The notes under the pieces were generated by a model, which was not told the origin of the DNA, did not search any database, and saw nothing but the letters and a program-made list of their open reading frames with translations. From Tubiluchus corallicola (lineage: Eukaryota > Priapulida > Priapulimorpha > Priapulimorphida > Tubiluchidae): a stretch of DNA of 64,000 nt. The DNA lies in NCBI GenBank assembly GCA_030141605.1, contig JAQGDQ010000095.1, forward strand, positions 434,001-498,000, read 5' to 3'. A program made the translations under genes and the position numbers. The first letter of the stretch is position 1. Every line of letters starts with the position of its first letter. Of the stretch, positions 1 through 64,000 are shown piece after piece.

Positions 1-20
1 AATATATATATATATATATA
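1..20. repeat. (TA)n microsatellite
   Basis: An uninterrupted TA dinucleotide run lies at the left edge of the window and probably continues outside it. Confidence 0.9.
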
Positions 21-529
21 CATGTACATTTGCTCGTAGCCTGCAGCTGAAAACTAGATACCATAGTTCCCCTTTTTACAATTACTCTTTATCTGTAAAC
101 ATAACAAAATGGATGTATATCATTGGCAGAAAAATAAAGTTAAAAGGAATCGACACATTCCATGCTGCCTACGAATCTAAAAAAATTAGGAATCTATGGA
201 GATGATTTCCCGATAATTACTGAATCGTGTTATAAACATTCCTAGTAACCACTGAACCATTTGCAACAAAAAAACATATAAAATGAACTGTCTCAGTCTC
301 TCACAGTCCCATGACGGTTTACTTTTAATTGGGACATCTAGGAAAAAAGACGGCAGAAAATTCGAAAAATCAGCTTTTTGACAATAAAGTTGTTTTCTGA
401 TTTCAAATCTATACTATACATGACTAAGTTAATGGTATAACTTCTCTACTTTTCGTCCACGAACTTCACGCGAAAAAACAGAATTTTAGTGTAAAATGCA
501 CAAGAGCTTTTACACTAAAACCATATAAT

Positions 530-1040
530 CTATTTCGATAGATTTAATTCACTTTCATCTGCTCCCAGAAGAATACCAAACGTGTGGATCATCCAGTGGA
601 AACCACGACTCCACGTAGGATTTCGCGTACGACATAAACCATGCAATGATAAGGCGTTCTTCCACATTAAAAACAAGAATTTAAAGCTAAAGCAGCAGCT
701 AATATTGCGTCTATTCCACTTACTCTGTAAACTGCCCATCTTACTTCTCCTCGTTTTTGTCGACAAAAGCTTTCACTTGCAAAATGCAACCAACAAATTC
801 ACTCCTATCGAAGCCCTCCTCCTCAGTCCTCACCAGCGACCGAAGCAAAAGACAGAAACTTCAGCTTTTCGTGAGCACCTATTTTTGCTTGTGCAATTCC
901 GTGGAGCTAGAAACGCATCAGTGGTATCACGCCCGACCATGGTTATACGGTTTTACAGTTTCATGATTAGTACAAATGAACCATATATGGGGAAGGGGGA
1001 GCATTCTCTGCCGCAAAGCGAATTCGAATCGAATTTGTGA
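530..1040. other. Unassigned stretch with long ORFs on both strands
   Basis: The plus strand has a 152-codon ORF (582-1040) and the minus strand a 78-codon ORF (530-766), and the segment is less AT-rich than its flanks. I do not recognise either translation. Neither shows a domain, a signal peptide or a convincing splice pattern. The plus ORF runs into the AT-rich repeat at its end, which argues against it being a whole gene. It may be an exon of a gene to the left of the window, a transposon remnant, or chance. Confidence 0.2.
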
Positions 1041-1375
1041 CTTTCGACTTTTGAATTGAATTTTGGGATCTTCAATCTTAATAAAATTGGAATTCAGTTT
1101 TCAAGTTTTTCTAATAGCTGTAATAAAGCGGTCTCAAAAAGATCATGCAAATTACATGATTTTATTCTAAAGTAAAAACAGCAATTTTATTTATAAGTCA
1201 TATACAGAAATCACAGCTAAACTGTGCTGATTACATGATGCTTCAAATGTTTTAATAATAAAGAATGCATGTAGTTGAAGTGCTAAACTATCCATTCAAA
1301 TATATAATTTCAGGTTCGAAGCGAATTCAAACTAAAACATTCGAATTCAATTTGAGTCAAATGTTCGTTATTCCC
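1016..1375. repeat. MITE-like TTCGAATT-rich repeat, copy 1
   Basis: The segment begins with GAATTCGAATCGAATTTG and ends with a related inverted sequence near 1340-1370. The centre carries a recognisable core (ACAGAAATCACAGCTAAACT, then a CTTCAAATGTTTTAATAATA block). The same order of blocks recurs at 51220-51610, and partial copies follow at 1400-1640 and 1960-2260. No coding capacity is seen. It is most likely a non-autonomous DNA element or an old satellite-like unit. Confidence 0.6.
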
Positions 1376-1399
1376 CACTAATGATTAGGTGCAAGCAAT

Positions 1400-2260
1400 T
1401 AATGCTACAAATTCAACTCGAATCAAATTTTTAGCTTTCAAATTTGAATTGCAGCAAATTTTGAATCTGTAATAAAACAATGATGTGCACAAAAAACTGA
1501 ATTTAGTTCTGAGATGACGAAGGCTGCGCATGCATATAGGATACGGCACCACTATTTACTACTAAGTGACTGATTCAGATAAACTGTGCTGACTGCATGT
1601 TGTTTCAAATGTTTTAATGAAAGAGTTAAACGTTCGATGCTCACTAATTCGAGATTAGTTTTGTATCGCCTGTAAGTTGTATGTTTTATTGCATATCTTG
1701 CAAATTGCCTCTGACGACTCAATAAACCTAAATGATATAAAGTAAGTACTTGCTTCGATCTACGAACCATGCTAACAATATAAATTATGCTTTCTAAATA
1801 ATTAATATAATATGACACCCAATACAGACTGCAGATGATCGCCAATGCTGACCAAATAATTCCCACTCCCAGCTAGAGCTCATTACTCATTTTCATTAAT
1901 GGCAGCTCTCAATTAAAGATCAATGATATTCCTTTCGTTCTGCGGTAAAAACTGGTCAAAATCAATTTTGTTAAAAAAATAATACACAAAAATAGCTGCT
2001 AAACTGTTCTTACTTCACGATATTCAAAATGCTTTAATTTCATATTCCAATTGAATGTGAATAAAAAACTCGTTTGAATCGAATTCTCACCTTTATCATG
2101 ATTACGGACAGTGTGGCTCTAATACAATGTCTATTAGCTAGAGGGGAGCAAAACCCTAGCAGAAATCGAATTCAATTACAATTTTTGGTCCTTGAATTCT
2201 AATCGTATCGAATTTCAAAATAACTTTTTAGAATTTTCGAATAAATTTTTAATCAGTAAT
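1400..2260. repeat. Partial tandem copies of the TTCGAATT-rich repeat
   Basis: Degenerate blocks of the family seen at 1016-1375 recur here: AAACTGTGCTGACTGCATG at about 1580, AGCTGCTAAACTGTTCTTAC near 1990, and several GAATCGAATT or AATTCGAATT cores between 1420 and 2250. The copies are too decayed for exact boundaries. 2260-2915 shows nothing recognisable before DMC1. Confidence 0.45.
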
Positions 2261-2915
2261 AAAAATGATAACTATTGTGTTAAAAAAAACTTGATACTTT
2301 ACTACTGAGATGGTGAAGACTGCACAATGGGCAGATTATTCCATTCATTCACTGCTTTTACAGTAAATGAATATTTACAAATGTCAAAAATTAGTTTTTA
2401 AACAGTTTTAAACTATATGTCCTCTAGTTAGTCTTTGAATCAACAACTAAATTAAAGAAATTTTCTGGCAAGATGTTTTCTTTCCTAGAGAGTATTTTAC
2501 AAACGCAAGTAAAATCTCCACAGTGTCTTCTTAATTCAAGTGTGGTCAAATTGCAATATTTTAATCTTTCTAAATAATGTGAGTCAGTAAATTAATTTTG
2601 GAGTAGGATTAGACTAGTAGACAGTTAAAGTTAGGATTCTATGCTTTGAATTCCTGGGATTGCTTATAACAAATAGATGGGAATTTTAACAGCAAATAAA
2701 TAATTACTTACTAGTTAGTTACAAGTTCAGATTGCTACACTTCAATTACCCTTCAGCCTTGAATTCATATCTGTGACAGATTACATCTTCTAAAGAATTC
2801 CATTATTGCTTACGATTACGAAAAACACGCAAATCAGCAAATTTTGCAGCAGACGAAAGACAGCACGTGTGACACTGTGAATAGTTAATGAATGTTGTGG
2901 TCGTTCTCGTAGGCT

Positions 2916-3956
2916 ATGGCTGCAACAATTCTAGAAAGGGAGGACCAAGAAGTAGAAGACCAAATGCTTGATGCTGATGAAGACGAAACATTTTTTCAGG
3001 ATATTGACATGTTGCAAAATCACGGAATAAATGTAGCTGACATAAAAAAGTTAAAATCTTCAGGCATTTGCACTATTAAGGGAGTTCAGATGATCACCAG
3101 AAAGAAACTGTGTGCTGTGAAAGGAATATCTGAAGCAAAAGTTGATAAAATCAAGGAAGCAGTAGCAAAAATTTGCAACGATGGATTTCTCACTGCTTTG
3201 GAAGTGAGTGATAGGCGAAAACAAGTATTTAAGGTTTCAACTGGAAGTCACGAATTAGATAAACTACTGGGTGGTGGAATTGAAAGTATGGCAATAACTG
3301 AAGCATTCGGAGAATTCCGGACTGGAAAGACCCAGCTTTCACATACACTGTGTGTTACTAGTCAACTTCCTGGAGCCAATGGTTATACAGGAGGAAAAGT
3401 GATTTTCATTGATACCGAAAATACTTTCCGACCAGATAGGCTGAAAGATATAGCAGATCGTTTTAACTTAGATCACAGTGCTATGCTAGATAATGTTCTG
3501 GTTGCAAGAGCTTACACAAGTGATCACCAGTACGAGTTAATGGACTATGTTGCTGCAAAGTTTCATGAAGAAGCTGGAGTCTTTAAAATGCTAATAGTGG
3601 ACTCAATAATGGCATTATTTCGTGTTGATTACTGCGGACGCGGTGAGCTAGCTGACAGACAGCAGAAACTGGCGCAGATGATGTCTCGCTTGCAGAAAAT
3701 TTCGGAAGAATACAACGTAGCAGTATTCATTACAAATCAGATGACTTCAGACCCAGGAGCAGCAATGAGTTTTGTGGCTGATCCAAAAAAGCCGGTTGGT
3801 GGCCATATACTTGCTCATGCTTCAACAGTTCGAATTAGTCTTCGTAAAGGTCGAGGTGAAAATAGAATAGCCAAGATATACGACAGTCCAGATCTTCCTG
3901 AAAATGAAGCAACTTATGCAATAACAAGTGGTGGCATCTGTGATTCAAAAGAGTGA
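2916..3956 (+). CDS. DMC1: DMC1 meiotic recombinase, intronless
   Basis: This is the meiosis-specific RecA/Rad51-family strand-exchange ATPase, which forms filaments on resected single-stranded DNA in the nucleus and pairs homologous chromosomes. The 346-residue product is close to the roughly 340 residues of animal DMC1. The N-terminal helix-hairpin-helix domain spans about residues 30-95. Walker A GEFRTGKTQ is at 132-140 and Walker B MLIVDS at 225-230. The DMC1-type C-terminus (DSPDLPENEATYAITSGG) and the LAHAS segment are intact. DMC1 is favoured over RAD51 by the FRTGKTQLSHTLCVT and FRVDYCGRGELADRQQKLAQ segments. The start ATG has a G at +4 and the whole frame lies in one exon. The sequence TCGTTCTCGTAG just upstream could be a 3' splice site of a 5'UTR intron. 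No poly(A) tract or target duplication is evident, so if it is a retrocopy it is old and apparently conserved. Confidence 0.97.
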   Translation: MAATILEREDQEVEDQMLDADEDETFFQDIDMLQNHGINVADIKKLKSSGICTIKGVQMITRKKLCAVKGISEAKVDKIKEAVAKICNDGFLTALEVSDRRKQVFKVSTGSHELDKLLGGGIESMAITEAFGEFRTGKTQLSHTLCVTSQLPGANGYTGGKVIFIDTENTFRPDRLKDIADRFNLDHSAMLDNVLVARAYTSDHQYELMDYVAAKFHEEAGVFKMLIVDSIMALFRVDYCGRGELADRQQKLAQMMSRLQKISEEYNVAVFITNQMTSDPGAAMSFVADPKKPVGGHILAHASTVRISLRKGRGENRIAKIYDSPDLPENEATYAITSGGICDSKE

Positions 3957-4113
3957 TATTTTCAATGAGCTACAAGTTTTTAGGTATTGGTTATTAAATG
4001 TTACTATACATCTTTATGCTGTACTATGTCCATAAATCTATTTTTTGTCACAAAAGATTTGTAGTAGTAGTACGCATAATTTGAGAGTATGTATAGAAAG
4101 TTATTTTAGTTGT

Positions 4114-4119
4114 AATAAA
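4114..4119 (+). terminator. Poly(A) signal AATAAA for DMC1
   Basis: AATAAA lies about 160 bp after the DMC1 stop and is followed by a T-rich stretch, which fits a normal cleavage and polyadenylation site. The remaining sequence to 4639 is AT-rich and without other features. Confidence 0.6.
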
Positions 4120-4639
4120 ACACACTTTTCTATTTTATCTTGACAGCTTTGTAAGCTGCATTAAACCCAATTTGCTTTAGATTTCACATTAATACACAGA
4201 GATTTTTCAACTTGTAACTTTTTTGCAGAGAAGTTGATATCTGTAGCAATTTTTACACTGTTTTGTTAAGAAGTAATATACACATACATAGTTTAAACTG
4301 GAAACTATTTTTTCGATCTCTGTCTTATATGACATGTTATCATTTTTTAAATTATATTTGTCAGGTTTTATATAATTATTTAATATTAAAATTTACATTT
4401 GACATAAATTTATCAGTTGTCTAACTCTTTTTTTTAACTTCAAGAATTCGTAATTCTTTCCAGAGATTTTAATATTTATAATTATTTTGTTATAGTGTTT
4501 TTTTAATAAAATTCTATGGTGTAATATATACAGTTATTAAGACAGCCCCTAATTTTTTTTGTTGTTGTTCTGTATGAAATGTTATCATTTTTTCAATACA
4601 TGTTGGACCATACAAAATTTGTTACATTGTTTGACATTA

Positions 4640-5108
4640 CAGTCAACCTCGGGTATAAGGTATTCGCTTATAAGGGACCACCAAAGCTGGTCCCGATTTT
4701 TCAACACGTTTTTCCTACGTAAAAATCTTCGTATATAAGGTACTCGGATATAAGGAACTTTCGGTTATAACAGCCGATATCTTCAGGTCCCACATAATAA
4801 AAACCTAGGTAAATTACGTCGCATATAAGGGACCCTATGACCAGAGCGAAATTGATGGATTTTTAACCTCAATTTTTCGCAGACAGCCTTCGAACAGCTT
4901 GGTTTCCACGGGTCACATACATCTCGCGTCACTGAAGGAGCTTCCTACAGACCATTTGCACTGAATGTGTAGCAATAATCCATAAAAATACGGGTAAAAG
5001 TACAGGTCTAGATACACCATCTATATACAACTTTGGCTATAAGGGACATCAGATATAAGGGGCGATTTTTTCCGGTCCCGAGGTGTCCCTTATATATGAG
5101 GTTGACTG
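4640..5108. mobile_element. TA-flanked pogo/Tigger-type MITE
   Basis: The element starts with CAGTCAACCTC and ends with its inverted complement GAGGTTGACTG. It is flanked on both sides by TA, the target duplication of Tc1/mariner/pogo elements. Near both ends there are repeated TATAAGG or ATAAGGGAC words, which resemble the subterminal transposase-binding repeats of pogo-like elements. At 469 bp it has no coding frame and is non-autonomous. Confidence 0.85.
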
Positions 5109-7894
5109 TATACTTAATTATCTATTAAAATTTACATTTGATACAAATTTATTGACAACAGTTAATGTTGCTATCATCATTAACCATTTATTCTTTAATT
5201 ATACATATTTGTCACTGTAACTTCACTGACTTTGAGAAAATTTTGATATAAAGCAGGATGATCCAGTGTGATTGTGTGATTTGCATGTGCTGTGCAATTA
5301 AGTCCACAGTTGTAAGGGATGAGTTACATTAGTTTATGGTACTGCACTGCGTTACTGCAATTGTGAACGCATATGATAATTCACTATTCGAGTATTATCG
5401 GCATTCGAATATTTGAATGACCATTTGGATAAAGGGTTTCTTAATTCTAATCAAATTTAAACGTGGGGCAGTCATTTGAATAACTAACTGAACACAAATA
5501 TTTAATTACCAACACTAATCTATACATGCCGTATTAATGATTTTGAGAAAACGTCCTATTCCGTCATGTCCACCAACATCATTACTGCTCAGTGCATAAG
5601 CATGATTTGCAGGGTGGCCTGTGTCAAAGGGACAAAAAGTATAATAAAGCAACATACATATAGATTAATTTCATTTTTAGTGAAAACCAATAAATTTTGG
5701 TCTATTTCATTATTACAGGTACATGAACTGGCTGCAAAAGCTTTTGTGCAGTTGATACACAATACAGCTAAAAGGGAAGGGGAACTCAACTGTTGGTTTA
5801 CACACAACCATGTTAATCTATAACTTGCCAAATGTATGGAACTCTTGTGTGGAAATCAAAACAGTTGAGATGCCCTATTTTTGTATTTCTACATGTGTGC
5901 TATAATGCATGTAAATTCTATCAGCAACAGTGTCCTATGGCATTTCACACACTAAAAAGAAGCACTGTACATTTTAAGCAACATATTTCAGTACAATGTG
6001 ATTAAAGTTTTTTTGAAAATCAACAATGAACATTAATTTATTTTTGGTTTACAAATTAATATACATGCAAAAAACAAGCCGTATCTATAATTCAGTTGTC
6101 TATTTCACAATCTAAGTAAGAATTTTCAAAATGCTAATTTTTTTAAAAGTTAGTTCATTAAAGACAAGAAAAATGAAGATGAATGTGAATTTCAAAAATT
6201 TACATTACAAAATTATTTTAGTTTACTACAAGTTTGTGTTAATGGCATATTATCGTGACGGCATTTGGACAGTCCATGGGTTGTTTTATGCTTGATGGTA
6301 GTCAAAATGAAAACACGGAAAATTTCTCTTACCGTGAGTATGTACATATGTTGACTACAGCCACCAAGCAATATAATTTTTGGAGCTGCTTTTTCTGAAA
6401 CTTACATTTTCCGAAGTTCCATTTCTTCTCGTTCAGATTTTGCCCAAACTCAGTGCAGTTTTACGCAACCTCATTGACAGTAATTAAAAAATCTAACATC
6501 AATTTTGTATGTACACGTGAAATTAAATCATATCAAATTTTCTAAATAATAAATAATAATATAAATAAATATACAACAACCTTAGGTCACACAACTTGCT
6601 GCACAGATAGAAAAGTTAAAATACTTACACACTGTTAAACTTTTGTCTATAACTCCACACACTATTTAATAGCACGTTGCAATACCCTAGCTTTTATAAG
6701 GTGACTATATAATGAGAGTATTGTTTTACAATTTAAATTTCCGCCAGTGCTGATGAAGCTACAACTGAATATACTTAAATGACTAGCTGGCGAAAACAAC
6801 TCAATTATGCTTAATAAGTACATGTTCATGTACAAATTTTTAATTCAGAGTTTTTGCAGTGTTTGTATAACCCTGGCTGCCATTGTTGAACAGTAGCTTT
6901 TCACATGTTAAGACATAGAATTTTAATGTAATGACTTCAGTCATAATTATTTTAAGTTCGCACTTTATTCTGGTCACTATTGTAACTGTTGCAACAAGCA
7001 CTGGGTATTTGATAACTATTAAAAAGCATTAAAGTTAAAATATATTATAAATAATAAAACTAACATAATTCTTTATAAAATCGGTCCCATTAGTAGCAGA
7101 ATGATAGCAACTTACTGAACTTAGTATACACAAACAAAGCCAAACCTCACAGAGATGAGCTCCACGGCGTTTGAAGTAATGTTTTGCACATAAAAACTAC
7201 TACCTGAAGATGTTGTTTATATGAAGCTCTTTATTGCAGTGTTGCACTGAAACAAACATGCATTCTTTTATAATGTAATGTCACAGCAAAAAAAATGCAT
7301 GCAAGCTATTTGGGTTTGAAACTTTAAAAACATATTTTATGAAAGTAACTATTCGACAATGTTCTGTATTCGATAATCACCATCATAATTCTGCATTCAA
7401 TAGAATGACGTTAAAATGTGCGCAATACAAATCTACAGCAATTGTCAAGATTATAAACATATAACAAACATTACACAGCCATACTTACCCAAGAAGAATT
7501 ACAGAATCGATATTTTTGTCAAGTTGATCTCAGAAGTACCATTGTTATGAGGCCTAAAAAGTATAAAAATATTTAGGTACCTTTTATAAACACATAACAT
7601 AATCACTGTAGTGCACCAACAAATAGTAAGGTTAAAAATCAATTCAAGAGCATGTTTGTAAAAAAATAAATGCAGGTATAAATAGATGTAAATTGGATAA
7701 ATTAAAGTAAGCAACCTTAATGACAGCAATGCGTTCCAGCAGATCGATGTGTTGAGTTACACGTGGCAAAATGAAGCCATGTTTAAACATGGAAACAAAA
7801 TCAAAGCACAAGAATACGACCAACTGATGCCTTATAGAATAATCAGTAATGCTTGTGTCACTTAACTCATACAAATTGACTGTTTTCATTCTAG
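5109..7894. other. Intergenic stretch, mostly featureless
   Basis: This AT-rich stretch lies between the MITE and the last MOSPD exon. Apart from a weak exon candidate at 5719-5823 (listed separately) I see no coding signal. The left part (5380-5480) has some TTCGAAT words like the repeat at 1016. The right part is expected to contain the MOSPD 3'UTR. Confidence 0.5.
5719..5823 (+). other. Candidate orphan terminal exon
   Basis: The acceptor-like sequence TTTCATTATTACAG is followed by 34 in-frame codons and a TAA. The peptide starts VHELAAKAFVQLIHNTAKRE. I do not recognise it, and no matching upstream exon was found between DMC1 and this point. It could be the 3' end of an undetected + gene or a chance frame. 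Confidence 0.2.
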
Positions 7895-12239
<4,345 letters not shown>

Positions 12240-13624
12240 CTAAATCAAAGCCTTGTAAACTGTGCCACACGAGAAAATCTAGGTAACTTGTAGAGGGGAC
12301 AATTTATTAATGGGTCAACGAGTCCTGCTTTGTTCAGCACCCAGGCTGCACACAGAACACCATCTCTGCCTTTAATTAGAGAGGTGACCTTACCCAAAGG
12401 AGATATGTGATGTGGACAGGGGACTGCTTTTACCAAAACAACTTCACGTTCCCTAGGAAGGCGACTACTGCCACATGGATTATACCACTTACGAAGTGTG
12501 GGTAAGTAGGAGGATAGCCATCTTTTCCAAAACTGCTGACATGAGAAAACACGATAGGTCCACTTATGAACCAAAGAGAGCAGGGTAGGGGGCAGAAAGC
12601 TTTGTTGAATAGTAACATCTAACCTTGCCTGGAGGTGATGTACCAAGTATGAAATGAAGAGGGGTGAGGATTCCTCAAACGAGTCAATCTCAGTAAAAGG
12701 CCTTCTATTGATGGATTCCTCTACATCACAAATTATAGTACAGAACTCAGAAAATGAAAGAGACGAATTACCAAGCGTTTTCTTCATACATGACATTACG
12801 CTTGCCAAAAACCTCCCGACCAGGAAGAAGTTTCTGGGATAAGTTTCCACGATACCTGGCCTCTAAGCAATTTCGAAAAAGCCATAAAAGACGAGCCATT
12901 GGTTCTGTAAAAGTATGAGACTACACCTCTTTGAGCAAAAAAAACCCACGAATGGCCAGAGAAGTCTCAGCTTCATTCAGACAACTGACTACTTCTAAAT
13001 GAAATAATACCTTGGTCACAGAGCAAGTAAACAGAAGAATCCAACAAATTTCATTTCAGCATAGATGGAAAGGGCCCATATGATCAAGTCCAACCCGAGA
13101 AAATGGTCTGCTTGGAACAGTTACCTAAATAAAGGTAAGACGGACTCATGAGAAGTGAATGGTCGCATATTTGCATGACATATTTGCATATTTTGCAAAT
13201 TTCTGTATGTTGGGAGTGAATCAACAGCAGCTTCAAACATGTCCCAGAAAGGTCTCCCCTCGAAAAAGTTTCCACCGAACTTTGGTACCCTTAACTTATG
13301 CTCCTAGCATCCTGAGACTGCAAATCTTGAGACTCTAAATGCGAAAGTAGTCTTTTGCTTTAAACAAAATTGCATTTGTCTGTTCTCATACCTAGCGTAT
13401 TCTGTCATTTCCTTTTCAGCCGCCTCACAGTCAGGATCATCAATTAAAAGCTCTAAAATATCATTGTGCACCGTCTCTAACGAAGCAAACTGAATCTCCA
13501 CTTTGTGAATGAAATATGCAAGTTTGTCTTGATAATTCGCTGTTTCATATGCTGAATTTAACCCATTTAGCCTAGAAGTTAACACAGTTTTTTCCCGTTT
13601 CCTCTTAGAGAGTAAGTCTTCCAT
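12240..13624 (-). mobile_element. Decayed BEL/Pao LTR-retrotransposon fragment
   Basis: Read on the minus strand, 13624-13304 encodes a gag-like N-terminus beginning MEDLLSKRKREKTV. The frame then breaks. Around 13110-13070 an integrase-core piece appears (FSRVGLDHMGPF). 12850-12245 encodes a 201-codon frame matching the end of the BEL/Pao integrase and its DUF5641-type tail (FWKRWLSSYLPTLRKWYNP, then VVLVKAVPCPHHISPLGKV). Protease, reverse transcriptase and RNase H are missing, so gag and integrase were brought together by an internal deletion. I did not find LTRs. It is not functional. Confidence 0.8.
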
Positions 13625-13729
13625 TGTTCTACTGTACCAGTAGAATACTCCTACACTACAGCGCAACAGATTTATTACACAGTGAATTGAAGCATTGATG
13701 AGGAAGACGATCGATAAATCTACCAACTA

Positions 13730-14607
13730 CTACACAGGCATCTGCTTCTGAGCAAGTGGACGAAGCGGAATGTACCAACAATGACAATGAATTTCCCGTG
13801 TGCTAACACTACTGAATCTGAATCCATTGAAAATTACTGAATGCACAAAATGTTTCTATCCGGCTCGAAGCGGTATATAAATATTGAAAATGTGTTTAAA
13901 TGTTCAGTTAACAGGTAAAAGAATGGATAAAACTAAAACTGGCTTTTATTGAAGTGAACCCATTTTAATGTCTCCTGTGCATGTGCGGCAGTAATATTAG
14001 ACAATACAAAATTCCACATAATGATATTCAAAAATTCTGCTCAAATCCAATGTCAAAAAACTTGCAGTGCCCAGCAATAAAATGTAGTCGTTAAGTCTAG
14101 CGGTTGTGCAGTCATTAAATGCAGGGTGTAAAAAAAAGAATTTACTCTGTAAACCTTCATTTCTTATTTCTTACCTGAAAATATGATAAGATAACAATAC
14201 TTTATGTAATGGTCTGGCCTAGACACTGCTCACTAGTAATACTGTCAGTACGACTATATAATGAAATTTTATACTAGTTAATAAATTTAACTTATTTCTA
14301 AGTCATGTGCTTCCCATTAAGTTATTAATTGCCTGCAATGATAAGAAAAGGTGTAATAACCTGAGCTTTCTTATATAAAGATCTGGAATTTGCGAGGTTT
14401 ACAGAGAAGTTTCACACCATGCAAAACTATGTTAGCAGTATGGTTTTAGTTCAATAAGATTTCAGCATCTAGAAAATATTAATATCACCCGAGTAAACGT
14501 GTTATGAGTTATATACAATGATGTGTGGTACACAAATTTGATTTTGTTTCTTGATTTTGCAACGAGCAAAGTAAATACAATGTTTGGAGGTTTTTTGGAG
14601 GTTTTTA
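13730..14607. other. Intergenic, no recognisable feature
   Basis: I see no coding exon, clear repeat or structural element between the BEL/Pao fragment and the dispersed repeat at 14608. Confidence 0.4.
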
Positions 14608-14767
14608 GGCCCACTGTGAGGAACGGGGGCCTAAAAACCCCCAAAAATGGCCATTTTTGTGGATTTTTTGCAAAACTTATACCTCTTATTTCTAGAGATC
14701 CGGAATGGGCCACCGGTGGTGCTGGTAATGATTGAATAGCCCATTCAACGGTGGGTGTAATAGTCAT
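14608..14767 (-). repeat. 160-bp dispersed repeat, copy 1
   Basis: On the minus strand this reads from ATGACTATTACACCCACCG to CCGTTCCTCACAGTGGGCC. It matches, block by block and over the same 160-bp length, the segment 49516-49675 on the plus strand. Shared words include GTATAA-TTTTGCAA, AATGGCCATTTT/ACGGCCATTTT and CCCCCGTTCCTC. A short TA run lies beside it at about 14777-14790. I do not recognise the family. Confidence 0.75.
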
Positions 14768-14829
14768 ATTTAGATATATATATATATATTAAGCCCATAC
14801 CGCCGAACAATAAATTAAAAAGTATACTT

Positions 14830-15333
14830 TTCTAAATCACACAAGTCTGCTTATTTGCAAAAATTACAAAAATTCCTTCAACAGTTGGTTGCTTCATTTT
14901 CTCGTGAAGAAGTTGGCTCACAAAGTTCTCGTAATTATAAAAACTTTGAAACTCTGTTGCTGTGTGATGCACATATTCTTGTAAAACATCTAGTGCTTGG
15001 TGTGCTTGAGCATTTTCTTTGCCAAATCTTCTGCTTTCTGATGCACAAAAGGAGCGTTCACTCGAACATCTTTTTCTCTTGTGTTTGTAAACCACACTCT
15101 TAATGCTGACTCCACTTCACAGTCTTTTCCTGTCGCCTCTTAGATGCTAGATTCTCATCTTGGCTTGCTGACTGCTCAATTTCAGATTGTATTTTCAATA
15201 TTCTGCCGAGAGGACTTTGAGAAATTTTCAACTGCGCTGCTGCACACCTCTGCCCCATCTTTGGAAGTTTATCGTACTACTCTAAAATTTTCAGTTTCTC
15301 CTTAACTGTTAGATCTTTACGCTTATGCTCCAT
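14830..15333 (-). pseudogene. pogo/Tigger-type transposase N-terminal pseudogene
   Basis: From an ATG at 15333 the minus strand encodes MEHKRKDLTVKEKLKILE, a premature stop, then YDKLPKMGQRCAAAQLKIS. This is the CENP-B/pogo-type N-terminal helix-turn-helix that binds transposon ends. After a frameshift the second DNA-binding part follows (VESALRVWFTNTREKDVRV) and stops at about 14990. Decayed sequence continues to about 14830. No DDE catalytic domain is present. It lies about 450 bp from the TA-flanked MITE at 15787 and may derive from the same invasion, but the element ends do not enclose it. Confidence 0.75.
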
Positions 15334-15786
15334 TGTTTAAACTTCTTAACTCTATGCCCTTATTTGCTGTATGATGTTTACTCTTGTAAGTCACAAGGAA
15401 TACTGGCTGATAACTGTACCTGCATCTTTGACTATTAACTCATTAAGCCTGAAAGCGTGATTTGCAACTAGAGCATCAAAAGGAAACCACTAGGTAAATG
15501 ATTAAATGTTTAGCTTCCAGAAATTCTTTGGGTAATGTGGTTAATTGCAGTGGGTAAGCAGGTAACAGATTCAAAGCAAAACCACTATGCTAGCGTATTA
15601 GTGCATGATGAACGTATCTGTTTACAAACAAAACAGTACTTAACATGATTGTTTATATATATAAAGAACAAAAGGGACGTAAAGATGACATAAAAGTAGG
15701 AAAGGCTGTTTTGGCACATACAAATGTCTTATTTTAAGTATGTGAAGGAAAAATTTTGAGTCAATTACTGATAGTTTTTAGGTATA

Positions 15787-16281
15787 CAGTGGCCGCCGCT
15801 TATTGTGGACACCTCGGGCCAGCAGTGTGTGTCCATATTAAGCGGCTGTCCATATTAAGCGAAGTGACCCATGAAGACCCTTCCCCTTCATTAAAAAAGG
15901 CAAAAAACTGTCTGTATCAACTCGTCTCCTGTTTTATTGAAAAAAAGAAGTCAGACAAGTTTGTTTGGCAGGAAACTTTTCTCTCAACCTTGAACGGAAG
16001 GAAGTTATCACAGTTTCGAAGCTCTCAAGGCCACGGCAAACGGCGAACTGACTGATGCAATGACTCACACAGGCAGCAGAGCGGGAAGCTCTTTTCAATC
16101 ACGCGCGCAGGCCGTGGTTGGCACGGCTGGGCACGTGCCAAGAATGTTCGCTGTCCATATTAAGCGGCGGTTGTCCATATTAACCGGCGGATTTTATTAG
16201 GGGAAAATTCCGTCCCTCGCGAGTTGTCCACAATAACCGGCTGTCCACAATAACCGTGTCCATAATAAGCGGCGGCCACTG
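15787..16281. mobile_element. TA-flanked MITE with subterminal repeat array
   Basis: The ends are CAGTGGCCGCCGCTTATT and the inverted complement AATAAGCGGCGGCCACTG, flanked by TA on each side. Variants of TGTCCATATTAAGCGGC recur at least twice near the left end and about five times near the right end. This resembles the multiple transposase-binding sites of pogo/Tigger-like elements. The middle has a 99-codon ORF without recognisable homology and is probably non-coding. Just outside, at 16320-16375, more TTAAGCG/ATTAAGCGGC words precede another ACTGTA, suggesting a second, truncated copy. Confidence 0.88.
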
Positions 16282-17029
16282 TATTTGAATAGAAGTGGCC
16301 CGTTCCAGGCATTTTTGAGTCACTTAAGCGATTGAGTGTATTAACGGTGAATCTATTAAGCGGCAACTACTGTATTTTCAAACATTTTGACCAACATTCT
16401 TTACTTGTAAATATGCAACAAAAGCTGTCACTTAAAGCATCTCCAGTCACAGAAGCAGAATCTTAGATTCTCACCACAGTTTTCGACACAGTCAAAAACG
16501 TCCATTACTTTAGTATTAGTATTACAACTATTAGTACTAAATAATAGTAAATTGTTTTATATACAGTACACCGCATATCTAGAATCATGTACAGAGTTAG
16601 TGTTAAAACACTTAATTCTTTTCATGCATTAAGCACGGTCTTGATCATAAATCTGAAACGACTCATTATATCTTTACGGATGATTAATGGTTAAGTTTTT
16701 ATTGAAAAATATACTTTTGTTGCTCGGACGTATAAACAGTAAATCACAGTTAAAGAAAAAAAAACTACTAAGGCAAACCCACTAACAATTTGAAGAAATA
16801 AGTTAAAATCGACGTTGCAAATTGAAACGCAGAAAAATAGTACTGTCACCAGCACAGTGGGAAATCTTTATTTAGATTCGGCATTTACATTGGTCGAACT
16901 GCAAAAAACAATTTCTGCGATTGTTTAGTATAAACTTACTGAAAAAGTACAATAAACGGGCTTATTAGTACTACGTTTGAAGTTTTTTGATTTCTAATTA
17001 AACTATTTAACGTATTCATAAGGATTGAA
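16282..17029. other. Upstream region of the ZRSR2 gene
   Basis: AT-rich sequence between the MITE and the ZRSR2 start codon. It should hold the promoter and 5'UTR of ZRSR2, but I see no TATA box or other motif I would defend. Confidence 0.35.
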
Positions 17030-17607
17030 ATGGCTAATCAAATTTCACTTCTTGGGGAATTGTGCAACTCGTCAAGAAAGCTCAGGTTAGTTTAGTGACT
17101 GAAAAAGAGAGCTAAGCTTTGACTAGCTAATTAAGTATGACAGCAATGACGTTAATAAAAACAGGTCAACAAAGAACATTGTGTGGAGTCCTAGCTATTT
17201 CTATTCATATTGAATATGAATAATAACTGTATTCCTAATAGAAATTCGTGTTTTTCTCAAATTAATAGTTTTAAATATGCTACTGCTAGTGCTAGTATCA
17301 AAAATGAATTTGTAATTTTGCCAGGATAGTATGGTATCTGTAAGCTGTTAACATTTAGTTTTAGATTGTTCTTTTTTGTTTAGTGTTCTTTGTGTATGTA
17401 AGAATAGATGTTTTGTATCTGCAAATGTATGGGAAGTCTCTTCTTATTTCTAGTCATAAAGAATATAAATCATTACTGAAGAAATTTAAAAGAAAATTAA
17501 GACGACAAGATGCTGCAAAGGAACGGGAAGAAAAGGAACGCAAAGGTGTGTATCTAATATATTGAATGTTTTAATAATTATTTTCAAATAGTTATAACAA
17601 TGATAAC

Positions 17608-17649
<42 letters not shown>

Positions 17650-20600
17650 CTGTGTGTGTGTTGCACTATAATGAGCTGTATAGTTTATAATTTTACATTA
17701 GAAACATTGAAGTGGCAGACTGAGTCTAAAATTTCTATCATCGGAATTTGTAACAGAAGATCCAAAATGGCCTATTTAATCCTAGAAGTAATCAAGGCAA
17801 CCACATAACAGATGTTACAATAATATGTTCACTACTACAGTCAGTATTCACCTGAATACCGTGAACAATATCATCCATAGAAAAATGCAAAATTAAATTT
17901 TTTTACACACTATTTTGACACTCATTAATGTAAAAGCTTCAGATAGGTTATTTGATAATGAAGAGTGTAATTATCTTTTTAACAGTTTTCATTTTACTGA
18001 AATTTGTGTGAAAAGGTATTTGTAATATTGGGAGTGAAGTAGCGCCTTCGGTACATGGGCTGCCCAAGTGCCGCAGCAACAGAAATGGAGCTACATTAAT
18101 TGCTTTTACAATTTGTTGACCTTAACTGCAATGTCAGTTTTCCTTTATTCATTTAATAACAATATTGAAATAATAATAAATAATTAATTTAATTTTAATT
18201 TTAAATTTAATAAGTTATCATTAATGTGATTGTGATTAAGATGAGTAATGTTTGATCTCCACAGCTAATAGTTTTTAATATTATAATCTTTTTAAGATTA
18301 AAAAGGGCCAGCTCTTTTGACCTAATTATAGACGCTTACCTCTTCGTCAAACACTTTTTCTCTGCAGTGTCAGGCAGTTGAACCATTAGTTTACCTCCTA
18401 ACCAGTGTTTTGTAATTATAATTACATACTGCTGCTTGGCTGTGTAATACGCCTTGACAAGATGATTAACTTTGGCAAACCAATACACTTTTTGCACAAT
18501 TTTTGTTTGATATTATAGTACCAGTAATTAATTCTGCAGACTAATTTTTGCTCACAGGCAGTTTATCTTGTCAGCAAGAATACTATTAGAACGAAATTGG
18601 CCTAGCTACTTTTTGGAGTTTACATTGGTATTATTGTTACATTACATTATTGTCATTATAATGAGTCGGGCAAGACAATTTAGTCAAGTTTTTAGATCAT
18701 CGATTTGTACAGTGAACAGATAAAATAGCGTTAAATGTGACAACTTGTTCAAACGCTACGACACTTTACAAATAAAGCTTGCCTAATATCTTGATTGATT
18801 ATAATTTCATAGATAACGGAACTCAGTGCGGTACTTGGGTGGCCCATTTAGCACACTTGTTTTGGAGAGTGATGTTCGCTACATGGGCTAGTGTGCTACT
18901 TCGCGCTCTACATGTAAGTCGGAGCTTGAAGAAAATATGTGTAAAGAAAAAGGTCCCCAAACTGGATACCACAAATGAGGAAAAAGTTTATTATGGCAGA
19001 AATGTTAAATTAGCAATTGTGTGCGAAAATTTGTGATGCAATAACTTCACTTTGATTATTTTTGCAATTTTAATGGACCAGAAGGCTATACTTTTTGAAA
19101 ATTTCGTGTAAGTCTGTAATTCCTAAAGTCAGTTCATAGTTTGCTTGAAGAACGGAAGTAAGTGGTAAAGCCTTAGAAACAATTAGTAGAGTGATTAAAA
19201 AAATTTTCTAATTCTTTTTTCTTATATTTGACTAAGCTTTTGCTGAAGTTGTTTCAGCATATCCCTATAATTACAGATGACCTAAGCCTTAACTAAATTA
19301 TAAAAAAGATTATACAAATGCCGTTATTTCTTTAAATACACTGTGTAAACAGCAGGCTTTGCTCTTTGGTTTCTTCTAGAAGTTGTGTCAATCTATAGTA
19401 GTAGAAAGCTTAGGAGAGAGCTTTCCTTTTTGTTTTAAAACCAAGGTAGTGTCTGCAGCAATTTATCAGTGGGCTGCTACAGTTATTAAGCAAATGCTTT
19501 TTAATACAATCTACAGGTACAATTATATCTATTTTTTAATCACTGTTTGAAATAATTTGTTTGCATTGTGAATTTCTTTCAGAAGAGGAAAGGAAAATGT
19601 CTTTACTCACACAAGACGAATTTGAACAGAAGAGAAAAGAACAGCTAGCACGAGATGAAAAAGAAGAAAAAGACAGGTTTGTTTATTTATAAAGCATTAG
19701 CGTGCCAGTAACTGTGTAGACTGTATAGTCATCATAAAACTTGTAGTTTGTAGTTAAATCACCGTAACAAAAGTAATAATTAGTGGATCATAAATAGAAC
19801 ATTTCAATGACAAAAGAGAAAAATAAAATTTATTTATAAGTTATAATAATTGTTTTAACCATAATTAATAATTTAGTATCATTGAGGCAACAAATAGTAA
19901 ATGACAAATTGCAGGATAACTAATGGCAGGTTTTGCTAGCAGTAATAATAAGTGGTGGGTTTTCTAAATCTTTAAATTATCCCAATAAATCATATTTATA
20001 AAAAACGTTATAAGATGTTATATTGTCAAAAAAACATTACTACCATTCCAATAGAAAGCTAATGCATTTACGAGACAAAGAAAACCAACAATTAATAGTA
20101 GATTTGTGAGATATATATATACCAAGCATTAGTTCTTATTATAGGCAACATGCACAGCAATTGTGGCTGGAACGGGAAAAGCGTGCACGACTGGAGTTTG
20201 AATATAAAAAGAAAGTTGAAGAGCGAAAACGTCAGGAACGAATTGAGCTTGAAGTTTGTGATACCTTCGTAACATCTTACATTTAATTATTTTAGCTCCT
20301 ACTAACTAGTGGTATTAATACTACAGTGCCTACATGTCTGGTACTTTTTCATGTGTTATTTTTTCTGAATTAATGATTATGTTTTTTTATTTAAAAATCC
20401 AAAAAATACTTTCTTCTGATTTTTTGTATTTATTGATTAACTTTTTGTCCGAAGATAGTTTCACTGTGGTGCATTAAAATGTCGTGTCTTTTCATTTCTT
20501 TATCATTGTATTTTTTTCAATTTTTCTAATTCTTGATATTAGGAATTGTCTCAATGTTGAATTTTTATGTGTTTACAATGTTACAAAATTGAAGTTAGGC

Positions 20601-23600
20601 AAGTGAATTATTGCTGGAGCTTGAAAGCCATGCTTTCAATAAACCAACTCTTTTACCACCAGACTCGCTGTTTAAGTCTTATAATGATCATTATAGTAAG
20701 TGGTTGTGCTTTATTATTGCTATATTTGAAATTTTAGCAAAAAATTAAAAGGGAGTGGGAAGCAGAACAGAAGGCACAGAAAGAACACCAGGAAGAAAAG
20801 GATAAGCAAGAAAAAGAAAGGAAGGAAAAAGAGGTGACAGTTGAATGCCTGCACTCTAAACTATATCCATTTTTCTTTTTTTTGCTGGCTTCAAATCATA
20901 GTTTCCTATTTAGTGTTTTGAAATGTTTTCGGAATTGTAAATGATTACATTGCAGTATAGCACTTCCTTAACCAGAACTACATCAGGATTGTGTTATATA
21001 ATAGAGTGCAGCTTAACAGAGAAGAAACTGTATCTTTTTGGAAGTGAATGGGAAATATTATTTGCAGTGCAACTAAAAAGTACTGCAATTTTGTGCTGAT
21101 GTTTTAAAAACGCATTTGAATCTCCATTAATAATTGGAATCAGATAAAGAATATGTTGTCGGGAATTTTTTTAATTTTTCTTTAGAAATAGATTTGTAAG
21201 CAGAGAATATAACCGAAACAATTATTTACCACATCTTGTTTCAGAGTTTTGATGCTCTACGAACATAACAGTGAAATGATAATCTTTTTAAATGATGTTT
21301 GTGCCATTAGATTTTGGACATTATTCTTAAAACATTAAGTCTAGACTTTTATGATAAAAATTCCTTCCAGTAAAATGTGATGTTAAGTGAATCGAACAAA
21401 ATTTTTTGTGTTTAATTAAGATAAAAAATTCAGCCCTAGCCCGTTAAGCAAAAATTTTTTATTGTTAAGCAAGTAAATGTTCATTATCATTAAAATATGT
21501 AGTCACATTGTACATATATTTGAATCATAATTTAAAAAGTTATAAGTCCATTATTTATGATAATTTTTTATTTTAAATGTGTATTCTTAATCACCTTTTC
21601 AATTTATTAGTCACTTTCTGGTTATCATTTGTTGTTTGTAGTACTTATTGTGAAATCAGTACTTTCAATATGCGATGCTACTCTTGTGTTATAGGCCACG
21701 TTGCTCAGTGAAGCAGTTTCAGGAGAAAACAAGGTAAAATGTTTATTTTGTGCTTATACTTGCTTTTTTATAAGATATAATTATGATTTTGAATGTTGCA
21801 GCTAAATATTACCTTTTACTTTTTTGCACAGAAAAATAAATGTTGTATGTTGTATGAAACTGCATTCTTAATGCGTTTGTAATTTTTCGATATTTCGTGA
21901 TTTATAAAATTCAGAGCAAGCAGGACTTAGTGTTAAAGTAGTGACTGATCACTATATTTTGCTGTGTGGTATGGTCATTTTTTGTTCTGTTTAATATGAA
22001 AAAGAGCAGATCAATTAATTTGCTTATTGTAAAATCTGATGCAAATTTCAGGCATGGCACAATCCAATTGCTCCACCAAATTATGGAAAAGAACAAGAAA
22101 GAGAGACTTGTCAGTTCTACATGAAAACTGGAGCTTGTCGTTTCGGTGATAGGTAATGGTAATGCTATGAACTACTGTAATGTCTCTCTTTAAGATTATT
22201 ACAGTCAAATTTCATTGTATCGCCTACTTTGGAACCAGAAAAATGTTTGCGTTATAACGAGGTGTTACTAACTAAAATTTTCAATTACCACTCTAAAGAT
22301 TAACAAATTAAAAGAAATCATTAAATTAATCATATGTGAATTAATGACTCTGCCTCATTTAAAATTAATCCTCTTTGTTGAGACGTTTTTGTTTACTTAA
22401 TAATTTCTTGTACTCAACTATATAACAGACTATAGGCTACTGCTCCACTAAACGTGTATCTGTAGAAAAAGTTTATATAAGTCATAACTAGAAATTTCTC
22501 CTGGGGTTTCTTTATATGATTCTTACAATACAAACGAATACCTCATTTCTTGTGGCAAAAAAAGAAACATGTGTTTTCTTGTCAATTGCTATTATGTCTG
22601 CGTGGAGCATTGACATTAATATCAGAGCTATTAATCCTTTACTGCTGTGATTGTATGGTGTACACTACATCTTGCAAACAATTAAAACATGATAACGTGC
22701 ATTGTTTTATACCCGACGTGACGTATTCCCAGTGTCTGTGACTCAGCAGAGCATATAACAGCCTGGCAGATGGTGGGTAATGTTCTTATTTACCAGCAGT
22801 GAAATATTTTTTGCATCATATAGATGCTCTAGAAGTCATATCAAACCCGAAAGCAGTCACACTCTTCTTATTCCTGGAATGTTTGCAAACTTTGGATTGG
22901 AGCAAAGCCTTCAAGACGAATCTGGTAGGAAACTGCATATTTATTAAGCAGTTCATGTCATTCTTTGTGTGTACATTAATGAGTATTTGTAAACTATCAC
23001 ACTACTCGGCATTCCCTGTTTTTGGCACAACCAAGCGATTTATAAGTGACAGCCTTTCAGGGTCATTGCTACTGTGCTATTAGGCACTGGTCATTTTATA
23101 GACTTTTTGCATACATTCTTGTTTCAACACCTTTCTAAGCACTTTCTTAAAACACAAAATGCTAATATTTCTTAGGGTATGTATCTACTGTCAAATTTTG
23201 ATGTGAGCATTTGAAGCTGTCTCTACAATTGGCAAAACTGTTTGCTGTTGCGTTATGTATTCTAAAATAAGTATGGTAGCCATGGTAATGTTATAGCCAC
23301 TCAAAGTAATTGGGCAATTTTTGGCATTTGTAATAACTAGCTCTTCAGCATAAGGCTCTAAATGAAATAATAAATAATCATTTTGTCTATTTTCTATTGC
23401 TTGTTTTACTAAATCTGTAATATTTGTCAAGACTTTAAGGCCATAAGAATTTTTTTAAGCTCATGCTATTGTAAAAAAGAACTCATTAGTTGCAAAAATG
23501 GAATCTTAACTTCATATGTTATTCAAATCCGTGTTGTTTTGAAGGAATACAATTATTGGTAAGAGTTGATTTTCACTAAAAATGCCATTATTCAATGGGA

Positions 23601-25539
23601 GAAATTCTAAAATTTGTGCAATAACACATTAGACAGAGTAGAATCTCAATGATTGGTTGGATCAACATTCGGAGACTCAGTATTAGTCATTTGAACAAAA
23701 CTGACATGATAATAGAGGTCACTCTTAGGTTATGTTCATTTTGTGTGACTGGTTAAATTGATCATTATAATTCCTTGTCTTACTTTATGTTATCAAACTG
23801 GCACATATTTTTAGATTCTTGGCTAGAATATGAAGATAGTGAAACATTCAAAGACTTTCAGTTGTTTTATGAAGATGTGGTGCCAGAATTCAAAAGCATA
23901 GGACGTGTTATTCAAGTCAAGGTTTGCTGCAACTATGAGCCACATCTGCGAGGCAATGTTTACGTTCAATATGAAAGGTATTTCCTATTCCATGTACGTT
24001 TAACTACATTAAGACTTCATTCCACTTTGACTGTCATTAATAAAATTTTGTTAGAATAATTCCACCAAGGCATCAGGAAATAGAAATGGGATAAGAATGT
24101 ATTCAGCATAATATGGAGGAAAGAATTGGGAAAACTGGAAGGGAAATTAATGAAAGAGGGCTAAAAGAGAGAAAACGAAGAAATGGGAAAAAGCAAAAAA
24201 TGTAGTCACTCCATGTGATAATAAACACAAAATAATAAAACATTTTTTTGTTAATATGCCATATTTTTGTGTTCAGGGAGTCTGATGCACAGAAGGCATT
24301 TTTAAGTTTTAATGGGCGTTGGTACGGTGGAAGACAACTTTCTTGTGAATTTTCTCCGGTGACTAAATGGAAATCGGCCATATGTGGTAAGTAAACAGGA
24401 AGTAATTTTTAAGAAGTACTTGTTTTTTGAAAATCAAATTACTTATTTGTCAGGTTCAATGAAACATCTAGGAATAATGTTGCAAATATTTAGCAAGTTG
24501 CAAGTTAGTAGTTTTCTTTCAACAATAATAGCCTGATTTTCATGGATTCGTCATTCGTGGTTCTAACTACAGATATATTTCACCATTTGCTTAGTTCCCG
24601 CTTCAGGCTTTTGTTGTAAAACCTGAAACCCGCAAATGAGAAAGCAATAGTGACATATACAGAACTTACCAAGTAATTACCATTTGTTTTCTGGTACCAT
24701 TTTACCAAAATGTCTCAACAGATATAAACAAAATGTTTCTAAAAATATAAAAATCATAGCCTTGCACAAACAAGGCTGTACAGTTCTTGTGAATTTAAAA
24801 TGTTTAGATATTGCTTTATTTTCTAGGTTTATTCTTTAAAAAGCGATGCCCAAAAGGACGAAGTTGCAATTTTCTACATGTATTCATCAATCCTCGAAAA
24901 GAATTCTGGTATTATGGAGGTAGAGAAAACAAGCACGATATTCCTGAATTCAACGAATGGTACAGTGAACGCCACACGTCTCGGTCCACTAGGGAATACC
25001 ACCCATCTGCAAAACGGCGGCGGACTCATTCCCGATCAAGAAAGTACTCACATTCTAGATGCAGGTCTCACTCAAAGAAACGCTCATGCTCACGAGATGG
25101 GTCTAAACACCAATCACGTTCAAGAGACAGGTCTCATTCTAGGTCAAAAAACCGTGCAAGATCACATTCCAGATCACCGTCATGGTCAAGTTCCACATAC
25201 AGCTCGAGAAGTAGATCTCGATCAAGATCAAGAAAAAGATCAGGCTCGAGGGCTAAGTACCAACTAAGGGGAGAATCTCCTCTACATAAAAATCATTTAA
25301 TGAATAATTCTGCAAATAGGTCAAATAGCAAAAGCGAACTATTGAGTTCATTGCCAAAGTCACAGTCAAGATCTCAGTCACCATTCACTCAAGAGGATAA
25401 TACAAAGGTAACTAAAAAGCAAAATCATACGAAAAGGCATAAACGTAGATCTAGTTATAAGCGATCAAAGTCAAGAACAAAGAAATCGAAAAAAACACAT
25501 TCGTGTTCAAGAAACAGATCACGGTCGAACTCACATTGA
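17030..25539 (+). CDS. ZRSR2: ZRSR2/URP, U2AF35-related splicing factor
   Basis: This nuclear factor recognises 3' splice sites, above all in U12-type introns, through a U2AF-homology motif flanked by two CCCH zinc fingers. Eleven exons join in frame to 557 codons plus stop: 17030-17085, 17454-17545, 19583-19676, 20145-20253, 20738-20833, 21695-21733, 22052-22152, 22824-22924, 23815-23977, 24277-24386 and 24827-25539. All boundaries are GT-AG. The first exon (MANQISLLGELCNSS...) was chosen because its phase-2 end and Kozak context complete the SHKEYKSLLKK segment, as in ZRSR2. A charged coiled-coil region covers about residues 20-160. Finger 1 is at 182-201 (C-x8-C-x5-C-x3-H), the UHM at about 205-318 with NGRWYGGRQL, and finger 2 at 320-338 (C-x7-C-x5-C-x3-H). 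A long RS-rich tail follows and accounts for the greater length than the 482-residue human protein as I recall it. Confidence 0.95.
17609..17660. repeat. (TA)n(TG)n microsatellite in ZRSR2 intron 2
   Basis: A short TA run passes into an alternating TG run with one C interruption, just downstream of exon 2. Confidence 0.9.
18052..18850. mobile_element. Possible non-autonomous element with inverted ends in ZRSR2 intron 2
   Basis: TACATGGGCTGCCCAAGTGC (start of the 23-nt left arm, 18052-18074) is matched in inverted orientation by GCGGTACTTGGGTGGCCC (start of the right arm, 18828-18850), 19 of 23 positions. The enclosed 0.75 kb is AT-rich and non-coding. Additional copies of CTACATGGGCTAG lie at about 18890. 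No target duplication is clear, so the boundaries are provisional. Confidence 0.4.
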
Positions 25540-25786
25540 ATGGCGAAAAACTGCTGATCACTGTTTATTTAGGATTGTTGTAGTTAAGTAGGTAAAGATA
25601 TTAATTAACATTGTTAGTGCTATACTTGTTGCTTATTTGCATGTAAGTAGGTTGCTTATTTTCAAAACCACTTTCAAAATATTAATCCAAACGTGAAGTG
25701 TCTATTAAAGTTTTCATGCTATTTTCAAATGTTGGTATGCTATGAGAAGTAATAATTTTTGGCTAATTACCAACTTCCTAGATGTT

Positions 25787-25842
25787 TCTCTCTCCCTCTG
25801 CCTCTGCCACTGCCTCCCCCTCTCCCTCTCCCTCTCCCTCTC
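25787..25842 (+). repeat. Pyrimidine (TCTCCC)n tract in ZRSR2 3'UTR
   Basis: An almost pure C/T tract made of CTCCCT and CTGCCT hexamers lies directly before the AATAAA. In RNA this would be a polypyrimidine stretch of the kind bound by PTB/PCBP proteins; that role is inference. Confidence 0.8.
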
Positions 25843-25848
25843 AATAAA
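25843..25848 (+). terminator. Poly(A) signal AATAAA for ZRSR2
   Basis: AATAAA about 300 bp after the ZRSR2 stop, followed by a T/G-rich stretch. It abuts the polypyrimidine tract. Confidence 0.7.
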
Positions 25849-27068
25849 GCTTATTTTTGCAACTTGTTTAGTACATTATAATTGCTTCAGGCACAGTGGT
25901 TAAGAAAGCAACATTTGAAGATATCCACCTAAATTTCTATTGTGATTGATTTAAAAATCTGGCTAATACAAACAAAAAGTTATTGATTTTTTTAAACTAA
26001 ATCGATTTTATTAACTATAGTACATTAATATTTTATTATATTTATAATAGCAAATCAATAAAAAATTTAAGTACAAAACCCAATGTAATCAAATGTACAG
26101 TTGAATAGAAACCGTAAAAGTGATGCACTAACTTTAATATAGTGGAACATTTCTAAAATATATATATAAAAGCAAATGAATATGGTTGGCCACATTTTGC
26201 ACTTTAAAATGCAAATCCTTATTAGCACAACTAAATTTCTCAAAAATTATTTTTAAAAGTGGTAAAATATTTAGTTGTAGTTATAAATACTCAAAACCAA
26301 ACAGTAAATTAATTAACCATCAAGCTTTTGCTCAAATAACTTTCGCAAATGATGATCGTAATTCTGCTTCTGTTCAATTGGAAATGCTGGTGTACTTAAA
26401 ATCAGTACCAAGATATCAATCAAAACTGGTTTACACATGACATTCGTTGAGGTAATAATTACAAATACCCCCTACCAACAATCACACTTTATATCACAGC
26501 TAATTCTTCAACATTAACACAATGATATGATGTGTTAATTCTAAATCATGATAACTTCTTTGGTGAGTAATATTGCACAAGTATGACTGACCAAGCATTT
26601 TAATGGTTGTCCTAAAGACTTGGCTGAATTTCATTCTAACACAAAGAGCATTGTGAGCATGTGTAGCATGTACATAGTAAGATACTCGATATTTCAGACG
26701 GAAAGTAATACTCGAAACATATTAATGGAATTTGATAAAAGGTATTGTACCCAGGTAAATCCCATTTTTTGAAACTTACAGCTTAACAGAAAATTTGATA
26801 TGAATTTTCAAGTCAAGTATATTTGGACATCTTTTAAACACAAATAAAGCAGAGACATTAGACTTTATAATGCATAGACTTTATAGCCTCTATAAATGCC
26901 CACATTACTGGACTGTTTATTTTGGAAATTTGGAGATATTGAGGGTGACAATAGTATTCTACTCAACTATTTTCTTTATTACATTCTGATTAATGGGTTT
27001 TAATAACAAATAACTAATACAATAACTATACAAGGGGAAGATTGGATGCTACTGTATTCTATTTTTGT
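25849..27068. other. Convergent intergenic region between ZRSR2 and AP1S
   Basis: AT-rich sequence separating the 3' ends of the plus-strand ZRSR2 and the minus-strand AP1S terminal exons. An AATAAA on the minus strand (26975-26980) lies about 90 bp past the stop of the distal AP1S exon. Otherwise I see nothing. Confidence 0.5.
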
Positions 27069-27164
27069 TCAGTAAGCTTCGAATTCTCTCGGATCTAAGC
27101 CATCAGCATTGGAATCTTGAAAGAATAAGTTCAAGCCGAGCGATATCTCTTGACGAACATCGGC
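27069..27164 (-). CDS. Candidate AP-1 sigma alternative terminal exon D (31-residue tail)
   Basis: On the minus strand CGTTTCCCCACTGCAG is an acceptor. It is followed by 31 codons in phase 0 and a TGA, with a poly(A) signal 90 bp later. The peptide begins ADVRQEISLGLNLFF and ends DGLDPREFEAY. The phase fits the shared AP1S exons, whose last codons are LLQE. Its layout (S-L-G-L-N ... D-P-R-x-F-E-x-Y-stop) resembles the exon at 27720-27812, suggesting exon duplication. No other upstream coding exon was found on this strand nearby, so AP1S is the likeliest parent. It could instead be the end of a separate, undetected gene. Confidence 0.5.
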   Translation of the reverse strand, partial: ADVRQEISLGLNLFFQDSNADGLDPREFEAY

Positions 27165-27719
27165 CTGCAGTGGGGAAACGTATAATTAGAAGGATGAATA
27201 AAATGTAGCACCTTTATTGTGTTAATTAATAAATCACAATGAGTTCAATGAGTATGACTGAAGGACAGGCTATGGAGCTGAGTTAAAAAACCTGATATTT
27301 AACCAAAAGAAAAAACTGGTACTTTTTTGTAACCAGAAAAAACCTAAATAATGTTCATTTCTCCCAATTTCCCCATACAAAGTCAACTCGTATACATTTT
27401 ACTACTAACGTTAAATTTTGTGATCTTCACTGAAAATTTGGTACATTTTAGCCAACTTGTTACTGGTAATATGCTAACATGTTCTATTTGTAACTTTCTT
27501 CAACTGTTTATTCCCATAAAAATAATAATTATACTCATTGATCTATACATGTAGAACATATGCGGAGCACATGTTACAAGACATGCTAAGTACTCAACTA
27601 AGACAACGATGTGTTTTTCTGAAATTAATGTCTAGTAATGATTAACTAATTGTTATTAAAAGTTGCACAATCATGCGTTGCCTAAGAAACTACATGCATA
27701 TCCGCATTTTATGGAGCAT

Positions 27720-27812
27720 CTAGTAGGGTTCGTGGTAGCGGGGATCTATAGCAAACTCTTCTGCAAAATCCAGTCCTATACTCTGCAGTGCCACAAGTGT
27801 GTCGGAACCTTC
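27720..27812 (-). CDS. Candidate AP-1 sigma alternative terminal exon C (30-residue tail)
   Basis: A pyrimidine-rich acceptor on the minus strand (ending CAATGTCTAG) precedes 30 codons in phase 0 and a TAG. The peptide starts EGSDTLVALQSIGLDF and ends FAIDPRYHEPY. A minus-strand AATAAA lies at 27507-27512. The acidic start and the terminal D-P-R-...-Y pattern match exon D at 27069. Joined to the three shared AP1S exons it would give a 173-residue sigma subunit, 16 longer than usual. The parent gene is inferred from strand, phase and position only. Confidence 0.5.
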   Translation of the reverse strand, partial: EGSDTLVALQSIGLDFAEEFAIDPRYHEPY

Positions 27813-30278
27813 CTAGACATTGGTGAAGGAAAGATAGAATGTTATGGAAGCAATTTTAAAGTAGAAATGTATTGTGTAAATGGCAGAATGGTATATGACA
27901 TATATATTTGTATACACACAAAACATTCGAAGTGCCATATTTTTAAACAAAAGGCACTACAAACTGAACTAGAATTTGTTTCATCAAATATATAAAAAAA
28001 TTGTGAGTAGTAATAAAAATAACAGTGTAAGATTAACCACAAGAAGAAAAATTTAGATGTAGTAATGCTTTTATTGTTCAATTTGACAAACATACGTTTA
28101 TAACAATAAGATAGATAGAAGCGAAGTCAGGATTTTTTTCTTAGTTTTTATCTGGCTTGTCCTGTTATTGGCCATATAAATGATATTACTGGTTAATTCT
28201 TTTTGTCTCTTAATACATGTAATTATTATCAGAAAGTCAAGGCAGCATCATTCCATCTCAACGTGACAATATAAAATGTAAGAAAATCCTAAATCTAAAA
28301 AAGTTTTTACTATTTCATTTAAATAAAATACTCATCCTTCCAGATTTCATTCAGTACCAATTTAAAGTACCCGTTTGAACAGTTGTTGCAAAGCAATCAG
28401 ACTTGGCTGTTGGCATGTTTCTTGATGGGCATGCATTTTATATGAGGGTAAACGACACACTTTGCTAGGGTTTCTGATTATAAAAACTGGCAAATAAAAC
28501 AAGTTATTTTGAAACTTTGGACAACTGAAGTGTAAAGAAAACTTATTTTTTTGTACCGTGTTGAAAATCATATTCACAAAACTTTTCAAAAAATTACCAA
28601 ATTTTATTTATGAAACTATACGAAGCAAGACCATTAATAACAAAAATTTGCAACATGTGTGCAACAATTCTGTAGGTGGATTTAAAATAAACACAAAAGG
28701 AAATTTTTCTTAACATGATGAATATCATTGTGTGCTCATGTAATGCTGTCACTAAGCAATCTATTTTTTTTAAATATAACTTATATTTAGAAATGTTTTT
28801 TCTAAAGCTTATACTAATTTGCTTTGTCTTTTAAAAATTATTGGTAATCAGCCAAGAGAATTATTGATTGGTTGATAAGAATGAAAAGTGTTGACAATAG
28901 TAGCTACTCATGTAACTATACACATGGTTCAAGTAACAATGGTAAATAATGGAGTAAAGTGAGTAAGCAGTTGAAAAATAGTGCAAGTTATCTGCAATTG
29001 TATGTTATTTGCAACTGTGTCTAATTATAAATTATGTCTACTAACCTCTACTTAATTCATTGTGTACTAACCTCTACTTAACTCACTTCTCATGAACAAG
29101 AACTAAGAGTAAAGCTTATAAAAAGCTTGATATTATTTATGTGAACGCTTCCTTACCTCTTTGGAGTTGCTCCATATATTGAAGTATAGCAATACAAACA
29201 TGAATGCAATAAATACGAGATCTAGAACAGATCCGTAACACTAACTAAATAAACGTATGCACAACATACACACAGATAAGCACACCCACGCACACGCATG
29301 CACACACGCAAACACAAGTCCACACATGTAGGCTTTAAGTGTGAAATTCCAAAATTAAGACGTCAAAAAATGCATTGGATTAGCAACATCCTACTTGGTC
29401 ACTCACCTTCCTGGTGACTAACAGTCACAACAATGTACAGTATTGCAAAATCTAAGTTACAACAATCGGTCACTCACGATTATAAGCTATAGCAATAGAA
29501 ACACTAACAATAAATATTATTTGCAGAAGACTTTTACCGATCACAATAGTAAATAAATATAATAAATAGATTTGAAGAAATATTTCAAATTTTTTTACAA
29601 GAAATGTGCGTTAAAGTTTATTTTATTTTTACCTACATTTCTGTTTTCAATGATTAACTTAAAAATGTTCTAATCTGGGTCAAACTATAATTTGATTACT
29701 GTTTTCATGACATTAAAAAGATATTGTCTCATGAAATTTTGTCTAGCCAGGTCCAGGTACGAAAGAAAATGGCATAGTTTGTTATTTTCCAAAAATTGCT
29801 TGGAAGACATGGATATACATGACAGCCAAAGGTTGCCATTTACAATATTAGGCCTACTTAGTACAATAAACTTTTAGAAAGTGTTTGACTGCTGCTACGA
29901 GTCACAGAACAGCAAAGATGAAAGCTGAAGCATACAAGATAACTAACACCACATAATAAGCAAGTAATATTATACTAATGAGACAAGAGAAAAGAATTTA
30001 CAATATGAACAAAGAAAGCAAAGTAACTGACTAGTACTGGAATGCAGGTCTTAATTATCCTACTCAAATGAGTTACATGAATTCGAAAATATACAACACA
30101 GTAGGATGTGAAATTTCATTACGACCAGCAACATATAGCAAGCGCACAAAAGCAGATATAAAGCATTTATAATAGTGATATACTCAATTATACATAAAAT
30201 GACAATACTATAGACCTCTATACTTAAACAAGGAAATGTTTTAGCCATTAAGATGTGGCATGGCAGCCTAAAGTATGA
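27813..30278. other. Distal AP1S intron/3' region, nothing else recognised
   Basis: AT-rich sequence between the candidate exon C and exon B. It should contain the 3'UTR of the exon-B isoform (minus-strand AATAAA at 29617-29622). A CA-rich stretch lies at about 29261-29328. Two strong-looking donor sequences on the minus strand (near 29155 and 29407) have no convincing exon attached. Confidence 0.4.
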
Positions 30279-30323
30279 TCAGCCTAAGCCATGATCTTCA
30301 AAGAATCCTTGTGGAGTTTCTTC
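30279..30323 (-). CDS. AP1S: AP-1 sigma alternative terminal exon B (EETPQGFFEDHGLG)
   Basis: The minus-strand acceptor TTTCTTTGTATAG is followed by 14 codons, EETPQGFFEDHGLG, and TGA, in phase 0. As I recall the family, this is essentially the C-terminal tail of insect and nematode AP-1 sigma (...TPQGxFEDHGLG), and it is related in layout to the vertebrate ending (...PRSVLEEMGLA). Following the shared exons (ending [11 protein letters not shown]) it yields a 157-residue protein. It lies about 1.9 kb downstream of exon A, so the two tails must be mutually exclusive. Confidence 0.85.
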   Translation of the reverse strand, partial: EETPQGFFEDHGLG

Positions 30324-32246
30324 CTATACAAAGAAACACATGGTTTAATAGATGCATAAAATGACTTGCTCAATCTATTTCTACAGACTAACAAAAACGA
30401 GAAGATGAATCACAAACCCATCGCAAAAGAAAACTACCAATACTAACAGCAGAAAGAAGACTGCACTCATGCAAGCAAACAGAGCTACTTGTAAACAAAC
30501 ATTAAGTGACTCATTGCAATTAAAAATGTGACGTGTCCTTGGTGACTGTCAATGCACTGCTAAGGTCACTGCCGAAAAAGGAAAGATCCAATACAACAAT
30601 ACGAAAACACTCAACAACATTTGTGATCTCAACAGTATATGTACGCTCAACTTTGCTTTAGTTTAAATGTGCCTGTCAACAAACAGCTTTTATAAATAGT
30701 AAATTACCATCTAAAAATATATTTATCAGTTTGAAATTTTTAAAAAGCTAAAAGTTTCAACATGCCTAGGAAGATGCAAACAAAGTACAAAACAAGATAT
30801 ATAATTATTATGAGATTTCTCAAAATATTGTATTTGAATTGATACAGCTTCACAGAATAAATGTTTGTGGTACAGTACAACCCAATGCAGATTTTGAATT
30901 CAATTGTCTGTTAATAGTATAGAATCATGTCAGGATAGTTAAAGAAAACCTAAAAAGTGAAACAGTGAGTACATATGTTCAATTTAAATTTATGCAGCAT
31001 TGCATAACAACACCATTTATTAAAAATCTGAAATCTGTGACCTAATTTAAAGAATTTATCTGAATGACATGAAAAAATAAAATTTTGCCAGCAGAAAGTT
31101 TCAGTAAATTTTGAATATAGTACACTAACAATTACGATTTGCACAAGGCATTTTTCAAATTTTTCTGTTCAATGGATTACTAAATGATTAGATTTCAGTA
31201 AATATATTAAAACAAATAACACAAAAACCACTTTTGATAATAACAAACCATGAAAATTCAAATTATGAGTACCATCATGTTTAAAGCTACTTGAAAACAA
31301 ACAAAATATCTACATAATTACAAAGTCTTGTCTTTCATAAGCACCTTATAAAATGTCGCGAAATTTAATAAGTGTCACACATGCATTTTTACTAGACAGT
31401 GTTCACTTTCAGCAATTACAAGAAAAACGTATTTAGTATTCTCTAAGTTAGTAACTTATGACATTTTCACAAAATAAGAAACTAACAACAATAAGTCAAA
31501 GTGAAACGACAATGCACAATTACTAGGGCAAAAACAGCAATTCAATCCATGCTTACTTATCTAAATTTAACTTAAGTTTAACAAGATCTCTAGAATGAGA
31601 ACCAGGCGGTAAAAACAATAAGAAAGTAAAACAAAAGGTGTATGAAAGAGACTGCAGTCACGTCTTTGTATAAAGGAACGAGCAGCAAGTCTGTAAATTT
31701 TTCAGCTAGGACAGAAAAAGCTATAAAAAGTTTTAAAATAATTGACTGGACTTTCCACATATTTTTCGTTTAATTATACTTGCATTAAAATTACTACAAC
31801 AATGACTATATATGACAAATATAGATCTAAGAGCATTTTAAAGACAACTTGTGGTCGACTTGTATTGTAGTGTATACAGTTAATCTTTTGAGTTCCAAAA
31901 CTTCCTCTAAAGTTAGAGCTTGATCGAAAAAGAAACTTTATAAAATGTCAAAGCATGACTATCATGTGTATTAGTTAGAATTTTGAAGATGCAAGTTGAT
32001 CAAATAGATAAGTGGCAAGTACAAACATTTCAATTGATTCTCTTGAAAAATAAAAAAAGCCTCTACTTTCAAAAATATTACAAATGAGAACTCATTTGAA
32101 CATGATGAATTATGTACATACTGCAGACAACTTAACAGCATGCTAATGAGATAAGAGCAGGATGCCTTAAATATGCAATTACAAAAATAAAAATGAGATG
32201 GGAAAATAGTTTTGTGCACAATGATATCCTCTTTGTGCAGCCAATG

Positions 32247-35200
32247 TTATGTAAGTCCATACTCTTTCAGTGCATTTTCAATTGCCTCATCCTGAAGCAG
32301 AAACAAAGTGTCTCAACTGGTAGAAATCATTTTTAGTAATCAAGTACTTACAACTATGACAAATTGAGCATTGATTCAGTATTAAAATAAAATGAAGTCA
32401 CTTAGATTTGCAGATATCTTAATAGTGAAGTGCATTTACACTTACATTTATCAACATACAAGCAATTCTAGTGTGAAAGCATGCTGTCAAGTTTAGTTGG
32501 AAACACACAGACACAATCAAACAACAAATTATAATTACAATGCATCAGATATGAAGTCAAAATAAAAATGTTAGGCAGTATGTAATTAATACATATTATT
32601 AAGCTACCAAATACCAATATTTTTTGTCAATAACTAAATAGTAAAGCTACCCAAGTTATTGTAGAGCTAGTTAAAAAGCATGGGTAGACAAAAAATCTTG
32701 CAGAAAGCAGCCATGTTTGTATGTTATACTTTTGCAAATTAATAAAGCATTAAACTGGTTACTGTGTTATGTTCTGCAATACAAGAGCAACACTAAAATA
32801 AAGCGTTAATAAATCTACAGCTCAAAAGAAGCTGCGGCTGTGAAAAGTGAGTGAAATCTTGATGGCTGCTAGACCACGAAGGAAATAAGTGCATAGTCTT
32901 AGTATATAAATAGTTAATGAGGTTAAGTTAGTCCAGAAACATGCACTGTGACTAACGCTGTTTCCGCTTTGGCCAACAGAATTCTGAATACCTGGACTTA
33001 AAATTTTGGCTGCAAGATGGAAGGTACAGCACCAAATATTGTATCATGTTCTTCACCCGATTCCTATATTTCAAAAAATATTCTATGTACCATGTTTGCA
33101 CAACAGAAAGAATAAAAAACAGTTAAGCAAACACAATTGCAACTTCATAGTAAGCCAAGCATGCTTACTGCTTATAATTTCACTTTTTGCAGAATTACGC
33201 TTTACGCTAACTTAAGTAAGTTACTGCCAAAACATAACTGGCAACTTCTTAGCAATTAGTAAAGAACTATTATAAAAATACTATTCAAATGGATGAATTT
33301 GTAAACCACTATATTTGTATAAAAGAGCTCATACAAAAGTCATATAATTGTATACAAAGGTAATAGCATATTCATTTCATAAACTACACAACCCATATGT
33401 TGATAAAAGCAAGGCTCATCAGAATTCTCTTTTATCCACAACACTTATAAATAAACAAGAAAATTCAACTGTATCTAAAATAATAAACATTGTATATGTT
33501 TGACATTGCATCTAGTCTACAATACTAAGTCTAATAAATATCTGTCAAGTATAATTTACTTGATATAGTGACTTGTATAAGAAATTCAAACTGTAATTTG
33601 TAGTTCTACATTGTTAACAACTCTACACTGCCAATCATTCAAACCACTCAGCTTTTCATTATTTATGTCTGTTGCTTGTCAAACTATTAGTGACTTGTTA
33701 TAGTTTTGACCATTTAATACTCCCATGCATCTGAGTATGCTTTAGTAAAGGAGTTTGCATGTATGGGTCTCACAGTGTCAATATTTTAACAGTTTAACTA
33801 ACAAATTTTCTTATGAAGCAGATCCATCAAATTAAACAAAGTCAGATGCACTGGTCATACATTTTCTGATAACCCAACAGATGGGTACACAAGCATTGAA
33901 TTGAATTGCCAATTTGCCATGTCACATTTCTTTGAAAGCTCATGTCCAAGTGTGACTGTAGATCCAGGTATCCAGTGCTCTCTGAATTCGTATTTAGTGC
34001 ATTACATACTAGTGAATAACTAGTAAGCATTATAATCTACACATACATACATCAGTGTAATTCTTTAAAGGAAAAGCCAAAACCAAAGCTCTAGGGAAGT
34101 TGAGCTTATTTTAATATTGGAGAAAAACGCTAGAAGGTTTTAGCAATAAAATTGTGACAACCATCTCTTGTAATTAGCAAAATCAATTTAAAGTCACGAT
34201 TGTTCGTTTCATACATGGGCGTGCTCATTTTAAATAAAAAATTACATCATCCGGTTACCATGCAATACAAACACCTATCTCACCAGGCATGAGCAAACTT
34301 TTTACAGCTGCAGTTACCATTATCAACTTATAAACAATCCAAAACGGTAAACGAGGGATTATTAATACTCTCTTTTTTTTGCTTTTTGATTAATCTCGTT
34401 TCCCACTATGCCATGAAAAACAGTTGCCGATGACAGAATAATAATTTTAAAAAGCTAGAAATGAACTCCATAAGCTAAAACTCTGCCCGGCACTTACTAT
34501 ATGCTTGCAGAATTGTGCACTTATCGGAGAACCAACTTGAGGTATAATCCTAAGGATTATAGCTATGTAAACAATTTAAAGTAGTTGCTAATTGACCTGG
34601 TGCATAATTTTTTACATAAACACAGTTAAACACAAAGCTTTAAACAGCTAGAATAGGCTTCATTAGTGGAACTTCTGAGTAGACTGCAGAAGTTTTGCTG
34701 TCCACCAGTTCTTTCAAATATGTCTGCAGCGAAGTTCATTTGGCTGGAGATACGAATGATTTAAATTTCTTTTGCATTTTGAAGTAACATGTTTTATACG
34801 GACATATTGCATGGTAATTTCAATATTTTTCACTGTATATCAAAATTCAATAAATGTTGCTCGAGATGGCAGGATTTTCCTTTACTCATAATTATTGACA
34901 TATTTTATTACATATCAGCTGTCTTGTGTTTTTACAGTACTTATTGCCTAATGGTGCAAAATATGTACAAAATGTTAACAATAATAGATATTAGTACAGC
35001 AAATTCACATTTTAAACCCCACAAACTTTCCACGAGAAGACAAAAAATAGAACACAAAATCTCAATAAACTTCAAATAGTTAAAGTGGGAAAAATCTTAA
35101 ATCATAACGGCAGACAAATTCATTATTCCGGAACTCTGTAAGCTACTATGCTTAATTATTAAGAATAAAGATTTAGATACAACATCCAAGTATTAGGCAG

Positions 35201-38200
35201 TGACTTTAGTAATTGATAGACAACATTGTGGAGTAAGATGCCAGAATCATTGTCAATGGACGTCAAACGTACAGTGGTTTTGTGAAAAACTGTGCAATAC
35301 AGCAACAGAAAAGAAATGACAGTGATGATGAACATAACAAGGAAAACCAACTGAAAATCCATGTGCAAAGAAGCCAGGAAAAAACTACACATAAAGAATG
35401 CTAGAGTGAGTCACATCAAAGTGTGAAGCCACAAACGTAAAAGATGTGAAAAGCTATTCCACTACTGTTATAAGATTCGAGAACTACCTGAAAGTTCTAA
35501 AGTACCTTGTCAAAACACAACCCATGCTAATGTCCTTTTATGTTGGTTTTTTCAGTTCATTTTTGTTCCGGTTATTTTTTGTAATAATATTCTAATAATA
35601 ATGAGTCTAGCTAATTACTAATATCAGTCTAGTAGGAACTTAAGATTACTAAACTGATGTCTGAAATACAAGGTTTCTAGTATATGCATATGCATCATCA
35701 AAAGTTTCTGTCATCCTGTGATTTGTATGAATTTCATGTTCATGTTCAAATATACTCTCTATCTACCACTTAATTCAAAATTTGGCAACTATTTTCAGAT
35801 CATTAAAAAAGTAAAGAAAGAAGCACAGGCAGCAAAGGCTATTCGAGCAGCGATATATCTTTACTCTAATATCTGGCAAATGTGAAACTGTAATGCTAAA
35901 AATGTAAGAGTATTACAAAATTATTAAGAGTTACTAATTAGTAAGAACTGTAAACATCACTATCACAAGAAGCTAAATTGTCAATAAGGGTGCCAATGGA
36001 AAAACAAAAACGTAAATTTCACATAGACCATCACATCCATTCACTACATGCCAGGCAAGCATTCACTCCTATGCAAAATTTAAATCAGATAATCCCAAGC
36101 AAGAGTGCATATAATCAATATAAAGGTAAGATCAACATATTTATGAGTTGTATACCTAATCGTCTAATTAACGTGCAATTAAGTTAGAATCAATGAATAA
36201 CTAACAAATTTAGGATACTATTTAAGTAGTAAGAAGCATAAAAATTATGCACAAGTAAATTCTTAGCATAGCCCGAACTTAGTATACATGCACCAACCTA
36301 TTTCATCTGCTTGTCACCACAAGTTTAATTCAAATAAATGCACTATAGCATGTATTTGCCTATTATAGATGAATTATCAGTACCAAATATAGAAACATTA
36401 AGAATTGTAAATGTTTTTGCATTAAGGATAATCTGTTACCATTTTCTACAAGATTCAGAATCACTGCACAATGTATTTGTGACCTTTGCCTTCAAATACG
36501 TCAGATATTTGTAGTGCAACATTACTAGTTTTCAAAAGAATTTATATCTTTCTCACATGCTGCTCACATTAAAATTCTAGTGTGCCCAAAGAAATAGGAA
36601 CCATTCAAAGTGTCATGGCGTGGCACCCCCAAAACAACCTCAAATCCATTGCATGTTCCTAAGCTGGTAACGTTTTTTATGAATATTGAGATTTAAGCAT
36701 GTACCAAGTACCCACCTCTTGTAAAAGATCTTGTGCAGCTATTGCCTTGAGCACGTTCTTTTTGCTTGTTTCTTGCATCTCTCCAGCCAACAATAGCTCG
36801 TCAAGCATAAAGTAAGCTTTTTCAAAATTAAAAATAATATCCAGCTCGCACACCTACATTTGAAATTGGAATATGGTAACATGAAAGAATTAATAAACTG
36901 AAAAGGAAACAATTTGAAAAATTATTTTTGAGATTAACAAAATGACTGCAAGGACAAATGAAATTCAACATGAAGCTTCTGATGTTTATGTTGTTCACTA
37001 ATTCATTAATAATAAAAAAACTGGAAACACTTTACATAAATTACATATAGCTAAAAATTAACTGTATTCAAACTTGGTCAGAAACAACCTATTAAAAACG
37101 TCTCTTTTTCGTATGACAAAACAGTCCATTATCGACAATATAAGAGTAGACATCTTACTCATATAGAAATATACGTACACAAATGGTACAAAATAAAGCA
37201 GTGAACAAATACAATATGCATATTATGTACACTACATGAACAATAATAAATAAGTAGTTTATACTCACGCTTCCGAAGTACTTGTCTAACAGTTCAACAT
37301 AACGATGAATGATCTCTAATGTGACAAGTTCATTGTCAGAGTCTTCAATTGCACAACAAAAATATAAGCTAGCATACCTACAACAATAAGTCGTAAATTG
37401 TATTACACCACCAGAAACTTTTGCCATTTTTAAAACAGATTGTTGTAGGCATAAATGTCGCAGCGCAGACTTCTAAACTATACACAGCATTAGAAAATTT
37501 ATAATTCTGGCTAGTATACCACGTAATTAAATTTTGCTATGCAATTTTTACTGAAACACAATAAAAAATTAACTATGAAATTAGACAAAAATACAAAAGT
37601 TATTAAAGGGATACAAAACTGTAACGCAACATAAGTTCAGAACATTTGCTGTGTCATATAAAAGCAATTTCATCAAAAATTTTCAAACGATGTGCTTCAG
37701 GAACTCCTAAAGACAAATTTTTACATTCAGAAATTTCAGCTTTTACCCTTTGATCGGCTTTCGTAAGTGCTAAAGTGCTACGCCGTTATTAGCACACGTG
37801 CATAGGCTATGATGTCTTTTCATGCTTTCATATTTGGCCAGCTATACACAGAGAAGTGAGACAGTACTTATAGGGAATATAAGGAATAAGGGCATAGAGA
37901 GTCAAGACAAGAGCTAGGGTGTAAAAACGTCACGCACGACGACCTCTGACGTGTCTTATGCTACCCTTCAATGAGACTGCCACAACCTGTGTGACGAGTT
38001 GCCAGATCCCTTCAAAAAAGAATTGGGGTGTCTTAAGGACTTCGACCTGGAAGTGAAGTTCAAATCTGACGTGAAGCCGGTTTTTCACAAGGCATGACTG
38101 GTTCCCTTCGCTCTTCGTGATGACCTGGCCAAAGGTTACGAAGAAGGCATCGCCAAAGGTGTCTGGAAGCCAGTCCAGTACAACGAATACGGACAATCTT

Positions 38201-38491
38201 TATTAAATAATGAACAGTTTCTTATTAGGTTTGCCAAGTAAACCATCACTGCCACGCAGAAAATGCTTTTATAAATGACTCCAAATAAAAGAACGTATAA
38301 CTTTCTCACCTTTTATAAACAATTTTTAGATCTCTCCATTCTAAAAAGCTACACATTTTTGGCTTTCGTGAAAGTATCAACGTTGTCAATTCTCGGACAA
38401 TTTTCTTCTTATCTTTGTCTTGCTTTGCAACGTACCACTTCTGTAGGCGCAACTTGCCTTGGCGGCTAAATAGGAGCATGAACTGCATCAT
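32247..38491 (-). CDS. AP1S: AP-1 complex subunit sigma, isoform with terminal exon A
   Basis: This is the small sigma subunit of the AP-1 clathrin adaptor, which sorts cargo with acidic dileucine signals at the trans-Golgi and endosomes. Four minus-strand exons join in frame: 38491-38310, 37377-37269, 36853-36716 and 32291-32247. The product has 157 residues, the normal size. Nearly every segment is diagnostic: [72 protein letters not shown] and [19 protein letters not shown]. The start may be either of two adjacent ATGs (38491 or 38488), and MM-x-F fits the family. An acceptor-like TTATTTCACAG just upstream (near 38510) implies a non-coding first exon. The last exon encodes [14 protein letters not shown]; three other candidate ends lie further downstream. 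The 4.4-kb last intron (36715-32292) shows no other coding signal. Confidence 0.95.
37981..38196 (+). mobile_element. Ty3/gypsy pol fragment in AP1S intron
   Basis: In the plus direction the frame reads [20 protein letters not shown], then KPVFHKA, a stop, [20 protein letters not shown] and [12 protein letters not shown]. This is the protease/reverse-transcriptase junction typical of Ty3/gypsy elements. It is only about 215 bp, with one in-frame stop. The piece lies inside the first coding intron of AP1S, opposite in orientation. Confidence 0.8.
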
Positions 38492-38510
38492 TTTGTTCAA
38501 CGCTCAGCCT

Positions 38511-38653
38511 GTGAAATAATCAGCCAAAAAACGGGTTTAGTCTTTCAATTATGACTGTGATTGCCAGAATTTTTATAAACCATTACAGTTCATTTTACCA
38601 ATAATATTACCCCTTGCGGGTAATGAGTTAGAGAAATGAGACACTGAAAAATG
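38511..38653. other. AP1S 5' flank
   Basis: Sequence upstream of the AP1S coding exon, with a probable 5'UTR intron. No further motif is recognised before the tRNA-like element. Confidence 0.35.
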
Positions 38654-38725
38654 TGGGCCAGTCAAGATTTGAATCCGAGGCCTGGTATTAGTACTCCCAC
38701 GCTCTACCGCCTAAGTTACCAGCCA
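38654..38725 (-). repeat. tRNA-derived element or tRNA pseudogene
   Basis: On the minus strand a 72-nt cloverleaf-like sequence starts TGGCTGGTAACTTAGGCGG and ends GACTGGCCCA. An A-box-like (TAACTTAGGCGGTAGAGC) and a B-box-like (GGATTCAAATC) motif are present. The acceptor arm pairs at six of seven positions (two wobbles) and the anticodon stem has one mismatch. The loop GTACTAA would give anticodon ACU, reading serine AGU, which is unusual. The T stem has an A-C mismatch at its closing pair. A tRNA pseudogene or the head of a tRNA-derived SINE is more likely than a working tRNA. Confidence 0.5.
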
Positions 38726-38940
38726 AGCATGACAGAGCAGGTCTAAGATTTCCTCCTTTTGCTCACAATCCAACATATACTCTGACAGTATGGTGATACT
38801 TTTGGTATCAATACTTTCCCAAATTAGCTGGCAACTAACAATATCATTAATTAATTATGACTGTGATTGCCAATTTGTTTTGAAAGTGTTTAACAAAATT
38901 TCATATCGTATAATTTGTACATAGAAGTGAGTCAAAACTG

Positions 38941-41819
38941 TCAAATTAAAATGTAAAGGGTGGACTTAGTGAATATCAGAAATAGCAGCAAAGGGGCTGC
39001 ATTAGCAATTGGTAGCGGCAGTTTGAACTTGTGGCCGAATAAAGTAAACCAGAGAAATGACACGAGTGAACATTTTGAGCAAATTGAGAATGAAAGCCGA
39101 ATGGGAAAAATAGCAAGTGTACAGAATGCACATGACAAAGCTAATCAGTTTTGCGTGGGAAATAGTGATATATGCCCTAAGTGTAGTGTGAAATGCATAG
39201 GGTATGGATCAATCCAATGCTTTAATTGTAAAGCTTGGTTTAATTTTGTATGTACTGAACTTCCGACATATTACTTGTTGAAGCTAGCTAATTCAACAAG
39301 AAAACACTCATGTGAAAAATGTGCAGTACCACAACTGAAGAGGAAAGTAGTGATGCAATTTAGAAAAATTAAAGAAAGTTTTAAACCCAGACAATTCAAG
39401 AATATGGAAGAAAGGCTGAGTTATGATGAGAAGCCCAATAAGAAATTGCAGAACCGATTGCAGGAAATTAAAAGTTTGAGAGATGAACTAGAAAACAGGC
39501 GTAAAATGAAGAATGAGCTAAGTAATGAAATAAGCTCAATGAATAGAGAGCTACATATCAGAGAAGAAGAAGTTGTTTGGTATAAACAAGAGATTGAAAG
39601 ACAAACTGAAGAGCGTAAGTTATGTGAGATGAAAGAGACAAAACTTGTAAAAGATGTGGAAAAGCGACAGGTAGAAATGAAAATTTTAAAAGATGAAATG
39701 ACCCAGAAAATGAAAAGGTAATTGCTGAGTTAAACAAATTAAGAGCGAGCCTGGACAAAGAAATTAAAAAGCTGAAGGAAGAGATGGTAATATACAAGAT
39801 ACAGTTGGAAAATAATATGAGTGATACTACTGATGCACAGTTAACAATAAAAAATCTGAATAGGCAGATTGAAGATATAGATTTGGAGGTGCAGACTGGA
39901 GTAAAGAGGCATGATAAAAAATGAATTCCAGAAACTGGAATGCCAGGAATGGTAAAAACTGGAATACAAAAGAAAGAAATAAAAACAAAATTTGTACCTT
40001 TTTGAAAATAGATGCAGGTTTCGACATTTCTTTGTTAGAGATGAAACTAATGGTAAGGCAAATTTGTGCTGGAATTTTAAATGTGGTGATGACTATCATT
40101 ACGGACAAAAATGCAAATACAGACACTATTTTACCAGAAGACGAAAAGAGAGTGTATTTCGGAACTAGTGATAGTTCAAGTGATTAGGAAACGAGTGATA
40201 AAGACACAAAAAAGCTGACAAAATAGCTGAGCCACTTTTTTGGCAAAAGAAATAAGTGCCATGAAAGAAAAGAAGTAAATACCAAAAAATTCAACACAAA
40301 GAAAAAAGTTAAAAGATCTGGAAAAAATTTAAATAAGTTTAAAAGCCTTACAGTGCTGTATAGTAACTGTAGGGGATTGAACTCAAAATTAGGATCTGTT
40401 AAAAGTGCAATTCAAGATGTTAATTCTACAGTTGTGACAATTGTTCAAACTCATTTAGGAAGATGGAATTGAGTTTTTGAAGGTTATAAAATTCATCAGC
40501 TGAATTGGTGTACTGGAGGTGGTGTACTTTTTGCAATTAAAGAAGATATGAAAAAATTGAGCGTAGCAGCGACAGAGGAGCAAGATTCGGGAGAAATCCT
40601 TTGGTACTAATAAGTGATGCGAAAATAAATATAAGAATGGAGGCGGTGTATGCTCCACAAGAACACAGAACGGATCGAAAAGTTATTAGGAATATGTATG
40701 CTGATATTGAAAAATAGGTTGACCTTGCTAAGGCAAAATATCAAAAAGTGCTGTTGGTTGGTGATTTCAATGCCAAAATGGGAAGTGTTATTCAAGGAAA
40801 TAGTGCTGAAATAATGTAGCTTGGTGAAGAACTTTTGAAGTTGCTTAAAAGAAAAAAATTTATCACTTACAAATAAATAACAATGTGGTTATGGTTTATG
40901 GAATAGGGAACAGAAAGGTAAAAAATCAGTTAGATTTTGTAATAATGGATGAAAATGACACTGATGCTGTCAAAAAGATGCTCATAGATGAGCAAAAATT
41001 ATTAGGTAAAATACAGAGTTGATACAAATGCTATAAATATAATTGTTTACACTGATATAATAAGTTTATCTTGGAAGTGAACTGGATGGAAATTTACAAA
41101 AGTGAAAATAAAGAAAAGACAAACAGTACTGATAAGATTTTCAATGAAAGTCAAATGGGATTGTTCAAAAATAAGACAGATAAATCCGATCTTGGGAAAG
41201 TGTGGGAGAACGATCAACCTTTAAGTAATCTATATAAAGAATGTAAAAGTAACTTATATTGCAAATCAGTGTTTTGAAAATAAAAAGACAAAAGGAAAGA
41301 AACTTCAAACTGGTACAGTTGAAAGGAAACTGAATAAAGAGAAAAAATAAATTCTTAAAAAAACAGAAGATGTGCTAAATGATGATGAGGCTGTAAGGAG
41401 ATATACAGTACAATTGAAGCTAGTAGATGAGATGATTGTTAAACAGCATCTACTAGCAAAAGAGTACAAAAATAAAAAATACTTTGAAAACAGTTACTAC
41501 TAAAGGAAAATTTGATGCACAAGCTTTTTGGAAGTATAATAAATAAATGGACAAACCTAAAGGGCAACTTACGAAATACTGTCACGAAAGACCAAAATGG
41601 TATTATGTGAAGATGCAGAAGCAATAAGGCTAATTTTTGAACAATACTACTATGATGTGTTGAATCAATCTGAGTCTCAAAATGAAAAGGAAGAATCACA
41701 TCGATAAAAAATATGTAAAACGTGTTATAGTGTTGAACACTTTGGTTTGGTGTTCGTTTAGGCGGTGCACCTTAACTACTCTTTTATTTATGGTAATAAC
41801 AGAAGGTATACATATATAC

Positions 41820-41852
<33 letters not shown>

Positions 41853-43500
41853 TGTATATAAGATAATTAAACATACTGCATGTACTGAAGAAATTGACCC
41901 AATTACAGAGGAGAAATTGATGTGGCTATCAAATATTATAAAAATAGACAATTATGTGGCAGACAGGAATGGAAGAATGAAATAGTTAAAGCAGGATGCA
42001 AAGACTTTTTAATTAGTACTGCAAAGATGTTTAGTCAAATTTAAATAGGAAAGAAATCCCAAAAGAATGGAAAATTATGAAAGTTGAGTCACAGTTTACA
42101 AAGCCAAAGGTGATAAAAAACTGATGGAAAACAGAAGAGGTATTTTCATTACGAATATAAGGAAAATTATTTGAAAAATTATTAAAAATAGAATTCTTGA
42201 CAAATTGGAAATGGCTTTAGGAAGATACCGTCCAAACATCAAATCGAAGTACTGCTGATCACCTTTTCACTATTAGAGTAACTTTAAGCTATAATAAATA
42301 TTTGAACAATGATATTTATATGACATTTTTTGGTGTAGAAAAAATGCTTCTTTTGGATGTAACTAAAAGATGTAGTAGTGAAAAAGTGGCATTTAGGGAT
42401 ACCAGGACACATTTTGTGAATTAATTTTCAATATAAATGAGGTATCATATGCTGTTATTGACATACGTCAGTTGGCATCATTAAAGAAATTAAAATAAAG
42501 GAATCAGTTAGGCAGGGAACCATGTTAAGTCTGCTGTTGTGCTATGTAACAGTAACAGAACAAATTCTCTTGAAAAAGCAAATGCAGTAGTAACTCCTGA
42601 GCTTGAAACAGAAATTATGATGTATGTAGATGATATTTTCGGGAGAGGGCTAAAATACCTTGGTGATTGGCTAAATGAGGAAAACACTTATAAGATGTTA
42701 ATTGAAAAGCAAAAAGAGCAGAACAAATTTAAGACAACATATATTAACTCCTTAGCAAATGCTTATAATGTTGGAATAATGTCAGTAGAAATCAAATTAA
42801 AACTCTCTGAATGACTTGCAATGCCATCACTAAAAATTTATAATTCTGAAACATGGTCAAACACGAAAGGCAATGAGTTTGATGAATTGGAAAGCATTCA
42901 AGGCGAGTTACTTCTAAGGAATTATGGTGGGAGTGCTTAAAACTAAAAGTTACTGGGGGTTAATATCGAATTGGGAAAGTGGCCAATTGAAGACCATACT
43001 TGCTACAAAAAATTTGTTTTACAGAACTCTGTTGATAGCAGAAAGTAAAATATTAGCCAGCAAAGTTATAGAACTGTAAAATAAATACCAGCATGATAGT
43101 AGTTGGTATAATAAAATTGAAAAATAGCAAACATTTACGGAATTCTTATTAACAATGACTATACAAAAAATCAAGAGAAATCAGAGAGGAAAAAATCTAA
43201 AATATTTTATTAATTTATTGGTATACAAAAGAAACGACAACAACTAGTGAGACAACAAATAACAAAAAGAGCACAAAGTTAAGATTTCTGGAAAGCAATA
43301 AATAGGAACAGGATTATTTTACAAAATGCTGTCATGTAGAAGTTAAAAATATTTTGGCTTTGAGACTTAATATGGTTAAAGTAAAGGCAAATTATAAGAC
43401 TTCATTTGTCGAAATTTAACAAAAATAATTTTGTCACATGTGCAATAATATTTTAGACACAACAGAACATTTACCTGTAGCAAATATGAAAGGATTAAAG
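38941..43500 (+). mobile_element. Decayed LINE with PHD-like finger in ORF1
   Basis: ORF1 (about 38948-40190, broken) starts with a Cys4-His-Cys-type finger (CPKCSVKC, then CFNCKAWFNFVC and HSCEKC) followed by a long charged coiled coil. Further on, in another frame at 40010-40110, there is a CCCH-like motif (C-x4-C-x9-C-x3-H). ORF2 starts near 40350 with an apurinic-type endonuclease (VLYSNCRGLNSKLGS; LVGDFNAKMGS at 40755). Reverse transcriptase remnants follow (MMYVDDIF at 42620). Near 43440 a cysteine motif with CNNILDTTEHLP ends it. Many stops and frameshifts show it is dead. I cannot place the clade with certainty. Confidence 0.75.
41809..41862. repeat. (TA)n/(TATG)n microsatellite inside the LINE
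   Basis: A TA run changes to TATG/TATATG units, and it splits the LINE between its endonuclease and reverse-transcriptase remnants. Confidence 0.85.
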
Positions 43501-43509
43501 AAAATTTAG

Positions 43510-43800
43510 GTGAAGTCTCAAATCTTCTTTGCAATAACATCAGGACCTAAAGTTCAACTCGTGTATGGTCCCTTCTCATATTCACCAGAAGATGTAAAAA
43601 GGTGTTGTAGTGAAAATTTGTTGAAAGCAAGCAAATATGTGAATGAGTGTTGGTCTTATAGGGAAAACACTTTGAAGAAAGTTGGTGAAATAAATTTCGA
43701 AGGTACTACAGTGTTGAAGAACCCTTGCAATCGATTTCATCATTTGTCCATACAAGCGGAGAGGGGTGCGAGAAACTACAACAATAAATTTGCTAGGTAA
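43510..43800 (+). other. Unidentified 96-codon open frame downstream of the LINE
   Basis: Directly after the LINE tail there is an undamaged frame ending at a TAG|GTAATT-like donor (43798). It starts KSQIFFAITSGPKVQLVYGP and contains two cysteine pairs or singles (RCC, NECWSY, NPCNRF) and a basic end (RGARNYNNKFAR). I do not recognise it. The preceding AAAGAAAATTTAG is a poor acceptor. It may be an exon captured beside the LINE, part of the LINE family, or chance. Its freedom from stops beside heavily decayed sequence is notable. Confidence 0.3.
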
Positions 43801-45005
43801 TTAGTTATAATAATTTATCTTACGTAATTCTCTAATTTGACTATTCAATCATGATTTACCGACAACAATGTTACGAAAGTGAGAAATTCCATAGTAATCA
43901 TGGCAAAGATGGGTCCACCAGAGTGCCACATCCACTCCTGAAAATATCTGCGCCACCTAAAGGCAACAGAAGAAACGTAATGCTCATTTTGCCTTTTTTC
44001 TGTGCGACTAGTTTAATCTAACAAAAACCCTCAGTCTACAACTGCCAACCATTACTATTAATGCGGTCATTATGAAAAATAAGCAAACGCATCAAGAAAA
44101 GTTTTATTCGTTGTTCACAGTTTTACTTCCCAGAGTTTTTGTTTTTCTCCAATCAAAATTTGAGAAAATGAATGGGACAAAGAAATAAAAAAATTAATGA
44201 AAGAAATGGGAAAAATATATTATTATACAATGGTGCTACCAAGTAAAAGTAAGAACACACTGTCTTCCTTTAGTATGCACTCGTATTTCTGTTACTGCAA
44301 CACCAATATTTTGTTAGTCTCCGTATCCTTTTATTAGAATTGTCTACAATATGAAATGACATAAAATTTTGCAGTGTATTCTCTGACCTCTGTTTGGATG
44401 TATAAGTATACAATCAATTATAACAACAACCCCATGCAATAACTTTGTAGGCCCTAAGAGTCTGTTTTGTTGAAAGCAAATATTTTGATTTTTTCTTTTT
44501 ATCTCACTTAATTATTCTTGCTTATAGCAGTAGCATGCCATTGTAGCCTAATCAGTGTAGCTTCAGCTACATGTGGCAGATTGTTGGACGTGCCTGCCAT
44601 TGACCAGCCTTCAGACAAAAAGGCAGCTGAGCACATATCCCTGACCTGCTGGTTTAACAACTTCAAAGTGTGAATGGGTAACCATTTCGGTAAGGAAATG
44701 CGTTAATCAACAGCTGATCTCGAAGCCGCATGAAGCCCTAGATTGAGCTACTGCCCTAGGACCCACTGGTGTAGGGATATGCGCCTATCACACACCTATG
44801 TACAGGTATAAGCAGTTATTATATTATATAGATTTATCAATTGGAAGTGCACACTACATCCTGTATGGTGACTGCTGCAACAGGTCACTATCATGGTCAT
44901 GTTGGTTTCTCTGGGCTACCAGTACATTTTCTTGCCAAGGTAGTATAGAATGTGAATTCGAGAGACATTTCTTGAGATCCCAGGACTTATTGTCCCTTGT
45001 ATGGA
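43801..45005. other. Repeat-derived intergenic sequence
   Basis: No confident gene. 44530-44800 is less AT-rich than its flanks, and one frame (SVASATCGRLLDVPAIDQPS) looks like old coding sequence, possibly transposon-derived, but I cannot name it. Confidence 0.35.
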
Positions 45006-45110
45006 TGTTCTAAAGGCTAAACAGCTGAAAAACAACAAATCTGCAGGCCTATATGGCATCCCAGGCAGAAATCTTGAAATATGGTGGGAGTACCCAGGCA
45101 GCGCCACATA
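45006..45110 (+). mobile_element. LINE reverse-transcriptase fragment
   Basis: The plus frame reads LKNNKSAGLYGIP and, after a one-base shift, AEILKYGGSTQAAP. This is the conserved start of the RT domain of LINEs (LKNNKAxGxDGIPAEILKYGG). It is a short remnant, and another element with a similar RT start lies at 53.4-55.6 kb. Confidence 0.65.
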
Positions 45111-45160
45111 GTCGCAATCCTGTCAGGGACTCAGGATTTTGGCAAACAATGTGTTCATGA

Positions 45161-45476
45161 AATATTGTCGCCATGTTGACACAATTGGGGATATTTTTGT
45201 CTGTTGTTGGTTTCGCCTTGGTGGAAATACTTTATAATAATATTCGGAGAAGATTTCACCGATATTGAAAACATATGGTTTGCATATTTATCAAAAATAT
45301 TGGTGCAATAAGATGGTAATATTTTTACACAATATTAGTAAACCAGATTCAGATGAAATTTTGCGATTTTGTTGAAAAATATTGTCACCATATTGTCCAA
45401 AATACCTGCAATATTATTGCAAGTGAATTGGCACCACATTGTCAAAACATTTATAAAAAATATTGTCTCCATGTTG
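45161..45476. repeat. Degenerate repeat with AATATTGTC-CCATGTTG units
   Basis: Near-copies of AATATTGTCGCCATGTTG occur at 45161, 45378 and 45459, with weaker versions between them (AAATATTGGTGC, CACCACATTGTC). They form a degenerate low-copy repeat without coding meaning. Confidence 0.5.
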
Positions 45477-46349
45477 GTACTATGGAGGTCCAAAAATCTT
45501 GTCTTCATGTTTCAAAGATGTGCTACAATCAATTACAATGTGTCTTGGTTCAATTTAGATGTATAAATTTCATAGGTTACCCAAATGATGGCCACAGAGA
45601 ACGAATTAGTGTCAGATAGTGAGCAGTAAAATATATAAAATTGCAGTAAAAGTAGTTCCATTTTACAGAATCAATGCTACACTGTTATACCGTCACTGTC
45701 CGTCAGCTTGAATCTCATTTTACCATCACTGGGATATTTAGTGCTACTACAAACTACTATAATTGCTATAAATACAGATCTAAATTAATCATAATAAGTT
45801 TTTCTGTTGAATTCAGAAAACATTGCAATGAATCTTGGAGATGTACCAAGACCTGCCCATTACAGTATTAGGATAAAATTCCATCGCTAATATGAAGCTA
45901 TGTATAAACTTTTTTGTGAAACGTGCAGGTTATCAAAACGCATCGATATCTGACATGTTTATGTTAAATACATTGTCAATTTTAAACAACCACACCGGCA
46001 TTACCGAATTTGGGAACAAAATGCAGCTTAAATGACTTAATTTATCAAACACAAATTACTGCACGCATTTCCGCCAGTACATCAGAATTAATTGCCTAAT
46101 GAATTCGCTAAACTTGCGAAACTATAAATCATCGTGAATTAGACATTATACAGAAAATATTGGCATAATACAACACAAAAATGATAACTATGTACAAGGA
46201 TAAAATTTAGCTTAGGGTAAAATTTATAAAATAAGTGACTATATCATGTTCAAGTGAAGATCGTAAAACCACGCCCTCAGTCTTGACCTACGTCGTCAGG
46301 AAAGGGATTTGCTGCTCGGCAACAGCGGCAACGAAAAAGATCATTCTTT

Positions 46350-46397
46350 GTCACGTGATTATATTAGGTCACATGACCAAATAGAAGGTCACGTGAT
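46350..46397 (+). promoter_or_regulatory. Three E-box/CLEAR-like palindromes upstream of ITM2
   Basis: GTCACGTGAT (46350), GTCACATGAC (46368) and GTCACGTGAT (46388) are spaced 18 and 20 bp apart, about two helical turns, and end 55 bp before the ITM2 ATG. GTCACGTGAC is the preferred site of USF and MiT/TFE-type bHLH-zip factors (the CLEAR motif). The sites are seen directly; the identity of the binding factor is inference. Confidence 0.55.
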
Positions 46398-46452
46398 TTA
46401 AATGCCTACCATTTTGTTTGTTGTGAATGTTTAGAATATTTTTCTGAACAAA

Positions 46453-49400
46453 ATGACTATCATAACCAAGGTTTCGCCAGAAAAGAAACTTATAAAGGAT
46501 GATAGCGATTTTATGGAAGTTGAACTTCCTGCAGAAAAGGTGATAACAATAAACCTAGATAAGATAATGCTTTGAATATATTTTAAATGACAGACATTTT
46601 TTATCTCCTAATTAACACCAGAATTACAAGGTAAACAATAAACAAGATGAACACCCTGAAGTGTGATGGAAACAATCACTACTTCAGAAAAACTTGAGGA
46701 AGTTGAGAACCTTCTAGAATAACAGTATTTTTCTTTTTTGGAGGGTAATTGCTTCCAAATTGCAAGTATGTTTGAGAGGAGAACAAAATTCAATTACAAC
46801 ACAAGTATGTATGAGTTTGATATAAACGCTGAAAGAATGCAAAGCTTATTGAAGTCACAATGGAAAAAAATTAAAAAGGCAGTTAAAAAGTATCTAGAAG
46901 TAGAAGCTTTGAAAAAGTGTGGTGATATGAAAAAACTGAGATTTATGAAAAATAGTGTGGAAAATTGGGAACAGGCAATAAATTATGTGATGGAGTGTGA
47001 TAAAAAACTGTATATGAAATTACTGAATGGGGATAAAACATGATCAAATTAAAGTGTAATTATAAGAATTAGTGTAAGGATGGTTTAATGTGTGTGAAGA
47101 GTGTGATACAACTGAACATCTGTTGAAATGTGAAGTAGCTGAAAAAGTATTTGGAAATCACGTGGTGAACGAAGAAGATCTATGTTCAGTAATAATGGGC
47201 ACACTAGTAAGAGTCAATGCATGGATCAGACAAGTGATAAAATTTAGAGAAATTATGGGGCTCAATGTAGAGGTGTAAGAACAACAGCGTGACAGGATAC
47301 AGTTTTCTTTTTTGCTTGCTCGTTTATGATGTGGATATACAGGAGCCGGATAGAAATATTAGAATAGCCGCTGTGAGTCTCCTGAATCACCTTCCTCAGT
47401 TTTACGGATGTGTTAAAGGAATTTGGAGTTGTGTTACACTACACTTTGATCTTGGCCAAAGGGTTTGTGTTACAATGTAAAATGTGATCATGTCAGCTAG
47501 TTAATAGGAAAATTACGTTTCATGTATTACTATATGACATAGACATTTTATTTATCTCTTCATTTACATCAGAATACAGTTATAGACTATTATTGCTATA
47601 GTTGTTAATTAAGCAGGATAAATTATGCATAAAGGAAAGAGTTAGGGAGTGCGGGAGAAAGGGTAGCGAAAGACCAATTGGTCGTCAAGTCAGCTGCCCT
47701 TCTCAGCTTAGTGTAAATTGTAAAAAAATCGAAAGATATGTATATAAGCATCTGCTACAGTCGTAGGTATGAAACTACGATATTATGATACGACCTTGCT
47801 AATCTTATGACATGCAAAATACTAGGATGTTTTGAATGTGTAATTTTTGCAGCAAGATAAAGCAGATTTTTGGAATCTGTAGCAATTTACTAGTGTTTAA
47901 ATAATTTAACTTTTTCTTGACACATCGCAAATAGCGAATTGTTATAAAGGGCATAACTACAAACTGACACCGTAGCTAATGGAACCCCCCAAGCTACCCT
48001 TAGTGCCCCGATTGCTTTCTTATCCTTACATGATATTACTAATTATTTTTCAGCTAGTAGAACAATCCCTTTATTTTTGGATGATCTTAAGTCCTATTGC
48101 CAAATCTGGGGTGACTTAGAAGCCAATTTATTTTACAAACTGACCTCAGTGAAATTAAAAAATGATGCAACGAATGGTCATTGCAACTGAAGAGAAGCAA
48201 ATGTTGCTCATTGCACGTGCAGAGTGAATTTCACACACCCATATTTATCAGTAATTTGAGTCAAAGGAGAGAAATCTATTATACGTGATTTGGGCCTCTA
48301 TATATCTAGTGACATAAGTTGGAACGCCCATGTGAATTGGGCTGACAATAAAAATACTTCTATTTCTGTCTGATTGCCTGGGTAATATTTTTTTTATCGC
48401 ACACCTGGCCGGGAGTTTTATAATTTTTTTGCACATTCATATACATTCATAGACACAGTCATATAAAAGTGTATTTTTGTCATTTAAAATGTAAAACGCA
48501 ATCATTATTACAACATCGTTCTTTAGGGGACACAGGATGCAGCCATATTTTTCCACGGCTAACTCTCGACCAGTGTTGCTGTTTTGTATGATGCTTATTG
48601 TATTGGAGGCGAAAAAGTATCGAATTTTCTGCCTGATTAGTGTATTAACAGCCAAGCAGTATTGCTGCTTATACCATAATTATCTGAACATACGTTCTGA
48701 ATCTGAATGTAGATACTGCAGCTTTCTTTTAAGAATGTTATTGCAGCTCGCATGCGTGGTATAAATAACACTATGTAATGTACATTTATACCATTTCTGT
48801 CGTATAATGTATTGCTGTTCTAACCTTCACTCAGTCCGAGATATGCACAACATGCAGAGATATATTATTCCACTGGATGACTGAAAGTGTTCCAAATGAA
48901 TACCTAAAACAATCATTGTTGCACTGGTAGTGTTGAAGCTTGTACTGAAGTGAATTTTGGCCTTCCAGGTAGCTCTGGTAAATAAAATTTATATAAATAT
49001 TAATATCTACACTAGCAAAGCCCCGCAAAAGATTTTGCGTAAAAAACCACTTATAATCAATAACACGCGAACATCCTACACAGTCCTCATGTATAACGCA
49101 AAGCCCGTAACATCCTGCCTACTTACCTAATGCAAAACCTGTACTCTTGCCTACTGTATGTTTAACTAACGCAAAGCAGCTTTTTGCTGAATTAAAGCTA
49201 TAAGCAATAATGGATGACGTCAGCACAATGGAATTCGTCACAACAGTTTTCTAAGAGAAAATCGCCGAAAATAGAACAGCTAATTAACTCGTCGGTACTC
49301 CTCTCGGTGGACCTGCCCTAAAATATAACCCACATCATCGTGTAGCCCTGTCCTTCCTCTTTGTAAAGAGCTATAAATCTCCTCCCGAGAGTCCCACCGG

Positions 49401-52400
49401 GCGCCGCTAGAACGTTTTTCCCGCAGGCTGTTTGGTCAAAATTTCGAGAAATTTTGAGTTGGGTCCGGGAAAACGCCCGTTGCGGGACGCCGTGGCCCTC
49501 TCGGGAATTGTAAATATGTCTACTACACCTACCGCTGAACGGGCTATCTATCCATACCCAGCACCCCCCTCGGCCCGTTCCCGTTATCTACATCTCAGCC
49601 GTATAACTTTTGCAATTTTTTGCAAAAAACGGCCATTTTGGGAGGTTTTTCGCCCCCCGTTCCTCCCGGTGGGCCCGGTTCGAAAAATAAACCATCAATG
49701 GCACGACACTAGATCGAGACCTTCCGTTTGATATATAGATCGCCGCAAATGGTGCCCTCGTCAGAGCTGTAGCCTCGAATCTTATATATATATATATATA
49801 TATACCAAGAATATTAATATAAGAGATGATGGTATAAGATTCGCTGAACCATGCACAAACGTTGTTCTTCACATGACTGTTCTAAGCTTGGCCACTTCAG
49901 AAAGTCTCGCATAGCTGTTACACTAGCATCTCTGTGATATATATTGCACACAAATCTTGCTGATCTGTTTTGCGCTCGCTCAAGTTCAAAATGTTATTGC
50001 TTCTATATGGGTTCCATACTGAAGAAACGTCTTCTAATTTTGGCCTTAATATTGGTTTGTAAGCAGAGATGTTTTCATGCCTTTGGTTACTATTTTGTGA
50101 GTACATGATCTCCAATTTAAGTATTTCAAGATTGTAACACCTAAATATTGCACCATTGAAGCCAAATTTTCTGATCCAAGTTTTATCATCCAGAGCATAT
50201 TGGTAGTTTATGACAAAAAAGAGACTATACCATAATCGATAATTATACTATAATTTTGTAATGCGAAACAAAAAACTAAAAAACAAAGCGTGAAAAAATG
50301 TGCATTGAAAAATTTAAACATTACTGCTAACCAGAAAATGGACAAACTTTGATTTCAGCTGATTTTAATTATTCCACGATTTAATTATTTCACAAACCTT
50401 TAAATTTTTTCCTTCGTCTCTACTGAAATCTTTTGAGGTCATAAGGTAAGACAGAAACAGTTTTTTGAATCTGACCGATACAATAGCTCATTCAAATCAT
50501 AAAGTTGATCAAATGTCATTTTATGATCCCATATTTCTTCAAACAAAGCTGTTGTTTGTCTCATTTTGCAATTTGCATCAGTAGTATGGTCACTGTAGTA
50601 TGTAGCTGTGTAAGATGCATTGGAGAAAACTTAAAACAGATGTATGAGGTTAGTCCTTGATGCAGATCCTCATGGATGTCCACTTTAGAACAATGTCTGT
50701 GTATAGCTGATCTTGTCAATTTTTACAATTTTGTGAAAGGACACTCAGTTTTGCAAGATTTCTTTTCAAGACCACTCAAACAACTACAAAGCCATGATTC
50801 TAATGTTTTCATTGAATATGGCCAATCCAACATCCATTTTTTTGCTTCTCAGGTGACCCATCTGTAGAACTCAGCTGATACAGTAAATGCAACATCTTTC
50901 GATAAATTAAAATAAATATGAGAAGAGAGCCTACACGCGTTGATCTCTAGGTTCCATTATAAAGAAGGTTGTAAAGAAGATTTTATTAGCTGATTACTAA
51001 CATAGAATGGCTGGATTCTGTGGTGCAATACATAAATTAATCTTCAGGTATCCTCACAAACTTTCTGCTGCTGCTACTCTAATAAACACCTATTGTTGAC
51101 ATTGAGCATCCATCTGTTATTAGAGTACTCTGCTGTTTCCTGTCTGCAGGTAACAACTCCTGTAATGCTATTGTTAAGTTTGGTCTCAGCTGTTGTAGAT
51201 TGGGGGAGGCTTACTTTACCTAAACATGAATTCAAATTGCATTTTGACTTTCAAACTCGAATTAAACTGATTTTCCAGATTTCTAATTAACCCAAGTCAA
51301 ATTTGAATTACATGTTTAAGATTTTGGATAAATTTAAAATCATTGATAAAAACAGTCTTACAAAGACCATGCTTTTTGCTTCTTTTTATTCAAAATTAGT
51401 GAAAGTACTAATAATTTATTTAGAAATAATTGTGCACAGAAATTGCAGGTAAACTATGCTGATGGTGTGATACTTTAAACATATATTAATAATAAGGAAC
51501 GTACGTAGTTCAAGTGCTAAATTATTCAAAGCCATAATTTTATGTTCGAATCGAATTTGAACTAAAAACATTTGTGTGGATCGAATTGGTATGTTTGATC
51601 ACTCGTTCTCCTATTCTAGATTTTTGTTAGTTCTTGGTGTCCATGTTGTTTTTGGTTTACTGGCAGGCTATATAGCAGGTTTCATTCTTTTGCACAGCTG
51701 CTCCTTTGAAACGATGCAAGCACTTTAAAGTATTGCTACTTGATCCGATGATTAATTTTTACATTAACGCACTTAAACACAAAAGTTTAATAAGCTAGAA
51801 TAATGGGACTTCTGAGTTACCTGCAAAACTTTTGTTACGCAAACTGACGTGTTGACTTCTAGCTTACGCCATTTTTTTAAAATATGTCCACAGCAAGCTT
51901 TCTTTAGTGGGAGATGAGAATGATTTAGATTTTTTGAAAATTACATTTGTAACCAAGGCATTTTATGTACATTATTGTGTGACAGTTTCAATATTTTTAA
52001 TTGTATATTAAAATGTAGTGAATGTCGTTTGAGTGTTGGTTTTTATTTCAATATGTTGCGACATAAAAATTTATATATTGTGGATGCGGAAGTTTATGCT
52101 GTAGCTAACTTTGCTTTGTAGGTGGATGAGAAAAATGCTGCTCCCTATCCTGACAACATTGCAGCAATAACCATTGTGCGTCGCAAGCGATATTGTTTGT
52201 TACTTTCGCTTCTCGTCTTAACAATGATAGCATTACTTGGAGTCGTCTATCTCTACAAATATATGGCGTTTGCTAGGGTAAGATTAGTCACACCTTCTAA
52301 TTTCTAGTGGCTGATTACTGATGATTAGGCACACCATTATGAAAAAACTATTATAAAATGTCACTGACTCATCATCCCTAGTGTGCATCATGGCTCACAG

Positions 52401-55400
52401 AAAACATTTCATAAATCTTATTGACAAGATACAGTAATATATAATTTTGCCTTGTAGGTGAATTGTGTACCTATGAATGCTTTGATTATGCTCTCTTATT
52501 TTATGCAATGTTTTCTGGATTTGCTTTAATTTCTTACTCAATGACAGACCATTAAAATGGCTGCGGCTAAGTGTCAGGGTGCAACTTTAAAGCTACAAGT
52601 TTTATACAACATTACTGCTAATACAAGCTCTTTGTACAGGAAGGCAGCATGTAGGTGATGCAAAACTTTAAGGCGAATTTATTGTTTTATGTAAGAATTC
52701 TCTATTTGTCCTTGAAGAAACAAGTTAGTAATGAATCAAGACTACTGACTCTAGGTTAATTTTCATGTTTATTTTGTACATGTTTCATGTGTGAATTATT
52801 ATTTTGGGTAATAAATTACTGTTGTTAAGTTTAATCCATATTATATAGTTTATACTTTAGAGCAGTAATTTAGATGAACATGAACATATTTCAATAGATA
52901 ATATTTTTAAGTAATATATGTTATTACTAAACTTTTAGTCACCTTATCGTGCAGTTTGTGGAGTTAAAAATATGGACTACGACTATGACAGTCAAGCGAA
53001 AGTTCAATTTTTGAGGGAAGAAATTGAAATGGATTTGGAGCAGGGATTGTTTTCAAAAATACAGATGCCCGATATTCCTGACGCACCCAATAATCACTAC
53101 AGCAGAGTAATTCACGACTTTGGATTGGTAAGTTACTGCATGTGCTAGTTTTTGGGATAACATTCGATCCCAGGCTGGTTTGTTTCCAGGCTCCAGCAGT
53201 GCTCTTCAGTTGCATTTGCATTTAAAATAAAAAATAATTGATATTTTTAGAAAATCATTTCACGTGTAATCATTAAAACACCTAATGTTATAACTTTTAA
53301 ATATTTACATCTCAGTGGTGATCTACACATTTTATTTGCTCTTGTAAGGCTTAGATGTATGCAATTTTATATAAAAATGTAGCTGTTCGGTCCTTTAACT
53401 TTTTTATGCACTGCAGTTTTTAAGTGCATTCTGCAAAACCTACGACGACGCCTTAGCCCGAAATGGGCGGAACACATTCGATGAAAAACATATCAAAATA
53501 TAAACACAATTTAAAAATAATATATACAGTAGTGAACAATAGAGTTCATTAACTGTGAAAAAAATCACTAATTGACTAATTGTCCTTAGGTGCTGCCTTC
53601 TTCTTCCTCTTTTCTTTTCTTTTCTCATATGCATTGGCTCTTTTCTCATTGAATTGATTACACATTTTCCATGTTGTTGTTCTCCACGATAGTCGGTCTT
53701 CTTTGCCATTCATCCAGAACTTCTCCACATTTCAAGGCGCTTTTACAAGTATCCTTGTATCTTAGCTTAGGGCGTCTAACAGGGTGTGTCCCTTCTGTTA
53801 GTTCCCCATACAGAAGAGCTTTAAAGAGGCCAGTCTGTTTAGCCATTTCGTTGTAAGCTGTAAGCAAAAGCTGCAGACCAGTAGCGGAATCACTGAAGAT
53901 CGCTGTGCTATGCCTCTCTGATGTATTCCTTGAAGACTTTGGTCTTACTTTTGAGTCTCCTGAGGTCAAATAAGTCACCGTCATATCTAAACCTGATTTT
54001 CATACTGTATTGGTGGCCTATGGTTTTGTAGGCAAGCCATAATAAAACCGCAGCATAAATACCACATAAGGTAGATGCTAATTTACACCCTATTTTTACG
54101 CCACTATTATATTCAAAAGGTTCTGTCAATTCGCTGTCAACGATGAGTCTAGCATGAACATTTGAGTACAGCTTCTTGATTATCCATATGAACTTTGGGG
54201 GACAACCAAGCTTAGCCAAAATTTTGTAGAGCAGATCCCGATTCACCGTATCAAATGCCTTGGTGAAGTCAACAAAGGCAATGTACATGTCCCTTCGTTG
54301 TTCCATTTTTCCATCAGTTGTCTGAGAGTAAAAATACCATCGATGGTGCTTCCTCCATCTCGATAACCGCATTGGGATTGAGGATATACTATTTCAGCTA
54401 GTCTTTTCAGTCTCTGTAGAAAGCTGTCGGCAAACACCTTTCCAGCAACGCTAAGGAGGGATATACCTCTATAATTGCCACACTGACTTTTGTCACCTTT
54501 TTTGAATAGTTTTATGATGTTGGGATCAGTCATGTCAGACGGGATAACTTCTGAGGTCCAGAATAAGGTGGTGATTATGAACAGGAAAGTTCTTAAGCGA
54601 ACACCTCCGTGTACAAGAACTTCAGGTAACACACCATCCGGACTAGGACTTTTACTGAGTCTGGTTATTCTTGAGTGCTTGATCCAACTCAGCTTCCGTG
54701 GTTGGTGCATCTAATGATTCATCTATAGGATTGCTGTTCAATTTCTTCCAAAATGGTTATATTTACTTCAGAAGGTTGGTTCAACAGTTCACTGAAATGT
54801 TCCACCCATCTGTCTTTAATTTCCTCAGAGGAGGTGAGAAGAACGCCATCTTTCAACCGTACTGGATGTGAACTACTGGATCTTGGACCGCAAACTTCAT
54901 GTAATGTTGCATAGAATTCTCGATGATTCTTTTCCTGTGCAAACTGCTCTGCATCATCCACTTTTTTCTGGAACCAATTGTTTTTTAAAGTTCTGATGCG
55001 GTCTCTGAGAGCCTTCCTGTTGAGTTTCTTGTCTCTCAACAGCTGCTGTATCTCTTCATCCTGTTCATCGAACTAGTCATTAGACGCTTTATTCTTCTTG
55101 CCAAAGGTGTGTTCGGCAGCTTCTTGCAGGGGAACTTCCCAGTCCTAACTGCATTCAGGTAGCTTTTCTTCAAGAAACTGTTCGAGCTTATCTCTCCTTT
55201 CCCTGATCATACAGGTATCAAGCTTCTTTGGAGGTTTCACACCTTTTTTCTTCTGCTTCAGTGTAAATTTACATTTACACACAAGTAGTCTGTGATCTGT
55301 AAAACAATCAGCTGATAAGTTTGCCTTAGTTACTGTGATATCTGTGATATGCTGTCTGGCATCCTTGTTTGCAATTACATGGTCAAGTTGGTGCCAATGT

Positions 55401-56164
55401 TTCGAACGTTTGTGTTGCCAGGTATTCTTCAGGTTATTCTTTAACTGGAACATCATTCCCATTACCGCCATTTGGTATCTGATACAGAACTCAAGTAACA
55501 CTAGTCTATTAGAGTTCATGTTTCCAACGCTATGTTTCCCGATCACTGAGGGCCAAGACGCCCATTCTTTACCAACACGAGCATTCAGGTCACAAAGAAC
55601 TATAATATTATCACCTTTTGCATTATCTAAGCAATCTAATTATCTAAAACCTAGAATAGCATATTTTCATTATTCTGTAGACTGTAGCTGGGAGCCTGGG
55701 GCTCACCAAAATTGTTGCCAGTAATTCTCGCCTTAACGGTCCCGTACATCACTCCTATTGTTTACCTTGAAAGAGTTTTCACAAAATGGATGCTATATTT
55801 TAAACTTAATAAGTTTTCAAGGTATTGTAATTTTTACTGCTCGCATGCAAGAAGCATTTTTCATTGATGACAGAATTAGCAAATTGACCTACTGAATATT
55901 ACAAACCATGTATTGCTTGTGACCAATACAAAATTTATTGCACACGTGTATGTACTCTTGATAACGAGAATTATGCTGCGGTTGCACCATGCACTGTTGT
56001 TCAGAACATTACCTCCTCTTTTTTCACCATATTATACATTACAACTTAAAAGGAAATCACATTTTAATTTTTAACACACACGCCCACGCATGCACGCACA
56101 CACACACATATACGTTAAACGTTAAATTTATGTTTAATTATGTGCTTTAATAAAATTAGTATAA

Positions 56165-56223
<59 letters not shown>

Positions 56224-59200
56224 CTAATTGAACTAATGTAAAAAACAAGTTATTGTAAACATTTGCCATTTGCTTGCCCTCACCCATGTAGGAACTTTAG
56301 AATAAGACATCCCGCCTAGAGATTAAATGCATATGTAGTGCTAGTGATAAAAAAGTCTTGATCTCAGCTTCACAGAGCTGTTTGTTTAATAAAGTGAGTA
56401 AATGTGACCAATGCAAGGAAGTGATTCTCACCTAAAAAAAATTACATATTTGTTTTTCAGAACTTATCAGTGATTGTTGATGTACCAAAGAGTCGTTGTT
56501 TTGTGATGGAACTAGATCGTGCAAATGTCAAACCGCCCAGATCCTTCTACGACATGTATGTGAACACAATGGTAAGCCTTCCATGGTATTAAACTATTTT
56601 GCTATATAATAAACACTGCTTAATTCGGTTCTGCGTAATTCGGAATGTCATTCCTCTCAGACAGATTCAGTAAAACAGATTTGTTTCTATATAACTTAAT
56701 GCTTAAAGCAATCACAAAACTCGGTATATCGCAGAATTAGGTACATTTTACGGGGAAGAATTTATACAAAACCCATTGTATTTGCTCTATTTATCTCGGA
56801 CACTCGGAAACAGTGTCAATACAGTGAAAGCGCACTTTACCGGTGCTCTGCAAGTGTGGGTAGAAAACAGTCGGAAAACTAACCAGTAAAATGCTACAGC
56901 GTATTTATGCATGTGATGCGTGTAACTTGCCTTGTCCTGAGGAATTTTGCATACCAGAAATTCACTGATTCTGCATTTTTAATTAAATTCTGACTGCAAT
57001 ATTATTTGGTTTTCCAATGTCGGTTTAAGTTGACCCTGGCCGTCTTTCTCATTAAATGCAGATGGTGTTTTTATATGTGCACGTGAGTGTGTAAACCTTG
57101 CCTAATCTTGCATATCAAACTTTACTATTGATTGTTTAATTATGATAAAACGTTACGTGCAAAATGGTTCTATAGTTTACTGTGCTTTACCTGACACTTC
57201 TAAAGCATTCGATAAAGTAAATTACTGTAAATTCAAACTTCTACTTTAGAAAAATCTTCCTGCTAATATAATCAAATTGTTATGTATACGAACCAGTAAA
57301 TATGTTTTTCATGGCATAATACCAAATCTAGATTTTTTTCTTGTACGAACGAGGTAAGACAGGGTGCTGTCCTGTCCCCAATTTTATTTGGCTTGTACTT
57401 AGATGGACTGTTATGTAAACTGCGGGATTCTAAAATTAGATGCATGGTGGGTAACAGGTAACATGGTGGGGAGTGTCGCATATGCTGACAAGTCTGTTGG
57501 CTCCGAATATACGGGCTCTGTAGGCTATGTTAAAAATTTGTGAAGAGTATGCCAGAAATTATGATATTGATTTTGCAACATAAGTCAACACAAAGTAAGA
57601 AGTAAATGTATAATTTTCTATTCTCATAAGAATGTTCCCTACAGGTTACATTCCACAGTAAAACTCAATAACACACAGATGTCTTTTTGCGACAAAGTGC
57701 TGTACCTTGGTACCACTCTGACATCTAATTTGACGGATTACGCTGAAATTCTATGTAAACGTGGAGATTTCATTTCTTGTGCAAATGAGATAGTGTTATA
57801 TGTGACTTCTCGTTTCTTAATAGTTGTATTAAGACTAAAATATTTCAATTGTACTGTTATAGCTTTTATGGCTTGCTAATATGGAAGCTTGATAACACTT
57901 ATTAATAACATTAAATTTTGGTATTTGCCGTACCAAATTCATAGGTTTTAGTTATCTCATTTATTGGGTGTGCTTCGTCCAAGTACCCAGTTTGAAATCA
58001 GATTTGTAAAATCATTTATATCATGTTTAATAGCAGTAATACGCTTGGGAACTTTTTTGCAAAAAATGCAGGATATTCTGTGCAGTCAACATTGGGTTAT
58101 AATCTACAATTTACTAAATGTAAATATAATGATAATTACAACAAATGTGATTATCTAAAAATTAAGAGATTCTTATGTAAGAAAGCTAGAGAGCTTACAT
58201 GGGCTCGAAGAAATTCATGACAGTCTACAATATTTATGTTACAAATAATTTGAGATGTAAAATCAAATTCAATAACATATATGTATGTTAGTTAATGGCA
58301 AATTTTATTTGTGTAAAGGTATGAGATTTTTTTTAACTATTGACCGACATTGTTTTTTTATTTATTTATTTATGCAGCTAACCGAATGAGTGTATTGTAT
58401 TTACAATAATTTGAAATAAATTGTATATATATATTTGCAATATATATTTGTAATATATATATACAATTTATTTCGAATTACTGTAAATACAATACAAGAT
58501 GGAACCGTCCAGCTATATATATATATATATTAGAATAAAATGTTATGGCAGACCGAATATAACAGTTGTCCTTATTTACCCAGTTTTATAGTACCAACTA
58601 ATGTTATTTTGTGTTATTATTATTATCACTGTCAGTTTTTCCATTCCAAAATATCCGCTGAAGAATGAAAATGTTTAGGGCATATCCAGATAAGAGTCTC
58701 AAATGTGCTAAATGTTGAACTAGAATCTTTAGATTCAAAACTGGAAAAGGCCATCGACAGCACAATGACACGAGCATAAAACAAATTCCCGAGTGTCACT
58801 TGAGCATCAACATCTTGAGTAAACACTAGTTGCACTTTAAATAATGAATCTGATATAATTCTGTAGATAATATTTTTATAACTTGCATTTGTTCTTGTTC
58901 ATTTCAGAGAGGTGATTATGAAATTAATGCTCATTACGTTCAAGAAAATTATCACGTTACACGCGAAATAGTTGACAAGTCAAGCCTGGGAGGATACATT
59001 GGACTGGAATGTTACTTTTCTACTGTCTATCAACTTGACCGTGACGAGCCTTTGAAACGTAAGTTTTATGATGAGAAGTATTATACGCTAGAATGATTCA
59101 CTTGTGTACATAAAGCAAGTTGCTTGTCCTTTCCATTTTACTCGAGAGCAGACCGTCAGCATCACACCCAATTGAATGTAAAATGAGCCATTTCCTTGAT

Positions 59201-59663
59201 CATTAGTTAAGTCTTACCCCATAGCTCAGCTACTAAACAGCTTAGTTGCACAAAACTGAATTCATTTGAGGTATCTTGTGTGCTTACACACAAAAGTTGG
59301 ACAACCAACACTGAAAGTGGCTAAGAGGTGGAAGGGTGACTCAGGAACAGTTTGAGAAAACTGTTTCTGAATTGTTTCAGTGTTGTACCCACGTATGGTA
59401 GTTCATCCAATTAAGGGAAGATGTGTGTTTACTGAAATATGGCTAAGATGCCGCTATAGGCTCAGTATTAGTGTTGGGTGCTATTTCCCAGAGAACTGAA
59501 TTACGTAAAAAATAACCTTGATTCTTATTACTGTACTTTTTCAGTTGCAAAACGAGAAGCCGTTCCTGGGGAAGAAGTGAACAGTAATGCACTAGAGTTC
59601 GTGTACTACGATGTCGATGGTTATATCCATGAGGTTCACATTCCCATGGAAAATATCAAATGA
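46453..59663 (+). CDS. ITM2: ITM2 (BRI) type II membrane protein with BRICHOS domain
   Basis: Six exons join in frame: 46453-46539, 52122-52277, 52939-53127, 56461-56571, 58908-59058 and 59545-59663. They give 270 codons plus stop, against 266 in human ITM2B. All junctions are GT-AG. The cytosolic N-terminus is followed by one membrane helix at about 53-74 (CLLLSLLVLTMIALLGVVYL) and YKY, as in the family. SPYRAVCGVKNMDYDYDS starts the lumenal part. The BRICHOS domain runs about 140-230 with its two conserved cysteines at C157 and C216. A furin-type site LAKR|EA at 232-237 matches the QKR|EA site of ITM2B and would release a 35-residue C-terminal peptide. That peptide has no cysteine, unlike the vertebrate one. 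ITM2 proteins act in the secretory pathway and at the cell surface. Exon 1 is 5.6 kb from exon 2; it was chosen because both are phase 0 and its ATG lies just behind the E-box cluster. Confidence 0.94.
46735..47278 (+). mobile_element. LINE 3' tail fragment in ITM2 intron 1
   Basis: Two adjacent frames encode a basic, helical region (SLLKSQWKKIKKAVKKYLEV) and then CEECDTTEHLLKCEVAEKVF, a C-x2-C...H...C finger. The same order and the DTTEHL signature occur at the end of the LINE at 43.44 kb, so the two are copies of one family. It is truncated at its 5' side. Confidence 0.65.
47343..47462 (+). other. Candidate in-frame cassette exon in ITM2 intron 1
   Basis: A pyrimidine-rich tract and GATATACAG precede exactly 40 codons (starting EPDRNIRIAAVSLLNHLPQF), followed by AGG|GTTTGT. 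Both ends are phase 0, the same as ITM2 exons 1 and 2, so it could be included without a frameshift. I do not recognise the peptide, and ITM2 proteins normally lack such an insert. It lies 64 bp past a LINE tail, so a transposon origin is possible. Confidence 0.3.
47981..48370 (+). mobile_element. LINE reverse-transcriptase fragment in ITM2 intron 1
   Basis: The plus frame reads NGTPQATLSAPIAFLSLHDI, a worn form of the VPQGSxLGPxLFLxYxNDL motif. It is followed by LFLDDLKSYCQIWGDLEA, then RDLGLYISSDISWNAHVNWA, which corresponds to the conserved (K)DLGxxxSSDLSWxxH end of CR1/jockey-type RT. Stops interrupt it, and the central catalytic segment is deleted. Confidence 0.7.
49020..49515. repeat. 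GC-richer repeat-derived segment
   Basis: 49020-49510 is clearly less AT-rich than its surroundings and contains no gene. It joins directly to the dispersed repeat at 49516. Words such as CTAGCAAAGCCCCGCAAAAG suggest a transposon body, but I cannot name the family. Confidence 0.4.
49516..49675 (+). repeat. 160-bp dispersed repeat, copy 2
   Basis: From ATGTCTACTACACCTACCG to CCGTTCCTCCCGGTGGGCC, this is the plus-strand relative of 14608-14767, of equal length and collinear. It sits within a larger GC-richer segment and is followed at about 49787 by a TA microsatellite. Confidence 0.75.
49786..49804. repeat. (TA)n microsatellite
   Basis: A short TA run flanks the GC-richer repeat segment. From here to 51219 the ITM2 intron shows nothing I recognise. 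Confidence 0.85.
51220..51610. repeat. MITE-like TTCGAATT-rich repeat, copy 2
   Basis: The blocks of the 1016-1375 repeat recur in the same order: a GAATTCAAATTGCATTTTGA start, a core GCACAGAAATTGCAGGTAAA, TTAATAATAAGGAACG, CAAGTGCTAAATTATTCAAA, and an end rich in GAATCGAATTTGAAC. It lies in ITM2 intron 1. Confidence 0.65.
53430..55625 (-). mobile_element. LINE fragment, craniofacial-development-protein-2-like family
   Basis: The minus strand, from 55625 down, encodes the end of an endonuclease (CDLNARVGKEWASWPSVIGK; HKRSKHWHQLDHVIANKD; CFTDHRLLV). The linker and thumb (LKNNWFQKKVDDAEQFAQEK; SSEEIKDRWVEHFSELLNQ) follow. Then comes RT (SPDGVLPEVL; FKKGDKSQCGNYRGISLLSV; FVDFTKAFDTVNRDLLYKIL). 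The YADD-type catalytic motif and its surroundings are lost in a deletion near 53900, after which the 3' part (LLYGELTEGTHPVRRPKLRY) resumes. Several stops and frameshifts occur. It sits in ITM2 intron 3, opposite to the gene. Confidence 0.85.
56085..56109. repeat. (CA)n microsatellite
   Basis: A short CA-rich run in ITM2 intron 3. Confidence 0.7.
56156..56227. repeat. TA microsatellite framed by an inverted repeat
   Basis: TTAGTATAAAT (56156-56166) and its inverted complement ATTTATACTAA (56217-56227) enclose a nearly pure TA run. The whole can fold into a long cruciform or hairpin and lies in ITM2 intron 3. Confidence 0.8.
56600..56990. repeat. Probable decayed DNA-transposon remnant
   Basis: Directly after ITM2 exon 4 there are repeated TAATTCGG words (CTGCTTAATTCGGTTCTGCG, TAATTCGGAATGTC) and later AGAATTAGGTACATTTTACG. 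These recall the subterminal repeats of pogo-like MITEs. Matching ends were not found, so this is tentative. Confidence 0.3.
57140..58215 (+). mobile_element. LINE reverse-transcriptase fragment in ITM2 intron 4
   Basis: The plus strand shows RT blocks in order: DTSKAFDKVNYCKFKLLL; LPANIIKLLCIRTSKYV; an RxxxVLSCPQFYLACT block; MVGSVAYADKSV, where the catalytic YADD is changed to YADK; and MSFCDKVLYLGTTLTSNLTD with a long tail. Stops and frameshifts abound. It differs from the minus-strand LINE at 53.4 kb and from the PHD-type LINE at 39 kb, so at least three lineages are present. Confidence 0.75.
58391..58496. repeat. Long near-perfect hairpin (44-bp arms)
   Basis: TGTATTGTATTTACAATAAT... 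(58391-58434) and its inverted copy (58453-58496) match at 42 of 44 positions around an 18-bp AT loop. It is probably a foldback MITE, located in ITM2 intron 4. Confidence 0.85.
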
Positions 59664-62065
59664 ATTTTTAATGTTTATATATTTTGGTTATTTTATTTTA
59701 TTGACATATAGATATGGTCTAACTAGGCTTTCAGCAATTTCACAAGTACCTATTTAGCTGTTTTCGTTAATGGCACTTACTCATCAGTTCTCTTTAATTG
59801 TGAAATTTCTTCATTTTTTTGTGATGCTACCTAAAGAAAATACACAGTTGATTTCATATATGCATTGTTTTCTTTGCCTAGTCAATTGCTTTTAGACACT
59901 GTAGTAATTAATTTAGCTGTTAATAGAAATTAGTTTTGGAAATATTAACAATTAAACTTATCATTATAGCATTTTATTTGATCCGATGTGGATAAGACAA
60001 CACATGCCATATATGCTGCAGTCCTGAAAATGGATTTTACTATAATTTGATGTACTAGTAAAAAACCTGATATATTTTCTGGATAATGATATTTAAGACC
60101 ATATGTTGGTGTACCAGGCAAAAACTGGCTTACATGTTTATACCAAGATTTTTTCAATAGGTAGTGGTAGCACCCAAGTTTCTGGAGCCAGCAGTTTTGA
60201 AATTTTGATACAGATTCTTGCCTTCAAACTGCTCTAGGAGGTAACTTCCTCGTCCTTGTATATGCAGCAGTTCATTGCAAGAAAATAATAAAATCTTCAA
60301 TTGTAAAGTAACTGTATAAAGTCCCGAGTTTTTATTTTTATGTAATGTTGTATAGGTTGTAAAAAGCTCGGCTACAAATTGTGAATTTGTAGTAGTTAAC
60401 AAATGGAACAAGTGTGAATTGGCAAATAGTGGTGGGGGGGGGGGTGTTGAAAGGGAATGAAGTTCCAGCGGCCCCAGTATATTTGGTAATTTGTGATATT
60501 TATGTCTAAAGTAAAGTTAAAGCTGGTTCCAGTTTGCTTAATTTACTTTTGGTTCTTGATTCAACTTCTGTGTTTCACACTTGATGTAATCTATTGTTCA
60601 TGAGTTGGCAATGTACTGTTGGCATCAAAATTTGATTAAAATGTAATTTATTTAGAATTTACTATGGCAGAATTACATGAATTTTAATAATCAACTTGGA
60701 GAAGTACACTGTCTAGCTATATATGTCACAGTGTATTTTATGTTTTTCCACTATAGTTAATAATGTAATCATGGAATGGGCCTAGACTATGGAGATCATG
60801 TAATTGATATCTGGGAGCTGCTTGCATAATTGTTATACTAATAGCAATAGCTAAAGTTAGTGGGCTAGCAGCTCGCCAGTGTAAACTCCTGTGCTAATAC
60901 TAACTGAATAGTATGCCAGGACCAGTACTATAGATGTTATGAACATTGTTAAGTCATCTGTGGTCACATATTATTCTTGTATCCAGAAATCCTGCCATAT
61001 ATCATAGAATTAGTGTACTGAATTTTGTCAATTTAAGTTTGGCAATTTAGTACCATCCGAGATTGTATAAAAATTACGTAATTCCTAGTGTACACAACTA
61101 CAAACACATCATATTATTGCACAAAGTGCATATCCAATTGCAGTCAGTGAGTACAGAATAAGAAACAGTGGTAATGTGATAACAGTACTACATATTTTCT
61201 GGCTCCCAGGAACAGCTTCATGACAGGCACGATTTTCAGAAGGAATGCTGTACATGCAGATGAAATAGTAGTGTCTTGAAACACTTGTATGGTTACTAAA
61301 ATAAATAGCTATTGCTTAGTTGTTGTTTTGTTCGTACAATTTTAACTGGAAGAAAATTGATTACCATCCTAAAAACTTGTACTGTATTTTGTTTTGTTTT
61401 TGTTTATAAACAATAACTTGCTTAAGAAAAACAATACCAAATAAAGACAGCAAAACTGTACTGCAGTCATACAGAACTGAATCATAAAATGAAGTCCACG
61501 AATAACAGAAAATTAACATCCATTGCACCACATGCAATCGCACGTTTGCACAAGGCTATCCGTACTAGATTAAGACTGGTGTGGTGTCTGATCTTGGAGG
61601 ATTACCCCAGACCTTCGTCTAGTAGAATTCCAATTTGCAGAGTATTCATTTAACGAAACAGCACCTATGAGAACCTCATTAATTTGTCAATAATAATTTG
61701 CAGCACATCGTTTACAATTCATAGAACATGAAGGGCATAATAAGTCCCTGCAGCACAAATAATTAAAGCACACACCAAAGACAAACATAGAAATTCTGAT
61801 GTCGTTTTTGTAGCTTTCACTTCCCGCACATGATTCTTCAATGTAGTTCTTAAATTTCTTTTGCAGCAAGGGCTCACAGTTATATACCCAAAGTTTGCCT
61901 ACATTAGTAATCATTACACTGATATATTATTTTGTACATTATATTATATATCTTATAACGTTATTATATTACAACTTTTGTTATTGTAATGTGTCCTAAG
62001 AGTTTTGGGTTTATATCAGCTTATCACTAGTTATGGCCAAAAAGACCTAGGTAGACAAACTGACA
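59664..62065. other. Intergenic region between ITM2 and FIS1 (convergent)
   Basis: Holds the ITM2 3'UTR (AATAAA at 60287-60292) and, from the right, the FIS1 3'UTR. A G-homopolymer lies at about 60432-60444. A minus-strand frame at 60154-60411 and a 12-codon acceptor-preceded frame at 61712-61747 were seen but not supported. Confidence 0.45.
60432..60444. repeat. Poly-G tract
   Basis: A G-rich homopolymer run (GGTGGGGGGGGGGGTG context), unusual in this AT-rich sequence. Confidence 0.8.
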
Positions 62066-62154
62066 TCATTTCTTTGACAATGCAATTCCTAAACCGACAA
62101 GACCTCCTAATGCCAGCACAGCACCTCCAACGACTGCCATGCCCACTAGTCCCT
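62066..62154 (-). CDS. FIS1: FIS1 last exon (mitochondrial fission 1), partial
   Basis: The minus-strand acceptor TTCTTGTTTTTTAG precedes (x)AG and GLVGMAVVGGAVLALGGLVG, ending GIALSKK and TGA. This is the C-terminal tail anchor of FIS1 (vertebrate GLVGMAIVGG...GLxGLAVSK), the outer-mitochondrial-membrane adaptor that helps recruit the division machinery through its TPR-like cytosolic domain. The exon starts in phase 1 (two bases complete a split codon, probably Lys or Glu). The TPR exons should lie upstream on this strand, at higher coordinates; none was found up to 64000, so they probably fall outside the window. Confidence 0.87.
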
Positions 62155-64000
62155 CTAAAAAACAAGAAAAAATACTGCTTATAAAGTATAATAGGAAGCA
62201 TGCAAACACAATTGTAAATAGGTGAATAAGGAGATGGTAACAATGACAATCATCAAAAGCAAATAACGCAAAAAGCAAAAACTGTAAGTAGAGTGTTAAA
62301 AAACTCAGTTGGTAAAAAAGCAAAGGCAAGCAACAAAAGCAAAACGACAAATCAATCCTTTTATTCTTATTGTGAATGAAACTAGCAAAATAAAACTTTA
62401 TGTTGTTCGTTTGGCCATAGTACTCAGTATCCCAAAGAACAATATAAGTATGTGCATGTCACAGTTAAAAGAAAGAAATAGAAATGAATTTCCAATTTAA
62501 TATCATCACGTGGGCTCTATACAAAACAACTAACATTGCTTGGTTTAATTTCTCTTAATGTTCTTACAATTATAGTCTTGATGTATAACAAAAGGAATAG
62601 TCTCAGTAATGAAGGAATTTCATATTACTGGAATTTGTCCTTACTAAGAGATTAACAATTGCACTGCCTTTTAGTATCACAATTTCTAACAATGCCACTG
62701 ATCATGTTGCTGTTTATTTTACTGCTATTGCCTAAACTTATAAATATAGGACAAAAAAATTTGCAAACAAAAGGAAAAAATGGATTTTCAAAATTCATCT
62801 TGTTATATTAGACCAAACTAGCACTTTCTTTTATATTCATATGTAAAAAAATCACAGTGCAAAAGTTGAAATGCAAAACACCTGGGCACAGTATACATGT
62901 TTGCTGCAGTTAAGCGGTGTTAACCAGACATCCGAAATGCGTTACGCATTATTCACCTGTGGAATAGCTGCATATAAAAAGTCAATGGGAAACAGCTGCA
63001 GAAAAAAATAACTCATAATGCAGGTCAGATAAACGGGTACACTGAAAACAATATAAATAGATAATTTTTTATCTATAACGCATATGCATTTCGGATGTCT
63101 GATAAATGCCACTTTAGTGTTTATAGATAACAGATATATAGATATAGAACTGGATTTTTATTTTCACGTGTCTGTAAAAAAACAAAAATTAAATTTGCAG
63201 GCATAAATTTTCTTGGGTCTCTTTTCCCCCTTCTGTTTTATTATAACTACGTGCAGCATTGAATGAAAAATGAAAAATATGTCTACATTTAATTTTCATC
63301 ATAAGCTTAGCATATAATATAAAGTGTTAGAAAGTACTTTATTGTAATAGAACATCATACAAAATGGAAAGCTTGCGTATTAAGCGAGATTTTTTAACAT
63401 CTGTCATTATTGAATTGGACTGAACTTGTACAGTCACATGCAGATAGAACAAAGCAAGGGAATGCTGCAAACCAGTAACCAAGCCAACGCAACTACGCAA
63501 AATTTTCAGTGCAGCAATTGTTAAAGCATGCACAGCACTATTGTCGCAACTACAGTATGGAACAAGTGTACTATACACCTCGCACTGTGGCGTTAAAAAT
63601 TAACTAAGGATTTTTAAGCTACCAAGATTTAATTTTCAGTTGCAGAGAATTAAGAAAGTTATGCAACTGGATAAACTGTGTGAACTGGATAAAAATTGAA
63701 TTTCCTATGTTAACATTTGCATTTATTTTTTAATTTTTAAATTGTCTGCCCACAATTTCCTATAGCAATGTTTGTTGTTAGCTAGATACTTTTATTTAAA
63801 CATGTCGGCCCATTTACTAAAAATTGCTAAAAACTTCAAGATTGTCAGCGCTTTCGTCATCCACACATTTTCTTCATTAATTTGGAAAATGTTTGTGTTT
63901 TGCAGCTTAAAGATCACTACAAAAATTACATAAGCAGTGCATAAACATTTAGTGGTTTAGTTGCACAATCACTGCTTCATATTTTTCAAAAACAGAGTGA
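62155..64000. other. Probable FIS1 intron to the window edge
   Basis: AT-rich sequence without a recognisable FIS1 TPR exon or other gene. It contains the short inverted-repeat element at 62911-63116. Confidence 0.45.
62911..63116. mobile_element. Short MITE with CAGACATCCGAAATGC inverted repeats
   Basis: A perfect 16-bp inverted repeat (62925-62940 and 63086-63101) extends outward imperfectly to about 30 bp (TTAAGCGGTGTTAAC against CTAAAGTGGCATTTAT). The roughly 206-bp element is non-coding and lies in the presumed FIS1 intron. Confidence 0.7.

Follow-up and report, generated by a model that had tools for sequence, protein, structure and literature searches.

The AP-1 sigma gene of Tubiluchus corallicola probably ends in four alternative terminal exons

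The choice of a terminal exon alters both the C-terminus of a protein and the 3′-UTR of its mRNA. In Drosophila, AP-1sigma presumably has several isoforms and a main tail that resembles T1, the first of the tails described below. Vertebrate AP1S1, AP1S2 and AP1S3 (sigma-1A, 1B and 1C) share with the gene analysed here the same core and the same point of tail divergence, after LQE; the PDB chains of sigma-1A (EDESPRSVLEEMGL) and sigma-3 (VSTV...) diverge directly after these residues. Vertebrate AP-1 variants have been studied through paralogues, in which differences in the core and in the tail are mixed; Rabex-5, RabGAP5 and ArfGAP1 have been examined as partners of vertebrate sigma-1A and 1B. 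In mammals, the three sigma-1 isoforms are reported to come from different genes (PMC4114066), whereas a single gene was found here. The accessible part of one study does not show the C-terminal helix to be the cause of differences in sigma binding, and Vps34, the partner first proposed for this helix, failed to bind (PMC4944158). Splicing of vertebrate AP1S2 is itself named as a NOVA2 target (PMC9543825), and AP1S2 is entered in a table of isoform switching in cancer (PMC8650491). Compared with the NOVA2-regulated splicing of AP1S2 as given in that source (PMC9543825), the present locus is a single small-adaptin gene with four candidate terminal exons that fall into two classes. Alternative terminal exons are already known as a mechanism, of which such a set at a sigma gene would be a variant. 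We found no description of alternative terminal exons of AP-1 sigma in the titles and abstract openings searched, a scope outside which most subscription journals lie, and none of the long tails T3 and T4 in the same literature.

The window, that is, the whole stretch of 64,000 nt that was analysed, contains zero N. It carries the AP-1 sigma gene (AP1S) on the minus strand and, convergent with it, a splicing factor gene:

38310..38491, minus strand: AP1S coding exon 1; donor GTGAGA; the transcript start may be further upstream
37269..37377, minus strand: AP1S coding exon 2, ending ...YFGS; donor GTGAGT
36716..36853, minus strand: AP1S coding exon 3, ending ...AAQDLLQE in phase 0; donor GTGGGT, presumably shared by all four tails
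19583..25539, plus strand: ZRSR2/U2AF35-like splicing factor gene, pieced together from nine coding segments, the first exon apart

The sequence-only reading had called this an AP-1 sigma gene whose shared exons end in phase 0, and the analysis bore out both points. The three core exons amount to 429 nt and end in phase 0 with ...AAQDLLQE, directly before the GTGGGT donor. In a Pfam search, core residues 1-140 matched positions 1-140 of the 142 of PF01217 (E 1.3e-58), and against PDB chains the core scored 269 bits with sigma-1A, the best match, 231 with sigma-3, 146 with AP-2, 114 with AP-4 and 99 with AP-3 sigma. By these similarities, the core is an ordinary AP-1 sigma (clathrin adaptor small chain), nearer to AP-1 than to AP-2, AP-3 or AP-4 sigma. 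We found it in a single copy in the 343.5-Mb assembly. The assembly search gave nine matches, three of which are the AP1S exons themselves (85-94% identity); the next-best match (52%, C2137:225.7 kb) and another at 222.4 kb both have AP-2 sigma as their best PDB match, and the remaining four, with E values of 0.006 at best, are weak. The earlier claim that one locus stands in place of the vertebrate paralogues holds in so far as a single gene was found here, but it is too strong, given that vertebrate AP1S2 is itself alternatively spliced.

Downstream of exon 3 on the same strand, four exon-like units are present where the sequence-only reading had placed them, each with an AG acceptor, the phase-0 peptide that had been given for it and an in-frame stop. 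Together with the candidate poly(A) signals, they are:

32247..32291, minus strand: coding part of candidate terminal exon T1; 14 residues, short class, sigma-1A-like; acceptor rank 2 of 578
30279..30323, minus strand: coding part of candidate terminal exon T2; EETPQGFFEDHGLG and stop, 14 residues, short class; acceptor rank 17 of 578
27720..27812, minus strand: coding part of candidate terminal exon T3; EGSDTLVALQSIGLDFAEEFAIDPRYHEPY and stop, 30 residues, long class; acceptor rank 41 of 578
27069..27164, minus strand: coding part of candidate terminal exon T4; ADVRQEISLGLNLFFQDSNADGLDPREFEAY and stop, 31 residues, long class; acceptor rank 4 of 578
31769..31774, minus strand: ATTAAA, possible poly(A) signal of T1; 472 nt past the stop, with AATAAA also at 31021; weak alone
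29622..29627, minus strand: AATAAA, possible poly(A) signal of T2; 651 nt past the stop; weak alone
27507..27512, minus strand: AATAAA, possible poly(A) signal of T3; 207 nt past the stop; weak alone
26975..26980, minus strand: AATAAA, possible poly(A) signal of T4; 88 nt past the stop, with ATTAAA at 64 nt; weak alone

The locus has the layout of alternative terminal exons, with a common donor, several phase-compatible acceptors and a stop in each unit. Phase 0 was the best-scoring frame for all four tails, by a narrow margin in T2 (5.8 versus 4.7). Neither the tails nor the stretches inspected beyond their stops (47 to 60 nt) contain a GTRAG or GTRNGT donor motif, which is what terminal exons should show. 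A poly(A) motif, AATAAA or ATTAAA, follows each tail stop, but such motifs are at chance density (1.1-1.4 per kb) and also occur before T1. The T3 and T4 peptides each gave one match in the whole-assembly search.

In our reading, an array of four alternative terminal exons probably closes the sole AP-1 sigma gene found in the assembly. From the donor at 36716, which follows codon 143, splicing would lead to one of the acceptors at 32291, 30323, 27812 and 27164, and every terminal exon would carry a stop of its own and, presumably, a separate poly(A) site. The predicted products are sigma subunits of 157, 157, 173 and 174 residues, in which the core would be constant and the tail alone would vary; vertebrate sigma paralogues with different partners differ in that stretch as well. 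The constant core would form, with gamma, the dileucine-signal site, and the tail would come after it. Splicing of the core donor to the four tails is what the arrangement of sites suggests, and we further suppose that tail choice may be regulated by cell type and that the tail may alter which accessory proteins AP-1 binds.

The 11.1 kb downstream of the core contain 578 AG dinucleotides. Since short phase-0 open reading frames behind an AG are common, phase plus stop is weak proof for the tails. The codon-usage model was derived from the DMC1 ORF and 14 kinase exons, at loci screened for source by G+C only, and included no AP1S sequence; for the acceptors, untrained weights that reflect general base preferences were used. 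Under a joint acceptor and codon filter, the thresholds of which were set after the scores were seen, four of the 301 candidates in the downstream region passed, namely the four tails, with T3 and T4 holding the two highest codon scores among these survivors; elsewhere in the window, on both strands, 13 further candidates passed. By summed acceptor and codon score, T3 ranked 1, T4 4, T1 20 and T2 39 among the 3846 candidates of the window, and in the downstream region T1 and T2 were outscored by a simple repeat and by an ORF that lies within T3. None of 300 Markov sequences held more than one candidate at the level of T2. Because 33 candidates in the rest of the window (8 of them overlapping the ZRSR2-like span, DMC1 or reverse-transcriptase-like ORFs) scored at or above T2, the scores alone argue for T3 and T4, not for T1 and T2, and it is the resemblance to the sigma-1A tail that points to the latter two. 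As for the acceptors themselves, T3 scored 2.5, exon 2 2.7 and exon 3 1.0, and all four tails exceeded exon 3. A possible fifth tail at 26369 (KQNYDHHLRKLFEQKLDG and stop) and a weak one at 33063 failed the strength filter with acceptors of 1.2 and 1.3, the acceptor of exon 3 itself scoring 1.0.

The sequence-only reading held that T2 matches a widespread invertebrate AP-1 sigma tail, which may be so; the animal proteins in our comparison were PDB chains. In likeness to the PDB sigma-1A tail, T1 and T2 were each equalled by none of 2000 shuffles and by none of 1340 control ORFs. The long tails did not resemble it: 389 of 2000 shuffles were as good as T3, and 1166 of 2000 as good as T4. T3 and T4 have a C-terminal pattern in common (IDPRYHEPY and LDPREFEAY), and their likeness to each other was reached by 33 of 2000 shuffles and 0 of 792 controls; this was one of ten pairs compared, and after correction for ten pairs the shuffle figure fails while the control figure survives. 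Given this shared pattern, the array may consist of two short, sigma-1A-like tails and two long, mutually similar ones. Neither long tail had a Pfam match at E 1 or a credible PDB match. T1 and T2 resemble the vertebrate sigma-1A tail, but the PDB search turned up no chain whose tail is like T3 or T4; with the long tails, AP-1 would gain a C-terminal peptide for which we found no counterpart among chains of known structure. By eye, T4 suggested an EF-hand loop one residue short, an idea that we dropped: Pfam gave no match at E 1, and the only PDB match was a designed repeat protein (E 0.025) without a significant stretch. A search for relatives of the T2 isoform in bacterial, archaeal and viral collections confirmed none (18 and 2 pattern stretches, zero tblastn matches).

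These results have to be weighed against the notion that T1 and T2 alone are used and that T3 and T4 are chance open frames between AP1S and the ZRSR2-like gene. The missing PDB and Pfam homologues and the modest acceptor rank of T3 (41 of 578) would fit chance frames, but chance sits poorly with summed-score ranks of 1 and 4 in the window, with the top two codon scores among the four filter survivors of the region, with a best frame in phase 0 in both tails and with their mutual C-terminal resemblance. A search for maximal coding segments (score at least 9, minus strand, 38800 to 25600) bears on the same point. It returned AP1S exons 1 and 3, T3, T4, a repeat near 25.8 kb and a stretch of intron 1 at 37.9-38.2 kb. 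The T3 segment began, unforced, at the acceptor base, 27812, which also speaks against chance, and the T4 segment began three codons upstream of the T4 acceptor. On the plus strand opposite T4 (27074-27181), a coding-like segment scores 10.5 versus 11.8 for T4, so that the codon signal leaves the strand of T4 unsettled, a point in favour of chance for this tail. On balance, we consider chance frames quite unlikely. T3 and T4 could also belong to another minus-strand gene, located between AP1S and ZRSR2, and form its last exon or exons. Such a gene would account for the 2.5-kb gap between T2 and T3 and would spare the skipping of two upstream terminal exons that reaching the distal ones requires, and the segment search, being insensitive to short exons, overlooked T1, T2 and AP1S exon 2. 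Yet no other minus-strand segment scoring at least 9 that could own the tails was found from exon 3 to the repeat near 25.8 kb, and phase 0, in agreement with the AP1S donor, is the best-scoring frame of both T3 and T4. We regard a separate gene as very improbable.

A further reading, which overlaps with the preferred one, takes some of the tails for pseudo-exons or duplication relics, spliced at a low level into products that are mostly degraded and add little protein diversity. Alternative terminal exons are, in general, frequently minor, as this reading would have it. Nevertheless, the four frames are intact with in-frame stops, their acceptors outscore that of exon 3, the short tails have kept a sigma-1A-like pattern and the long tails carry coding bias, and we judge relics of this kind unlikely. 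If the four units are indeed alternative terminal exons of AP1S, a constant core with a swapped tail would isolate the role of the tail and make the choice of sigma partners directly testable, and the locus would offer an example in which splice isoforms and duplicated genes serve one role.

The gene convergent with AP1S encodes a CCCH finger, an RRM and an RS tail, and by this domain layout it may be ZRSR2 rather than U2AF1. Human AP1S2 and ZRSR2 are, we assume, likewise convergent. A sheep gene list gives the order CA5B, ZRSR2, AP1S2, GRPR (PMC9126029), in which AP1S2 adjoins ZRSR2, as AP1S adjoins the ZRSR2-like gene here. We put forward, tentatively and as a rather doubtful proposition, that the ancestral animal AP-1 sigma was a single ZRSR2-adjacent locus with short and long terminal exons, a partner code selected by splicing, and that in vertebrates the long class later disappeared while tails of the short type came to be distributed over three paralogues; in the present animal, the long class would supply AP-1 with a docking peptide that ends in (I/L)DPRxxExY and lacks a vertebrate counterpart. 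Rfam gave no match in the window at gathering thresholds, and a COX1 search of the assembly gave none at E 1e-10. The coding-like segment near 25.8 kb proved to be a CT-rich simple repeat lying just beyond the stop of the ZRSR2-like gene.

The AP-1 sigma gene (AP1S) lies on the minus strand of the window, a sequence without any N, and its three shared coding exons are followed on the same strand by four candidate terminal exons, T1 to T4.

AP1S, its candidate terminal exons and two further genes (window positions)
38491-38310, 37377-37269 and 36853-36716, minus strand: AP1S coding exons 1 to 3, joined 429 nt, stop-free
32291-32247, minus strand: T1, 14 residues
30323-30279, minus strand: T2, 14 residues, EETPQGFFEDHGLG
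27812-27720, minus strand: T3, 30 residues, EGSDTLVALQSIGLDFAEEFAIDPRYHEPY
27164-27069, minus strand: T4, 31 residues, ADVRQEISLGLNLFFQDSNADGLDPREFEAY
19583-25539 (joined segments), plus strand: ZRSR2/U2AF35-like gene; PDB match, U2AF23/U2AF35 proteins
2913-3956, plus strand: DMC1, complete, one open frame, 347 residues; PDB match, DMC1 (E 2e-182)

The shared core comprises 143 residues and exon 3 ends in phase 0. The product matched PF01217 in Pfam (E 1.3e-58), and its top PDB match was AP-1 sigma-1A (269 bits), followed by sigma-3 (231) and AP-2 sigma (146). The four tail units of the sequence-only reading were all present exactly as it described them. We concluded that the array is real and well-formed and, judging from its sequence, most likely functional. 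Alternative terminal exons are a mechanism already known in kind; among the titles and abstract openings listed in our literature search, none named an AP-1 sigma gene that chooses between four tails of two classes.

The region of 11.1 kb downstream of exon 3 contains 578 AGs, and an AG followed by a phase-0 frame with a stop is unremarkable by itself. Therefore, a codon model was trained on the DMC1 ORF and kinase loci (14 of the 15 retrieved; 3980 codons in all, AP1S sequence excluded). This region held 301 candidates with a length of 8 to 60 residues, and a joint filter (acceptor score of at least 2 and codon score of at least 5) kept four of them, namely T1, T2, T3 and T4. Since the cut-offs had been picked with the scores already known and 13 candidates in the rest of the window passed too, a second ranking, by the plain sum of both scores, took in every candidate in the window, 3846 over the two strands. 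T3 came 1st, T4 4th, T1 20th and T2 39th; in the tail region, T1 and T2 were also outscored by an ORF inside T3 (27782) and by simple-repeat sequence at 25837. At most one candidate reached T2's score in each of 300 Markov sequence runs, and 33 did so in the rest of the window, only eight of them overlapping DMC1, the span of the ZRSR2-like gene or ORFs resembling reverse transcriptase, and seven clustering at 49.4-49.7 kb. Thus, acceptor and codon scores speak for T3 and T4, while T1 and T2 rest on homology instead. Phase 0 was the top of the three frames in all four tails, by a narrow margin in T2. The cluster at 49369-49708 packs its seven acceptor-led, coding-like candidates, on both strands, into ~350 bases. 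Between T4 and the ZRSR2-like gene, a coding-like phase-0 frame with a weak acceptor (26369-26318, minus strand, KQNYDHHLRKLFEQKLDG*) is a possible fifth tail.

T1 and T2 aligned to the sigma-1A tail used for comparison (EDESPRSVLEEMGLA) with scores of 29 and 30, equalled in none of 2000 shuffles and none of 1340 control ORFs of similar length from the window. The T2 tail may be the widespread invertebrate AP-1 sigma tail, as the sequence-only reading proposed. T3 and T4 showed no likeness to the sigma-1A tail (T3 was equalled by 389 and T4 by 1166 of 2000 shuffles), gave no Pfam match and no credible PDB match, and each matched only its own locus in the assembly. They resemble each other, chiefly at IDPRYHEPY / LDPREFEAY (equalled by 33 of the 2000 shuffles and by none of the 792 controls). 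With ten pairs compared in all, we regard this likeness as no more than suggestive.

T3 and T4 could instead, although this is unlikely, belong to a second gene built from short or unusual exons in the tail region. A search for maximal coding segments scoring at least 9 from 38800 to 25600, which did not use splice sites, found no second minus-strand gene owning them; besides T3 and T4 themselves, it recovered on that strand AP1S exons 1 and 3, an intron 1 stretch at 37.9-38.2 kb and simple-repeat sequence near 25.8 kb. The T3 segment starts exactly at the acceptor base 27812, and that of T4 three codons 5′ of its acceptor. Opposite T4, a plus-strand segment scored 10.5 versus 11.8 for T4, so that the coding signal leaves the strand of T4 unsettled. 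The search is blind to short exons: it missed T1, T2 and AP1S exon 2, whose codon score is about zero, and a gene of such exons could therefore escape it. The coding-like stretch in intron 1 (37993-38193) appears on both strands, its plus-strand reading resembling by eye an LTR-retrotransposon reverse transcriptase fragment.

AATAAA or ATTAAA occurs between every tail stop and the next unit, at 472 (T1), 651 (T2), 207 (T3) and 64 to 88 nt (T4), and carries little weight because the background density of these motifs is 1.4 and 1.1 per kb. No donor motif (GTRAG or GTRNGT) was present in the four tails or the 47 to 60 nt examined past their stops.

In the proposed mechanism, the donor at 36716 would be spliced to one of the four acceptors, each setting its own C-terminus and 3′-UTR. 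The core would be constant in all isoforms and, with gamma, would bind [DE]XXXL[LI] signals, as described for AP-1 sigma in the text available from PMC4114066. The sigma-1A and sigma-3 PDB chains diverge directly after LQE; thus, the vertebrate paralogues, which have different partners, vary at the very site where splicing would vary the tails here. In the available text of PMC4944158, the sigma C-terminal helix is not demonstrated to cause differences in partner binding and its suggested partner Vps34 does not bind, so we infer the last step, that tail choice would determine the partner choice of AP-1.

The sequence-only reading had the interchangeable tails stand in place of the vertebrate paralogues, a claim that holds only in part. 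The assembly searched (343.5 Mb, 2344 contigs; an animal, judging from its genes) gave nine matches to AP1S: its own three exons (85-94% identity), four weak matches, and two at 222.4 and 225.7 kb of the source contig, the better at 52% (E 9.3e-18), whose top PDB matches are AP-2 sigma. A single AP-1 sigma gene was therefore found, which agrees with the claim; further copies could sit in assembly gaps. What counts against it is that a passage of PMC9543825 names vertebrate AP1S2 as a gene with alternative splicing and that an isoform-switching table in PMC8650491 includes it; the two solutions are thus compatible rather than exclusive. The AP-2 sigma gene, identified by those PDB matches (C2137, the source contig, in assembly G000: 222430-225912, plus strand; the window spans bases 434001-498000 of this contig), lies ~245 kb from AP1S, possibly an old linkage of both sigma genes.

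The ZRSR2-like gene ends 1.5 kb from the T4 stop, tail to tail with AP1S. In its product, a charged helical region precedes a CCCH finger and an RRM, and these are followed by another CCCH-like stretch, scoring under the Pfam cut-off, and an RS-rich tail; we take this layout to be that of ZRSR2. Human ZRSR2 and AP1S2 are, we assume, convergent; if so, the locus retains an ancient neighbourhood and corresponds to vertebrate AP1S2. The part of a sheep X chromosome gene list seen in PMC9126029 reads CA5B, ZRSR2, AP1S2, GRPR, and the same pairing here is possibly a very old gene neighbourhood. Elsewhere in the window, DMC1 appears intronless, because this copy is the sole match at full identity in the assembly; the next (52%, on C2311, another contig) is also one open frame. 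At 53658-55639 (minus strand), open frames resemble by eye the endonuclease and reverse transcriptase of a non-LTR retrotransposon.
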